The notes below the pieces were generated by a model, which worked only from the letters and a program-made list of their open reading frames with translations, was not told where the DNA came from and made no database searches. A stretch of 58,242 bases of DNA, taken from the NCBI RefSeq assembly GCF_022014495.1, contig NZ_JAKLSQ010000015.1, positions 1-58,242 of the forward strand, read 5' to 3'. This DNA is from Sandaracinobacteroides sayramensis (GTDB taxonomy: Bacteria > Pseudomonadota > Alphaproteobacteria > Sphingomonadales > Sphingomonadaceae). Every line of letters begins with the position of its first letter. The stretch's first letter is position 1. Below, in pieces: positions 1 through 58,242 of the stretch. Position numbers and translations under genes: made by a program.

Positions 1-62
1 TTTCCGCCTCCACCGCCGTGCCCGCCCAGAAGCTGGACCCCGGGTCAAGCCCGGGGGGACGG
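1..62. repeat. Intergenic inverted-repeat family, copy cut by the window edge
   Basis: Positions 30-62 hold the right arm (AGCTGGACCCCGGGTCAAGC and on) of the repeat seen complete at 5214, 7141, 14132 and 42092. The bases before it fit the variable centre, so the left arm probably lies outside the window. Confidence 0.8.
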
Positions 63-117
63 GGTGGGAGGTTGGTTGCCTGAACGGCTCGGCCGGTCTG
101 GCGCTGCGTCGAGAATA

Positions 118-182
118 GGGGGTGCAGGGGAAACATTCCCCTGCTGGGTCCAGGGCAAAGCCCTGGCCGCCGGAGGCCCCCC
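118..182. repeat. Double-hairpin intergenic repeat
   Basis: Two adjacent stem-loops are visible. The first pairs GCAGGGGA with TCCCCTGC and the second pairs CCAGGGC with GCCCTGG, followed by a GCCGCCGGAGGC tail. The same design recurs at 35309, 38801 and 52886, and inverted at 34982 and 52573. It lies just past the 3' end of cysNC. No gene is seen in 1-243. Confidence 0.75.
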
Positions 183-243
183 AAGCTGGACTGTGGACGC
201 TAGCGGCTTACCCAGCCCCTCCCCTTCAGGAAGAGGGGCGTTT

Positions 244-2163
244 TCAGGGCCAGGCTTCGTAGATTTCGTCGTGGAGGATATGGGCCACGATTTGCTCGGC
301 GGCTTGTTCCGGGGTGGTTTGCGTCGTGTCTATGTGGAGGTCCGGGTTTTCCGGCGGTTCGTAGGGGCTGTCTATGCCGGTGAAGTTCCGGATTTCGCCG
401 GCGCGGGCGCGGGCGTAGAGGCCCTTGACGTCGCGGCGTTCGGCTTCGGCGAGCGGGGTGTCGATGAAGATTTCGACGAATTCGCCTTTGCCTTGCAGGT
501 CTCTCGCCAGTTGGCGTTCGGCGCGGAAGGGGCTGATGAAGGCGGTGAGGACTATGAGGCCGGCGTCGACCATCAGCTTTCCGACTTCGGCTATGCGGCG
601 GATGTTTTCGACGCGGTCGGCCTCGGTGAAGCCGAGGTCGCGGTTGAGGCCGTGGCGGACATTGTCTCCGTCCAGCAGATAGGTGCGCTTGCCCATGGCG
701 TGGAGCTTCTTCTCCACCAGGTTGGCGATGGTGGACTTGCCGGCGCCCGAGAGGCCGGTGAACCAGAGGAGCATGGGGCGCTGGCCGTTCAGGGCCGCGC
801 GGGTGGCCTTGGAGACGTCGAGCGCCTGCCAGCGGATGGTCGACGCGCGGGTGAGCGGATAGCGCACCGTGCCGGCGCCGGCGGTGGCGTTGGAGAGACG
901 GTCTATCAGGATGAAGCCGCCGGTGAGGCGTGAGAGGCTGTAGGGGTCGAAGGCGATGGGGCGGTCCAGCGCGAGGGTGACCACGGCTATGTCGTTGAGG
1001 TTGAGGGCTTTCGCCGGCTGGGGCTCCAGCGTCGCCATGTCGATCCGCTGTTTGATGGCGGTGACGGTGGCGCCGACGGTGCGGGTGCCGAGCTTCAGCC
1101 AGTAGGGGCGGCCGGGGTAGAGGGGGGCCTCCTCCATCCAGATGAGGGTGGCTTCGAACTGGTCGGCGACATCGGCCGGGCGGTCCGCGCCGGCGAGGAC
1201 GTCGCCGCGGCTGACGTCCACCTCGTCGGCAAGCGTGAAGGTGACGCTGGTGCCGGCGATGGCTTCGGAGAGATCGCCGGAGGGGCCGAGGATTCGGGCG
1301 ATGCGGGTGTCGCGGCCGGCGGGCAGCACGCGGATCTTCTGGCCGACGTGGAAGGTGCCGCTGGCGATCTGGCCGGCGAAGCCGCGGAAGCTGGAATCCG
1401 GGCGGTTGACCCATTGCACCGGGAGGCGGGCGGGGCCGTCCGGATTGGCGATGGTATTGGTTTCGGCGGTTTCCAGCGCCTCGACCAGCGTGGGGCCCTT
1501 GTACCAGGGGAGGGTGGGCGCGCGGGTGGCGATGTTGGCGCCTTCCGGCGCGATGATCGGGATGGCGGTGATGTCGGCGAAGCCGAGGGTGGCGGCGAAC
1601 TTGCGGAAATCGGCTTCGATGGCGCGGAAACGCGCTTCGCTGTGGCCGGCGAGGTCCATCTTGTTGACGGCGAGGACGAGCTGGCGGATTCCGAGCTGCG
1701 AGACGATGAAGGCGTGGCGGCGGGTCTGCTGCAGCAGGCCGCGCGAGGCGTCCACCAGCAGCACGGCGAGGTCCGCCGTGGAGGCGCCGGTCGCCATGTT
1801 GCGGGTATATTGCTCGTGGCCGGGACAGTCGGCGACGATGTAGCGGCGGTTGGGGCTGGCGAAGAAGCGGTAGGCGACGTCTATGGTGATGCCCTGCTCG
1901 CGCTCGGCGGCGAGGCCGTCGACCAGCAGGGCGAAGTCCATGTCTTTCCCGCGCGTGCCGTGGCGGGCGCTGTCGGCCGCCAGCGTTTCGATCTGGCCTT
2001 CGACCAGCGCCTTCGAATCGTGCAGCAGCCGGCCGATGAGGGTGGACTTGCCGTCGTCGACGCTGCCGCAGGTGATGAAGCGCAGCGTCGGCAGCCTGGC
2101 CTGACGGTCCAGGAAGTCCGACACGTCTTCGGCGTGCTCGGGGTGGAGGCGGATGGCGGTCAT
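244..2163 (-). CDS. cysN/cysC: Bifunctional sulfate adenylyltransferase large subunit / adenylylsulfate kinase
   Basis: This 639-residue protein joins the GTPase subunit of ATP sulfurylase to APS kinase. Together with CysD it should turn sulfate into APS and then PAPS in the cytoplasm. The N-terminal GTPase shows G1 GSVDDGKST (33-41), G3 DCPGHEQ near 112 and G4 NKMD near 166. The kinase domain starts near 462 with P-loop GLSGAGKST (470-478). The ATG at 2163 lies one base after the cysD stop, so the two genes are almost certainly co-transcribed and translationally coupled. The CysNC fusion is common in alphaproteobacteria. Length and motifs are complete. Confidence 0.96.
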
Positions 2164-2164
2164 C

Positions 2165-3112
2165 TCAGAAATAGCCTTCCGCCTTCTTGCGCTCCATGGA
2201 GGCGGACTGGTCGTGGTCCACCATGCGGCCGGCGCGTTCGGTGGTGCGGCTGGAGAGCATTTCGGCGATCATGGAATCCAGCGTGTCGGCGCGGCTTTCG
2301 ACGGCGCCCGACAGTGGCCAGCAGCCGAGCGTGCGGAAGCGGACTAGGCGCTCCTCGGCGGTTTCGCCGTTCAGCCATTGCATCCGCTCGTCGTCCACCA
2401 CCAGTATCTGGCCGTCGCGCACGACCGTCCGCCGCTTGCGCGCGAGATAGAGGGGGACGAGGGGGACGTTTTCGAGGCGGATATAATCCCAGATGTCGAG
2501 CTCGGTCCAGTTGGAGAGCGGGAAGACGCGGACGCTTTCGCCCGGGTTCAGCCGGCCGTTGTAGAGCGACCAGAGCTCCGGGCGCTGGGCTTTCGGATCC
2601 CAGGCGTGGGCGGCGTTGCGGAAGGAGAAGATGCGCTCCTTGGCGCGGGCCTTCTCCTCGTCGCGGCGGCCGCCGCCGAAGGCCGCGTCGAAGCCGTGGT
2701 GGGTGAGCGCCTGCTTCAGCGGCTCGGTCAGCATCAGCCTGGTGTATTCGGGGGTGGGGGTGCGGAAGGGGTCGACGCCGGCGGCGGGCGCTTCCGCGTT
2801 GTGGGCGACGATGAGGTCGAGGTTGTGGGCGGCGACCATCCTGTCGCGGTGGCGGATCATGTCGCCGAAGTCCCAGCCGGAGGCGACGTGCAGGAAGGGG
2901 AAGGGCGGAGGGGCCGGATAGAAGGCCTTGAGCGCGAGATGCAGCATCACGCTCGAGTCCTTGCCGATCGAATAGAGGAAGACCGGCTTGCGCGCCTCCG
3001 CCACGGTTTCGCGGAAGATGTGGATGGATTCCGATTCCAGCCGCGCGAGGTGGCTGAGGCGCTGCGGATCGGGCGCGTGAATCGGTGCGGGGCGAACGGC
3101 TGAGGCGGTCAT
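2165..3112 (-). CDS. cysD: Sulfate adenylyltransferase small subunit
   Basis: This 315-residue protein is the PP-loop ATP pyrophosphatase subunit of ATP sulfurylase, which makes APS from ATP and sulfate. The PP-loop SIGKDSS is at 48-54, and the family blocks [21 protein letters not shown] and [10 protein letters not shown] follow. It is the first gene of the cysD-cysNC operon. The ATG at 3112 is 85 bp from the divergent glutathione S-transferase start, so the promoter lies in that gap. The stretch LHVASGWDF replaces the LHVDTTWKF more often seen in CysD, a variation whose effect I cannot judge. Confidence 0.95.
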
Positions 3113-3197
3113 GGTGTGGCGCTAGTTGCTGCTGCGGCGCGTCGGGGAAAGCAAGTTGTTCTTTGCCCATGGATAGGCAGCGCGTAGAAAGCATCCC

Positions 3198-3848
3198 ATG
3201 AAACTGCATCTGACCAACCGCCGCTACTCCTCCTGGTCGCTTCGGGGCTGGCTGGCCGCCAGACAGTCGGGCCTGCCGTTCGAGGAGGTTTATGTGGACA
3301 TCTACGCCGACGACTGGGCGCGGGTGCGGACCGAGGGGGTTTATGGCGCGGCCGCCGGCAAGGTGCCGGTGCTGGAGGATGGCGCCAGCCTGATCTGGAA
3401 TGCTGTGGCGATCGTCGAGTGGCTGGACCGCAGGAGCGGCGGCACGCGCTTCTGGCCGGCGGACGGGCCGGCGCGGGCGTTCGCGCTTTCGGCCGCGGTG
3501 GAGATGCAGGCCGGGTTTCCGGGGTTGCGGCAGGCCTGCCCGATGAACTGCCTGCGGCATTATCCCGGCTGGACGCTGGCGCCGGAGGCCGAGGCGGACG
3601 TGGCGCGGGTGCAGGCGCTTTGGGAAACCGGTTTGGAGGCCTTTGGCGGGCCGTGGCTGGCGGGGGGCGAATGGGGGGCGGTGGACATCCTGTTCGCGCC
3701 CGTCGCCAGCCGGCTGACGACCTATGACGTGAAGCTGAGCCCGGCGGCGGACGCCTATCGGCAGCGGGCGATGGCGCATCCGCTGGTGGCGGAGTGGGTG
3801 GAGGCCGCGAAGGCCGAGACGGTGGTGAAGCCGGCTTACGAATATTGA
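3198..3848 (+). CDS. Glutathione S-transferase family protein
   Basis: This 216-residue soluble protein has the two-domain GST layout. The N-terminal thioredoxin-like half opens with LTNRRYSSWSLRGWLA, where the Ser/Tyr residues of RYSSWS are the usual place for the glutathione-activating residue, and has the cis-Pro segment GKVPVLEDG followed by AIVEWL. An all-alpha C-terminal half follows, ending VKPAYEY. The opening resembles the YfcF-like group. The substrate cannot be told from sequence. It is divergent from cysD; a link with sulfur metabolism is possible but only inferred from position. Confidence 0.85.
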   Translation: MKLHLTNRRYSSWSLRGWLAARQSGLPFEEVYVDIYADDWARVRTEGVYGAAAGKVPVLEDGASLIWNAVAIVEWLDRRSGGTRFWPADGPARAFALSAAVEMQAGFPGLRQACPMNCLRHYPGWTLAPEAEADVARVQALWETGLEAFGGPWLAGGEWGAVDILFAPVASRLTTYDVKLSPAADAYRQRAMAHPLVAEWVEAAKAETVVKPAYEY

Positions 3849-3908
3849 GGCCGAGCGAATGCTCGCTGAGGGTTGGCTTTCTTCCTCCAGCGTTTCGCCC
3901 GTGAAAAA

Positions 3909-3938
3909 GCTGGACCCCGGGTCAAGCCCGGGGTGACG
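3909..3938. repeat. Half copy of the intergenic inverted repeat
   Basis: The right arm is intact. The bases before it (TTTCTTCCTCCAGCG-like) match the centre of full copies, but the expected left arm around 3860-3880 is no longer recognisable, so this copy has lost one arm. It sits between the glutathione S-transferase gene and dapE. Confidence 0.8.
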
Positions 3939-4051
3939 GGGACTGGTGAACCGGGGTGGCGAGAGTTGGTGGTGAAATTGTTCGCTGCCAGTCGTAGCCG
4001 ATCCATAGCCGAATATTGATAAGGGCGCGGCAAGCTGCCAGCAGGGGCGGC

Positions 4052-5179
4052 ATGGATCCGATCGCTCTGGCCCAGGCCCTTGTCCGCTGCCCGTCCGTCA
4101 CGCCTGCCGATGCCGGCGCTTTGGGGGTGGTGGCGGATGCGCTTTCGCGGCTGGGATTCGAATGCCATCGGCTGACCTTCGGCGAGGCGCCGGACGGGCC
4201 GATCGACAATCTGTTCGCGACCTATGGATCGGGCGGGCCGCATTTCGCCTTTGCCGGGCACACCGATGTGGTGCCGGAAGGGGGGGGCTGGTCTGTCGAC
4301 CCCTATGCCGGGGAGATTCGCGGCGGGCGGCTGGTGGGGCGGGGCGCCGCCGATATGAAGGGGGCGCTGGCGGCCATGCTGTCGGCGGCGGCGGCGCATG
4401 TGGCGCGCGGGGCGCCGGGCACGCTCAGCTTCATCGTCACCGGCGATGAGGAAGGGCCGGCGACCTATGGCACCGATGCGCTGCTCGACTGGATGGAGGC
4501 GAACGGGCACCGGCCGCATGTCTGCCTGGTCGGCGAGCCGAGTTCCGCCCTGCGGCTGGGCGACATGATGAAGATCGGGCGGCGGGGCAGCCTGAACGCC
4601 TGGATCCGGGTGATCGGCGCGCAGGGGCATGTCGCCTATCCCGACCGCGCCGACAATCCGCTCCGCCGGCTGGTGCCGATCCTGAACGCGCTGCAGGCGC
4701 GGCGGCTGGACGAGGGGACGCAGTGGTTCGGCCCCTCCAACCTGGAGATCACCGACCTTGCCGTGGGGAATCCGGCCACCAACGTGATCCCGGCGGAGGC
4801 CAGGGCGCGGCTGAACATCCGCTTCAACGATTTGCACAGGGGCGAGGAACTGGCGGGCTGGATCCGCGAGACGGTCGCGGCGCATGCGCCTTCGGCCGAA
4901 GTGACGATCCGCATTTCCGGCGAAGCCTTCCTGACGCAGCCGGGTGTGTTCTCGACCCTGGTGGCGGATGCGGTGGAGGCCGAGACGGGGCTGCGGCCGG
5001 AGCTTTCCACCTCCGGCGGGACTTCGGACGCGCGCTTCATCCGGCGGATGTGCCCCGTCGTCGAGTTCGGGCTTCCGGGGCAGTCCATGCACAAGGTGGA
5101 CGAGGAAGCCTCGGTGGCGGACATAGAGGCGCTGGCGCGGATCTACGACCGGGTGCTGGCGCAGGTGTTCGCGGGCTAG
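4052..5179 (+). CDS. dapE: Succinyl-diaminopimelate desuccinylase
   Basis: This 375-residue M20-family metallohydrolase releases succinate from N-succinyl-LL-diaminopimelate on the lysine and meso-DAP route. Metal-site motifs are in order: [33 protein letters not shown] and, near the C-terminus, HKVDEEAS. The dimerisation domain is the central part of the chain. The ATG at 4052 follows CAGGGGCGG; an in-frame TTG at 4016 would add 12 residues with no family likeness. lysA, later in the same pathway, is at 49641. The gene appears to be transcribed alone. Confidence 0.94.
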
Positions 5180-5213
5180 GTCGAGAACCCATGGAAGTGA
5201 TGGATGCTTTCTC

Positions 5214-5296
5214 CGTCATCCCGGGCTTGACCCGGGATCCCGCTTCTTGGGCGCGCCGGGCGGAAAGCTGGACCCCGGGTCAAGCCCGGGGTGACG
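5214..5296. repeat. Intergenic inverted repeat, full copy
   Basis: The arms CGTCATCCCGGGCTTGACCC and, on the other side, GGGTCAAGCCCGGGGTGACG are near-perfect reverse complements around a centre of about 30 bases. The copy lies between convergent dapE and the DksA-like gene and could fold into a long hairpin in either transcript. Confidence 0.9.
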
Positions 5297-5326
5297 AAGG
5301 GGAATGGAAGCCCCCAGCCTGGATCG

Positions 5327-5644
5327 TCAGGGCGCGCAGTTGATGCAGAGCGTGGCCGTGGGCAGCGCTTGCAAGCGGGCGGGGGCGATAGCCTCCCCGC
5401 AATTGGCGCAGACGCCATATTCGCCGTCGCGGATTCGCTGAAGCGCGGCGCGGATTTCCCGGCCCTCTTCCACGCGCACGGCTTCCAGCCCCTCGGCTGT
5501 GCTGACATCTTCCAGCTGGTTGGCCTGCTCCTCCCAGTCGGAATCGAGGGGCTGGGTCGCTTCGCTTTCCAGCTTCTCGACTTCGGCGCCCAGTTCCTTC
5601 AGCCGGGCTTCGAGGCTGGCCTTGATGGAGTTCAGATCCTGCAT
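5327..5644 (-). CDS. DksA/TraR-type C4 zinc-finger protein
   Basis: This 105-residue protein has an N-terminal charged coiled coil (about 5-70) and a C-terminal zinc finger with CANC and CINC. Proteins of this family bind RNA polymerase through its secondary channel and change promoter response. The acidic tip typical of true DksA (DXXDXA) is not clear, so this is a short relative rather than the housekeeping DksA. It ends with the finger and a short tail (AP). The ATG at 5644 lies 12 bp after the DUF465 stop, so the two are probably one operon. Confidence 0.85.
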
Positions 5645-5656
5645 GGCTTCCCTTCC

Positions 5657-5908
5657 TCAATCGGTTGCGCGGGCGGCGGAGACGATGGCGGCGATCCGGT
5701 CGAGCAGGTGCAGCCTTTCCCGCGAGACGGACTCGTTGCGCTCGTCGGAGGCCGGGTCGGTGCCGGCGTCTATGGCGTGGATGGCGGAATCCAGCTCGTC
5801 CAGCCGCGCGGCCAGTTGCTGGAAAGCCGGATCCTCCACCTTCAGCCGGCGCAGCAGCTCTGCGTCCTGCGGATAGATGTCGTGCAGCAGTTGGGGGATG
5901 TGGCTCAT
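5657..5908 (-). CDS. DUF465 (YdcH-like) small coiled-coil protein
   Basis: This protein has 83 residues counted from the MSHIPQ start. The pattern of heptad leucines (LLHDIYPQDAELLRRLK) followed by two helices fits the DUF465/YdcH family of small helical proteins with no settled function. An upstream in-frame start would add eight basic residues (MFPRRSER) unlike the family. It is the first gene of the pair with the DksA-like protein. About 290 bp separate it from divergent urcA. Confidence 0.75.
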   Translation of the reverse strand: MSHIPQLLHDIYPQDAELLRRLKVEDPAFQQLAARLDELDSAIHAIDAGTDPASDERNESVSRERLHLLDRIAAIVSAARATD

Positions 5909-6146
5909 GCGCTCGCTCCTTCGTGGGAACAATGGCTTGCAGGCCGGCGGGTTCCTTGATCCCCGTCAAGCCGGGCGAATTTGGCATGCTTGGCATGGGG
6001 GCGAAAAAGCGACTGTGTGAAAATTCCCAAATGTTGGGATTATGAACATATGTTTTGTGAAGCGTTCATCCTGCGGACAGGTCGCTTTGCCGATGCTTCA
6101 GTATCAAATATTTGAAAACGCTTGATTTTATACACCGATGCCAAGG

Positions 6147-6162
6147 TTGGCACGGCACATGC
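6147..6162 (+). promoter_or_regulatory. Sigma-54-type promoter for urcA
   Basis: TTGGCACGGCACATGC differs from the -24/-12 consensus TTGGCACG-N4-TTGC at one base, with the GG and GC pairs ten bases apart. It would start transcription near 6174, leaving a leader of about 28 bases before ATG 6202. The region upstream is AT-rich for this genome and holds CCCAA-ATG-TTGGG (6026-6038) and AACATATGTT (6045-6054), which could be activator sites. No sigma-54 gene or activator is visible in the window. Confidence 0.6.
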
Positions 6163-6201
6163 ATTGCTCTTGGCATCTGCATTTCAACAGGAGCTGATGC
6201 C

Positions 6202-6531
6202 ATGACGACCCTTCCGACCCCGATGAACCTGACGAGCTTTGCCCTGGCCCTCGTGGCGAGCGGCGCCATGCTGGGCCTGGCGGCCGGACCCGCCGAAGCG
6301 GCCACCGAGACGCTGACCTTCCACAGTTCCGAGCTGGCGACGCCGGCCGGCCGGGCGCAACTGGAAACCCGGGTGCGATATGCCGCCGAGCGGGTCTGCG
6401 GCCGTGGCGGAGTGGACTGGCGGAACCTGCGCGAACAGGCGGACTATCGGGCCTGCGTGGCGCAGGCGACCGCGAAAGCCCGCGAGGATGTGGCGGCACT
6501 GCGCAGCGAAACGATGCTGGCGGCGCGCTGA
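6202..6531 (+). CDS. UrcA family secreted protein
   Basis: This 109-residue protein has a signal peptide (about 1-33, ending PAEAA) and the UrcA-family core: a beta-strand stretch (ETLTFHSSEL), then RVRYAAERVCG and ACVAQATAKA, with two cysteines that may pair in the periplasm. The family is common in sphingomonads and has no settled function. ATG 6202 was chosen because it follows CAACAGGAG at good spacing and gives a clean signal peptide; the open frame extends upstream without a better start. A strong terminator follows at 6549. Confidence 0.8.
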   Translation: MTTLPTPMNLTSFALALVASGAMLGLAAGPAEAATETLTFHSSELATPAGRAQLETRVRYAAERVCGRGGVDWRNLREQADYRACVAQATAKAREDVAALRSETMLAAR

Positions 6532-6548
6532 GCGATTGCAACGAACAG

Positions 6549-6591
6549 AGGCGCGCCGGGGTATCCCCCTCTCTCTCCCGGCGCGCCTTTT
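6549..6591 (+). terminator. Rho-independent terminator of urcA
   Basis: A 12-base stem (AGGCGCGCCGGG with CCCGGCGCGCCT) closes a 16-base loop and is followed by TTTT. It lies 17 bases after the urcA stop. Confidence 0.85.
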
Positions 6592-6758
6592 CCCCCGGTG
6601 ACCGATCAGTCCCGATGTCACCGGGGGAAGCCGATCCCCTTTCGAATGGGCCCCTTCGAACGGGCCCCTTGGAACAGGGATGGATTTCGCCGGGGTCACC
6701 CCTCTCTCCCCAGGCGAAGTAAAAGGCGGCCCGGCGTGTCCCCTCACACGCCGGGCCG
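6592..6758 (+). other. Structured non-coding stretch with two further strong hairpins
   Basis: Directly after the urcA terminator come a hairpin with 11-base arms (6592-6602 with 6617-6627), two 14-15 base near-repeats built on GGGCCCCTT (about 6648-6677), and a hairpin with 13-base arms (6727-6739 with 6746-6758). No convincing gene fits the stretch. It may be an untranslated leader, a small RNA or stacked terminators; I cannot tell which. Confidence 0.5.
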
Positions 6759-6824
6759 TTCCTTTGCCCTGCAACCTTTCTTCTGCTTTGCTGTTGCCCC
6801 CATGAATGGGCGAAAGGTTGCGCG

Positions 6825-7103
6825 ATGCTGGCGAACGGAGTGACGAACAGGCAGGCGGCGGACGGCCGCTCCGGCCGCTATGAGCTGGTGGTGGACGGGG
6901 TGACCGCCTATGCCGACTACCGGCTGGAGGGGGACAGCATCATCTTCCCGCACACCCTCGTGCCGCCGGAGATCGGCGGCCGGGGCGTGGGCGGCAGGCT
7001 GGTGAACGCCGCGCTCGACGACGCCGAGGCGCGCGGGCTGAAAGTGGTGCCGGACTGCTGGTTCGTGGCGAAGGCGGTGGAGGCGCGGCGCAAGCGCGGC
7101 TGA
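6825..7103 (+). CDS. Small GNAT-like N-acetyltransferase
   Basis: This 92-residue protein fits the short YjdJ-like group of GNAT proteins. It shows the beta strands around YELVVDGVTAYADYRLEG, a strand HTLVPPEIGG, the acetyl-CoA loop RGVGGRLV and a closing helix. Such proteins are about 90-100 residues long; substrates are unknown. ATG 6825 follows GAAAGG. It is a lone gene between the hairpin stack and an intergenic repeat. Confidence 0.8.
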   Translation: MLANGVTNRQAADGRSGRYELVVDGVTAYADYRLEGDSIIFPHTLVPPEIGGRGVGGRLVNAALDDAEARGLKVVPDCWFVAKAVEARRKRG

Positions 7104-7140
7104 CAGCTTGCGGATTGGTAGAAGCAGTTGAGGTATTTTC

Positions 7141-7223
7141 CGTCATCCCGGGCTTGACCCGGGTTCTCGCTTCTTGCCAGCGCCGGCGGGAAAGCTGGAC
7201 CCCGGGTCAAGCCCGGGGTGACG
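7141..7223. repeat. Intergenic inverted repeat, full copy
   Basis: Both arms are present, the left arm carrying a few changes (GGGTTCTC in place of GGGGTCCAG). It sits between the convergent GNAT and SDR genes. Confidence 0.9.
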
Positions 7224-7277
7224 GAGGGGAATGGGGAATATGGCTTCTCGACCCGGGGCCGCGGGGCCTTTCCTTTG

Positions 7278-8069
7278 CTATTCGCTGTCCATGGCGTGGC
7301 CGAGGGAGGCGTGGGCGACTCCGCCGTCGACCGTCAGCACTTCCCCCACCACATAATCGCCGGCGCGGCTGGCGAGGAAGATGGCGGCGCCGGCCATGTC
7401 CTCCGGCTGGCCGATGCGGCCGGCTGGAACCGCCTTCGCCACCATGTCGCCATGGTCGCGCGCGGCGCGGTTCATCTCGGAAGCGAAGGCGCCCGGGGCG
7501 ATCGCCGAGACATGGATGTGCTGGGGCGCCAGATGCGCGGCGAGGCGGCGCGTCAGATGGTGGATGGCGGCCTTCGAGGCATGGTAGCTGTAGGTTTCCC
7601 ACGGGTTGGGGCGGAGCCCGTCGATCGAGCCGATGTTGATGACCTTGGCCGGGCGGCCGGCGCTGGCCGCCGCCTTCAGCGCGCCGTGCAGCTTCTGGGT
7701 GAGGAAGAAGGGCGACTTGACGTTGAGGTCCATCACCTTGTCCCAGCCGCTTTCGGGGAATTCGGCGAAAGGCGCCCCCCAGGCGGCGCCGGCGTTGTTG
7801 ACGAGGATGTCGAGCTTCGGCTCCGCTTTCGTCAGCGCGTCGGCCAGCGCCTGGCAGCCTTCGACGGTGGAGATGTCGCCCGGGAGCGGGATGCAGTTGG
7901 GGCCGAGTTCCGCCGCCGTGTCGAGGCAGGCCTGGATCTTGCGGGCGGTGATATAGACCTTCGCGCCCTGGGCGACGAAGCCGGAGGCGATCATCCGGCC
8001 GATGCCGCGCGAGCCGCCGGTGACGAGGGCGACGCGGCCTTCGAGGCTGAACAGGCTTCCGGTGTCCAT
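7278..8069 (-). CDS. SDR family NAD(P)-dependent oxidoreductase
   Basis: This 263-residue classical short-chain dehydrogenase shows the cofactor motif TGGSRGIG near 22, NNAG near 96, the catalytic Ser in NIGSIDG and YSYHASK (YxxxK). The C-terminal GEVLTVDGG block is typical. The DITARK-like segment (VYITARK) has an Arg that suggests NADP preference. It resembles RhlG-type 3-oxoacyl reductases, but the substrate is unproven. ATG 8069 follows an excellent AAGGAGGA site; the frame upstream of it is not needed. It is downstream of uvrA with a 300-bp gap, so it probably has its own promoter. Confidence 0.88.
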   Translation of the reverse strand: MDTGSLFSLEGRVALVTGGSRGIGRMIASGFVAQGAKVYITARKIQACLDTAAELGPNCIPLPGDISTVEGCQALADALTKAEPKLDILVNNAGAAWGAPFAEFPESGWDKVMDLNVKSPFFLTQKLHGALKAAASAGRPAKVINIGSIDGLRPNPWETYSYHASKAAIHHLTRRLAAHLAPQHIHVSAIAPGAFASEMNRAARDHGDMVAKAVPAGRIGQPEDMAGAAIFLASRAGDYVVGEVLTVDGGVAHASLGHAMDSE

Positions 8070-8369
8070 ATTGTCCTCCTTGCTTTCGCCGCAGGCTGGT
8101 AGGGGCATGGTGGCGGCGCGGCCACTGTCAGTTTAGGCTAGTTCAGGGACGGCGCCGGATTGCCGGGGAGCCGGAAGCGGCGTTGAGCGTTAGCGGGCGC
8201 CGTCGAAGACCTTGTAGCAGGCCGTCGAAGCCGGGGCATTGGTGGAGGGCGAAGCCCGGATCCCGGCGATTGACGATCTGAGACAGGACTGTTCTTCGGC
8301 CGCTGGCCCGCCGCTTCCGATTTCGAAACCTTGTGCCAGCTTCGAACAGGGCCCGAGTTCCGGCTTCCG
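8070..8369. other. Intergenic gap, nothing recognised
   Basis: This 300-bp stretch between the uvrA stop and the SDR start should carry the SDR promoter. I see no conserved gene, repeat copy or clear terminator in it. Confidence 0.4.
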
Positions 8370-11210
<2,841 letters not shown>

Positions 11211-11217
11211 GGACGGT

Positions 11218-11232
11218 GTTCTACCTATGTTC
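11218..11232. promoter_or_regulatory. LexA (SOS) box of uvrA
   Basis: GTTCTACCTATGTTC is an exact GTTC-N7-GTTC direct repeat, the known alphaproteobacterial LexA operator. It ends the leader, starting eight bases before the uvrA start codon, so LexA would block both promoter clearance and the ribosome site region. Confidence 0.8.
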
Positions 11233-11347
11233 CGCGCCAGTGGAAAGGGTTTGTGGAAAGGGTTTGTGGGAAGGGCTTGCGGGAAATGGCCGGGAAGGGG
11301 GAGCGGGCAGAAGTGGGAAATGCGGCGCGAAAAGAAAAGGGCTGGGG

Positions 11348-12607
11348 TCAGCTGGTGGGGACGGTGACGATTATGGGGCCGCTGGCCGGGACCGCCCTGG
11401 CCGGACCGGCGCGGCGTGGGCCTTCCAGAGCCGGGGCGCCGGGAATGGCGTAGGCCGCCATGGTGGAAGCGGCGCAGCCCCAGGAGACGCCGTTGGTGAA
11501 GCTTGCCGGCGCCACGGGGAACTCCCCTCCGCGCAGGAGCTTCGGCGCGCCCGCCTCGGCGTCGGCCGGATGGTTCTCCCAGGTCATGGCCGGGACCTGC
11601 AGCCCGCCCTCCACCTTCACGAAGGGGTGGGGGATGAAGTCTCCGATATAGGTCAGCTTGCCCGGCTCGACGGTGAACATCGCCGAGCCCAGGCAGAAGT
11701 TCACGTTGACGACGCCTTGCGCCGCCGGGGTCGCGCCGGTGATGACATAGGTGCCGGGCGTCAGCGCGGCGGCGACATGTTCGAGCTCCAGCGCCTTGTC
11801 GCGCGATTTCAGCAGGGCCGAATAGGTGGTGGTGTCGGCCTTGTCGCGCCTGGCCGGGGTGACGATATTGGCGGCTTCCGGATCGTAGCGGCTGATGAGG
11901 ACGGCGGCCGACTTGCCCTGCGACAGCGAGTCCGGGCGGCGGAAACCCAGGATCACACCGCCCTGGCCGGGGGCGATCTCGACCGGCTTCACCGGCTTGG
12001 GGGGCGGGGCGCTGGCCTTGGGCGGGGTGCGCGGTTCGAGCGGGGCGGCGATCGCCGGAGCGGCCAGGCGGTTGGCCCAGCGCGTGACCTTCACGCCCTC
12101 CGGCAGGGTCTCGGCCCCCACCAGCCTTTCGAAATGCCCTTCCCGCTCGGCGTCGGTCATGGCGGCGACCCGGCTGCGCACGGCGGCGTCTTCCACTTCG
12201 ACGAGGTTCCAGCCCTTGACGAGGAGGCAGGTGCGCCGGTTCGCGCGCCGGAGTTCGCCTTCGGCAATGGCGTTGCCGATCATCGCGCCGATGATTCCGG
12301 CGCCGGCCGCCGCCGCGGGCGAGATGATTCCGGGGTTGTAGGGGACGACGACGGTCTGCCCGCCCATCGTCCGCGAGCCGCGGGCGATCAGGCGGCATTC
12401 CTGCCAGTCGGCGTCATAGTCGGCGCGGGTGGCGCCCGGGCGGTTGTAGAAGCGGCTGTCCTTCAGGTCGCGCGCGGAGTCCTCGGCGATCTCGCGCGCG
12501 TCTTCCGCGCTGGTCAGCGCCGGGACTTCGGAGACAGCAGGGCCGGCGGCTTCGGAGGTTTCGGCCTGAGTCGCAGATATCAATAGAAATGCAAGCAATA
12601 CAGACAT
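11348..12607 (-). CDS. Secreted protein of unknown function
   Basis: This 419-residue protein is not assigned to a family I know. It has a short signal peptide ([15 protein letters not shown]), a glycine- and alanine-rich hydrophobic stretch near 95-115 ([20 protein letters not shown]) of the glycine-zipper kind, then [10 protein letters not shown], a proline/lysine linker near 195-215 ([14 protein letters not shown]) and a C-terminal region of beta character with [19 protein letters not shown]. The glycine zipper suggests membrane or envelope contact. It is upstream of uvrA on the same strand but separated by more than 130 bp including the SOS box, so it is a separate unit. Confidence 0.7.
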
Positions 12608-12943
12608 TTAAGCCTCCACCCTGGCCTCATCGGCGCTTTTGCCGCTGTAGACCCGCCGCCTCTCCGGCGCCAGAGCGATTATGCATCCGGGCAGTGGATG
12701 CGGTTTGAAAAACCGGACCCCGGGCCGAGCCCGGGGCGACGGAAATCTGGGGAAGCCGTTCGCCGCGACTTCAAACCGATCCATCGGCGCAAGCCGGCAC
12801 GGCTACAGTTCGGGGCCGAAAGCTGCTATGCACATGGTTAACGACGAGTCGCGGCGCTTTGCGCCGGGCGCGTCTTCCATGCCCGGGGAAAGCCCGGCGG
12901 GGTCGCATCGGCGAAGGCTGTGGATTCTGCGAGGAGGGGCATG
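12608..12943. other. Intergenic gap with a degenerate repeat arm
   Basis: This is the divergent promoter region between the secreted unknown and the PEP-CTERM gene. A worn right arm of the inverted-repeat family is at 12713-12741 (CCGAG in place of TCAAG, GCGACG in place of GTGACG). The GAGGAGGGG at 12931-12939 is the ribosome site of the next gene. Nothing else is recognised. Confidence 0.6.
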
Positions 12944-14101
12944 ATGCGAACAGGGATTTGGGCCATTGCGGCCATCGGCGCCGCTATGCTGTCTGGGCCG
13001 GCCGGAGCGGCGACCTATAAATCGACTATCTTCGCCCAGAATCTGAACAATCCGCGCGGGCTGGCCTTCGGGCCGGACGGGGCGCTCTACATCGCCGAAG
13101 GCGGCACCTTCAATCCGGGCGGGCCGAGCATCATACAGGAAGGGCAGCCGGCGGAATTCGGGCTCTCCGGCTCCATCACCCGCGTGGAGAATGGCGTGCA
13201 GACGCGGATCGTCACCGGGCTGCCCTCGCTGACGGGGATAACGAGCGGCTCGTCGACCGGCGCGGCGGACATCGCCTTCCTGAACGGCACCGGCTACTTC
13301 CTGATCGGGCTGGGCGCCGACCCCGCCGCCCGCACCGGGGCGCTGGGCTCGGCGCCGGAAGCGGTGGATCTGGGCGGGCTTTACAGCTTCTCCGGCAATG
13401 TGGTGACGAAGCTGGCCGATATCGCCGCCTTCGAGGCACTGAACAATCCCGCCGGCGGGCCGATTGACAGCAACCCGTTCAAGCTGACCGCCGGACCGGG
13501 CAGGCTGCTGGTGACGGACGCGGGCGGCAACAGCCTGCTTTCGGTGACGCCTGAAGGAGTGGTTTCGCTGGAAGCGGTGTTTCCCGGCCGCGACATCGGC
13601 GGCGGCTTCCCGAGCGACTCGGTGCCGACCGGAGTCGCCGTCGGCCCGGACGGAGCCTTCTATGTGGGGGAGCTGACCGGCTTCCCCTTCACGCCGGGGC
13701 AGGCGCAGATCTTCCGCATCGACGCCGATGACGGGACGCGCAGCGTCCATGCCACCGGCTTCACGAACCTGACCGACATCGCCTGGGGCGCCGACGGCTT
13801 CCTCTATGCGCTGCAGTTCGCCGATTCGGGGATCCCGGGCGGGCCGCCCGGCTCGCTGGTGCGGCTGGAGGCGGACGGATCGCTGACCACGATCTTCGGC
13901 GGGCTGATCGCGCCGGTCGGGCTGGAGATCGGCGCCGACGGAGCCTTCTACGTGACGCAGTTCAGCGCCTCGTCCGGCGTGGGGCAGGTGCTGCGGATTG
14001 CCGCGGTGCCGGAGCCGGCGAGCTGGGCGATGCTGGTGCTGGGCTTCGGCGTGCTGGGGATGGCGGCACGGCGGCGCAGGGCTACCTTCGCGCAGGGGTG
14101 A
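12944..14101 (+). CDS. ScyD/ScyE-like beta-propeller protein with PEP-CTERM anchor
   Basis: This 385-residue secreted protein has a signal peptide (about 1-24, ending PAGAA) and repeated NHL/SMP-30-like blades (NNPRGLAFGPDGALYIAEGG, PTGVAVGPDGAFYVGE, LTDIAWGADGFLYAL), a pattern seen in the ScyD/ScyE family. The C-terminus (about 355-385) is a PEP-CTERM sorting signal: VPEPASWAMLVLGF, a hydrophobic helix and RRRR. Such tails are cut by an exosortase and often go with exopolysaccharide loci. Start 12944 is six bases after AGGAGG; ATG 12941 is an alternative. No exosortase is visible in this window. Confidence 0.85.
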   Translation: MRTGIWAIAAIGAAMLSGPAGAATYKSTIFAQNLNNPRGLAFGPDGALYIAEGGTFNPGGPSIIQEGQPAEFGLSGSITRVENGVQTRIVTGLPSLTGITSGSSTGAADIAFLNGTGYFLIGLGADPAARTGALGSAPEAVDLGGLYSFSGNVVTKLADIAAFEALNNPAGGPIDSNPFKLTAGPGRLLVTDAGGNSLLSVTPEGVVSLEAVFPGRDIGGGFPSDSVPTGVAVGPDGAFYVGELTGFPFTPGQAQIFRIDADDGTRSVHATGFTNLTDIAWGADGFLYALQFADSGIPGGPPGSLVRLEADGSLTTIFGGLIAPVGLEIGADGAFYVTQFSASSGVGQVLRIAAVPEPASWAMLVLGFGVLGMAARRRRATFAQG

Positions 14102-14131
14102 TGGGGCGAAGCGGCGGCTGTGAAACACTCC

Positions 14132-14222
14132 CGTCACCCCGGGCTTGACCCGGGATTCCGCTGTCTTCCTCAAGCGCTGCGCCGGTAGAAAAGCTGGACC
14201 CCGGGTCAAGCCCGGGGTGACG
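14132..14222. repeat. Intergenic inverted repeat, full copy
   Basis: Complete copy with both arms and a centre containing TCTTCCTCAAGCGCTGCGCC, similar to the centre at 25420-25445. It lies 30 bp after the PEP-CTERM gene and could serve as its transcript end. Confidence 0.9.
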
Positions 14223-14342
14223 GGTGGTGGAGATGTCCGGTGTCTGGTCGGCGACCCGCACGGGTTGGCAAGCTGCACAATCGCCATTTTTCGGGCGGCA
14301 GAATTGCCTTTTCTTTCCCCGCCAGCCGGCTAGGTCTGGGGC

Positions 14343-15782
14343 ATGTGGCGCTGGATCGGATTCGCGGCCCTGATCGGGCTCATCATCACCATTCTCATGT
14401 CGTTCCACCAGCCGCCCATGCGCCTGATGCCGGTGCCGCTGGCCTTCCAGAAATCCGGGTCCGCGATGTTCGCCGCCAACCCCGGCCTCAGGCAGGACAA
14501 CCGGATCGAGCTTTTCTACGCCACCAACCGCCTGCCGGTGGGGCCGCGCAACAACCGCCTCTATTCGGTGGCGCCCGGGCGCGACCTGCTGCTGGGGGTG
14601 GGCACCATCCGCATCGGCGACGATGGAACGCCCTGGGACAGGGTCTATGAATGGTCGCAGGGGACGGACGGCGGCCGGCGGCCGCAACTGGTTCTGGAGC
14701 GGATGGCGGAAATGGCGACCCTGCCCGAAGGGGCGGTGCCGGCGCCCTCCCCCGCGCTCGACTCGCAGCTTCGGGGCTGGCTGGGGCTGGTGGACCAGGC
14801 GCTGGAGCAGAGCCCCGACAGGGACATCATCATCTATGTCCATGGCGCCAATTCCACGGTGGAGCGGGCGGCGGGGCAGGCGGCGCAGCTTCGGCACTTC
14901 ACCGGGCAGAACGCCGTGGTGCTGCTGTTCGCCTGGCCGACGGCGGAGAATTTCCTGGTCTATCCGCGCGACATCGAGACCGCCTTCGGCGCCGCGCCGC
15001 AGCTGGCACGGCTGGTGCAGCTGCTGTCGGCCCATACCAGGGTGCGCAAGATCGACGTGCTGAGCTATTCCGCCGGCGGCACCGTCGCCTCGGACGGCCT
15101 GGCGCAGCTTGGCCGCTACGCGACGGACGAGGGCGTGGACGTGCGGCTGGGGCAGGTGCACCACGCCGCGCCCGACGCTGACTTCCGCAGCTTCACCGAC
15201 GACCTGCGCGATTACGCGAAAGTGGCCGAGCGGGTGACCGTGTCTTTGAACATGGAGGATTCGGCGCTGCGGCTTTCGCAGGTGGTGAACCGCGCCTCGC
15301 GCGCGGGGCGGCCCGACCTTTCCGAGCTTTCGCCCGGCGACCTGCGCTTCCTGCAGCAGGCCAACCGCGAGCTGGGGCTGGAAATCGTGCGGGTGCGGCC
15401 GGGCGACCTCCATGGGGTAAGCGCCCGCTCGCACGCCTTCTGGTACATGGACCCCTGGGCGGCGAGCGACGTGCTGATCGAACTGCTGTTCGGGCTGGGC
15501 GCCGAGAAGCGGGGGCTGGCGCCGGGGCCGGGGGCCGGCGGGCTTTCCTACTGGGTGTTCCCGCCGGATTATGAAGAGCGCCTGCCCGGGGTGCTGGCGA
15601 AGGTCTCAGCCCTCCTGCCCGCTACCGTGCCCGCTACCGTGTCTGGGGCCGCGCCCGAAGCGGCCGTCGTTCAGGAAGGCGATCGCCTCGGCGACGCTCA
15701 AGGGGTGGAAGGGCATCAGGCTGTGGGCGACGGGAAGGACGATATGGTCGGCCATGCCGTCGAGGCGGGTGGCGGCCACTGA
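14343..15782 (+). CDS. DUF900-type alpha/beta hydrolase, membrane-anchored
   Basis: This 479-residue protein has one N-terminal membrane segment (4-20, GFAALIGLIITILMSF), then RIELFYATNR, typical of the DUF900 hydrolase family, the oxyanion strand IIIYVHGANS, and the nucleophile in LSYSAGG (Ser243), where the usual first glycine is Ser. HGVSARSHAFWY near the end could hold the catalytic His. The natural domain seems to end near residue 425; the last 55 residues are the antisense of the next gene, as the two overlap tail to tail by 177 bp. The substrate is unknown. Confidence 0.78.
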   Translation: MWRWIGFAALIGLIITILMSFHQPPMRLMPVPLAFQKSGSAMFAANPGLRQDNRIELFYATNRLPVGPRNNRLYSVAPGRDLLLGVGTIRIGDDGTPWDRVYEWSQGTDGGRRPQLVLERMAEMATLPEGAVPAPSPALDSQLRGWLGLVDQALEQSPDRDIIIYVHGANSTVERAAGQAAQLRHFTGQNAVVLLFAWPTAENFLVYPRDIETAFGAAPQLARLVQLLSAHTRVRKIDVLSYSAGGTVASDGLAQLGRYATDEGVDVRLGQVHHAAPDADFRSFTDDLRDYAKVAERVTVSLNMEDSALRLSQVVNRASRAGRPDLSELSPGDLRFLQQANRELGLEIVRVRPGDLHGVSARSHAFWYMDPWAASDVLIELLFGLGAEKRGLAPGPGAGGLSYWVFPPDYEERLPGVLAKVSALLPATVPATVSGAAPEAAVVQEGDRLGDAQGVEGHQAVGDGKDDMVGHAVEAGGGH

Positions 15783-16286
15783 CACCTTGCCGTCGTTGGG
15801 GCGCGGCAGGACGCGCTCCGGGACGAGGCCGGGCACGTCTCCGGCGACCACGCCCAGCTCATAGTCGACCGGGCCGAGCAGCGCCTCGTCCGCGCGCAGG
15901 CGGCGGGTGCGCAGCACGCCGCCGACCGGGCCGAGGACGGTCGCCGACAGCTTCAGGTCGAACAGCAGGTCCGCCAGTTCCGAGCCCTGGTTGGGCGGCG
16001 CGAGCTGGACGACGCGGCCGAGGCGCTTCGGCCGCTCGGTGGCGATGAGCGCCCGGGCGACGAGGCCGCCGAGCGAGTGGGTGACGATGTGGAGCGGCCC
16101 GTCCAGCGTCTGTTCGAAGGCGGCGACGCGAGGGGCAAGGAAGGCGAGGATCTCCGCCATGCCGCGGCGCATGCCGTAGCTGGGCGCCAGCGTCGCATGG
16201 CCCTCGGCGCCGAGTTCGGAGCCGAGGAAGCCCATGGAAAGGCCGGTGCGGCCATGGCCATGAAGGAGAAGGACGCCCGAGGGCAT
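15606..16286 (-). CDS. Lipase/esterase-like alpha/beta hydrolase
   Basis: This 226-residue soluble hydrolase has the oxyanion loop LLLHGHGRTG and nucleophile THSLGG (Ser71), followed by ARALIATERP, a typical lipase fold core; a His in VLPVAHSLMPFH may complete the triad. No signal peptide. The last residues (RGPRHGSGHGSGQEG) look like readthrough past the true fold end into the neighbour. ATG 16286 is 19 bp after the prs stop, so it is probably co-transcribed with prs. Confidence 0.8.
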   Translation of the reverse strand: MPSGVLLLHGHGRTGLSMGFLGSELGAEGHATLAPSYGMRRGMAEILAFLAPRVAAFEQTLDGPLHIVTHSLGGLVARALIATERPKRLGRVVQLAPPNQGSELADLLFDLKLSATVLGPVGGVLRTRRLRADEALLGPVDYELGVVAGDVPGLVPERVLPRPNDGKVSVAATRLDGMADHIVLPVAHSLMPFHPLSVAEAIAFLNDGRFGRGPRHGSGHGSGQEG

Positions 16287-16305
16287 GGCGTCGCCGCGCG
16301 CCGCT

Positions 16306-17247
16306 TCAGTCGAACAGGCTGGAGACGGAGCTTTCGTCGGAAATGCGGCGGATCGCCTCGCCCAGCAGCGGCGCCATGGTGAGGTGGCGGATCTTCTTCG
16401 CCTCGGTGACCGGCTGGGTGGAGCCGATCGAGTCGGTGATGACGAGTTCCGTCAGCGCCGAGCCCTCGACACGGGCGACGGCGCCGCCCGAAAGCACGCC
16501 ATGCGTCACATAGGCGACGACCCCGGCGGCGCCGGCGTTCACCAGCGCCTGCGCGGCGTTGCACAGCGTGCCCGCGGAATCGACGATGTCGTCGATCAGG
16601 ATGCAGAAGCGGCCCGAGACGTCGCCGATGATGTTCATCACCTCGCTTTCGCCGGGGCGCTCGCGCCGCTTGTCGACGATGGCGAGCGGGGCGTTGTCCA
16701 GCCGGCGGGCGAGCGCCCGGGCACGGACCACGCCGCCGACGTCCGGCGAGACGACCATCAGCTTGCCGGCCTGGCCCGGGTGGCGGGCCTGGATGTCGGC
16801 CGACATGACGGGCGCCGCGAAGAGATTGTCCACCGGCAGGTCGAAGAAGCCCTGGATCTGGCCGGCGTGGAGGTCCACCGAAAGCACGCGCGAGGCGCCG
16901 GCGGTGGTGATGAGGTTGGCGACGAGCTTCGCCGAAATCGGGGTGCGGGGGCCGGGCTTGCGGTCCTGCCGGGCGTAGCCGAAATAGGGGATGACGGCGG
17001 TGATCCGCTTGGCGCTGGCGCGCCGGAGCGCGTCGATGCAGATCAGCAGCTCCATCAGATTGTCGTTGGCGGGCGCGGAGGTGGACTGCAGGACGAAGAC
17101 GTCCTCGCCGCGCACATTCTCGTGGATCTCGACGAAAATCTCCTCGTCGGCGAAGCGGCGGACGGAGGCCTGCGTGAGGGGAATCTCCAGATAGCTGGCG
17201 ACATCCTGGGCGAGCTTGGGGTTGCTGTTGCCGGCGAGTAGTTTCAT
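16306..17247 (-). CDS. prs: Ribose-phosphate pyrophosphokinase
   Basis: This 313-residue enzyme makes PRPP from ribose 5-phosphate and ATP for nucleotide, His and Trp synthesis. The ATP/metal region [11 protein letters not shown] is at 125-135 and the PRPP loop [11 protein letters not shown] at 218-228; length and blocks match the family. Start ATG 17247 gives the family N-terminus MKLLAGNSN and follows CAGGAAG; the longer open frame upstream is arginine-rich and unlike the family. The hydrolase gene follows at 19 bp. Confidence 0.96.
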
Positions 17248-17383
17248 CGATGCTTCCTGAAGCGGTTGCGAAGCCGGTAGCCTACGCGGCCGCGTTCGGC
17301 AATCTTTGCGCGCCCGCCTCCCGCGCGGATAGCCCGCGCCGGGGAAAGGCGTGTTCAAATGCGCCTTCCGGAACGGGAATGCT

Positions 17384-18835
17384 CTAGCGGAAGGGGCGGA
17401 TGATGCGCCGCACGTTCGTGGGGATCATGTCCTTCAGTTCCTGCTTCCAGTAGATCAGCCGGTCCATCCCGGTCACCTTGTTCACCGGGGCCTGCAGCAG
17501 TTCCGGCCAGAGCAACGAGATATAGTCGCGGAAGAAGCCGTTGTTCAGGCGATAGCCGTTGGGGAGGCTGAGAATGGATTCGTAGATCTTCACGCCCACG
17601 AAGGGATAGATGGTGGGGCGGTCGAGCTTGTGGCCGTAGATGGACGAGGCCGCCCAGTTGCTGTGGATCTGCTCGATCTTGGCGAGATCCAGCGCGAACA
17701 CCCGGTCGCAAGGCGGCAGGCCGGCCAGCCAGCGCTCCGCCGCTTCATGGACGCGCGGCACGTCCGGGATGCGGATCATGTAGAGGAGGCGTTCGACCGG
17801 CAGGCTCTTGTGGCCGAGGTCCTCGCCGTTCCAGCTCGTCGCGCGGGTGAGTTCGGCGCAGGTGCCGCCGATCGGCTGCAGCCCACGGTCGGTTGCGACC
17901 ACGCAATCCGTCATCTTCGCGACATTCTCGAAGATGGTGTAGCCGGTGCGGTGGAGCCAGGCCTCGATCGATTGCGCCGAGCTTTCCGTCAGCGGAATCT
18001 TGTGGTGCGCCACGCCGGCCACCTGTGCGACGCGGGCGGCCATCGCACCCTCCCTATCCCCCGGGGTGACGAAGGTCTGGGTTTCCAGTCGGTCGCGCAT
18101 GTTGCGGCAGGCGGCGAGCGCCATGCGGGAATCGTTGCCGCCGCTCAGGTTCATCACCGCCTTGCCGGCCGTCAGCACGGCCTCGGTGTTGCGGCGGACG
18201 CGGGCGGCGATGTCGGCCACGAGGGGCTGCGTCTCGATCGGCTGGTCGCGGTCGAGCGCGGCGAACGCCGGTTGCGGCCAGACACGCTGGACGCTGAAGC
18301 TGGAGAGGTGGAGGCGGTGGTTGGGGTGCAGCCGCTCCAGCCCGCGCCGGGCGGTGAGGCCGAAGGGCAGGAAGCCGCGCGATTTCGGAAAGTTGAAGAT
18401 CTCGCGCACCTCGGCGTCGTCCTCGAAGTCCGCGAACAGGCTGGCCATGGTGGTGGTGGACGCGATCAGCCCGTGGGCGGCGGAAAAGACCGCGGGCAGC
18501 GCCCCGGCGATGTTCAACTGGAAGTAGCGGCCTTCCGCCGCCTCGCGGATCACCACGAAGGCGCCGCCGGCTTCGTCCAGCAGCTCGTCCAGCCGGTTTT
18601 CGGGGACGGTCAGGTCGGCGTCTTTCACATGATAGACACCATCGAAGATCACCCAGCCGAGGATGGCGGCGATTTCACGCCCTTCGGTCGTGCGGATGCG
18701 GATGCACGGCAGGTCGGGGTGGGCGTAGAGGTGCAGGCCGACAAGGCCGTTCACGACCTTCGCGCCCCTCGGCTCCTTGCGGGCGGGCTCGGACAGGAGG
18801 CACCATTGCTTCGGGAAAATCGGGCCGTCTTGCAT
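17384..18835 (-). CDS. Asparagine-synthetase-like protein without the glutaminase cysteine
   Basis: This 483-residue protein has the C-terminal PP-loop ATP pyrophosphatase domain of AsnB (SGGNDS at 231-236, with Asn where Leu is usual) and a beta-rich N-terminal region that lacks the catalytic N-terminal Cys, so glutamine use is not expected. Known relatives activate a carboxylate as its adenylate and form an amide. It sits last in the minus-strand polysaccharide arm after a ligase-like protein and an acyltransferase, so amidating a sugar acid is a reasonable guess, not shown. Start 18835 follows AGGGGGT; ATG 18859 is possible. A broken paralogue is at 25533-27011. Confidence 0.8.
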
Positions 18836-18932
18836 ATGCACCCCCTGTGTCTCGGCCATGCGGGCCGCGCGGCAAGCCGCGCTTCGATCGCCCCTGCCTA
18901 CAGATTGAAAATGAAGATTTCCAGAAAGGCCG

Positions 18933-20051
18933 TCAGCTGGCCGGCGCCCGGGCCGGGGCGAGCGGCTTTCCGTTCCAAAGCCACAGCAGGAAGCGCGACC
19001 GGGCGATGACCTGGGTGTGGAGGGCGAGAAGGGCTGGATAGCCCACGAGGAGGATGATCGCGAAGATCAGATAGAGGTTGGTGGTGAACTGCTGGGCGAT
19101 GACGGCGATCAGATAGATCGCCAGAAAGTGGAATATGTAGAAGCTGTAGACGCTGTCCGTCAGCATTTTCAGGGCCGGGCTGCCGCTGGTGACCAGCCGG
19201 CGGGCGAGCGCGAGCAGGGTGATGACGATCATCAGCATGAAGCCGGCCCTGGCCATGAAATAGCTGGCCCGCTCCAGCACCCAGGGCAGTTGCGCGCCAT
19301 AGGTGAGCTGCGCCCAATAGGCGATGGCGAAGAAAGCCAGCGCGATGAGCGGCAGGCGGTGCAGCGATTCGTAGAGGCCGCGATGGATATAGGCCAGCAG
19401 GCCCAGCGTGAAGAAGGGGAGATGCACCAGAGTCGCCATGGCGATGAAGTGCATCGGATGGCCTTGCGGCAGGTGCAGGATCTGGTCGTGGAGCGCGCGC
19501 AGGAGGACGGTGGCGGCGCCAGTGGCGAGCGCCAGCGCGAACGGCGTGGCAGCGCGATCCTCCATAAGCCATGCGACGGGGCGCAGCTTCAGCAGCCCGC
19601 GCCCGCCCGCCAGCAGCGCCGGCGTGAGCAGGGCATAGGCGAACAGCGAGAAGAGGAACCACAGATGCAGGTGCCAGTTGGACTGCGCCGGTGGATTGAC
19701 CGGCAGCCTCCAGCCGCCGTCCAGCCATTCGCCGGCCGTCATCGGGTTTCCGTGGAACCAGTGGATCAGCCAGTTGGTGAGCGGGTTCAGCAGCAGCAGG
19801 CCGGCCGCCAGCGGCACGAGGACTAGGCGGCTGCGGTTGCGCAGAAAATCCCCCAACGGTTGCCGGGAGGCGACCATGGCGCTGAAATAGCCCGACACCA
19901 GGAAGAAGGCGGCCATGCGGAAATGCTCGGAAATGTCCTTGATCCCGTCGAACAGCCAGCCGCTGCCGATGGTGGAGCCGTGCACCATGAGGCCGAACAG
20001 CATGCAGAAGCAGCGAACGGCATCCAGATGGTAGATACGCTTGGCGGACAT
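18933..20051 (-). CDS. Acyltransferase family 3 (OpgC-like) membrane protein
   Basis: This 372-residue protein has about ten membrane segments. The opening RIYHLDAVRCFCMLFGLMVHGS and the later FRMAAFFLVSGYFSA fit acyltransferase-3/OpgC-like proteins, which carry acetyl or succinyl groups across the inner membrane onto sugars. The first His-Asp-x-x-Arg block is the usual activity motif. It is 34 bp after the Wzy/ligase-like gene and 97 bp before the asparagine-synthetase-like gene, so the three are probably one operon that makes and decorates a surface glycan. Confidence 0.85.
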   Translation of the reverse strand: MSAKRIYHLDAVRCFCMLFGLMVHGSTIGSGWLFDGIKDISEHFRMAAFFLVSGYFSAMVASRQPLGDFLRNRSRLVLVPLAAGLLLLNPLTNWLIHWFHGNPMTAGEWLDGGWRLPVNPPAQSNWHLHLWFLFSLFAYALLTPALLAGGRGLLKLRPVAWLMEDRAATPFALALATGAATVLLRALHDQILHLPQGHPMHFIAMATLVHLPFFTLGLLAYIHRGLYESLHRLPLIALAFFAIAYWAQLTYGAQLPWVLERASYFMARAGFMLMIVITLLALARRLVTSGSPALKMLTDSVYSFYIFHFLAIYLIAVIAQQFTTNLYLIFAIILLVGYPALLALHTQVIARSRFLLWLWNGKPLAPARAPAS

Positions 20052-20085
20052 TCGGGCCCTTCCTGTCGAATGATCCGCGCTGGAG

Positions 20086-21702
20086 TCAGGCGGAGCGCAT
20101 GAGTGCCGGAATGGCCCCTTGGGGATGGGCTTGCGTCGGCGGCGAAGACTGCCCCTCCCTCTTCTGCTCCCCCATCACCCGCAGTTTCTGACGATAGTAT
20201 ATGCCCAGAATGAGGCCGGCGAAGCAGAAGGCGAGGCTCTGGCCGCCTTCGGTGCTGAGCACCAGCCGGGCGAGGAGAAACGCCATGATGCCGACCGCCG
20301 CCGCGCCGGCCACCTCCTCGTCGCGCGTTCCGGCGTTCAGATAGATTTTCACCCCGATGGCGATGGAGAGGGCGAAGATGCCCACGAACATGAGGAAGCC
20401 CGGAATACCGAATTCCACCAGGAGGTTGATGGGGTAGGAGTCCACCGTGAACTTGCCCGCCAGATTCCGGTAGGGGATGATGCTGTCAATGGAGCCCATG
20501 CCATAGCCGATGGGATTCTTGATGATGGCCGGTATGGCCATGTCCCACTGAACTTCGCGCGCGTTGTTGCTGGCCTGGTGCGCGCCGCCGCCGAGCACTT
20601 TGACGCGCAGCCGCGGCAGCACCAGTATCGCGGTGAACAGGGTGATGGCGGCGGCGGGATAGAGGGACAGCATCGCCGGGGCGATCAGGTCGCGATCTCC
20701 CTTGGTCAGGCGATAGCGCCGCCAGGTCCACAATCCGATGAAGGCCGGGAAGGTCGCGACGAGCGCGACCATGGCCGTCCGCGACTGCGTGAGGACTCCT
20801 GCGGTGATCATCAGCACAAGGAGTGCGGTCGCGGCCAGCCTGCGCCACTGCGTCTTTGCCCAGAAGATCGCCAGCAGGCAGAAGGGGATCAGCATGCCCA
20901 CATATTCCGCATAGATGAGCGAGTTGGTGAAAATGGAGCGCGCCCTGTATTCGTTCAGACGGGCGTTGCCGAACTGGATGGTTTCCAGAATCGCCGGGTC
21001 GATCGAAAGGAAAGCGGGAATATGGTCCGCCCAGATCGGCTTCGAATTCATATGCTCGGGGATCACCACGGCCGAGGTTATGGCCCCCGCCACGAGTATC
21101 AGCTTCATCAGCTTCTGGGGCATGTCCGGCTTCGACATGACCCATGCCGTGATCAGGAACAGGAAATACCAGAGGAAAAGCTGGTTGGTCCAACGCGAGG
21201 CGGATTCGAATTTCCCCACCGCCATCATGAAGCCCTGCCAGCCGACCCAGATGAGGAACAGCCGGGCCAATATCTTTTGCGACCCGAGAATATCCAGGAA
21301 TTCCCGGCGCAGCCGCGAGGAGGTGGCGAGCGAATAGAGCGAGATCGCCGCCAGCACGAACATCGCGATCCGCTGGAAGGAGATCCAGGGCAGGCCAGGG
21401 GCGTTGAGCGCCAGATAGCGCGGCCATATCAGCGCAAGCGCCATGAAGACGAAGAACAGCTTCACCATCAGCCGGTCGAGATTGGTGTTGACGTCGGGAG
21501 CTATCCACAGCGCTATGAGGGCCATGATGGCCACGGGAATGGCCGGGATGAACCAGCCATACATGCCGAAGACGCCGATGAAGTAGCCCAGCACCACCGC
21601 CAGAAGGATCAGGGCGGAAACGCCGAACAGCTTCGTCAGACGATGCTGCACATCGTCGACCCGCCGCGTGTAAGGCGATAGGATTCGATCCCTGGTCGTC
21701 AT
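20086..21702 (-). CDS. O-antigen ligase / Wzy polymerase-like membrane protein
   Basis: This 538-residue protein has about a dozen membrane segments and the Wzy_C-type region: LTQSRTAMVALVATFP, a long periplasmic loop, then NPIGYGMGS and a YPINLLVEFGIPGFLMF segment. Such proteins polymerise repeat units or ligate glycans on the periplasmic face; sequence alone does not separate the two. The C-terminus is a charged cytoplasmic tail. It opens the minus-strand arm and is divergent from the epimerase with 148 bp between. Start 21702 (MTTRDR) or 21726 are both possible; neither has a strong ribosome site. Confidence 0.8.
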   Translation of the reverse strand: MTTRDRILSPYTRRVDDVQHRLTKLFGVSALILLAVVLGYFIGVFGMYGWFIPAIPVAIMALIALWIAPDVNTNLDRLMVKLFFVFMALALIWPRYLALNAPGLPWISFQRIAMFVLAAISLYSLATSSRLRREFLDILGSQKILARLFLIWVGWQGFMMAVGKFESASRWTNQLFLWYFLFLITAWVMSKPDMPQKLMKLILVAGAITSAVVIPEHMNSKPIWADHIPAFLSIDPAILETIQFGNARLNEYRARSIFTNSLIYAEYVGMLIPFCLLAIFWAKTQWRRLAATALLVLMITAGVLTQSRTAMVALVATFPAFIGLWTWRRYRLTKGDRDLIAPAMLSLYPAAAITLFTAILVLPRLRVKVLGGGAHQASNNAREVQWDMAIPAIIKNPIGYGMGSIDSIIPYRNLAGKFTVDSYPINLLVEFGIPGFLMFVGIFALSIAIGVKIYLNAGTRDEEVAGAAAVGIMAFLLARLVLSTEGGQSLAFCFAGLILGIYYRQKLRVMGEQKREGQSSPPTQAHPQGAIPALMRSA

Positions 21703-21850
21703 CGATTCCAGCCCATAGGCCAGCAAGGCCGCTTGCTCCAGCGGGAAAACCGGCGCAAACGGCGCGCCGGCGAGGATTCAACAATTATTCAACGATGCAG
21801 TTCCCAGGAGATACCGGCATGAAAGCCGCGCAGAAAGCCGAACGGCCCTG

Positions 21851-22852
21851 ATGGCGACGCTTGTGACAGGTGTCGCCGGATTCATCGGCTCGGCCGTGGC
21901 CCAGGCGCTGGCCCGGCCTGGCGAGCCGGTGATCGGCATCGACTGCCTGGTGCCCTATTACAGGCTGGACCTGAAGGAGGCCCGGCTGGCCCGGCTGGAG
22001 CGGCCCGGATTCTTTCTGGCGCGGACCGACTTCGCGGACATGGCGGCCCTGGATGAAGCGGTCGCGGCGGCGGAAGGGCGGCTGGGCCCGGTCACTCGTA
22101 TAGTCCATCTGGGGGCCCAGCCCGGCGTGCGCTGGTCCATCGAGCATCCGCACGACTATGCCCGCTCCAATCTGGTGGGGCATCTCAACCTGCTGGAACT
22201 GGCGCGCCGGCTGCAGGTGCCGATGGTCTACGCCTCCTCGTCCTCCGTCTATGGCGGCAACGACAAGCTGCCCTTCGCGGTGGAGGACCGGGTGGACCGG
22301 CCAATCTCGCTCTATGCCGCCACCAAGAAGGCGGACGAGCTTCTGTCCGAATCCTATGCGCATCTTTATCGTATCCCGTTGACGGGGCTGAGGTTCTTCA
22401 CCGTCTACGGCCCCTGGGGGCGGCCCGACATGGCGGTGTGGCAGTTTACCGAAAGCTGCCTTCAGGGGCGCATGGTGCGGATATTCAACCAGGGCCGGAT
22501 GCGCCGGGACTTCACCTATGTGGACGATATCGTCGCCGGGGTGCTGGCCTGTCTTCAGCGTCCGCCGGAGGACGATGGCCTCGAAAAGCCGGGCGGAAGT
22601 CTTTCGCCGCATTCGATCTACAACATCGGCAACAACCGCTCCGAAGCGCTGATGCATCTGGTGGAACTGGTGGAACAGGCCTGCGGTCGGCCGCTGCTGC
22701 GCGAATATGCGCCGATGCAGCCGGGGGACGTGAAGGACACCTTCGCCGACATTTCCGCCATCGCGCAGGACCATGGCTTCGCGCCGCGCACGCGGCTGGA
22801 CGAAGGCATTCCCCGTTTCGTCGACTGGTTCCGGAGCTGGGCGCGCCCCTGA
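21851..22852 (+). CDS. UDP-glucuronate 4-epimerase-like NAD-dependent epimerase
   Basis: This 333-residue extended SDR has NAD motif GVAGFIG at 7-13, HLGAQPGVRWSIEHP (a block typical of UDP-glucuronate epimerases), SSSSVYGGN, catalytic YAATKKA (YxxxK) and RDFTYVDDI. It should interconvert UDP-glucuronate and UDP-galacturonate in the cytoplasm, giving a uronic acid donor. The match is strong; a different UDP-sugar cannot be excluded. It heads the plus-strand arm, followed by a flippase 94 bp on. galU in this window (50927) could feed its precursor pathway. Confidence 0.88.
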   Translation: MATLVTGVAGFIGSAVAQALARPGEPVIGIDCLVPYYRLDLKEARLARLERPGFFLARTDFADMAALDEAVAAAEGRLGPVTRIVHLGAQPGVRWSIEHPHDYARSNLVGHLNLLELARRLQVPMVYASSSSVYGGNDKLPFAVEDRVDRPISLYAATKKADELLSESYAHLYRIPLTGLRFFTVYGPWGRPDMAVWQFTESCLQGRMVRIFNQGRMRRDFTYVDDIVAGVLACLQRPPEDDGLEKPGGSLSPHSIYNIGNNRSEALMHLVELVEQACGRPLLREYAPMQPGDVKDTFADISAIAQDHGFAPRTRLDEGIPRFVDWFRSWARP

Positions 22853-22946
22853 GCCCGGAAGGCCGGACTTGTCCGCAAACCGTAACCGGCGGCCGGCCAG
22901 GCAAGTCATTGTCTTGCGGCGAGCGGCGGTCCATAGCGCGCGCCGT

Positions 22947-24257
22947 ATGTCCGGCAACCCCCTGTCCCGCCTGCGGCCGATGTTGAAGCGGCTATGGAGC
23001 CCGGCGCTGCTGGCCTATGGCATTGCCGGCGGAGTCGCTCTCGCCTCTTTTCTTTCGACCTTGCTTCTCGCCCAGCTTTCGGGGCCCGCGGTGATCGGCC
23101 AATATGCCATGGCAATGAGCACCGCCACCCTGCTGGCGAGCTTTGCCGTGCTGGGGCTGGAGCGAATCACCATTCGCGAGATCGCCGGGGATCTGAGGCA
23201 GAACGAGCGCGGCAAGGCGCGGGCGGCCCTTTCCGCCATCGTCCAGGTGGTGGCGGTGGCCGCCGCGGCCACTGCCGCGATCTACACGGCGGCCGTGCTG
23301 CTGACGCCGCTGGTTTCGCGGATCGAAGGCGACCGGATCGCCATGCTGATCGTCGTGGCCTCCATATTGGTCTGGCCGTTGCAGCGGGTGGGATATTCGG
23401 CGCTGCGCGCGGCGGGTATGCCTGTCGTCGGCCAGCTGTTCGAAGCGATGCCGACCTTCCTGTTCACGGCCGGGATCCTGCTGTTGTTCGCGCTGGGGTT
23501 TTCCCCGACGACGCCGCAGGCCGTCGGCTTCTCCGTGCTGGGGCAGGCCGTCGCCTGTGTCGGGGCGTGGCTGGTGCTGAGGCCCCGGATGCGCGCATGG
23601 GGCGCGCCCGATCGCGACGCCGTGAACCGCCGGCTGCTGGTGGCGGGGCTTCCGCTGATGGCGACCCTGTTCCTGCAGCTGTTTTCCGACTGGCTTCTGC
23701 TGGCGCGGATTTCCGCCACCCTGGGCGTCGACGAGACCGGCGCCTTCCGCGTGTCGGTCCAGGTCATCACCATCATCGCCACCATCGTCTCCACCACCGA
23801 AGCCTATGTGGCGGCGCGCTTCGCCGGGGATTTCCGCGCCGGCCGGCCGGACATGGCGTGGGCGCGCCACCGGCGGGCAACCCTTCTGATGCTGGGCATC
23901 ACGGCGCCGGCGTTCCTGCTGCTGTTCCTGGTGCCCGAACAATTGCTGTTGCTGGCCTTCGGGCCGAAGTTCGCCGTCGCCGCAACGGCGTTGAGCGTCA
24001 TGGCGGCCGGCCAGCTGATAAATGTGCTGAGAGGTCCGTTGGGCTCGCTGCTGACCATGGCCGGCTATGAGCGGGTGCAGCTTGGCTTCACGCTGGTGGG
24101 CCTGGCGATGGTGGTGGCGCTGGCGCTGCTGCTGGTGCCCCGGCACGGGCTGATGGGAGCGGCGATCGCGCAGGTGGTGCCGACCATCTTCCGCTCCGTC
24201 GCCGGCTATGCTTTCGCCCGCTGGCGAATTCCGAACAGGCCCGCAGCCGCTGGTTGA
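22947..24257 (+). CDS. Polysaccharide flippase (MATE/Wzx-like)
   Basis: This 436-residue protein has about 12 membrane segments (for example YGIAGGVALASFLSTLLLAQ and the final LVGLAMVVALALLLVPRHG). The layout fits lipid-linked oligosaccharide flippases. The segment LFLQLFSDWLLLARI resembles one seen in Wzx-like proteins. It follows the uronate epimerase and precedes alr. Start 22947 gives a short basic lead before the first helix; the longer open frame overlaps the epimerase with unlikely residues. Confidence 0.85.
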   Translation: MSGNPLSRLRPMLKRLWSPALLAYGIAGGVALASFLSTLLLAQLSGPAVIGQYAMAMSTATLLASFAVLGLERITIREIAGDLRQNERGKARAALSAIVQVVAVAAAATAAIYTAAVLLTPLVSRIEGDRIAMLIVVASILVWPLQRVGYSALRAAGMPVVGQLFEAMPTFLFTAGILLLFALGFSPTTPQAVGFSVLGQAVACVGAWLVLRPRMRAWGAPDRDAVNRRLLVAGLPLMATLFLQLFSDWLLLARISATLGVDETGAFRVSVQVITIIATIVSTTEAYVAARFAGDFRAGRPDMAWARHRRATLLMLGITAPAFLLLFLVPEQLLLLAFGPKFAVAATALSVMAAGQLINVLRGPLGSLLTMAGYERVQLGFTLVGLAMVVALALLLVPRHGLMGAAIAQVVPTIFRSVAGYAFARWRIPNRPAAAG

Positions 24258-24286
24258 CGACAGAAGCATGATATCTTGCCCGGCCG

Positions 24287-25357
24287 TTGCATGGTATAGC
24301 CCGGCAAACTATCCCTCCTTCCAGGACGTTCCCCGGCAGCCCCGCCCTTTTGCGGCTAAGATTGGAAGAGGCGGCGCTGGCCGCCAATTTCCGCTGGTTC
24401 GAGGAGAGGGCGGGGGTTCCCGCCATTCCGGCCGTGAAGGCCGATGGCTATGGCCTGGGCGCGGCGCAAGTGGTGGAGCGGCTGCTGAAGGCCGGCGCGC
24501 GGACCTTCGCCGTTTCCAGCTGGTGGGAGGCGCAGGCGCTGGGCCGCCCGGACCTGCCGCTGGTGGTGCTGCACGGCTTCACGCCGGACTGCGCGCCGGC
24601 CGCCGCCGCCCTGCCGCTGGCGCGGCCGGCGCTGGCGACCGTGGCGCAATGCCGGGCCTGGGCGGAGGCCTTTCCGGGGCGCGAGGCCGACCTGATGGTG
24701 AACACCGGCATGAACCGGCTTGGGCTGGAGGCGAGCGAACTGGGCGCGGCCGACGGGCTTCGGCTGGCGGTGCTGCACAGCCACCTCGCCTGCGCCGACG
24801 AGCCGGCGCATCCGCATACCCCGGCGCAACTGGCCGCCTTCCGGGCGCTTTCGGGCGCGCTGCCGGGCGTGACGCGGGCGCTGGCCAATTCCGCCGGCAT
24901 CTGCTGGGGGCGCGAGTATAGTTTCGACCATGTGCGCCCCGGGATCGGGCTTTATGGCGGCGTGCCGCACCCGGATGCCCGGGTGGCGCAAGTGGTGCGG
25001 CCCGAGGCGCGGGTGCTGCAGGTGCGGGACGTGCCCGAGGGGCAGACGGTCGGCTATGGCGCGGTCTGGACGGCGCGGCGCGATAGCCGCGTGGCCATAT
25101 TGAACGCCGGCTATGCGGACGGCTTGCCGCGCCAGCTGATGCAGCGGCTGCGGGTTCGGCTGGGCGGGGCCTTGCTGCCGCTCGCCGGGCGGATTTCGAT
25201 GGACATGCTCGCGGTGGACGTGACCGGCGCCGATGTGGCCGAGGGCGACTGGCTGGCCTTCGACTTCGACCTGCCGGCGTTGACCGAAGGCACCGGGCTG
25301 GCGCAATATGAGTTGCTCGTCTGGATGTCGCGCCGCTACGACCGGATCTGGGTCTAG
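24287..25357 (+). CDS. alr: Alanine racemase
   Basis: This PLP enzyme of about 356 residues makes D-alanine for peptidoglycan. PLP-lysine is in AVKADGYGLG, the catalytic Tyr of the opposite face in AGYADGLPR, and GRISMDMLAVDV follows; HSHLACAD and NSAGI are family blocks. No ATG begins this frame; TTG 24287 gives the full length, and TTG 24350 would start just before the family match (RLRLEEAALAANFRWF). The true start is not settled. It is 29 bp after the flippase, so may share its transcript, though its role is general. Confidence 0.92.
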   Translation: MHGIARQTIPPSRTFPGSPALLRLRLEEAALAANFRWFEERAGVPAIPAVKADGYGLGAAQVVERLLKAGARTFAVSSWWEAQALGRPDLPLVVLHGFTPDCAPAAAALPLARPALATVAQCRAWAEAFPGREADLMVNTGMNRLGLEASELGAADGLRLAVLHSHLACADEPAHPHTPAQLAAFRALSGALPGVTRALANSAGICWGREYSFDHVRPGIGLYGGVPHPDARVAQVVRPEARVLQVRDVPEGQTVGYGAVWTARRDSRVAILNAGYADGLPRQLMQRLRVRLGGALLPLAGRISMDMLAVDVTGADVAEGDWLAFDFDLPALTEGTGLAQYELLVWMSRRYDRIWV

Positions 25358-25451
25358 GCTGGGAAGCTGTATAAGCGATCGATGTATTTTCCGTCGCCGC
25401 GGATTGGGGTCGGAGCCTGCTTCCTTCCTTGAGCGTTGCGCCCGCGGAAAA

Positions 25452-25481
25452 GCTGGACCCCGGGTCAAGCCCGGGGTTACG
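25452..25481. repeat. Half copy of the intergenic inverted repeat
   Basis: Intact right arm with one change (GTTACG). The left arm can still be traced at about 25390-25410 but is heavily worn. The copy sits between the convergent alr and the broken synthetase gene. Confidence 0.8.
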
Positions 25482-25532
25482 TGGAAGAGCAGAGGCGGCG
25501 AACGACGGGCGAGGGGGTGCTCGAGCCGCCCC

Positions 25533-27011
25533 TCAGCTTGCCAGCTTCTTGCGCAGGAAGCGCTGCACCGTCTTCAGGCTGTCCAACCCGCGCCAGCCGG
25601 TTGAGCGGGCCGAGATGGTTCCGGCAGTCGCCATAGCGGTTGATCGGGAAGGCCATGGCTTCCGGCCAGAGGATTTCGCCGATGCGGGGCAGCAGCTTTT
25701 CCGAGCCGCGGTCGGGCAGCGAAAGCGTGAGGAAGCTTTCCTGTATCCGCCATTGCGCGAAGGGCATCAGCGACCAGCGCAGCGACTTCTGCGCCGGCCC
25801 CTGCCCCATGCCCCAGCTTCCCATCCGGAGCTCGATATAGGCGAGGTCCATGACGGTGGAGCGCGGCAGATGGCGGATCGGCGCCAGCCAGGCTTCGATG
25901 TCGGCCTCCATCCCGGCGTCGCGGGGCTGCTTCAGTCGGGCGAGGATGTTGAGCGCGTCCGCCGGCTGGCGGTTCACCTGCTCCCAGTCGTGGGCGTAGA
26001 GGAAGCAGCGGGCCGGTTCGCCGTAGAGGCCGTTCACGAAGACATCGCCATCGACCCCGCGCAGCGACAGGTAGATTTCGCGGTTGTTGGAACGGACGGC
26101 GTGGCCGACCATCCGGTCCCAGCGCTCGATGTCGGCGGGGGTCGAGGCGGTGATCGGAACGCTCTGGTGCCGGAAGCCTAGCTCGGCGCAGAGGCGGGGC
26201 GGGATATCCTGGTCGAAGGAGACTCGGCCGTCGGCCAAGGTCATTCCGGAAACGCTTTGCGCATGGCCCCGGAAGGCGGCGAAGACGATGCGGCTGTCGA
26301 GCCCCGCCGTCAGCCCGATGGCGATGCGGTAGCGGCTGGCGGCGGCGCCGGCGAAGCCCGCCATCTGCGCGGCGGCGGCCTGCGCCGCTTCCTCAAGGGT
26401 GGGGGCGGGGGCGGCGAGGAGCGCCGCGTGCGGCTGATCCCGCGATGCGCGGTCAGGGTGCCGGGAATCCAGCCGGCGCGGCCCTCCGCCGTGACCAGCC
26501 GGGCGTGGCGGTCGCGCAGGAAGCGCTCTTCATAGGCTGCCGGATCGAGGATTTCGTTCGCCGAGCCGCCGAAGCGCCGGGTTTCGGGGCAATAGACGAG
26601 CGGCAGGCTGGCGCCGCAATCCGGGTAGAGCCGGCGGCCGAAGGGGCCGCCATGGGTTTCGACGAGGAGGCAGCCGGAAACGCCGCGGACGATGTGCAGT
26701 TCCACTTCCTCCGCCGTGCCGATCGGCCGGTCGACGCGGATGCCGGCATTTTCCATCGAGAGGTGCGGGCCGAGCCAGCCTTCCAGCAGCAGGCCGTGCA
26801 CGGTGGCGACGCGGGCGCCGCTGGAATCGGTGACCGGCCAGGATTTGAGGCCGTGGCTGAGGGCGATTCGCGCCGGGGCGTCCGCCGGCGCCTCGCCACG
26901 GGCGCCGAAGGGTTCCAGTTCGGCGTTCACGCCATGCGGTTCGGACGATGCCATCTGTGTCTGCCACTCTTGCCGGAACTGCCGTCGGATCGAGTCGGGG
27001 TCGTTTGCCAC
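25533..27011 (-). pseudogene. Broken asparagine-synthetase-like gene, paralogue of 17384-18835
   Basis: The N-terminal half reads from GTG 27011 to GWIPGTLTAHRGIS near 26440. The PP-loop half (IGLTAGLDSR, FYxHD-like stretch, ELRMGSWGMGQGP) is in another frame from about 26430. Alignment with the intact paralogue shows that about 20 residues (its [12 protein letters not shown] region) are missing at the junction, so a deletion of about 60 bp changed the frame. A second shift near 25585-25610 moves the real C-terminus (GLDSLKTVQRFLRKKLAS, stop at 25533) out of frame. Two breaks argue against a read error. Confidence 0.8.
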
Positions 27012-27079
27012 AGGGGCCGGAGCAAAAGAAAGGAACGAATTGTGTCGCGCGCGGGGTGGCGCCGCGTTGGTGCCGGTCG

Positions 27080-27559
27080 TCAGTCCGCGTCGTGGTCGGG
27101 GATGGCGGCCGCGCCCCAGGGGCCTGAGACGTCTTCCAGCGTCGCGTCCAGCACCTCCTGCGTCAGGCGAAGCGCCGCGCCCCCACCGAAGCTCAGCAGC
27201 AGGGCGGCCTCCTCCGCTTCCGCTTCGCCGCCATCTGCTTCGCCGCCGTCCGCTTCGCCGCCGTCGAAGGTGATCGACAGCAGCGGCAGCACCGCGTCCG
27301 CCGCCGCCGGCCAGTTGCGGCGCTGGACGGACTTCACATAATCGAAGCGCAGCGCCGAGCGGATGCGGGTGGCGGCCCCGCCCTTCTGCGGCCCGCGCGC
27401 CGCATCCTCCCAGCGGAAGCGGTTGCCGATGAGGGCGAGGCGCTGCTGCCTCGGCTGCCAGGCGATGTCGTGGGCGAGGATCGCCATGTCCTGCACGCAG
27501 GCGGAGACGAGGATCAGGTCGTCGGGCTCTTCGGCCCGCAGCAGCAGAAGTTCAGTCAC
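27080..27559 (-). CDS. DUF2948 family protein
   Basis: This 159-residue protein matches DUF2948: the opening [25 protein letters not shown], then [19 protein letters not shown] and RSALRFDYV. Function is unknown. An insert of three GGEAD/E units near residue 100 is a tandem duplication. The GTG start overlaps the murA stop by eight bases, so it is translated with murA; the murA-DUF2948 order is frequent in alphaproteobacteria as I recall, and points to an envelope-linked housekeeping role. Confidence 0.82.
27221..27265. repeat. Three tandem 15-bp units inside the DUF2948 gene
   Basis: Three units built on CGCTTCGCCGCCGTC follow each other with two single-base differences. They code for [10 protein letters not shown] and GGEAE on the minus strand and keep the frame, as 15 is a multiple of three. 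Confidence 0.9.
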
Positions 27560-28835
27560 CGTTCACCCGTTCGATCTCGGCGCCCACCGCCTGCAGTTTC
27601 TCTTCCAGCCGTTCGTAGCCGCGATCCAGGTGATAGACGCGGCGGACCACCGTTTCCCCCTTCGCGGCGAGGCCGGCGATGACGAGGCTCATGGAGGCGC
27701 GCAGGTCGGTCGCCATCACCGGCGCGCCATGCAGTTCCGGCACCCCGCGCACCATGGCCGAGCGGCCGGTCACGGTGATGTCCGCCCCCATGCGCGCCAG
27801 TTCGGGGACGTGCATGTAGCGGTTCTCGAAGATGGTTTCCGTCAGCATCGAGGCGCCGTCGGCGACGGTGACGAGGGCCATCAGCTGCGCCTGCATGTCG
27901 GTGGCGAAGCCGGGCCAGGGGGCGGTGGTGGCGGTGACGCCGTGAAGACCGTTGGCGCGGCTGACCTTCAGCCCGCCCTCCACATCCTCGAAGGCGACGC
28001 CTGCCTGTTCCAGAACGGGGAGGGTGGAGCCGAGGAGGTCGCGGCTGGCGCCTTGCAGCACCACTTCGCCGCCGGTGATGGCGGCGGCGCAGGCGTAGCT
28101 GCCGGCCTCGATCCGGTCGGGCATGACGGCGTAGGTGGCGCCGTGCAGCCGGTCCACGCCCTGGATTTCCAGCCGCTCGGTGCCGATGCCGTCGATCTTC
28201 GCGCCCATGGCGACGAGGCAGTTGGCGAGGTCGACGATCTCCGGCTCGCGCGCGGCATGTTCGATGATGCTGTCGCCTTTGGCGAGGACGGCGGCCATCA
28301 GCACATTTTCCGTGGCGCCCACCGAGACGACGGGGAAGATGATGCGGCCGCCGGTGAGGCCCCCCTTGGGCGCCTTCGCGCGGACATAGCCGGCGGTCAG
28401 CTCGATTTCGGCCCCGAGCGCCTCCAGCCCCTTCAGGTGCAGGTCGATCGGGCGGTTGCCGATGGCGCAGCCGCCGGGCTGGGAGACGGTGGCGATCCCC
28501 TCCCGCGCCAGCAGCGGGCCGAGCACCAGGATCGAGGCCCGCATCTTGCGCACGATGTCGTAGGGCGCGGTCGTCGAGGTGGTGCGGCTGGCGGAGATGG
28601 TCATCACCCGGCCGAAATCCTCGGGCCGCGAGCCGCGCGTGTGGGTGGAGGCGCCGAGCACGTTCAGCAGATGGCCGAAAGTGTCCACGTCCGCGAGCCG
28701 GGGGAGGTTTCTGAGAGTGAGCGGCTCGTCCGTCAGCAGCGCGGCCGGAAGCAGCGTGAGGGCGGCGTTCTTCGCGCCCGAGATGGGGAGGCGGCCCTTC
28801 AGCTGCCGGCCGCCGATAATCCGTATCTGGTCCAT
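27552..28835 (-). CDS. murA: UDP-N-acetylglucosamine 1-carboxyvinyltransferase
   Basis: This 427-residue enzyme adds enolpyruvate to UDP-GlcNAc, the first committed step of peptidoglycan synthesis. [10 protein letters not shown] opens the first domain, the catalytic Cys123 is in [10 protein letters not shown], and RAGAYACAA-like and [10 protein letters not shown] blocks follow. Full family length. ATG 28835 is the family start ([14 protein letters not shown]). DUF2948 overlaps its 3' end. The 376-bp AT-rich gap upstream holds its promoter and that of the divergent beta-helix gene. Confidence 0.96.
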
Positions 28836-29211
28836 ATAAGAGGGGTAATTAGCGGGGTTGGGCCGCTTGCGCGAGAGGCCGGGACGGCAAAGCCGAAAAT
28901 TGGGTGAATATGCGCCCTGCCGGGGCCTTCGGGCGACGGTCCGAGGTCGAAAAATTGTGACAGGAAAGTTTCAGAAGATTTTACAACTAACGGAAAAATA
29001 ACAGGAAAATATTTTCCACGATTCGGCTTCGAGTCGCGTCTCAAGTTTTTCGTTCATGTAACATCCGGCTGGCGGTATATGTTCGGCTCGTCGGCGTTTA
29101 TGCACGCTTCGGCGAAAAAAACGTGAAAAATCTTGTGCGGGCACCGTTCCCTAACACAGTGCGAACGGGTCTAAAAAAACGGTCTAAAAAATAATAACAA
29201 AGGGTTGCATA
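28836..29211. promoter_or_regulatory. AT-rich divergent promoter region
   Basis: This gap is much richer in A and T than its surroundings, chiefly 28950-29210. It holds a short near-repeat GGTCTAAAAAA (29168-29178 and 29181-29191), a small stem (CCGTTC 29144-29149 with GAACGG 29163-29168) and a likely ribosome site AAAGGG at 29200. I found no clear -35/-10 pair and no known riboswitch. It probably controls murA on one side and the secreted beta-helix gene on the other. Confidence 0.45.
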
Positions 29212-31878
29212 ATGACTTTTAACAAAAGTCTCGCCTTGTGCGGGCTGCTTGCCTCTGCGGCAACGCCAGCGGCTGCATTCGATTTGTCCTCAGTCCAGTT
29301 CCTTCTCGAAGATGCCAGAAGCCGGGTCAGCACATTGCTGGCGGTCGAGGATTCCTCGACGGCCGGGAAAACGGCTGAGCGCGGCACCGCCTCCTTCGGG
29401 GCCGGCGCTGCGGTGACCGGCGGCTCGGCGGCGCTTGCCAGGAGCCTTGCCGACAGGCTGCCGGCTTCGACGCAGGCGACCGTCTCCGCTTCCCGCCTGC
29501 CGCAGGTGGCGACGGTTGCGCCCGCTGCCGGCACGGCCGCTCCGGCAAATACGGCCTTGCCGGTTGCCGCGCTTCCGGCGGCGCCAGCCCCGGCAATTGC
29601 GCTTCCGGCTGCGCCGGCTCCGGCTATCCTGGCCCCGACTATCCTGGCTCCGACGGTGACATCGCCTGCGGTCGCCGCATCGGCGCAGCCCGCAGCCAGT
29701 GCCGCTCCGGCTGTGGTGGTGGCGCCCGCGGCGTCTTCCCCTGCGCCGTCCTCCCTTGTGCTGTCCTCCCCTGCGCTGTCCTCTGCGGCCAGCGTGTCGG
29801 CCGTTTCCAGCCTTCCCGCCGCTGGGATCACCGCCGAACTGCCGGCGGCCACAGCTACTCTCGTGCCCGTTTCCACCTCGCCGGTGACGGTGGTGGAAAC
29901 CGCCGTCGTCGCGGGCGTCGCCTCGGTGGTGGAAGGGGTGAAGGAGGTGGTCTCCTCCGCCGTCGCCACTGTCAGCGGCATCGGCGGCGCGCTCGTGGAC
30001 ATGGTCGTCGCGGCGCTGGGTGGCGACAGCGGCGTCAGCGGTCCGCTGCTCAGCCGCGAGCAATTGCAATCGGCGATCCGCGTCGGGGCCGAACCCGGCA
30101 AGCTCACGCCGGAAACGCCGCCGTCGGGCGGAAACGGCGATGAACTGACGAACGAGGACGATTTGTCCGCGGCACCGGAGCCGGAGGCCGAGCCGGACGA
30201 GGTCGGGGTGATCGGCGGCAACGGCACCACCTATTATGTCGACTATGCCGCCGGCGACAACGGCAACAGCGGCAAATCCCCGGACAAGCCCTGGAAGCAT
30301 GCGCCGGGCGATTCGCTTGCGACCGGCGCGGCCGCCAGCGTTTCCCTGAAGCCGGGCGATACGGTGCGGTTCAAGGCGGGAGTCGCCTATCGCGGCAGCA
30401 TCGCGCTGAAGCACAGCGGCAGCGAGGGCAACCCGATCATCTACACCGGCACCGGCTTCGGTTCGGGGCAGGCGATCTGGGATGGGGCGGATGAGGTCTC
30501 CTCGTCGGTGCCCTGCCCCAGCCAGTCGGCTTGCGGAGGGGCGGCCAACTGGTCGAGCCTGCGCCTCGTCACTTTCGCGGAACCCGAAACGGAGCATCGC
30601 AAGCTGTTCGATGCGCAAGGGGCGCTGTTCGAGCCGCAATCGCCGGGCCAGTCCGATCCCTTCTGGGGCGCGAACATCGACCAATATGCCGTTATCCCGG
30701 TAGCCAAGGCGGCGGCGATGACGGAAGGCAGGCTGGAAGACGCCGCCCTGGCGGCGGCTGCCCGGAACGAGCCCAATGCGAGGCTGCTGCTCTGGGTGTA
30801 CGGCAACAAGGTGGTGGAGCGGACGATCGACTCCATCTCCGGCAACACCCTCTATTTCGACGGCAAGGGGCTGGTCCCCTACACCAACCGCGACAGCAAG
30901 GCGGCCATCGTCGGCGCCGTCAAGTCGGTGAACAAGCCGGGCCTCTATGCGATCATCGCGCCGGGCAAGGCCATCGTCTATCCGCGTTCGGCCGGCGCCT
31001 CGCAATATTATGTCGGGAAGGGGCGCTCGGCCTTCAACCTGCGCGGGCAATCGAACATCACCGTCCACGGCTTCCAGTTCGTTCGCGGAACGGCCTCGCG
31101 CGGGACGACCCGCGAGGGGGTCGTGGTCGCCAACTACAGCGGCGCGGTCTCCAACATCCGCATCGAGAGCAACAGGTTCCAGAACTTTTCGATGCAGAAT
31201 GGCTATGGCATGGTGATGCTGAACAATGTCACCAACCTCGTCATCCGCGGCAACAGGCTGGAGGATCTGGAAGGCGCTTCCGGTTTCCGCCTGGGATCCA
31301 AGGTGTTCAACCTGACGGTCGAGAACAACCGTCTGCGCAAGATGGGGCGCACCGGCATCTTCCTCGGCGGCGTCACCGGCGGCGTCGTCCGCTCCAACAT
31401 CCTTTCGGAGTTCCTGGGCGTCCATGGCAACGCCATGAGCTATTATGAAGCGAACAAGAGCGTCGACGTGACCGGGAACTGCGTTTTCAACAGCAGCCGG
31501 CCGATGACGTTCCACGGCGACGGCAGCGGCGGAAATACCGTCAACAACATACGCTTCGCCGACAACATCTTCGTCACCAGCGCCGATGGCACCAGCGCCG
31601 TCTACAGCTGGGGCAGCGGCATGCGCGGCGTGGTTCTGGAGAATAATCTGGCCCTCGGGCGCAAGGCAGGCTTCATCCTGAACAGCGGCGACAAGGAAGT
31701 GACCGCGACCCGCAACCGCACGTCCCGCCTGCTGATCAACGGTTCCAAGACCACGCCGGCCGGCTGGCTGATCCAGAACAACGACGACAGCGCGGAACTG
31801 GGCGATGCCGCCAATGCCAGCCTCGCGATGAACGGGTGCACTGCCCAGAGCCCGAGCGGGGTGCTGGCGGTGGGCTGA
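29212..31878 (+). CDS. Secreted right-handed beta-helix protein with long Ala/Pro linker
   Basis: This 888-residue protein has a signal peptide (about 1-22, ending PAAA), a short helical part, a low-complexity Ala/Pro/Ser/Val linker (about 90-310) and a beta-helix domain from about 339 (YYVDYAAGDNGNSG). That domain opens with PWKHAPGDSL and KPGDTVRFKAGVAYRGSI, known from polysaccharide lyase- and epimerase-like proteins, then runs of N-x-x-x-x-V/I coils (NVTNLVIRGNRLEDL). Such folds bind or cut acidic glycans. It is paralogous to the facing lipoprotein. The linker could span the periplasm or wall. Substrate is unknown. Confidence 0.8.
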   Translation: MTFNKSLALCGLLASAATPAAAFDLSSVQFLLEDARSRVSTLLAVEDSSTAGKTAERGTASFGAGAAVTGGSAALARSLADRLPASTQATVSASRLPQVATVAPAAGTAAPANTALPVAALPAAPAPAIALPAAPAPAILAPTILAPTVTSPAVAASAQPAASAAPAVVVAPAASSPAPSSLVLSSPALSSAASVSAVSSLPAAGITAELPAATATLVPVSTSPVTVVETAVVAGVASVVEGVKEVVSSAVATVSGIGGALVDMVVAALGGDSGVSGPLLSREQLQSAIRVGAEPGKLTPETPPSGGNGDELTNEDDLSAAPEPEAEPDEVGVIGGNGTTYYVDYAAGDNGNSGKSPDKPWKHAPGDSLATGAAASVSLKPGDTVRFKAGVAYRGSIALKHSGSEGNPIIYTGTGFGSGQAIWDGADEVSSSVPCPSQSACGGAANWSSLRLVTFAEPETEHRKLFDAQGALFEPQSPGQSDPFWGANIDQYAVIPVAKAAAMTEGRLEDAALAAAARNEPNARLLLWVYGNKVVERTIDSISGNTLYFDGKGLVPYTNRDSKAAIVGAVKSVNKPGLYAIIAPGKAIVYPRSAGASQYYVGKGRSAFNLRGQSNITVHGFQFVRGTASRGTTREGVVVANYSGAVSNIRIESNRFQNFSMQNGYGMVMLNNVTNLVIRGNRLEDLEGASGFRLGSKVFNLTVENNRLRKMGRTGIFLGGVTGGVVRSNILSEFLGVHGNAMSYYEANKSVDVTGNCVFNSSRPMTFHGDGSGGNTVNNIRFADNIFVTSADGTSAVYSWGSGMRGVVLENNLALGRKAGFILNSGDKEVTATRNRTSRLLINGSKTTPAGWLIQNNDDSAELGDAANASLAMNGCTAQSPSGVLAVG

Positions 31879-31944
31879 GCCGGTCCTGGCCCGGGACGTG
31901 GGCACGAGACAATCGCGCGCCCGAGACAATCACGCGAAAGACCC

Positions 31945-32008
31945 GGACCGGGAGAGACGCAGACCCTCCCGGTCCCACCTTCCAGACGCCCGCCGACGCG
32001 GGCGTCTG
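31945..32008. terminator. Two adjacent hairpins between convergent genes
   Basis: The first stem pairs 31945-31954 with 31966-31975 (GGACCGGGAG with CTCCCGGTCC). The second pairs 31983-31993 with 31998-32008 (CAGACGCCCGC with GCGGGCGTCTG), with a four-base loop. Downstream T runs are poor, so termination strength is uncertain, but the site suits ending both transcripts. Confidence 0.65.
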
Positions 32009-32057
32009 ACTTTATCCGGGGGCCCCGACGTCCCCGAATCGCCCGGCTGGAAAGCCT

Positions 32058-33785
32058 TCAACCCTTCGGCTTGAAGCGCACGACAGGCGGGATGCGGCTG
32101 CCGGGAACCGCGCAGCCTTCTTCGCTGAACTGGCCGCCGGCCACGCTGGCAAGGGAGAGATTCTCCCGGTTGTCGGCCAACGTCCAGTCCGGCGGGATAT
32201 CGCCGCGCGTGGCGATGCCCGACGTGTCGTTGCCGCGGACGACGACCTGCCGCTCGCTGCGGTTCATGAGCAGCCCGTGCTTCGGCCCCACGAGCAGGTT
32301 GCTCTCGATCAGCACGTCGCGGGTCTGGCCGCCCCAGCTGTTGATGGCCGCCTGCCCGTCCGGCGTGGAAATGAGGATGTTCCGCACGATGCGGATGCGG
32401 TTCACCATCTCGCCCTTCTTGTCCCCATGATAGGTCAGCGGACGGTTGGACGAGACGACGCAATTGCCTTCGATTGTGATGTCCTGATTGCCGAGATAGG
32501 CCGTGATGCCGTTGCCGTGCACGCCTTTGATTTCCGCCAGCACATTGCCTTTGATCTGCGCGCCCTGGACTCCGAGGACGCCGATCGCGGTGCGGCCTGT
32601 GCGGCGGATGACATTGCCGGCCACGGTGATGTTGCGCGGGCTTCCGCCGCTGGCGCGGAAGCCGCCGCCAAAGGCGATATTCTCCACCCGGTTGGCGATG
32701 AAGCGAAACCCTTCCGAACCCTGCAGATGGACGATGCCCGAACCATTTTCCAGCAGCGCGGGGCCGAACAGGTTTCCGCTCACCTCGATGTTGCGGGCAT
32801 TGGCGCCCAGAGAGGTGACGGCGCGGCCTTCGCGTTGCCCGGCCCGGCTTCCGGTCATGTTGCGGAAATGCAGCCCGGAAATCACCACATCGGACTGGCC
32901 GTTCAGATTGAAGCCCATCCGCCCCGAGCCGATGGAGAGGCTGGCGGCCGTGTCGCCCGGCAGCAGGCGGGCGACGAGGACGCCCTCGGCAACGACCACA
33001 TATCGTCCGGGGGACTGCAGCCCCTCGAAACTGCCGTTCAGCGCCACGGCGCCGTCGCGGTTGTCGTAGAAGTCGAGATCGGTCGGATCGAAGAAGAGGC
33101 GGTCGCCTTCCACGCGAAGCAGGGGCCGCCGCTGGACGAGATTGGGCCGCACCCAGAAGGCCAGTTCCATCCGGCCGCCGGCCTTGGCGGCCTTGGCCAG
33201 TTGTGGCGACGTGAAAGACCCGGACCGCATGCTGGAGAGCTGGCTGCGCGATATCGTCGCGAAGCTGTGCCGGTTGTCGCTGAAGAAGGGGTCCGGCAGG
33301 TCCGGGAGCTGGCTGAGCCAATACAGACCCTTGGCGCCATAGAGCACGATCCGCGCGGTTTGCGGCTTGGCATATTCCACCCGGGTCAGGCCCTGCCAGT
33401 TCTGTGCGCCACCGCAATCCGCCGAGCTTTGGCAGGGGCGGGCGGTGGTGACCGGGTCGGAGCCGTCGATGATGCCCATCCCCTTGTCCCAGCCAAGGCC
33501 GCTATAGGTGATCGGCTTTTGCGCCGTGCCGCTGGCAGGCAGCACGATCGTGCCGCGATAGGGCACTCCGGCGCGGAAAAGCACCTTGTCACCCGGTTGC
33601 AGGGATGCGCCGGCCGGCCGCGCGGTCGCCGCCCGGTCCCCCGGGGCGTGCTTCCAGGCGGTGGCGGGGCTTCGGCCGTCCGCCTGGTCGCTGCCGTTCC
33701 GGTAATCGACATGCCAGGTGGTGCCGCCGGCGGGCGAGCAGCCCGCAAGCGCCGCCCCGGCGGCGATCAGTGCAAAGCCCTTCAT
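32058..33785 (-). CDS. Lipoprotein right-handed beta-helix protein, paralogue of 29212-31878
   Basis: This 575-residue protein has a lipobox ending LAGC (Cys16), so it should be held in a membrane by lipid. It shares the block order of the facing gene: TWHVDYRNGSD, WKHAPGD, QPGDKVLFRAGVPYRGTI, DCGGAQNW, then beta-helix coils and GNCVVSSNRPLTYHGD (GNCVFNSSRPMTFHGD in the partner). It lacks the long Ala/Pro linker. ATG 33785 follows AGGAGGA; the frame open above it is a shadow of DUF952. It starts inside the DUF952 stop (ATGA), so the two are coupled. Glycan lyase, epimerase or binding are all possible. Confidence 0.82.
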   Translation of the reverse strand: MKGFALIAAGAALAGCSPAGGTTWHVDYRNGSDQADGRSPATAWKHAPGDRAATARPAGASLQPGDKVLFRAGVPYRGTIVLPASGTAQKPITYSGLGWDKGMGIIDGSDPVTTARPCQSSADCGGAQNWQGLTRVEYAKPQTARIVLYGAKGLYWLSQLPDLPDPFFSDNRHSFATISRSQLSSMRSGSFTSPQLAKAAKAGGRMELAFWVRPNLVQRRPLLRVEGDRLFFDPTDLDFYDNRDGAVALNGSFEGLQSPGRYVVVAEGVLVARLLPGDTAASLSIGSGRMGFNLNGQSDVVISGLHFRNMTGSRAGQREGRAVTSLGANARNIEVSGNLFGPALLENGSGIVHLQGSEGFRFIANRVENIAFGGGFRASGGSPRNITVAGNVIRRTGRTAIGVLGVQGAQIKGNVLAEIKGVHGNGITAYLGNQDITIEGNCVVSSNRPLTYHGDKKGEMVNRIRIVRNILISTPDGQAAINSWGGQTRDVLIESNLLVGPKHGLLMNRSERQVVVRGNDTSGIATRGDIPPDWTLADNRENLSLASVAGGQFSEEGCAVPGSRIPPVVRFKPKG

Positions 33786-34078
33786 GCCGGCTCCTCCTGG
33801 CCCAATGTGTCGGCCCATTCCAGCGGCCGGTAGAGATGTGGAAAATCCTGTCCGTTCCGGGACTTTTCCCATTTGAGGGCAGGGTCGCCGGCGACATCCA
33901 CCTCGGCCAGCACCAGCCCGCCCTCTCCGGCGAAATGCGCCTTCAGCGTGCCGGCCGCCTGCGCCGCCGTGGAGAGGTGGATGAAACCGTCCCGGAGATC
34001 GTCGGCAGAGCCTCGATAGCGGCCGGATTCGCGGAAGGCGGCCCACTCCCCGGCGCGGAAAATCTTCACCAACGTCAT
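33782..34078 (-). CDS. DUF952 family protein
   Basis: This 98-residue soluble protein matches DUF952: KIFRAGEW near the start, then DGFIHLSTAAQAAGTLKAHF and DFPHLYRPLEW near the end. The family has no settled role, though it has been linked by fold to ADP-ribosyl-like or small modifying enzymes only by weak likeness. ATG 34078 follows AAGGATGAA. The last four bases overlap the lipoprotein start. Divergent from the GT2 gene. Confidence 0.8.
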   Translation of the reverse strand: MTLVKIFRAGEWAAFRESGRYRGSADDLRDGFIHLSTAAQAAGTLKAHFAGEGGLVLAEVDVAGDPALKWEKSRNGQDFPHLYRPLEWADTLGQEEPA

Positions 34079-34158
34079 GATTTCATCCTTGGGCATGCCT
34101 CGGGGAACGTCAAACCCCGGCACTGGAATCCGTCGGCAGGCCGGCCTAGAACCCGGCC

Positions 34159-34959
34159 ATGTCGGAACTCCGCTGGACGATCGTCGTCCCCTATTACAAT
34201 GAGGAGAGGTGGCTGCCCGCCACGCTCCAGAGCTTGACCGCCCAAACGCTGCGCCCCTTTCATGTGGTGCTCGTGGACAATGGTTCGACCGATTCCGGGC
34301 CGGAACTGGCCCGGACCTGGGCGCAGGCGCAGCAGGGCATGAAGGTCAGCCTGCTCCAGCAGCCCACGCCCGGACAAGTGCACGCGCTGGCCATGGGAAT
34401 CGCCGCCGCCGATACCGAATTCCTCGCCATCTGCGACGCGGACACCCTATACCCGCCGCATTATTTCGAAACCGCGACAGGCCACATGGACGCGGCGCCG
34501 AAATCGACCATCGGCTTCATCGCCCACGACACCGGCCCCGACCCGGACAGCCTGGGCGAGCGCGTCGGGCGGTTCCTCTACACCCATATCATCCCCCGGA
34601 TCCTGACCCACCAGGCGCACGGCGGCGGCTACGCGCATCTGATGCGCACCGCCCCGTTCAAGGCCTCCGGCGGCTATGACCCGAAGCTCTGGCCCTATGT
34701 GCTGAAAGACCATGAACTGGTGAACCGGCTATGGAAGCACGGCCGGATCGCCTACGCCAACGACCTCTGGGTGCAGCCGTCGCCACGCCGCGCCGACCGC
34801 AAGAGCGTGCGCTGGACGCTGTTCGAGCGAATCCTCTACCACCTGACGCTGCCGGGGCAGAAAGACTGGTTCTTCTACGAATTCCTCGGCCCGCGCTTCG
34901 AGGCCCGCGGGCAGAAGGATATCGTCCTGCGGCGGCAGAGCTGGGTGGAGGGGGATTAG
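34159..34959 (+). CDS. Family 2 glycosyltransferase
   Basis: This 266-residue GT-A-fold enzyme has the nucleotide-sugar site VPYYNEERWLPATLQSL, LVDNGSTDSG and the metal-binding ICDADTLYPP (DxD). A C-terminal region without membrane helices follows, so it is likely soluble or peripheral. The acceptor and donor are unknown. Its place beside the beta-helix pair hints at work on the same glycan, by position only. ATG 34159 is the family start. Confidence 0.85.
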   Translation: MSELRWTIVVPYYNEERWLPATLQSLTAQTLRPFHVVLVDNGSTDSGPELARTWAQAQQGMKVSLLQQPTPGQVHALAMGIAAADTEFLAICDADTLYPPHYFETATGHMDAAPKSTIGFIAHDTGPDPDSLGERVGRFLYTHIIPRILTHQAHGGGYAHLMRTAPFKASGGYDPKLWPYVLKDHELVNRLWKHGRIAYANDLWVQPSPRRADRKSVRWTLFERILYHLTLPGQKDWFFYEFLGPRFEARGQKDIVLRRQSWVEGD

Positions 34960-34981
34960 CGGCATCGGGGGCGGATGCGGG

Positions 34982-35339
34982 GCGGTTTTCGAAGGGGCTC
35001 TGCCCCTTCACCCCGGCAGGGAAATGATTTCCCTGCACCCTCTTTTCGTTTGGTTGTGGGTGATTGGGGCGGTTGGGTTGGTGGTGGGGTTTGATTGCCT
35101 GCGGCGCTGGTTTTGGTGGGTGGGTGGTTTCCTTCTTGAGCGTTGTGGTTGTGGGACGGTCCCACCCCACCCCAACCCCTCCCCTGACAGGGGAGGGGCT
35201 TTCTTCTTTCTTGCGCCGCAGGCTTTTGGAATTGTTGGTGGGTGCAGGGCGCTGAGAAGCTGGACCCCGGGTCAAGCCCGGGGTGACGGGTGGTGATTTT
35301 TGAGGATCGGGGGTGCAGGGGCGTCACGCCCCTGCTGGG
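34982..35339. repeat. Composite intergenic repeat, copy A
   Basis: About 358 bp nearly the same as 52573-52913. It opens with an inverted double-hairpin (34982-35045), has a G/T-rich middle with CCCCAACCCCTCCCCTGACAG, carries a half copy of the inverted repeat (35259-35288) and ends with the start of a direct double-hairpin unit that here runs on to 35372. This fills the gap 34960-35406. No gene is likely here; an open frame crossing it is the translation of the repeat. Confidence 0.85.
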
Positions 35340-35372
35340 TCCAGGGCGAAGCCCTGGCCGCCGGAGGCGCCT
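35309..35372. repeat. Double-hairpin intergenic repeat
   Basis: Same form as 118-182: GCAGGGGCG/CGCCCCTGC stem, then CCAGGGC/GCCCTGG stem and the GCCGCCGGAGGCG tail. It ends 35 bp before the oxygenase start. Confidence 0.75.
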
Positions 35373-35406
35373 CGCCTAAAGCCCGAAACCTGCTTACAGC
35401 AGGCGC

Positions 35407-36330
35407 ATGTCGACTCGTGCCGATATCAAGCCGATCGCGCTTTCGCTGGTGGAGGCGGACCTCGACGAGGCCGCCGCGCGTTTCGGGGACAGTTTCCGCC
35501 GCACCGGCTTCGCGGTGGTGGAGGGGCATGGCATCGCCCCCGAGGTGATCGAGGGCGCGTGGGAGGCGGCCCGGCGTTTCTTCGCCCTGCCGGATGCGGT
35601 GAAGCGGCGCTACCATCTGCCGGGCGGGGCCGGGCAGCGGGGGTATACCGCCTTCGGCGTGGAAACGGCCAAGGGGGCCAGCCTCTCCGACCTGAAGGAA
35701 TTCTGGCATGTGGGCCGGGATCTGCCCGCGGGGCACCGCTTTTGCGCGATCATGGCGCCCAATATCTGGCCGGACGAGGTTCTGCCGGAGTTCCGGCCGG
35801 CGATGCAGGCCCTGTTCGCGGCTTTGGGCGACGCCGGGCTGAAGGTGCTGAAGGCGATCGCCGTGCATCTGGGGCAGCGGGCGGATTTTTTCGAAAGCCC
35901 GGTGGCGGACGGCAATTCCATCCTGCGGCTGCTGCATTATCCGCCGGTGACGCAAGGGGCGGATGCCGTGCGCGCCGGCGCGCATGAGGACATCAATGTG
36001 ATCACCCTGCTGCTGGGGGCGGAGGAGGCCGGGCTGCAACTGCTTTCGCGGCAGGGGGAGTGGCTGGAGGTGCCGGCGCCGGAGGGCTCGCTCGTCGTCA
36101 ATGTGGGGGACATGCTGCAGCGGCAGACGGGGGGGCAATTGCCCTCCACCACGCACCGGGTGGTGAATCCGGCGCCGGAGCGGCGGCACCTGCCGCGCTA
36201 TTCCATGCCCTATTTCCTGCATTACCGGCCCGACTGGCTGATCGAGCCTTTCGTTCCGAACGCCGAAATGCCGCCGATCACCGCGCATGACTTTCTTCTG
36301 CAACGTCTGGCCGAGATAAAGCTGACATGA
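35407..36330 (+). CDS. 2OG-Fe(II) oxygenase, isopenicillin N synthase-like
   Basis: This 307-residue double-stranded beta-helix oxygenase has iron ligands His193, Asp195 (GAHEDIN) and His250 (TTHRVVNP), and the 2-oxoglutarate Arg in RYSMPYFLHY. The N-terminal GFAVVEGHGI block is typical of this group. It would couple oxygen and 2-oxoglutarate to hydroxylate a small substrate that cannot be named. Its last four bases overlap the alkaline phosphatase start, so both are one operon. Confidence 0.88.
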   Translation: MSTRADIKPIALSLVEADLDEAAARFGDSFRRTGFAVVEGHGIAPEVIEGAWEAARRFFALPDAVKRRYHLPGGAGQRGYTAFGVETAKGASLSDLKEFWHVGRDLPAGHRFCAIMAPNIWPDEVLPEFRPAMQALFAALGDAGLKVLKAIAVHLGQRADFFESPVADGNSILRLLHYPPVTQGADAVRAGAHEDINVITLLLGAEEAGLQLLSRQGEWLEVPAPEGSLVVNVGDMLQRQTGGQLPSTTHRVVNPAPERRHLPRYSMPYFLHYRPDWLIEPFVPNAEMPPITAHDFLLQRLAEIKLT

Positions 36331-37856
36331 GAATCCTGACCCTTTCCGTCGCGGCGCTGGTTGCCGCCCCGCTGGCCGCGCCTTTGGCCGCCCAGTCCAT
36401 TTCCACCACCGCCTCGCGCGAGCCGAGCTGGAAGAAGGCGGAGGCCGAGGTGGCCGCCCGCCGCTCCACTCCCGGCGCCGGGCAGCGGGCGAAGAATGTG
36501 ATCATCTTCATCGGCGATGGGATGGGCGTTTCCACCATCACCGCCGCGCGCATCTACGAGGCGCAGAAGCGGGCGAAGGCGGCGGGCGGCAGCTATCCCG
36601 GCTTCGAGGGCGGCGAGGAGAATCTGCTGAGCTTCGAGAAGCTGCCGAACCGGGCGCTGGTGAAGACCTACAACACCAACGCGCAGGTGCCGGACAGCGC
36701 GGGGACGGCTTCCGCCATCACCACCGGCACCAAGACGCGGATCGGCGTGCTGGGCATCCTGCCCGGGCAGGGGGCGGACACCTGCCGCACGCCGGCGCAG
36801 TTCCCCAAGACCCTGGGCGAGCTGGCGCATGAGAAGGGCATGGGGCTGGGGATCGTGACGACCACCCGCATCACCCATGCGACTCCGGCCGCCATGTTCG
36901 CGCACAGCCCGTCGCGCGATTGGGAAGGGGCGGACAGGGCCTTTCCCGCCGAGGAGCGCAAGACGGGCTGCGCCGACATCGCCTCGCAGCTCGTCGGCTT
37001 CCGGGGCGGGGCGGATGTGGTGCTGGGCGGCGGGCTGGGGCGGTTCCGCCCCAGGGACGCCGGCGGCAGCCGCGACGACGGCCGCGACCTGATCGCCGAG
37101 TGGCAGAAGGCCTGGCCGCAGGGGCGGTTCGTGGAGACGGCGGCGCCCTTCCGGGCGCTGGACCCGAAGGCGGCGGAGCCGGTGTTCGGCCTGTTCCACG
37201 AGGACCATCTGAGCTTCGCCTTCGACGCCGACCGGGCGAAGGAGCCGTCTCTGGCGGAGATGGCGGTGTTTGCGGCGAAGAAGCTGGAAGCGCGGGCGAA
37301 GCGTTCGGGCAAGGGCTATGTGCTGATGGTGGAAGGCGGGCGGATCGACCATGCCCACCATATGACCAACGCCTATCGGGCGCTGGACGAGACCGCCGAG
37401 CTTTCGCTGGCGGTGGAGGAGGTGCTGAAGAGCGTCGACCTGAAGGAGACGCTGGTGCTGGTGACCGCCGACCACAGCCATGTCTTCACCATGTCGGGCT
37501 ATCCCCCGCGCGCGAACCCGATCCTGGGGCTCCTCAGGCCGATCAAGGGCGGCGAGGGCGGATCGGCGACGGACGCCAACGGCAATGTGCTGGACCAGCT
37601 TGGGCGGCCGATGACGACGCTCGGCTATATGAACGGTCCGCTGGAGGTGCGTTCGGGCGGGAAGGTGCTGAATTCCACGCGCGAGCCGACGGACCCGGAC
37701 TTCCTGCAGCCCAAGGCGTTCCTCGTCAGCTCGGAAACGCATGGCGGCGAGGATGTGGCGCTGTTCGGCGCCGGGCCGGGAAGCGCGCTGGTGTCCGGCA
37801 CGGTGGAGCAGAACAGCATCTTCTACATCATGGCGCACGCGCTGGGCTGGAAGTAG
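36327..37856 (+). CDS. Alkaline phosphatase
   Basis: This 509-residue secreted phosphatase has a signal peptide (about 1-23, ending LAAQ), the metal site IFIGDGMG, the nucleophile Ser124 in PDSAGTASA and later metal ligands in GGRIDHAHH and VTADHSHVF. It frees phosphate from esters in the periplasm. The family is PhoA-like; length is in range. It is coupled by an ATGA overlap to the upstream oxygenase and followed 13 bp later by an epimerase. Confidence 0.93.
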   Translation: MRILTLSVAALVAAPLAAPLAAQSISTTASREPSWKKAEAEVAARRSTPGAGQRAKNVIIFIGDGMGVSTITAARIYEAQKRAKAAGGSYPGFEGGEENLLSFEKLPNRALVKTYNTNAQVPDSAGTASAITTGTKTRIGVLGILPGQGADTCRTPAQFPKTLGELAHEKGMGLGIVTTTRITHATPAAMFAHSPSRDWEGADRAFPAEERKTGCADIASQLVGFRGGADVVLGGGLGRFRPRDAGGSRDDGRDLIAEWQKAWPQGRFVETAAPFRALDPKAAEPVFGLFHEDHLSFAFDADRAKEPSLAEMAVFAAKKLEARAKRSGKGYVLMVEGGRIDHAHHMTNAYRALDETAELSLAVEEVLKSVDLKETLVLVTADHSHVFTMSGYPPRANPILGLLRPIKGGEGGSATDANGNVLDQLGRPMTTLGYMNGPLEVRSGGKVLNSTREPTDPDFLQPKAFLVSSETHGGEDVALFGAGPGSALVSGTVEQNSIFYIMAHALGWK

Positions 37857-37869
37857 CGGCCGGCCGCCC

Positions 37870-38793
37870 GTGCGGACATTGGTGATCGGCGGCACGCGCT
37901 TCATCGGCGCGCATCTGGTGCGGCGGCTGCACGATGCGGGTGCGGAGGTCACCCTGTTCCATCGGGGGCTGACGGCCAATCCGATCCTGCCCGACGTGGC
38001 GCATGTGCTGGACGAGGGGGCGGAATATCCCATCGTCCGCTTCCCGGACGCCCTGCGCCGGGACTGGGATCTGGTGGTGCATATGGTGGCGATGGGCGCC
38101 GCCGATGCCGAGGCCGCCGTCGGCGCCTTTCGCGGCCGGGCCGGGCGGCTGCTGCTGGTTTCCAGCTGCGACGTCTATCGCGCCTATGGGCGGCTGACCC
38201 GGGCCGAGCCGGGGGAAGCCGAGCCGGTGCCGCTGGGGGAGGAGGCGCCGCTCAGGTCCGTGCTGTTCCCTTATCGCGGGATGGAGCCGCTGCTGGAGGC
38301 CTATGCCCGCCATTATGAGAAGATACTGGCCGAGGCGGCGGTGCGGGCGGCCGACGGGCTGGACTGGACGATCCTTCGGCTGCCGAAGGTCTATGGGCCG
38401 GAGGACAATGGCGACCTGGCGAGCGTGCGCGGCTATCGCGCGGCGCCCGGCTGGCGCTGGACGCATGGGCATGTGACGAATGTGGCGGCGGCGATCGCGC
38501 TGGCCGCGACGCATCCGGCGGCGCGATGCGGGCTGTTCAATGTGGGAGAGGCGGAGACTCCGACCATGGGCGAGCGATTGGCCGGATTCCCGCCGGAAGC
38601 GGGCGATCCGCCGCCGCTGCCCGACTTCGATTTCCGCCAGCCGCTGGTGCTGGACAGCGGGCGCATCCGGCGGGAGCTGGGATATGCGGATGTGGTGGAC
38701 GAAGCGGCGGCGATGCGGGAGCTGGCGGCTGGGCTTGGTGTTGCGGGCGTTTCGCGTGTGGAGAAGCTGGACCCCGGGTCAAGCCCGGGGTGA
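37870..38793 (+). CDS. NAD-dependent epimerase/dehydratase-like protein with repeat-derived tail
   Basis: This 307-residue protein starts at GTG 37870 (MRTLVIGGTRFIG), giving the GxxGxxG dinucleotide site. VSSCDVYRAYG and YGPEDNG follow as in extended SDRs, though the usual YxxxK is replaced by something near YEKILAEAA, so the catalysis is uncertain. The last eight codons (LDPGSSPG) and stop are made by the intergenic repeat arm at 38766, so the original stop has been replaced. Third gene of the oxygenase-phosphatase operon. Confidence 0.78.
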   Translation: MRTLVIGGTRFIGAHLVRRLHDAGAEVTLFHRGLTANPILPDVAHVLDEGAEYPIVRFPDALRRDWDLVVHMVAMGAADAEAAVGAFRGRAGRLLLVSSCDVYRAYGRLTRAEPGEAEPVPLGEEAPLRSVLFPYRGMEPLLEAYARHYEKILAEAAVRAADGLDWTILRLPKVYGPEDNGDLASVRGYRAAPGWRWTHGHVTNVAAAIALAATHPAARCGLFNVGEAETPTMGERLAGFPPEAGDPPPLPDFDFRQPLVLDSGRIRRELGYADVVDEAAAMRELAAGLGVAGVSRVEKLDPGSSPG

Positions 38794-38795
38794 CG
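38766..38795. repeat. Half copy of the intergenic inverted repeat, lying inside a gene end
   Basis: This intact arm overlaps the 3' end of the epimerase gene; the TGA of its GTGACG end is that gene's stop codon. Confidence 0.85.
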
Positions 38796-38800
38796 GAATT

Positions 38801-38860
38801 GGGGGTGCAGGGGAATCATTCCCCTGCCGGGGTGAAGGGGCGGAGCCCCTTCGGTCTTCG
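38801..38860. repeat. Double-hairpin intergenic repeat, second subtype
   Basis: The first stem is GCAGGGGAA/TTCCCCTGC as in the other copies, but the second is AAGGGG/CCCCTT as in the composite elements. The rest of the gap to 38998 holds nothing I recognise except the ribosome site GAAGGAG before the thiolase. Confidence 0.75.
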
Positions 38861-38998
38861 CGGCTAATTTCTCTCCCTGGGTGCAAAATTCGCATTTATC
38901 TGCCATGGCGGCCGTGTCAGGGCCGTTTTCCTCGCACTTCGCACAGTAGAGGTGCCGGGCGGGCGGCCTAATCGCTTTTTGCCGAAGGAGACTGAAGG

Positions 38999-40252
38999 AT
39001 GGCAGACGCCTATATCATCGACGCCGTGCGCACCCCGCGGGGAATCGGCAAGCCCGGCAAGGGCGCGCTTTCGCACCTGCACCCGCAGCATCTGGGGGCG
39101 ACCGTGCTGAAGGCGATCGCCGAGCGGAACGGGCTCGACACCTCGACCGTCGACGATGTGATCTGGTCGACGAGCGCGCAGCGCGGCAAGCAGAGCAACG
39201 ATCTGGGGCGGATGGCGGCGCTGGACGCCGGTTACGACGTCCGCTCGTCCGGGTTGACGCTGGACCGTTTCTGCGGCGGCGGAATCACCACGGTGAATCT
39301 GGCGGCGGGCATGGTGATGTCTGGCCTGGAGGATTGCGTGGTGGCGGGCGGCACCGAGATGATGAGCTACACCACCGAGCTTTCCGCGCAGGAGCGGGCC
39401 GGCGGGTTGCCACCGCTGATGATGGGGGTGGGGAACGCCCGGCTGCAGAAGGTGCACCCGCAGTCCCACCAGGGGGTGTGCGGCGACGCCATCGCCAGCC
39501 TGGAGGGGATCAGCCGCGCCGATGTCGATGCGCTCGGCCTGGAAAGCCAGAAGCGGGCGGCGCAGGCGATCGCCGAGGGGCGGTTCGCGAAATCGCTGAT
39601 TCCGGTGCTGAACGAGGATGGCTCGGTGGCGCTGGACCGCGAGGAGTTTCCGCGCCCGCAGACGACGGCCGAGGGGCTGGCGGCGCTGGAGGCGAGCTTC
39701 GCCAAGATCGCCGACATGCCGCTGGACGAGCGGGGGACGACCTTCCGCGGGCTGATCAACCAGAAATACCCCGAGCTGAAGATCGGCCATGTGCACCACG
39801 CCGGCAATTCCTCGGGCGTGGTGGACGGCGCGGCGGCGGTGCTGGTGACGAGCAAGGCCTATGCCGAGAAGAACGGGCTGAAGCCGCGGGCGCGGATCGT
39901 CTCCATGGCGAACATGGGCGATTGCCCGACGCTGATGCTGAACGCGCCGGTGCCGGCGGCGAAGAAGGCGCTGGCGAAGGCCGGGCTGACGCTGGACGAC
40001 ATCGACCTGTTCGAGATCAACGAGGCCTTCGCCGTGGTGGCGGAGAAGTTCATCCGCGACCTCGGCCTCGACCGCGAGAAGGTGAATGTGAACGGCGGGG
40101 CGATCGCCCTTGGCCACCCGATCGGCGCCACCGGCTCGATCCTGATCGGCACGCTGCTGGACGAGCTGGAGCGGCGCGACCTGAAGCGCGGCCTGGTGAC
40201 CATGTGCGCCGCCGGCGGCATGGCGCCGGCGATCGTCATCGAGCGGGTCTGA
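38999..40252 (+). CDS. Acetyl-CoA C-acyltransferase (thiolase)
   Basis: This 417-residue thiolase has the nucleophile Cys92 in DRFCGGGI, His373 in GGAIALGHPIGATG and the second Cys403 in MCAAGGMAPA. It joins or cleaves acyl-CoA with acetyl-CoA; its place in fatty acid, PHA or other metabolism is not shown. It is longer than the common 390 residues, with extra sequence near 125-160 (LSAQERAGGLPPLMMGV) that is typical of a fatty-acid-type subgroup. A ribosome site GAAGGAG precedes it and a terminator follows. Confidence 0.92.
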   Translation: MADAYIIDAVRTPRGIGKPGKGALSHLHPQHLGATVLKAIAERNGLDTSTVDDVIWSTSAQRGKQSNDLGRMAALDAGYDVRSSGLTLDRFCGGGITTVNLAAGMVMSGLEDCVVAGGTEMMSYTTELSAQERAGGLPPLMMGVGNARLQKVHPQSHQGVCGDAIASLEGISRADVDALGLESQKRAAQAIAEGRFAKSLIPVLNEDGSVALDREEFPRPQTTAEGLAALEASFAKIADMPLDERGTTFRGLINQKYPELKIGHVHHAGNSSGVVDGAAAVLVTSKAYAEKNGLKPRARIVSMANMGDCPTLMLNAPVPAAKKALAKAGLTLDDIDLFEINEAFAVVAEKFIRDLGLDREKVNVNGGAIALGHPIGATGSILIGTLLDELERRDLKRGLVTMCAAGGMAPAIVIERV

Positions 40253-40260
40253 ACGGCCGG

Positions 40261-40290
40261 GCCCCGGGGAGTCGGCTTCCCGGGGCGGCT
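40261..40290 (+). terminator. Terminator of the thiolase gene
   Basis: A stem of eight or more base pairs (GCCCCGGG with CCCGGGGC) is followed by GGCTTTCTT, starting nine bases after the stop. Confidence 0.75.
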
Positions 40291-40335
40291 TTCTTCAGGA
40301 AAAATGGGGAGTGGACAGGGGTTGCGGCACAGGCC

Positions 40336-41214
40336 ATGCCCCTTCCCATGCAGGAAGGCCCCACATCCCACAGCTATATCTCGCAGCGGCTGAAGCTGCA
40401 TTACGCCGACTGGGGGAACCCCGAGGCGCCGCCGCTGCTGCTGCTGCACGGCGGGCGCGACCATTGCCGCAACTGGGACTGGACGGCGAAAGCGCTTAAG
40501 GAACGCTGGCATATCCTCGCGCCGGACTGGCGGGGCCATGGCGACAGCCAATGGTCGGCCGACGGCGAATATAAGCTGCTGACCTATGTCTATGATCTGG
40601 CGCAGCTGATCCACCAGCAGGGGCTGGCGCCGCTGACCATCGTCGCGCATTCGATGGGCGGGAACATCGCGCTGCGCTACGCCGGGCTTTACCCCGAGCA
40701 TGTCCGCCGGCTGGTGGTGATCGAGGGGCTTGGGCAGAGCCCGAAGCGGCAGGCCGAGCGCGAGGCGGTCGATTTCGCCGAGCGGATGCGCATCTGGGTG
40801 GAGAAGAAGCGCGCCGCCGCCGCGCGGACGCCGCGCCGCTATGCGACGCTGGAGGATGCGCTGGGGCGGATGATGGAGGAGAATGGCCATCTGTCCGAAG
40901 CGCAGGCGCGGCATCTGACGGTGCATGGCGTCAACCGCAACGAGGATGGCACCTATGGCTGGAAGTTCGACCCCTATCTGAACATCTGGAACGACGCCGA
41001 CCTTCCGCAGGCGCAGGTGGAGGCGCTGTGGTCCCGGATCACCGCGCCGACGCTGCTGCTGTATGGCGCCAACAGCAGCGCTTCCAACCCGGAGAAGGAC
41101 GGGCGCATCCGGCATTTCCGCGACGCGCGGCTGAAAGTTTATGAAGACGCCGGCCACTGGCTGCACCATGACCGCTTCGAACGCTTCCTGGGCGATCTCG
41201 ACGCCTTTCTGTAG
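40336..41214 (+). CDS. Alpha/beta hydrolase
   Basis: This 292-residue hydrolase has the oxyanion strand LLLLHGGRDHCRNWDW, the nucleophile elbow AHSMGG (Ser106) and the His of DAGHWLHHDR near 274. An acidic residue in LYGANSSASNPEKD may complete the triad. DWRGHGDSQW is a common block of epoxide-hydrolase- and haloalkane-dehalogenase-like proteins. Substrate unknown. ATG 40336 or 40348 could start it; the much longer open frame upstream is the thiolase in the wrong frame. Confidence 0.85.
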   Translation: MPLPMQEGPTSHSYISQRLKLHYADWGNPEAPPLLLLHGGRDHCRNWDWTAKALKERWHILAPDWRGHGDSQWSADGEYKLLTYVYDLAQLIHQQGLAPLTIVAHSMGGNIALRYAGLYPEHVRRLVVIEGLGQSPKRQAEREAVDFAERMRIWVEKKRAAAARTPRRYATLEDALGRMMEENGHLSEAQARHLTVHGVNRNEDGTYGWKFDPYLNIWNDADLPQAQVEALWSRITAPTLLLYGANSSASNPEKDGRIRHFRDARLKVYEDAGHWLHHDRFERFLGDLDAFL

Positions 41215-41315
41215 GCCCTGCCCTGACCCGGTTCGGGCACCCTTGCCGTTGAAAGCCCGCCGCGCGGCCGCCATGCGGGCGGAAACCGCCGGGCCGGCGG
41301 AGCAGGGAGCAAGGC

Positions 41316-42041
41316 ATGGCGGGCAGGATTCAAATGGCGGGCGCGGTTGCGCTTCTGGCGGCCATGGCGGCGCCGGTGGCGGCGCAGGATGGCGGCTGGC
41401 AGATCGTACTGCAGCCCTATCTGATGGTGCCGGCGATGACCGGCTCGGCCGCCGTGAAGGGGTTCGATGCCGATGTCGATGTCGGCCGCAAGGATGTGGT
41501 CAAGAATCTGAACATCGGTTTCCTCGGCTATGTGGAGGTGACGAACGGCCGGCTGGGCTTCGCCGTCGACACCAACTACATGGATCTGGACGCCACGCCG
41601 GACAGCGCGCGGATCAGCGCCAACAGTTCGCAACTGGCGGTTCAGCCCATGCTCTTCTACCGGGTGGCGCAATGGTTCGACCTGATGCTGGGGGCGCGCT
41701 ACAACAAGATCAGCTTGAAGCTGGAATCCGATCTGGAGGCGGTCGACGGGCTGAAACGCTCGAAGGACTGGATGGACCCGATCGCCGGCTTCCGCTTCCA
41801 GGGGCCGCTGGGCGGCGCGACGACCTTCAGCCTTCTGGCCAATATCGGCGGCTTCGGGCTCGGCTCCGACCTGGCGCTGCAGGTGAAGCCGATGCTGAGC
41901 TTCGGTGTGGGATCGGGCATCTCCATCGATGCCGGCTACCAACTGGCCTATATGGATTATGAAAGCGGCTCCGGGCGGGATCGCTTCGCCTATGACGTGC
42001 TGACGCATGGGCCGCTGCTGGGCGTGACCTTCCGCTTCTGA
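41316..42041 (+). CDS. Outer-membrane beta-barrel protein
   Basis: This 241-residue protein has a signal peptide (about 1-23, ending PVAAQ), alternating amphipathic strands (LNIGFLGYVEV, TFSLLANIGGFGLGS, VGSGISIDAGYQLAYM) and a C-terminal Phe after GVTFRF, the mark for Bam insertion. The family is like small OmpW/OprD-like or DUF-type barrels; function is not known. The full repeat copy 42092 follows. Confidence 0.75.
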   Translation: MAGRIQMAGAVALLAAMAAPVAAQDGGWQIVLQPYLMVPAMTGSAAVKGFDADVDVGRKDVVKNLNIGFLGYVEVTNGRLGFAVDTNYMDLDATPDSARISANSSQLAVQPMLFYRVAQWFDLMLGARYNKISLKLESDLEAVDGLKRSKDWMDPIAGFRFQGPLGGATTFSLLANIGGFGLGSDLALQVKPMLSFGVGSGISIDAGYQLAYMDYESGSGRDRFAYDVLTHGPLLGVTFRF

Positions 42042-42091
42042 GGTTTCGCCCCTGCACCTTGGAAGGGGGTTGCTGCGACGCTCCGCAACCT

Positions 42092-42182
42092 CGTCACCCC
42101 GGGCTTGACCCGGGGTCCGGCTTTCTTCTTCCAGCGCCGTGGCCGCAGAACAGCTGGACCCCGGGTCAAGCCCGGGGTGACG
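42092..42182. repeat. Intergenic inverted repeat, full copy
   Basis: Both arms are complete. The centre CTTTCTTCTTCCAGCGCCGT resembles the centre at the right window edge. It lies between convergent genes and may end both transcripts. Confidence 0.9.
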
Positions 42183-42216
42183 ACAGGCCTGGGTCAAGAC
42201 CCCTCCGGGTGGGTGT

Positions 42217-42813
42217 TTACGGCCTTGCGAAGGTGGCGCGGGCGGCTTCGACTTCGGCGTGGATGGCGCAATCGGGGTGGTGGTCGTTCACCAGCCCCAT
42301 GGCCTGCATGAAGGCGTAGGCGGTGGTGGGGCCGACGAAGGACCAGCCGCGCTTCTTCAGATCCTTCGACATGGCGACGGATTCGGGCGAGGTCGCGCGG
42401 ACGGCGTAGGGGAGCGGCGCGGCTTCGTGGCGCCAGACATAGGCGGCGAGCGACCCTTCCGCGGCGATCAGCTTCAGCGCCTGCCGGGCGTTGTTGATGG
42501 TGGATTCGATCTTGCCCCGGTGGCGGACGATTCCGGCGTCGGCCAGCAGGCGCTCCACGTCCGTTTCGGTGAAGGCCGCGACTTGCCCGATGTCGAAACC
42601 GGCGAAGGCGCGGCGGAAATTCGCGCGCTTCGTCAGGATGGTGCGCCAGCTCAGGCCGGACTGGAAGCCTTCCAGGCAGAGCTTCTCGAACAGCCGGCGG
42701 TCGTCGGCGACGGGGAAGCCCCATTCGCGGTCGTGGTAATCGAAATAGTCCGGGCTGGCGGCGCACCAGTGGCAGCGGGGGCGCCCGTCCGGGCCGGGGA
42801 TGGGGTCGTGCAT
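42217..42813 (-). CDS. tag: DNA-3-methyladenine glycosylase I
   Basis: This 198-residue base-excision enzyme removes 3-methyladenine from alkylated DNA. The RCHWC...YHDREWG N-terminus and HHPDCAIH C-terminus carry the Cys/His zinc ligands known from Tag. The helical core (FEKLCLEGFQSGLSWRTIL) matches the family. ATG 42813 gives the normal start; TTG 42831 would add six residues. Stand-alone gene downstream of the PepSY operon, with a gap of 54 bp, so it could be read from that transcript. Confidence 0.93.
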   Translation of the reverse strand: MHDPIPGPDGRPRCHWCAASPDYFDYHDREWGFPVADDRRLFEKLCLEGFQSGLSWRTILTKRANFRRAFAGFDIGQVAAFTETDVERLLADAGIVRHRGKIESTINNARQALKLIAAEGSLAAYVWRHEAAPLPYAVRATSPESVAMSKDLKKRGWSFVGPTTAYAFMQAMGLVNDHHPDCAIHAEVEAARATFARP

Positions 42814-42867
42814 GGGCGCAATGTGCCGCAAGGCCGGGCGCGCGGGAAGCGCCCCCGGCGATGTTTC

Positions 42868-44355
42868 TCAGACCAGAGCACGCGAAAGATGCGGGCGGGC
42901 CACGGTGTAGAGCAGCAGCAGGCCTCCGGCCGCGAGCGAGAGGTTGATGGCGGTCGCCACCGGGTCTCCGCCGGGGCGGCCGATGGCGTGGAAGGTGGTG
43001 AGGAAGAGGAGGAGCGCGCCGGTCAGCCCCCGGCCGAGGCGCGAGAGGGCGGCGGGCGCGAGCGGCCAGGCCGCCGCGAGGGCGAGGAGGCTGACGACGC
43101 CCCAGACGGCGATCGGCAGGACGAGCTCCGCCGTGGGCCAGCCGATGGCGGCGATGGCCGCGGCCGTGAGCGCCAGCGGCTGCCCCCAGATGACGGACGC
43201 CCAGACCTTCTCCCAATTGGGAGCCGGGCGGCCCTTGTCCCGCCGGCGGGCGAGCCAGATATGGACTCCGCCGGCCGCCAGATAGGTGAGGCCGAGGCCG
43301 AGGATGCCATAGGCGATCTTCACCGTGTAGCCGGCGAACCAGCCGAAGTGCAGCGGGCCGAGCGAGCCGAGGATCTTCTCGCCGAGGTTCGAGTCCTCCG
43401 CCTTGCTGGAATGGTAGAGGCTTCCCTCGCGGTCGAAGGCGAAGGCGCTGACGCCGGCGATGCGGTTGGGGGTGGTGCGGACGTTGAAGAGCGCCGCGCC
43501 GCCCATTTCCGTCGGATGCTCCAGCATCACATATTCGATCCGGCCGTCCGGGGCGCGGGCGACGGCTTGCGCGAACATCGGCCTCAGGTCGAGCGGCGGG
43601 GCCGGGCGGGGGTCGTCAACCGGGTGCGGCGGCAGGAACAGGCTGTAGACCTTGTCGGTGTCCCCCTTGAAGAGGGCGAGGCCGAGGACGCCGACGATGA
43701 CGATCGACAGCCCGAGCAGCGCCCCCGTCAGCGAGACGATCACATGGAAGGGCAGCGCCCAGACGCCGATGCGGTTGTGGAGGTCCGCCTCCTGCAGGCG
43801 GCGGGAGCCGCCGAGGCGCAGGTGGAAGGCGTCGCGGAAGATGCGCGGGTGGGCGAGGATGCCCGAGATCAGCGAGGAGAGCAGCGCCACCCCGCTGAGG
43901 CCGACGATGAAGCCGCCCCAGCTGCGCGGCAGGTGCAGGTGGATGTGGAGGCGGGTGAGGAATTCCGACCAGAGCATGTCCGCCCCGCCCGTCAGCTCCC
44001 CGTCGGCGTCGGCGAGCAGGCTTTCCCGCTCGCCATCCTTCTCGGTGGTGACCATCAGCCAGGGGAGGTCGCGGTTGGGGAGGTTGATGAAGACATGCTC
44101 GACGCCGTCGCCGGCCTTTTCGAGCGCGGCGAGATAGGCGCGGTTCAGCGTTTCCGCCGAGACGCTTTCCATGCGCGGGGCCGTGGGGTTTTCCCAGCGC
44201 TGGAATTCGCGCGCGAAGACGGCGAGCGTGCCGGTGAGGCAGACGAGATAGAGGGCGGCGGCGAAGGCGAGGCCGAGGCCGCTGTGCCCCTTCAGCACGG
44301 CGCGCACGAAATCGGGCGAGGGGCTGAAGCTTCTGGCGCGGGGTTGAGCCGTCAT
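42868..44355 (-). CDS. PepSY-associated membrane protein
   Basis: This 495-residue inner-membrane protein has four to five strong segments in all, with a first one near 30-50 (LAFAAALYLVCLTGTLAVF), a PepSY-like periplasmic domain, and later GFIVGLSGVALLSSLISGILAHPRIF. Such proteins go with siderophore receptors and are thought to reduce or release iron, or act on substrate in the periplasm. ATG 44355 overlaps the previous stop (TGATG). It is third in the TonB receptor operon. Confidence 0.85.
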   Translation of the reverse strand: MTAQPRARSFSPSPDFVRAVLKGHSGLGLAFAAALYLVCLTGTLAVFAREFQRWENPTAPRMESVSAETLNRAYLAALEKAGDGVEHVFINLPNRDLPWLMVTTEKDGERESLLADADGELTGGADMLWSEFLTRLHIHLHLPRSWGGFIVGLSGVALLSSLISGILAHPRIFRDAFHLRLGGSRRLQEADLHNRIGVWALPFHVIVSLTGALLGLSIVIVGVLGLALFKGDTDKVYSLFLPPHPVDDPRPAPPLDLRPMFAQAVARAPDGRIEYVMLEHPTEMGGAALFNVRTTPNRIAGVSAFAFDREGSLYHSSKAEDSNLGEKILGSLGPLHFGWFAGYTVKIAYGILGLGLTYLAAGGVHIWLARRRDKGRPAPNWEKVWASVIWGQPLALTAAAIAAIGWPTAELVLPIAVWGVVSLLALAAAWPLAPAALSRLGRGLTGALLLFLTTFHAIGRPGGDPVATAINLSLAAGGLLLLYTVARPHLSRALV

Positions 44356-44948
44356 CAAAGGCCCTTCAGGATGGCAAGGGTGAAGCCGACGACGGCGGTG
44401 CCGACGAGGACGGCGGTGGCGCGCAGGATTCGGCTGTCGGCAAGCGTCCAGGCCATGGCGGCGCCCCAGACGACCGGGACGATGAGGCCGCCGATCAGCA
44501 GGCGGGTCTGCGTTTCACCGGGCATCCAGACAGCGTAGCAGATGCCGATGCCCATCGCCGCCACCATGCCGATCGGGCCGGCGAGCAGCCAGCGCAGCGT
44601 GGTGCGCCAGGGGGTGGTGGGGCGTTCGGCCGGTTCGGGGGCGAGGCTGTCGCCGCCGCTCGCCCTCGCGCGGGCGGCGCGCGGGGTTTTCGCCGCGCGG
44701 ACCTGAAGGCTGGAAGCGACGACCGCGAAGGCCGCCGCCGAGATGAGGGTGATGGCGATGAAGGGGCCGCGCGCCGGGCCCAGCGCGAAGGCCGGCCAGA
44801 CCATGGTGAAGACGAGCGTAGCCCAGCCGGCGAGGCGCCAGGGGGTCTTGCCTTCCCGCAGTCTCCACGCGTGGCGCAGCAGGAGGGCGCCCGCCGCCCC
44901 GCCGGCGAGCATCAGCAGCATCAGCCCGGCGAAGGCGGCGTCGCTCAA
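44355..44948 (-). CDS. Small membrane protein of the TonB-receptor operon
   Basis: This protein of 197 residues has about five membrane segments, including LMLLMLAGGAAGALLLRHAW, LISAAAFAVVASSLQV and the last ATAVLVGTAVVGFTLAI, with a charged cytoplasmic stretch near 85-112. I know no specific family. Its start is TTG 44948, overlapping the receptor stop; ATG 44921 is an alternative. Its place between a receptor and a PepSY protein suggests a role in ferric-siderophore handling. Confidence 0.65.
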   Translation of the reverse strand: MSDAAFAGLMLLMLAGGAAGALLLRHAWRLREGKTPWRLAGWATLVFTMVWPAFALGPARGPFIAITLISAAAFAVVASSLQVRAAKTPRAARARASGGDSLAPEPAERPTTPWRTTLRWLLAGPIGMVAAMGIGICYAVWMPGETQTRLLIGGLIVPVVWGAAMAWTLADSRILRATAVLVGTAVVGFTLAILKGL

Positions 44949-47218
44949 AAGCCGGCCTCCAGAACGACGCCCAGCGTGCGCGGCTGGCCGAGGATCGCGG
45001 AGTTATAGGTGCGGTTGTAATATTGCATATATTCGGTGTCGAACAGGTTGGTCGCGAAGACGGAGACGCCCCAGTTCGCCGCCCGGTAGCCCAGCCGGGC
45101 GTTGACGAGGGTGCGCGCGCCGACGTGCGAGTCGGACTGCGGATGGCCGAGGTCGGTGAAGACGCTGCTGCGGTGGTTGGCGTTCAGATTGGCGCTGAAG
45201 CCGCTGCCGAAGCGGACATTGGCGCCGGCCGACAGCGTCCAGTGCGGGGCGTAGGGGAATTCCATGCCGCTGAAATCGGTGACGATGCCGACGTCGGTGG
45301 TGAATTCGTCGAACTTGGTGCGGTTGTGGGCGATGCCGGCGTACCAGTCGAACGCCTGCGAGACGCGGTGCGCGGCTTCCAACTCGAAGCCGTAGAGGTG
45401 CGAGCGGCCGGCGTTGGCCGTGTGGTAGTCGTAGAGGTTGAGGCCGAAGTTGACCGTGCTCTGCTGGTCCTTCCAGTCGATGTAATAGGCGTTGCCGTTC
45501 ACCGTCAGCGCGCCGTCCAGCCAGACGGAGCGGAGCGAAAGCTCGTAGTTCCAGGTGTATTCCGGATCGTAGGGGAAGGCCTGCGAGCGGGCGGTGTTCA
45601 CGCTGGAGCCGCCGGAGCGGTAGCCGCGCTGCACGAGGAAGGCGGTGGAGAGGTCGGGCGTCCACGCCATGTTGAGGCCGATCTTCGGCAGGAAGGCGGT
45701 GAAGGTGCGCGAGGTGGGGGGCGCGGCGCCGGCCGCCTGGTCCACCAGCATCTGCACGCCCTGGTTGATGGCGTAGATGGCGGGCGCCAGATCGCCATAG
45801 TCCGCCGGATTGGGGTAGACGCCGGCGAAGACCGCGCCCTGGTCGAGGGCGACCCGGTTGGTTTCCCGGTCTATGCGGAAGCCCGCCAGCAGCGAGAGGC
45901 GGTCCGTCAGCTCGTAGCGGCCGTCGGCGAAGAGGGCGAAGGTTTCCACCTTGCTGGAATAGTCCGAGAAATAGTCCACCGGCACTTGCGGCAGCGCCGC
46001 CACATAGAGCGAGGCGATATAGGCGGCGGTGGCGGCGTCGAGGCCGTTCTGCTGCAGCAGGCCGGAAATGGTGGTTTCCGGGGTGGGCACCATCGAGCGG
46101 CTTTCCGAGCCGGAATCCTGACGCCGGTTGTAGTAGAAGAGGCCGACGAGGCCGCTCAGCCGCTCGCCATGGTAGTTGAGACGCAGTTCCTGGGTGAGCG
46201 TGCGGACGTCGGCCCAGTTGGTGCCATAGGCGATGGGCTCGGCGGTGTTGTCGCCGTCGTAGCTGCGCAGCGAGTCGATGTCGATGTAGGTGGTGAGCGA
46301 GCTGAGGGTGAAGCCGCTGCCCAGATCCAGCCGGAGGTCGAGGATCGCCTGGTCGCTGTTGGTGTCGGAGGTGTTGGGCGCGTCCGAGTGATTCTCGCGG
46401 TTGTTGAAATAATCCTCTACGTCGAGATTGGCGTAAGTGAACATATAGCCACTCTTGCCCTTGAAATGCTGGTAGCTGGCGCGCGCCTCGAAGCCTTCGA
46501 GCGCCGACGGGGTCCAGAGCAGCTTGGCGCGGACGGAGGTGCTATCCACCGGGTTTTCCGGCGCGTCGCGCGTGGGGTTGAAGACGTCGCCGTCCGACTT
46601 GCGCTTTTCCGCCGCGACGCGGAAGGCGAGTTCGCCCGGCACGATCGGGCCGCCGCCGGCGATGGCGAAGTTGCGCGTGTCGCGGCTGGCGAGGATGGCG
46701 CGGCCCCGGAGGCTCCATTCGTCGGTCGGGTCGTTGGTGCGGATGTGGACGGCGCCGGCCAGCGCGTTCAGCCCTTGCAGCGTCGATTGCGGGCCGCGGA
46801 AGATTTCCACCTGCGCCACGTCCCACATGTCGGTCGGGCCGTTGCCGATCGCTTCCTGGATGAGGGGCGCCCCATCGACGAAGACGGTGGCGGTGGCGGC
46901 GTCGCCGCCGCCCGAGACGCCGCGGTTGGAGATGCCGCGGATGGTGAAGCCCGAATTGCCATAGGTTTCGGAGACGTTGACCGTGCGCTCGAACACGTCC
47001 TGCAGGGTCTGGATCGCCTCCTCCTCGATGCGGCGCGAGGTGGTGACGCCGACCGAGGCGGTGGTTTCCTGCAGCGAGCGGTGGAATTTCTCCCCGGTGA
47101 CGATGATGTCGTCTGTGGGCTGCGCCTCAGCGGCTTCCGGCGCTTCGCCGGCGCGGGCGGCGGCCGGAATCAGCGTGGCGGCAAGAAGCGACGAGGAGAA
47201 AAGCAGGATATGGCGCAT
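44945..47218 (-). CDS. TonB-dependent outer-membrane receptor
   Basis: This 757-residue receptor has a signal peptide (about 1-23), a TonB-box-like DDIIVTGEK near 36, a plug (GFTIRGISNRG, VEIFRGPQSTLQG) and a C-terminal 22-stranded barrel ending EAGF. It probably takes up a ferric siderophore, given the PepSY partner, but the ligand is not shown. Plug block YGNSGFTIRGISNRGVSGGGD is unusual in its glycine run. It heads the operon with two membrane proteins; a possible iron operator lies upstream. Confidence 0.9.
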   Translation of the reverse strand: MRHILLFSSSLLAATLIPAAARAGEAPEAAEAQPTDDIIVTGEKFHRSLQETTASVGVTTSRRIEEEAIQTLQDVFERTVNVSETYGNSGFTIRGISNRGVSGGGDAATATVFVDGAPLIQEAIGNGPTDMWDVAQVEIFRGPQSTLQGLNALAGAVHIRTNDPTDEWSLRGRAILASRDTRNFAIAGGGPIVPGELAFRVAAEKRKSDGDVFNPTRDAPENPVDSTSVRAKLLWTPSALEGFEARASYQHFKGKSGYMFTYANLDVEDYFNNRENHSDAPNTSDTNSDQAILDLRLDLGSGFTLSSLTTYIDIDSLRSYDGDNTAEPIAYGTNWADVRTLTQELRLNYHGERLSGLVGLFYYNRRQDSGSESRSMVPTPETTISGLLQQNGLDAATAAYIASLYVAALPQVPVDYFSDYSSKVETFALFADGRYELTDRLSLLAGFRIDRETNRVALDQGAVFAGVYPNPADYGDLAPAIYAINQGVQMLVDQAAGAAPPTSRTFTAFLPKIGLNMAWTPDLSTAFLVQRGYRSGGSSVNTARSQAFPYDPEYTWNYELSLRSVWLDGALTVNGNAYYIDWKDQQSTVNFGLNLYDYHTANAGRSHLYGFELEAAHRVSQAFDWYAGIAHNRTKFDEFTTDVGIVTDFSGMEFPYAPHWTLSAGANVRFGSGFSANLNANHRSSVFTDLGHPQSDSHVGARTLVNARLGYRAANWGVSVFATNLFDTEYMQYYNRTYNSAILGQPRTLGVVLEAGF

Positions 47219-47263
47219 GTTGACCCCTTTTTGATCTGGGGCCGCGCCTAGTTGGGGCGATAT

Positions 47264-47300
47264 TGCAAGTCAACCGCATTATCATTGCATGCCTGCAATG
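47264..47300. promoter_or_regulatory. Putative Fur-like operator with three TTGCA half-sites
   Basis: The stretch begins TTGCAAGTC, has ATTATCATTGCA and ends with the inverted repeat ATTGCA-TGCC-TGCAAT (47285-47300). ATTATCATT resembles half of a Fur box. It lies 46 to 82 bases upstream of the TonB receptor start and just past the TlpA gene. The match to a classical Fur consensus is partial, so this is a guess. Confidence 0.4.
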
Positions 47301-47307
47301 GCGGGTT

Positions 47308-47880
47308 TCAAAGCCCGAGCATCGCCCGCGATTCGGGCGAGGCCCAGTCGCGGTCGCCGGCGTAGCGCCAGACTTCCTGGCCCTTCTCGTCGTAGAGGAT
47401 GGTGAGCGGCAGGCCCTTCGCCTTCAACTCGAAGCCGAACTGCATGCCGCTTTCGACCCGGGTTTCTAGGTTCGGATATCTGTCGGCGGTGAAGGCCTTG
47501 GAGACGGCGCGCCACCCCTCCATGTCCTGGCTGATGGGGACGACGAGGAGCTTGCCCTTCGTGTCGGCGGCGAGTGTGTCGAGGGTGGGCAGCTCTTTCA
47601 GGCAGGGCGCGCACCAGGTGGCCCAGAGGTTGACCAGCAGCTTGCGGCCCGGATTGGCGCGCAGGATGTCGGCGATGGTTTCGGTGGCGCCGTCCGGGTT
47701 GGTTTCCAGCGCCAGCGCGGGGGCCGGCCGGCCGGCGTGGCTGCGGTCGAAACCCGGCTTTGCCGCCGCCGGCTCCGCCTCGGCCGCTTGCGGGGCCTGC
47801 GGTTCGGCCTTAGGGCTCGGCTGCTGCTGCTGGCAGGCCGCCAGCAGGACCGACATGGACAGGATGAGGGCAGGCTTCAT
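47308..47880 (-). CDS. TlpA-like thioredoxin lipoprotein
   Basis: This 190-residue protein has a lipobox LLAAC (Cys16), a linker of Gln, Ala and Glu (17-45) and a thioredoxin fold with WCAPC (Cys90, Cys93) and the cis-Pro in GLPLTI. Members reduce or oxidise periplasmic disulfides, often for cytochrome c maturation. ATG 47880 overlaps the argH ATG by two bases on the other strand and its ribosome site GGAGG lies in argH. Confidence 0.9.
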
Positions 47881-49309
47881 GGGAACCTCCGGCAACGACT
47901 CTGGCGCGGCGAGCCCGGCGGGGGCCAATGCGCTTTGGGGCGGGCGGTTCGAAGGCGGGCCCGCGGCGGTGATGGCCGAGATAAATGCCTCCATCCCCTT
48001 CGACAAGCGCATGTGGCGGCAGGACATCGCCGGCAGCCTGGCGCATGTGGCGATGCTGTCGGCGAAAGGCATCATCGACGCCGGGGCGGCGGCGCGAATC
48101 GCCGACGGGCTGCGGCGCATCGAGGCGGAATATGCCGCCGGCGGCGTGCCGGTGGATATCGCCCGCGAGGACATCCACATGACGGTGGAAAGCCGGCTGG
48201 CCGAGCTGATCGGGCCGGACGCCGGGCGGCTGCACACCGCGCGCAGCCGCAACGACCAGGTGGCGACCGACTTCCGCCTGTGGGTGCGCGATGCGATAGA
48301 CGGCCATCTGGCCGCGATCCGCGCGCTGGCCGGCGTGCTGGCGGCCCGGGCGCTGGAGCATCGCGAGACGGTGCTTCCGGGCTTCACCCATCTGCAGGTG
48401 GCGCAGCCGGTGACGCTGGGGCACCATCTGCTGGCCTATGTGGAGATGCTGAAGCGGGACTTCGGCCGCTTCGCCGACGCCCGGGCGCGGCTGAACCAGT
48501 GCCCGCTGGGCGCGGCGGCGCTGGCGGGGACCGGCTTTCCTATTGATAGGCAGCAGACGGCGGCGGCGCTGGGCTTCGAGCGGCCGACCGCCAATTCGCT
48601 CGACAGCGTCTCCGACCGGGATTTCGCCATCGAATATCTGACCTCCGCCGCGCAGTGCGCGCTGCACCTGTCGCGGCTGGCGGAGGAGATCATCCTCTGG
48701 GCCAGCCAGCCCTTCGGCTGGGTGCGGCTGCCGGACCAGTGGTCGACCGGCTCGTCCATCATGCCGCAGAAGAAGAACCCGGACGCCGCCGAGCTGGTGC
48801 GCGGCCATTCCGGGCGGATCCTGGGGCTGATGACCGGGCTGATGGTGACGATGAAGGGCCTGCCGCTGGCCTATTCCAAGGACATGCAGGACGACAAGGA
48901 GCCGGTGTTCGAGGCGCATGATCTGCTGGAGCTGAGCCTGGCGGCGATGGCGGGGATGATGGAGACGATCGGCTTCGTGCCGGAGCGGATGCGGGCGAGC
49001 GCGGCGAGCGGCTTTTCCACCGCCACCGACCTTGCCGACTGGCTGGTGCGCGAGGCGGACGTGCCCTTCCGCGAGGCGCACCATATCACCGGCCGCGCGG
49101 TGAAGGCGGCGGAAGAGGCCGGCGTGCAACTGGACGGGTTGTCGCTGGAGGCCTTGCGGGGGATCGACCCGCGAATCGACGGGCAGGTGTTCGATGTGCT
49201 GAGCGTGGAGGCGAGCGTCTCCAGCCGGACCAGCCTTGGCGGCACGGCGCCGGCGCGGGTGAAGGAAGCGGCGGAAACCGCCCTGCGGGAGGTGCCGGCG
49301 TGGAGCTGA
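47879..49309 (+). CDS. argH: Argininosuccinate lyase
   Basis: This 476-residue enzyme splits argininosuccinate into arginine and fumarate. Full family blocks are present: [20 protein letters not shown], the His-containing FTHLQVAQP and the signature [11 protein letters not shown]. The only plausible in-frame start is ATG 47879, which shares the bases CATG with the TlpA start. A G-rich ribosome site (GAGGGCAGG) lies inside the TlpA start. The small lipoprotein and lysA follow with overlaps. Confidence 0.96.
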
Positions 49310-49641
49310 GATTCCTGCTGCCGCTGGGCGCGCTGCTGCTGTCCGCCTGCGGCTACAAGAGCGCGGTGACTCGGCTGGAGCCGCCGGACCCGGCGTTGAC
49401 GAAGGACGAGCAGAAGGCGGCCCGCGCCGCCGAGCGGCGGCAGGTGGAAGCCGGGCTGCAGGTGCCGGCGGCCGCCCGCCCGCAGCGGGTCGACGACCTG
49501 ACCGTGAAGCTGGAGCAGCGCCGCGACGACCCGTTCAGCCTGCCGCCCGAAGGCACGGCCGGCGGCACCCCCATTCCCTTCCCCGGCGACCCGCTTCCGA
49601 AGCCGGACGCGCGCCCGGCCGAGATCGCACCGGAACGCTGA
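49300..49641 (+). CDS. Small lipoprotein between argH and lysA
   Basis: This 113-residue protein begins at GTG inside the argH end. It has a lipobox LLLSACG near 17, then a short Pro-, Arg- and Ala-rich stretch. The argH-lipoprotein-lysA order is a known one in proteobacteria, and such small lipoproteins in enterobacteria (YifL/LptM) help LPS translocon assembly; likeness here is by size and place rather than sequence. It overlaps lysA by one base. Confidence 0.75.
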
Positions 49642-50912
49642 TGGACCATTTCGAGATTCGCGGCGGCGAGATGTTCGCCGAAGATGTGCCGCTGTCGGCG
49701 ATCGCCGAGGCCGTAGGCACGCCCGTCTATGTCTATTCCGCCGGCACCTTGCGGCGGCATGCGCGGGTGTTCCAGCAAGCGCTTTCGGCGCTTGACCGGC
49801 CGCTCGTCGCCTTCGCGGTGAAGGCCAACCCCAATATCGCCGTGCTGAAGCTGCTGGGGCAGGAGGGGCTGGGCGCCGATGTGGTTTCCGAGGGCGAGAT
49901 GCGCCGGGCGCTGGCCGCCGGCATTCCCGCCGACCGCATCGTCTTTTCCGGCGTCGGCAAGACCGATCCGGAGATGGAAGCGGCGCTGGAAGCCGGAATC
50001 CTGCAACTGAATGTGGAAAGCGAAGGCGAGCTGGAACGGCTTTCGGCCGTGGCGGCGCGGAGCGGGCGGACGGCGGAGATCGCCCTGCGCGTGAACCCCG
50101 ACGTGGACGCGCGGACGCTGGCGAAGATCTCCACCGGCAAGGCCGAGAACAAGTTCGGAATCCCGCTGGACAGGGCGGAGGCGCTCTACGCCCGCGCCGC
50201 TTCGCTTCCGGGCATCCGTGCCGTGGGGGTGGCGGCGCATATCGGCAGCCAGCTGTTCGATCTGGCGCCGCTGGAGGCGGCCTATCGCAAGCTGGGCGAA
50301 CTGGTGGCGCGGCTGCGCGCCGCCGGGCTGACGGTTTCGCGCGTCGATCTGGGGGGCGGGCTGGGCATTCCCTACGACCCCGCCTTGCCGCCGCCGCCCT
50401 CCCCCGCCGACTATGGCGCGATGGTGAAGCGGGTGACCGACGAATGGCCGGACCGGGCGGGCATCCGGCTGATGTTCGAGCCGGGGCGGCTGATCGCCGG
50501 CAACGCCGGCGTGCTGCTTTCCCGCGTGGTGACGGTGAAGGAGGGAGCCGCGCGGCGCTTCGTGGTGCTGGACGCGGCGATGAACGATCTTATCCGCCCG
50601 ACGCTTTATGGCGTCTATCACGATATTCGCGCGGTTCGCCCGAGGCCGGGCGAAACGCTGGCGACGATCGTCGGCCCGGTCTGCGAAACCGGGGACATGT
50701 TCGCCGAGGATCGCCGGCTGACGCCGCTGCAAGAGGGCGACCTGGTGGCGCTGATGACGGCGGGCGCCTATGGCGCCACCATGGCCGGCACCTACAACTC
50801 CCGCCCGCTGGTGGGCGAGGTGCTGGTGGACGGCAGTCGTCAGGCTGTCATCCGGCCGAGGCAGACATTGGAGGAACTTCTGGCGCTCGACCGGGTGCCG
50901 GACTGGCTTTGA
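49641..50912 (+). CDS. lysA: Diaminopimelate decarboxylase
   Basis: This 423-residue PLP enzyme makes lysine from meso-diaminopimelate. PLP-lysine is in FAVKANPN; GHIGSQ-like (HIGSQ), GGGLGIPY, FEPGR and CETGD blocks follow as in the family. Start ATG 49641 is joined to the previous stop. galU follows 14 bp later. dapE at 4052 is in the same pathway. Confidence 0.96.
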   Translation: MDHFEIRGGEMFAEDVPLSAIAEAVGTPVYVYSAGTLRRHARVFQQALSALDRPLVAFAVKANPNIAVLKLLGQEGLGADVVSEGEMRRALAAGIPADRIVFSGVGKTDPEMEAALEAGILQLNVESEGELERLSAVAARSGRTAEIALRVNPDVDARTLAKISTGKAENKFGIPLDRAEALYARAASLPGIRAVGVAAHIGSQLFDLAPLEAAYRKLGELVARLRAAGLTVSRVDLGGGLGIPYDPALPPPPSPADYGAMVKRVTDEWPDRAGIRLMFEPGRLIAGNAGVLLSRVVTVKEGAARRFVVLDAAMNDLIRPTLYGVYHDIRAVRPRPGETLATIVGPVCETGDMFAEDRRLTPLQEGDLVALMTAGAYGATMAGTYNSRPLVGEVLVDGSRQAVIRPRQTLEELLALDRVPDWL

Positions 50913-50926
50913 AGAAGGGGCATGTT

Positions 50927-51799
50927 TTGAAACCAGTCAAGAAAGCCGTCTTTCCCGTGGGGGGCATGGGCACGCGATTCCTGCCGGCGACCAAGGCGGT
51001 GCCGAAGGAAATGCTTCCGGTCGTCGACCGGCCGCTGCTGCAATATGCCGTGGACGAGGCGCTGGCCGCCGGGATCGAGCAGATGATCTTCGTGACCGGC
51101 CGGGGCAAGGCGGCGCTGGAAGACTATTTCGACGTGGCGGCCGAACTGGAAAACCTGCTGCGCGCGCGCGGCAAGGAAGTGGAGCTGCGGGTGCTGGAAG
51201 GCACGCGGCTGTCGCCCGGAAGCATCGCCTATGTGCGCCAGCAGGAGCCGGCGGGGCTTGGCCATGCCGTCTGGTGCGCGCGCCACATCACCGGCGACGA
51301 GCCCTTCGCCGTGCTGCTGCCGGATGAGTTGCTGTGGAACCCCACGGACCCCTGTCTCGCGCAGATGGTGCGCGCCCGCAACGAGGTGGGCGGAACGGTG
51401 ATCGCGGTGATGGAAGTGCCGGAAAAGGAAACCCATCGCTATGGAATCGTCGACCCCGGCGCCAGCCATGGGGCGCTGACGGAAGTGAAGGGCTTCGTGG
51501 AGAAGCCCAAGCCCGGGACGGCGCCCTCGCGCCTCGCCGCCGTGGGCCGCTATCTGATCGAGCCGGAATGCATGGCGCTGCTGGCCGAGGGCAGGCGTGG
51601 GGCCGGCGGCGAGATCCAGCTGACGGACGCGCTGGCGCAGCTGATCGGCCGCCAGCCCTTCCACGCCTACACCTACTCGGGCGCCCGCTTCGACTGCGGC
51701 GACAAGGCCGGCCATGTGACCGCCAATATCGCGCTGGCGCTGGCGCGGCCGGACATCGGCCCGGCGGTCAGGGCCTGGCTGGACGCGAACGTCCGCTGA
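50927..51799 (+). CDS. galU: UTP-glucose-1-phosphate uridylyltransferase
   Basis: This 290-residue nucleotidyltransferase makes UDP-glucose, the precursor for many glycans and of UDP-glucuronate. The block GGMGTRFLPATKAVPKEMLP holds the UTP site; DEALAAGIEQMIFVTGRGK and GDKAGHV follow as in the family. The start is TTG 50927, eleven bases past GAAGAAGGGG; the nearby ATG is out of frame. It is part of the argH-lysA run and overlaps the next gene by one base. It may feed the polysaccharide block at 17-24 kb. Confidence 0.93.
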   Translation: MKPVKKAVFPVGGMGTRFLPATKAVPKEMLPVVDRPLLQYAVDEALAAGIEQMIFVTGRGKAALEDYFDVAAELENLLRARGKEVELRVLEGTRLSPGSIAYVRQQEPAGLGHAVWCARHITGDEPFAVLLPDELLWNPTDPCLAQMVRARNEVGGTVIAVMEVPEKETHRYGIVDPGASHGALTEVKGFVEKPKPGTAPSRLAAVGRYLIEPECMALLAEGRRGAGGEIQLTDALAQLIGRQPFHAYTYSGARFDCGDKAGHVTANIALALARPDIGPAVRAWLDANVR

Positions 51800-52563
51800 T
51801 GGAAAGCCTGCCGCTCTTCCATCGGTTGCAGGGCGCGAAAGTGCTGCTGCTGGGCGAGGGCGAAGCGGCGGAGGCGAAGGCGCGGCTGGTGCGCGAGGCC
51901 GGCGGCGAGCCGGTGGCGGAAGTGGAGCCCGGCGTGCGCCTCGCCTTCGTGGCGCTGGCGGAGGGGGCCGAGGAGGCAGCCGCCCGGCTTCGCGCCGGAG
52001 GGCTGCTGGTGAATGTGGCCGACCGGCCGGAGCTTTGCGACTTCTTCGTGCCGGCGATCGTCGACCGCTCCCCGGTGGTGGCGGCGGTCGGCACCGGCGG
52101 CGCGTCCGCCAGCCTCGCCAAGGCGCTGAAGGAGCGGCTGGAGCTGTTCCTGCCGGTGGGGCTGGGGGCGCTGGCCAACGCCATCCGGCAGGCGCGGCCC
52201 TCCGTTTCCGCTGCCCACCCGGAGGTGGCCGACCGGCGGGGTTTCTGGGCGCGGCTGCTGGCGCCGGGGGGGGCGCTTGATCCGCTGGCTTCGGTCGCCG
52301 ATCCGGCGGAGGCCATTTCGCTTGCTCTGGCCGGGGGCTACCAGCCGGAAGACCGCTTCGACACCATCCAGGTTGGCGAAGGCGGCGCCGAAGCGTTGAC
52401 GCTGCGCGAACTGCGGTTGATGGCGCAGGCCGACCTGGTGATCCAGGAACCGGGCGTGCCCGCCGAAGTGCTGGCGCTGGTGCGCCGCGACGCGGCGCGG
52501 CGGGTGGGCGAGGAGGTGCTTGAGGGAGATGTTGGGCGGGTGGTGCTGATCCGCTTGGGGTGA
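51799..52563 (+). CDS. Siroheme synthase N-terminal domain with a remnant of the methyltransferase
   Basis: This 254-residue protein matches the N-terminal part of CysG (precorrin-2 dehydrogenase and sirohydrochlorin ferrochelatase). The NAD site is around LLLGEGEAAEAKARLV (17-32), ADRPELCDFFVPAIVDR is at 74-90 and ATGG-like GTGGASASLAKALKERLE follows. Residues 189-254 (VGEGGAEALTLRELRLMAQADLVI, PAEVLALVRRDAARRVGEE) look like the start of the uroporphyrinogen methyltransferase domain, but the protein stops where that domain should go on. The methyltransferase must be elsewhere if siroheme is made. Relevant to sulfite reduction after cysDNC. Confidence 0.85.
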   Translation: MESLPLFHRLQGAKVLLLGEGEAAEAKARLVREAGGEPVAEVEPGVRLAFVALAEGAEEAAARLRAGGLLVNVADRPELCDFFVPAIVDRSPVVAAVGTGGASASLAKALKERLELFLPVGLGALANAIRQARPSVSAAHPEVADRRGFWARLLAPGGALDPLASVADPAEAISLALAGGYQPEDRFDTIQVGEGGAEALTLRELRLMAQADLVIQEPGVPAEVLALVRRDAARRVGEEVLEGDVGRVVLIRLG

Positions 52564-52572
52564 GTTGCTGGC

Positions 52573-52913
52573 GCGGTTTTCGAAGGGGCTCTGCCCCTTC
52601 ACCCCGGCAGGGAAATGATTTCCCTGCACCCTCTTTTCGTTTGGTTGTGGGGGATTGGGGCGGTTGGGTTGGTGGTGGGGCTTGATTGCCTGCGGCGCTG
52701 GTTTTTGTTTCTTGCCTTGTGGGTGTGGGACGCTCGCACCCCACCCCAACCCCTCCCCTGACAGGCGAGGGGCTTTTTGCCTTCTTGCGCCGCAGGCTTT
52801 TGGAATTGTTGGCGGGCGCTGGGTGCTGAGAAGCTGGACCCCGGGTCAAGCCCGGGGTGACGGGTGGTGATTGTTGAGGATCGGGGGTGCAGGGGCGTCA
52901 CGCCCCTGCTGGG
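52573..52913. repeat. Composite intergenic repeat, copy B
   Basis: This 341-bp copy pairs with 34982-35339, 17.6 kb away. The outer parts are nearly identical; the middle (about 52695-52780) has small differences and an 18-bp shortage. It carries a half inverted-repeat copy at 52833-52862. A second-subtype double hairpin follows to about 52941. It fills most of the gap 52564-52979. Confidence 0.85.
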
Positions 52914-52979
52914 GTGAAGGGGCAAGGCCCCTTCGGACTTCTCTTTATCGCCGTCCGGCGACGGGGTGGCGAAGCCTGC

Positions 52980-53750
52980 TCAGATCCGCTCCAGCGCCTC
53001 GCGGTGGGTGCGGTGGTCTCCGGCGGCCAGCACGTGGCCTTCGCTGGTGAGGGAGAGCGGCTTGCCGTGCCAGTCGGTGATGAGGCCGCCGGCGCCCTGG
53101 ATGATGGGGACGAGGGCGGCCCAGTCATAGGGTTTCAGCCCTTCTTCCATCACGAGGTCGAGGTGGCCGGCGGCCAGCAGGCCGTAGTTGTGGCAGTCTC
53201 CGCCGAACAGCATGTCGGCGACGGAGCGGCCGACGCGCTGGAAGCTGGCGTGGCCGGCGGCGGTGAAGGCGAGCGGGTGGGTGGAGGCGGCGCGGGCGCG
53301 GCGCAGCGTCTCGCACGGGCGGACTCGCACGGACTTGCCGTTCAGCGTCGTCTGCGGGCGGCCGACGGTGCAGCCGAGCCAGCGGTCGTTGGCGGCGCCG
53401 GCGGAGAGGAGGCCGAGGATCGGCTTGTCCTGCTCGATGAGGGCGATGAGGGTGCCGTAGAGCGGGCGGCCGGCGACGAAGCCGCGCGTGCCGTCGATCG
53501 GGTCGATCACCCAGACCCGGCCGGAGGAGCCGCGCTCGACTCCATATTCCTCTCCGTAGATGCCGTCGGTGGGGCGGTCGCGCTTCAGCATCTGGCGGAT
53601 GGCGGCTTCGGCGGCGCGGTCCGCGGCGGTGACGGGGGAGAGGTCCGCCTTTTCCTCGACCTTCGTGTTGGCGCGGAAGAAGGGGGCGACCGCTTCGTCC
53701 GCCGCGTTGGCCAGGCGCTGGATCAGGATGATGTCGGACTCGATGCTCAT
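52980..53750 (-). CDS. hisN: Inositol-monophosphatase-family histidinol-phosphatase
   Basis: This 256-residue metal-dependent phosphatase has the family blocks GIYGEEYG, WVIDPIDGTRGF and near the end DWAALVPIIQGAGG. The sequence fits the HisN branch (histidinol-phosphate phosphatase of many alphaproteobacteria) better than SuhB or CysQ, which I judge from layout and not from a tree. ATG 53750 follows AGAAGG; the longer frame adds six residues. Divergent from the sensor kinase. Confidence 0.83.
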   Translation of the reverse strand: MSIESDIILIQRLANAADEAVAPFFRANTKVEEKADLSPVTAADRAAEAAIRQMLKRDRPTDGIYGEEYGVERGSSGRVWVIDPIDGTRGFVAGRPLYGTLIALIEQDKPILGLLSAGAANDRWLGCTVGRPQTTLNGKSVRVRPCETLRRARAASTHPLAFTAAGHASFQRVGRSVADMLFGGDCHNYGLLAAGHLDLVMEEGLKPYDWAALVPIIQGAGGLITDWHGKPLSLTSEGHVLAAGDHRTHREALERI

Positions 53751-53915
53751 GCCGCGCGGCCTTCTCATATGGGCTTTGGGCGGTGCTAGCTTGCCGGCCG
53801 GCGTTGGGGAAGGCCGATTTTCAGGGTTAACGGCAAATGAACCGCTTCGACCAACCGCCATTGCCCGTCGACGAAGGGCGTCGCATGGCCGGCGTTGTTT
53901 CTCTAATGTGACGGA

Positions 53916-55109
53916 ATGAACAAAGGCTTCAGGCCCCATTCGCACGGCGCAGGCTGGGAGCCGCAGCGCGAGGATGCCCCCGAGCCGCTAGCGGCGCTGG
54001 CAGCCGGTGGCGTTGCGGATGGGGGGGCGGACGGCGGGGAGCCGGGGGCGCGGCTGGCGCTCGCCTCCATCCTGGGCTTCTGGCTGGTCTATTTCCTGCT
54101 GGCGACGGCGCGGGCCGCCATTTCGATGATGCCGGCGCAGGACGAGATGCTGCTGCGCCGCGCCATCGTGACGGTGGTGGCGATGGGGCTGACCGGCCTC
54201 CTCTACCTGCTGCTGCGGCGGATGGGGGACCAGCGGACGGGGAAGCTGCTGACGATCGCCTTCGCCGCCTCCGTGCCTTTGGCCTTTGCCTATGCGACGG
54301 TGAACTACATCGCCTTCTACGGCTTCCCGCTCAATGCGCATGCGCTGGACGGGATGGACAGCTACAAGCAGAAGGAGGCGCCGCTGGCGATGATCGCCTC
54401 CACGGCGCTGGAATGGTATTTCTTCATCGCCGCCTGGGCGGTGATGTGGGTTGCCCTGCTGTATGCGGCGCGCGTGCGGCGGGTGGAGCGGGAGGCGGCG
54501 CTTTACGCCCGCGCCGCGCAGGACGCGGAGCTGCGGGCGCTGCGCTATCAGGTGAACCCGCATTTCCTGTTCAACACGCTGAACTCGCTTTCTTCCCTGG
54601 TGCTGCGGGAGCGGGCGGAAGAGGCGGAGCGGATGATCCTGAACCTTTCCACCTTCTTCCGCGCCTCGCTGACGCGGGAGGCGAACGAGAATGTGACTCT
54701 GGCCGACGAATTGCAGCTGCAGCTTCTCTATCTGGACATCGAGAAGGTGCGCTTCCCCGAGCGGCTGATCGTGAAGGTGCTGGTGCCCGAACAGTTGATG
54801 GACGCGATGGTGCCGGCGCTGATCCTGCAGCCGCTGGTGGAGAATGCGATCAAATATGGCGTTTCCCGCAGCCAGCGGCCGGTGACGGTGACCATCGCCG
54901 CCGAGGCGATCGGCGACCGGCTGGAGCTTTGGGTGCGCGACGACGGCGAGGGGCTGCCGACCGGCAACGAGACGGGCTGCGGCGTGGGACTGGCCAATGT
55001 ACAGGCGCGGCTGAAGGCGCTGTGGGGCGACGCGGCGCATTGCGTGGCCGGGGCGCCTTCGGCCGGCGGCTGGCTGGTGCGGCTGTCGATGCCGCTGGTG
55101 AAGGCATGA
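53916..55109 (+). CDS. LytS/YehU-type sensor histidine kinase
   Basis: This 397-residue membrane kinase has four membrane segments (about 45-65, 80-98, 110-133 and 155-183) and a His_kinase domain with the phosphate site QVNPHFLFNTLNSL near 212-225. The ATPase block ENAIKYG near 310 and DDGEGLP, GVGLANVQARL follow. No sensor domain between the helices is seen; the signal is unknown. Its last four bases overlap the response regulator start, so the two are coupled. Confidence 0.9.
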   Translation: MNKGFRPHSHGAGWEPQREDAPEPLAALAAGGVADGGADGGEPGARLALASILGFWLVYFLLATARAAISMMPAQDEMLLRRAIVTVVAMGLTGLLYLLLRRMGDQRTGKLLTIAFAASVPLAFAYATVNYIAFYGFPLNAHALDGMDSYKQKEAPLAMIASTALEWYFFIAAWAVMWVALLYAARVRRVEREAALYARAAQDAELRALRYQVNPHFLFNTLNSLSSLVLRERAEEAERMILNLSTFFRASLTREANENVTLADELQLQLLYLDIEKVRFPERLIVKVLVPEQLMDAMVPALILQPLVENAIKYGVSRSQRPVTVTIAAEAIGDRLELWVRDDGEGLPTGNETGCGVGLANVQARLKALWGDAAHCVAGAPSAGGWLVRLSMPLVKA

Positions 55110-55852
55110 GTTCCCTGAAGACGCTGATCGTGGACGACGAGCCGCTGGCCATCGAGCGGATGCAGATCCTGTGCGCCCGCATTCCGGGCCTGCAACTGGT
55201 GGGGACGGCGCAGGACGGCGAGGCGGCGCTGCGGCTGATCGGCGCCTTGGCGCCAGACCTGATCTTCCTGGACATCGCCATGCCGGGGATGACCGGGCTG
55301 GATGTGGCGCATGCGTTGGAAGGGCGGGAGAAGGCGCCGGCGGTGGTGTTCGTGACCGCCTTCGACCAGTTCGCGGTGGCGGCCTTCGATGCGGCGGCGG
55401 TCGACTATCTGCTGAAGCCGGTGGCGCCCGAGCGGCTGGAAAAGGCGGTGGCGCGGGTGGCCGAGCGGCTGCGGCTGGCCGCCGAAGCGCCGGCCGGCGA
55501 GGCGCAGGCCGACGGCCGACATGCGCGCGAATTCTGGGTGCCGAACCGGGGCGAGCTGGTGCGGGTGGCGGTTTCCGACATCGACCGGATCGAGGCCGAG
55601 CGGGACTATATGCGCCTGCACAGCGGCAACCGGAGCTGGCTGATCCATGAGACCATCGGCGCGCTGGAGGCGCGGCTGGACCCGGCGGAGTTCATCCGCG
55701 TCCACCGCTCCGCCATCGTGCGGCGGGCGCGGATCGCCCGGCTGGCGCACGACGGGCAGGGCAACTGGACGGCGGAGATGGAGGGCGGGCAGCAGCTTCG
55801 GATCGGCCGCACCTATCTGGCGAGCGTGCGCGCCAGCATCGCCAGGGGCTGA
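55106..55852 (+). CDS. LytTR-family response regulator
   Basis: This 248-residue protein has a receiver domain with DDEP near 10-13, phosphorylation Asp56 in FLDIAMPG and Lys in LLKP near 108. A linker (about 120-138) and a LytTR DNA-binding domain follow (RVAVSDIDRIEAERDYMRLH, HRSAIV). It should bind DNA as a dimer and control genes with direct-repeat sites; targets are unknown. Partner of the upstream kinase. Confidence 0.92.
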   Translation: MSSLKTLIVDDEPLAIERMQILCARIPGLQLVGTAQDGEAALRLIGALAPDLIFLDIAMPGMTGLDVAHALEGREKAPAVVFVTAFDQFAVAAFDAAAVDYLLKPVAPERLEKAVARVAERLRLAAEAPAGEAQADGRHAREFWVPNRGELVRVAVSDIDRIEAERDYMRLHSGNRSWLIHETIGALEARLDPAEFIRVHRSAIVRRARIARLAHDGQGNWTAEMEGGQQLRIGRTYLASVRASIARG

Positions 55853-55884
55853 CGCCGGCCGCGGCTTCGGCCAGAGTGGCGGCG

Positions 55885-57615
55885 ATGGGGTCGGTGTTCC
55901 TTTCCGAGTCGCGGGGGCCACGGCGGGATTCGCCGGCGGAGGATCTGCCGTTTCCGCCGCGCGGCGGGCTGAAGGTGACTCCGCTGCTGCTGGCGGCGGA
56001 AATGTATCCGGAGCTGGAGCGGCTGGTGCTGGGCGCGAAGGACCGGGCGTTCCTGGCCTTTCGCGTGTTCGATCCGGCGACCGCCACCCGTTCGAAGGAG
56101 GCGAAGGCCGAGGGGCTGGAGGACTGGGCCTCTCTCATCCGCGCGCGGGTGATGGCGGGGGTGACGGTGCGCATCCTGCTGACCGACTTCGAGCCGACGG
56201 TGGCGCACCGGCTGCACGCCAGCAGCTGGTCCAGCTTCGCGGCCTTGCGCGAGGTGCTGCGCGAGCTGCCGGAGCCGGACCAGGAGCGGCTGGAGATCAT
56301 CGTCAGCCAGCATCCGGGCGAGCTGGGCTGGGGCATGCGGCAGTTGCTGCGGCTGCCGATGGGGCTGTTGCTGCGGCGGATCGTGCGCGAGTTCGCCGAG
56401 AGCGGCGGCGACATCGAGGAATTGCTGGCGGTGCGGCCGGGGCTGTGGCGCTATGTGAAGAACGAGGATGGCCGCCCGCGCTTCCGGCGCGGGCCGGCGC
56501 CCCGGCTATGGCCGGCGACGCACCACCACAAGTTCGCGGTGGTCGACGATCAGGTGGCGATCATCGGCGGGCTGGACGTGGACGAGCGGCGCTGGGAAAC
56601 CCGGCGCTACAACCAGCCGGCGCCCGAGACCTGGCACGATGTGAGCGTGAAGCTGGAGGGGCCGGCGGCCGGCGACGCCGCCGAGCATTTCCGCCGGCTG
56701 TGGAATTTCGAGCTGCCGCGATTCCGCGAGATCACCAGCCACTGGCTGCGGGGCGTGGACCGGGAGCTGGTGATCGACCCGCTGGACCCGATGCCCGAGG
56801 CGATTCCCCTGCCGCCGGCGGTGGAGGGCGGCGCGGCGCGGGGGCAGGTGCTGCGCACGCAATCGCGCAAGTCTCGGCAGATGTTCGCGCTGGGGCCTTC
56901 GCGGCACATCCGCGAGCTGATGCAGGCGCACCGGGCGCTGATCTTCGCCGCCGAGCGGACGCTCTATATCGAGGCGCAGTTCTTCCGCTCGCGCCGGGCG
57001 GCGGGGTGGATCGTGGAAGCCGCGCGGCGCAACCCGAAGCTGGAAGTGATATTGGTGATGCCGCAGGCGCCGGAGGAAGTGGCGTTCGACGGGCAGGGCG
57101 GCAACCCGGCGCACCAGCATGGCGAATGGCTGCAGGCGAAGGCGGTCGGGCGGTTGAAGCGGCGGCTGGGCGATCGGGTGGGGCTGTTCGCGCTGGGGCG
57201 CAAATCGGCGCTGACGGACGAGGAGAGGGCGCTGGTGGAAGATGGCGGCGCCGCCTTCGGCGCGGGGATGATCTATGTGCATTCCAAGCTGCTGATCGCC
57301 GACGACCGGCTGGCGCTGGTCTCCTCCGCCAACATGAACGGGCGGAGCTTCGGCTGGGATTCGGAATTCGGGCTTCTGTGGGAGGATGCGGCGAGCGTGG
57401 GGGTTTTCCGGCGCCGCTTGTGGGGGCAGCTTCTGGAAAGGAAGCCGGAGGAGGTGCCAGCGCCGGGCGAGGGGCTGGCGCTGTGGCGGGCGCAGGCGGA
57501 GGCCAATCTTGGAAAGCCGCCGGAAGAGCGCGACGGCTTCATCCTGCCCTATCGGCTGGCCCGCGTGCGGCGGCGCGGGCGGCCGAACTGGTTCGTGCCC
57601 GACGATCTGGTTTGA
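55885..57615 (+). CDS. Phospholipase D-like protein
   Basis: This 576-residue protein has two HKD motifs: HHHKFAVVDDQVAIIGGLD near 216 and HSKLLIADDRLALVSSANMNGRS near 470. Such enzymes act on phosphodiester bonds of lipids or nucleic acids; cardiolipin-synthase-like and PLD-like roles are both open. No signal peptide or helix is evident, so it is cytoplasmic or peripheral. Start 55885 (MGSVFLSES) or GTG 55876. It is 32 bp after the LytTR gene, so it may be in the same operon. Confidence 0.85.
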   Translation: MGSVFLSESRGPRRDSPAEDLPFPPRGGLKVTPLLLAAEMYPELERLVLGAKDRAFLAFRVFDPATATRSKEAKAEGLEDWASLIRARVMAGVTVRILLTDFEPTVAHRLHASSWSSFAALREVLRELPEPDQERLEIIVSQHPGELGWGMRQLLRLPMGLLLRRIVREFAESGGDIEELLAVRPGLWRYVKNEDGRPRFRRGPAPRLWPATHHHKFAVVDDQVAIIGGLDVDERRWETRRYNQPAPETWHDVSVKLEGPAAGDAAEHFRRLWNFELPRFREITSHWLRGVDRELVIDPLDPMPEAIPLPPAVEGGAARGQVLRTQSRKSRQMFALGPSRHIRELMQAHRALIFAAERTLYIEAQFFRSRRAAGWIVEAARRNPKLEVILVMPQAPEEVAFDGQGGNPAHQHGEWLQAKAVGRLKRRLGDRVGLFALGRKSALTDEERALVEDGGAAFGAGMIYVHSKLLIADDRLALVSSANMNGRSFGWDSEFGLLWEDAASVGVFRRRLWGQLLERKPEEVPAPGEGLALWRAQAEANLGKPPEERDGFILPYRLARVRRRGRPNWFVPDDLV

Positions 57616-57691
57616 GCGGCGGCTTTCGCGGCGTCTTTCGCGGCGGGGCGATGCCGGGATATGGAAAGGCGAAACCGAAGAAGGAAGCCCG

Positions 57692-58090
57692 ATGATCGCC
57701 GCCGAAGCCCTGTCCGCCCTTGCCGCCCGCCTGACCGAAGTGCTGCACCATCCGGTGGAGCTGGGCGACGGGCCTGCGGGCGACGGGCCGGTGCTCAGGA
57801 TATTGGTGCACGCCATGTCCCCGGTGCCGGACGTTTCGAAGATGACCGGGCGGCATCTGGCCGACCAGTCGACGACGCTGAGCTGGATCTTCCTGCTGCT
57901 GCTGCGCGGCGAGGCGGAAGGGCTGCTGGCGGCGACGCGGGTGATCGAGGCGGCCGCCATCGACATAGACGGTCGGCCGGTGCTGGGCGGCGCCGGCTGG
58001 CGCGCCGACATGGCGCTGGAGGATGCGCCGGAGTGGGCGCGCGGCCATGGCCCGGCGATCGGGCTGCGGCTGCGGGTGGCGGTGGCCTGA
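57692..58090 (+). CDS. Small protein of unknown function
   Basis: This 132-residue protein has no family I know. Features are a helical start (AAEALSALAARLTEVL), a short acid stretch (ELGDGPAGDGP), a hydrophobic part (LSWIFLLLLRGEAEGLLAA) and a final beta strand (GLRLRVAVA). ATG 57692 follows GAAGGAAG. It lies 76 bp after the PLD gene on the same strand. Confidence 0.6.
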   Translation: MIAAEALSALAARLTEVLHHPVELGDGPAGDGPVLRILVHAMSPVPDVSKMTGRHLADQSTTLSWIFLLLLRGEAEGLLAATRVIEAAAIDIDGRPVLGGAGWRADMALEDAPEWARGHGPAIGLRLRVAVA

Positions 58091-58195
58091 CGCCGCAAGG
58101 AAGCGGGCGGGGAAAAGGACAAGGGGATTGTGCGGTTTGCAAACCCAGGCGGCGAATGTCGATTCTGGTGGAAAGCGCCGGTGATGAAACTCCCT

Positions 58196-58242
58196 CGTCA
58201 CCCCGGGCTTGACCCGGGGTCCAGCTTTCTTTCTCCAGCACC
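58196..58242. repeat. Intergenic inverted repeat, copy cut by the window edge
   Basis: Left arm CGTCACCCCGGGCTTGACCC and the TTTCTTTCTCCAGCACC centre are present; the right arm should lie beyond the window. Confidence 0.8.

Follow-up and report, generated by a model that had tools for sequence, protein, structure and literature searches.

What use might a bacterium have for two related beta-helix proteins whose genes face each other beside a glycosyltransferase, when one product appears to be secreted behind a long linker and the other appears to be a lipoprotein? The question is raised by a stretch of 58,242 nucleotides of Sandaracinobacteroides sayramensis (contig NZ_JAKLSQ010000015.1 of assembly GCF_022014495.1), hereafter the window, for which an initial annotation had proposed a two-part machine that makes, trims or holds an acidic glycan. 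Of that interpretation, the paralogy of the two proteins, their different anchoring and their polysaccharide setting stood up to the analysis described here, the two-part machine was not borne out, and the acidity of the glycan is hinted at. The two genes (A and B), their parts and two neighbours lie in the window as follows.

27552..28835, reverse strand: murA, the syntenic anchor of the locus
29212..31878, forward strand: gene A, a secreted, linker-bearing family-1 beta-helix protein of 888 residues (open reading frame; Beta_helix PF13229, E 5e-7)
29212..29277, forward strand: signal peptide of A (MTFNKSLALCGLLASAATPAAA), seen by eye, its DNA matching that of three family-2 genes at their 5′ ends
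29278..29883, forward strand: Ala/Pro/Ser-rich linker of A (by composition; pLDDT of the model below 50 up to residue 335)
29884..30042, forward strand: proline-free, Val-rich amphipathic segment of A, residues 225-277 (by composition and periodicity)
30223..31875, forward strand: family-1 beta-helix domain of A, residues 338-888
32058..33785, reverse strand: gene B, a lipoprotein of 575 residues (lipobox LAGC) with a family-1 beta-helix domain and no linker
34159..34959, forward strand: GT2, a family-2 glycosyltransferase, with a match in all six genus genomes

Both open reading frames are present and convergent, tail to tail, with about 180 bp between their stop codons, and the glycosyltransferase does adjoin B. 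BLASTP aligns the two proteins with 205 of 542 residues identical (38%, E 2e-123), so the motifs that had been noticed in both are not shared by chance. For B the listed open reading frame runs from 32058 to 34046 on the reverse strand, and the ATG at 33785 gives the 575-residue lipoprotein (beginning MKGFALIAAGAALAGC). The signal peptide of A and the lipobox of B were recognized by eye, without a predictor, and agree with the different anchoring that had been described. The linker of A, put at 220 residues in the initial annotation, is longer: about 315 Ala/Pro-rich residues separate the signal peptide from the beta-helix, which begins at about residue 338. Residues 1-336 are 24% Ala and 10% Pro, and the linker contains a 53-residue proline-free segment that is 32% Val; the model has a helix at residues 229-268, where its confidence is low. 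Scans of positions 28800-34200 for sigma-70 promoters and terminators gave no signal above shuffles.

We refer to the A/B type of beta-helix protein as family 1. The motifs WKHAPGD, PGDxVxFxAG and YRG, named in the initial annotation and indeed common to A and B, lie in an N-terminal cap that is weakly common to GH136, alginate lyases and other right-handed beta-helix proteins. More specific to family 1, in an alignment of seven members, are a C...C insert with NW, GR, G[VIM]HG[NA], TxHGD (missing in one of the seven) and SWG. The family is rare, with clear matches in at least 9 of 397 genomes of the taxonomic family to which the source genome belongs, that genome included; up to three candidates were scored per genome, which makes the count a lower bound. 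At E ≤0.001 matches occur in at least 11 of the 397, from which G134 and G395 were left out; weak partial matches in G134 (E 4e-4), G395 (1e-4) and G041 (4.6e-4) were excluded before counting. A search of genome contigs with B alone returned no family-1 loci, and the same search with the family-1 alignment returned five, in Sandarakinorhabdus, Polymorphobacter and Sphingomonadales/Alphaproteobacteria bins.

In a tree of nine family-1 members, B pairs with a copy from the sister genome G004 (support 100/100), A groups with copies from G008 and G362 (82/93, which is not firm), and a third clade (100/100) unites a second G004 copy with copies from G005 and G200, all three adjoining murA. Because A and B fall in separate clades, each nearest to copies in other species, they are old paralogs, and a chance duplication is unlikely. 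None of the other genomes examined showed the exact family-1 pair, so the expectation that relatives would keep it failed: in G004 an ortholog of B (53%) adjoins the same GT2, and some 10 kb off lies a different family-1 copy that lacks a linker, G005 has a single copy, and the family-1 genes of G002 (locus L015, 10178-11023) and G200 (L028, 9819-11129) are truncated and apparently decaying. Two mobile sources were also considered and rejected. In the case of a phage tailspike origin, tblastn with B against 50,697 phage records gave no match at E 1e-3, one IMG/VR contig matches B in the N-terminal cap only, and matches of the B fold to phage proteins are taken as general beta-helix similarity. 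As for plasmids, 9 of 72,556 records match, in the cap only, covering 12-19% of B.

The genus is represented by six genomes, G000 (the source of the window) to G005. All six have murA and GT2, which lie about 10 kb apart or less in five and on separate contigs in G005. In G001, G002 and G003 the murA region carries, in place of family 1, beta-helix genes of another kind, designated family 2 and marked by EHPDAIQFW, REG and VQGIF. Each of these genomes has one long family-2 linker gene directly 3′ of the DUF2948 gene that follows murA, and its product (833 residues as called in G001, or about 797 from the conserved start; 702 in G003; 642 in G002) has a signal peptide, an Ala/Pro/Thr-rich linker and a Val-rich segment. 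Another family-2 gene, between murA and GT2, encodes a signal peptide and no linker, and a third is lipoprotein-like, with LLAGC in G002, ALIGC in G003 and a weak lipobox, LATAC, in G001. The linker and lipoprotein genes are adjacent and facing in G002, as A and B are; in G003 they point toward each other with other genes in between, and in G001 they stand in tandem. In the source genome A sits on the opposite side of murA, adjoining B, a slot that differs from that of the family-2 linker genes, and family 2 gave no match there at E 1e-20 among the best 4 of 10 candidates. The architecture of a linker-bearing secreted protein plus a lipoprotein-like one is thus kept in the neighbourhood in G001-G003, with another beta-helix family. 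Outside the genus, two large proteins are encoded near family-1 genes, one with two family-2-like beta-helix stretches (L025, 6552-9479, in G255) and one with a family-2-like beta-helix and RTX calcium-binding repeats (L013, 1608-3872, in G008).

The likeness between A and the family-2 linker genes extends to their DNA, where two elements can be placed in the window.

29084..29116, forward strand: 33-bp two-box upstream element, 128 nt 5′ of the start codon of A, shared with three family-2 linker genes
29197..29234, forward strand: conserved ribosome-binding-site and start-codon stretch of A (38-base pattern)

The 5′ end of A is 85% identical to that of the G001 linker gene over 54 bp (E 2e-12, computed for a set of five 520-base stretches), 81% over 67 bp to that of G002 and 73% over 79 bp to that of G003, and these matches cover the ribosome-binding site and the signal peptide. 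The 33-bp element begins 118-128 nt 5′ of the start codon across the four linker genes, and a position weight matrix made from those same four sites scores them at 37-46 and everything else at 18.1 or less in 21 sequences (the window and 20 loci). The 38-base pattern, drawn from the same linker genes, occurs exactly once in each of G000-G003, at the linker gene, and is absent from G004 and G005; reversed-pattern controls gave zero. Its 19-base core was found in G000 only among 99 wider-family genomes, a sample outside which G001-G005 fall.

All four linker proteins have an amphipathic proline-free segment, with a whole-segment peak at 97-99 degrees per residue. In shuffle tests p was 0.001 for A and none of 5000 shuffles reached the other three; for the best 18-residue window A is weaker (p 0.013) than the others (0.002 or less). 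The 11-residue repeats of right-handed coiled coils and of helices at membrane surfaces have a period near 98 degrees, which over segments of 39-45 residues is indistinguishable from 100 degrees. Given the common 5′ leader, linker and helix, together with a recurring lipoprotein gene and a beta-helix family that differs, secretion and anchoring look constant and the catalytic body looks exchangeable.

Are the two kinds of body related? A profile comparison of families 1 and 2 gives a probability of 96.4% (E 1.3e-9, 215 columns), and remote homology is likely, short of proven because repeat periodicity can inflate profile scores. The alignment places R398 of B on the invariant R208 of family 2, H423 on H238 and Y430 on W245, and within family 1 R398, H423, Y430 (B numbering) and SWG are invariant in the seven aligned members, of which A and B are two. 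No beta-helix Asp or Glu is conserved throughout the seven, a result that depends on one divergent member, from G255, which has lost HGD; without it, E319, H453 and D455 are invariant. An invariant Arg/His/Tyr set without a carboxylate would suit a lyase or an epimerase better than a hydrolase. Since a hydrolase could use the residues that are invariant without the G255 member, the odds of a lyase are lowered somewhat and those of a hydrolase raised.

Structure prediction, which the initial annotation had recommended for both proteins, gave regular short parallel strands and hence a right-handed beta-helix for B (pLDDT 82.5) and a model of A that is reliable in its beta-helix only. A passes the Beta_helix profile PF13229 (29.8 against a cut-off of 25.9), with B just below (25.5), and B is just above the cut-off of NosD PF05048 (23.7 against 23.6). 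In a Foldseek search with B the best match is the glycoside hydrolase BT_1002 (5mqp; E 1.5e-11, TM 0.48-0.50, rmsd 9-11, 11-12% identity), which we take to belong to GH141. Other matches are GH110, XylC, the Klebsiella K1 lyase, GH136, AlgE4, AlgG and RbmB (E 1.9e-4), mostly carbohydrate-active beta-helices with phage tailspikes and the adhesin PfbA interspersed. The query-normalised TM of these matches is 0.5 or less, the best of them being glycoside hydrolases, and such likeness of predicted folds does not decide the chemistry of B. The recommended searches of named enzyme families found none that fits: no polysaccharide lyase family matches beyond the N-terminal cap, and no epimerase family of the AlgG/AlgE kind is among the profile matches. 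PL6 lyases have a catalytic Lys/Arg arrangement; neither A nor B matches PL6 PF14592 (Chondroitinas_B / alginate lyase) at E 1, and alginate lyases in the PDB match A and B in the cap only, at E 0.017 or worse.

That A and B are glycoside hydrolases related to GH141, GH120 or GH136 deserves weighing. It is the reading to which the best fold match, the GH136-like cap and the near-invariant E319 and D455 would point, and we consider it unlikely, since no beta-helix carboxylate is invariant once the G255 member is counted and the GH136 model (NCBIfam LnbX) scores 18 and 18.5 bits against a cut-off of 2500, again in the cap only. It could also be that the pair binds or holds an exopolysaccharide without cutting it, B tethering the polymer to the outer membrane and A cross-linking it. 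Two differently placed copies suit holding, the fold matches include PfbA (titled an adhesin), and WceF reportedly shows a lectin-like agglutination with its polymer (PMC7949094). The invariance of R398, H423, Y430 and SWG in seven members despite pairwise identities as low as 26%, however, suggests an active site, as does the alignment of the Arg/His pair with family 2, and we doubt that binding is the main role. Still less probable is that A and B are C5-epimerases that convert uronic acids of the polymer, like AlgG and AlgE4: both of these are among the fold matches and periplasmic placement would suit, but the query-normalised TM is only 0.20-0.28, neither protein matches the mannuronan C5-epimerase family, and a uronic acid is unproven.

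What the polymer might be is indicated by the surrounding genes of the window.

17384..18859, reverse strand: asparagine-synthase-like protein (weak, short of the Pfam cut-off)
18933..20051, reverse strand: acyltransferase 3 family protein
20086..21726, reverse strand: Wzy-like polymerase/O-antigen ligase family protein
21851..22852, forward strand: NAD-dependent sugar epimerase (none of 25 shown NCBIfam equivalogs passes its cut-off)
22773..24257, forward strand: Wzx/MATE-like flippase (weak, short of the Pfam cut-off; start of the reading frame uncertain)

Together with GT2 these genes all lie between 17.4 and 35 kb along the window, and an alanine racemase is found around the pair as well; going by the gene families we infer that the locus makes an exopolysaccharide. 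The sugar epimerase is presumably UDP-glucuronate 4-epimerase-like, and its closest solved structure, 5u4q, was deposited as a dTDP-glucose 4,6-dehydratase; a lyase would require a uronic acid, of which this gene is a hint. The genome's sole match to the initiating sugar transferase PF02397 is on another contig (C34), about 6 kb from the best of three genome matches to the export protein PF02563. The transferase lies in that contig's locus L142 (8896-12269) near a reading frame the start of which presumably resembles an exosortase-system EpsI protein.

Several other features of the region were recorded. A second asparagine-synthase-like gene (25477-26364, reverse strand), a BLAST paralog of that at 17384-18859, is apparently split across two overlapping frames (25477-27011, reverse strand) near a C/G-rich run and is either a pseudogene or a sequencing error; proteins of this type are also encoded near the family-1 genes of G255 and G008. 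Reading frames at 2160, 3836, 5280, 8143, 11348, 12803, 16285, 17351, 21785, 22992 and 24356 have no Pfam match, are probably antisense to real genes and were set aside. Two copies, 91% identical, of a dispersed repeat some 365 bp long occupy 34976-35339 and 52566-52913, and a 221-bp part of the repeat has at least 30 matches in the genome (among the best 40 of 195 candidates), seven of them longer than 120 bp. A second dispersed repeat, of about 90-100 bp and 84-91% identity, lies at about 5208-5307, 7136-7234, 14132-14222 and 42092-42182, with inverted matches too.

Across the 397 genomes, relatives of the Wzy-like protein (E ≤1e-20) occur in at least 54, a lower bound with up to three candidates scored per genome. 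Wzy is present in all nine clear family-1 genomes and within 25 kb of family 1 in at least six of them, the two being on different contigs in three. Family 2, for which up to four candidates were scored per genome and the count is again a minimum, is found in at least 43 of 397; 40 of those 43 have Wzy, at least 24 of the 40 within 25 kb. At least 44 of the 54 Wzy genomes have family 1 or 2 (Fisher p 5e-45, ignoring kinship), and among the matches listed 10 of the 54 have neither family and 3 of the 43 family-2 genomes lack Wzy. Systems that break down food polysaccharides often include secreted and lipoprotein glycan enzymes, which counts for the idea that A and B serve nutrition by attacking foreign polysaccharides of plants or algae, yet with synthesis-type neighbours and a presence that tracks Wzy this is very improbable.

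The reading that we favour, with modest confidence, is that A and B are enzymes for the cell's own exopolysaccharide, most likely lyases; their catalysis, chemistry, substrate and final location are part of that proposal. Both would be extracytoplasmic beta-helix enzymes dedicated to a Wzx/Wzy polymer, which they would cleave in a lyase-type reaction with a putative Arg/His/Tyr active site. As a lipoprotein, B would work in the periplasm or outer membrane, and A would be outside the cell or loosely held at its surface by the long linker and amphipathic helix. How long the polymer chains become, or how they are released, might then be set both at the membrane and farther out. Like the depolymerases of other exopolysaccharide loci, A and B appear from their neighbours to be encoded in the locus of the polymer itself.

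Enzymes of this kind are already known. RbmB of Vibrio cholerae is described as a secreted lyase with a predicted parallel beta-helix fold, its gene lying in the biofilm cluster for the polymer that it cuts, and the passages drawn on describe no exchangeable leader or lipoprotein partner (PMC11637428). Its solved structure (9ozl) is the RbmB match in the fold search with B and, like A and B, it is a beta-helix enzyme encoded at a polymer locus, but TM is low (0.24 by query, 0.34 by target) at 11% identity. WceF of Pantoea stewartii is a beta-helix glycan enzyme encoded inside an exopolysaccharide synthesis cluster, and its knockouts reportedly make a longer polymer; unlike A and B it is a trimeric, tailspike-like hydrolase with a Tat signal, and the likeness is one of description, not of sequence (PMC7949094). 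Among sphingomonads, the sphingan lyases WelR (PMC7899989) and SpnR/GelR (PMC5399355) act on the cell's own exopolysaccharide, SpnR reportedly releasing it from the outer membrane; these too are likened to A and B by description only, and the portions of the two sources used describe no pair of linker protein and lipoprotein. A and B are a sequence family of their own within this known kind, and a search of the open-access literature found no description of this locus or of an exchange of the enzyme body.

Such an exchange, as an event, is something we infer from the comparison of sister genomes. We tentatively propose, as a possibility somewhat short of probable, that one clade has preserved an unchanging unit, from the upstream element and ribosome-binding site through the signal peptide and Ala/Pro/Thr linker to the amphipathic helix, and has exchanged the catalytic beta-helix behind it between two remotely related families to match whichever exopolysaccharide the neighbouring, variable Wzy locus makes, with the lipoprotein partner kept and switching family too.

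Bacteria that change the chemistry of their capsule or slime should also have to change the enzyme that trims or releases that polymer. Among the sister species here, the enzyme body appears to differ while the gene start, the secretion signal and the anchor stay the same, and the family is switched in both partners. If this is true, the genus would offer a natural series for testing the joint evolution of exopolysaccharide type and the cell's own depolymerase, and the leader would be a signpost for finding enzymes that cut unknown polymers.
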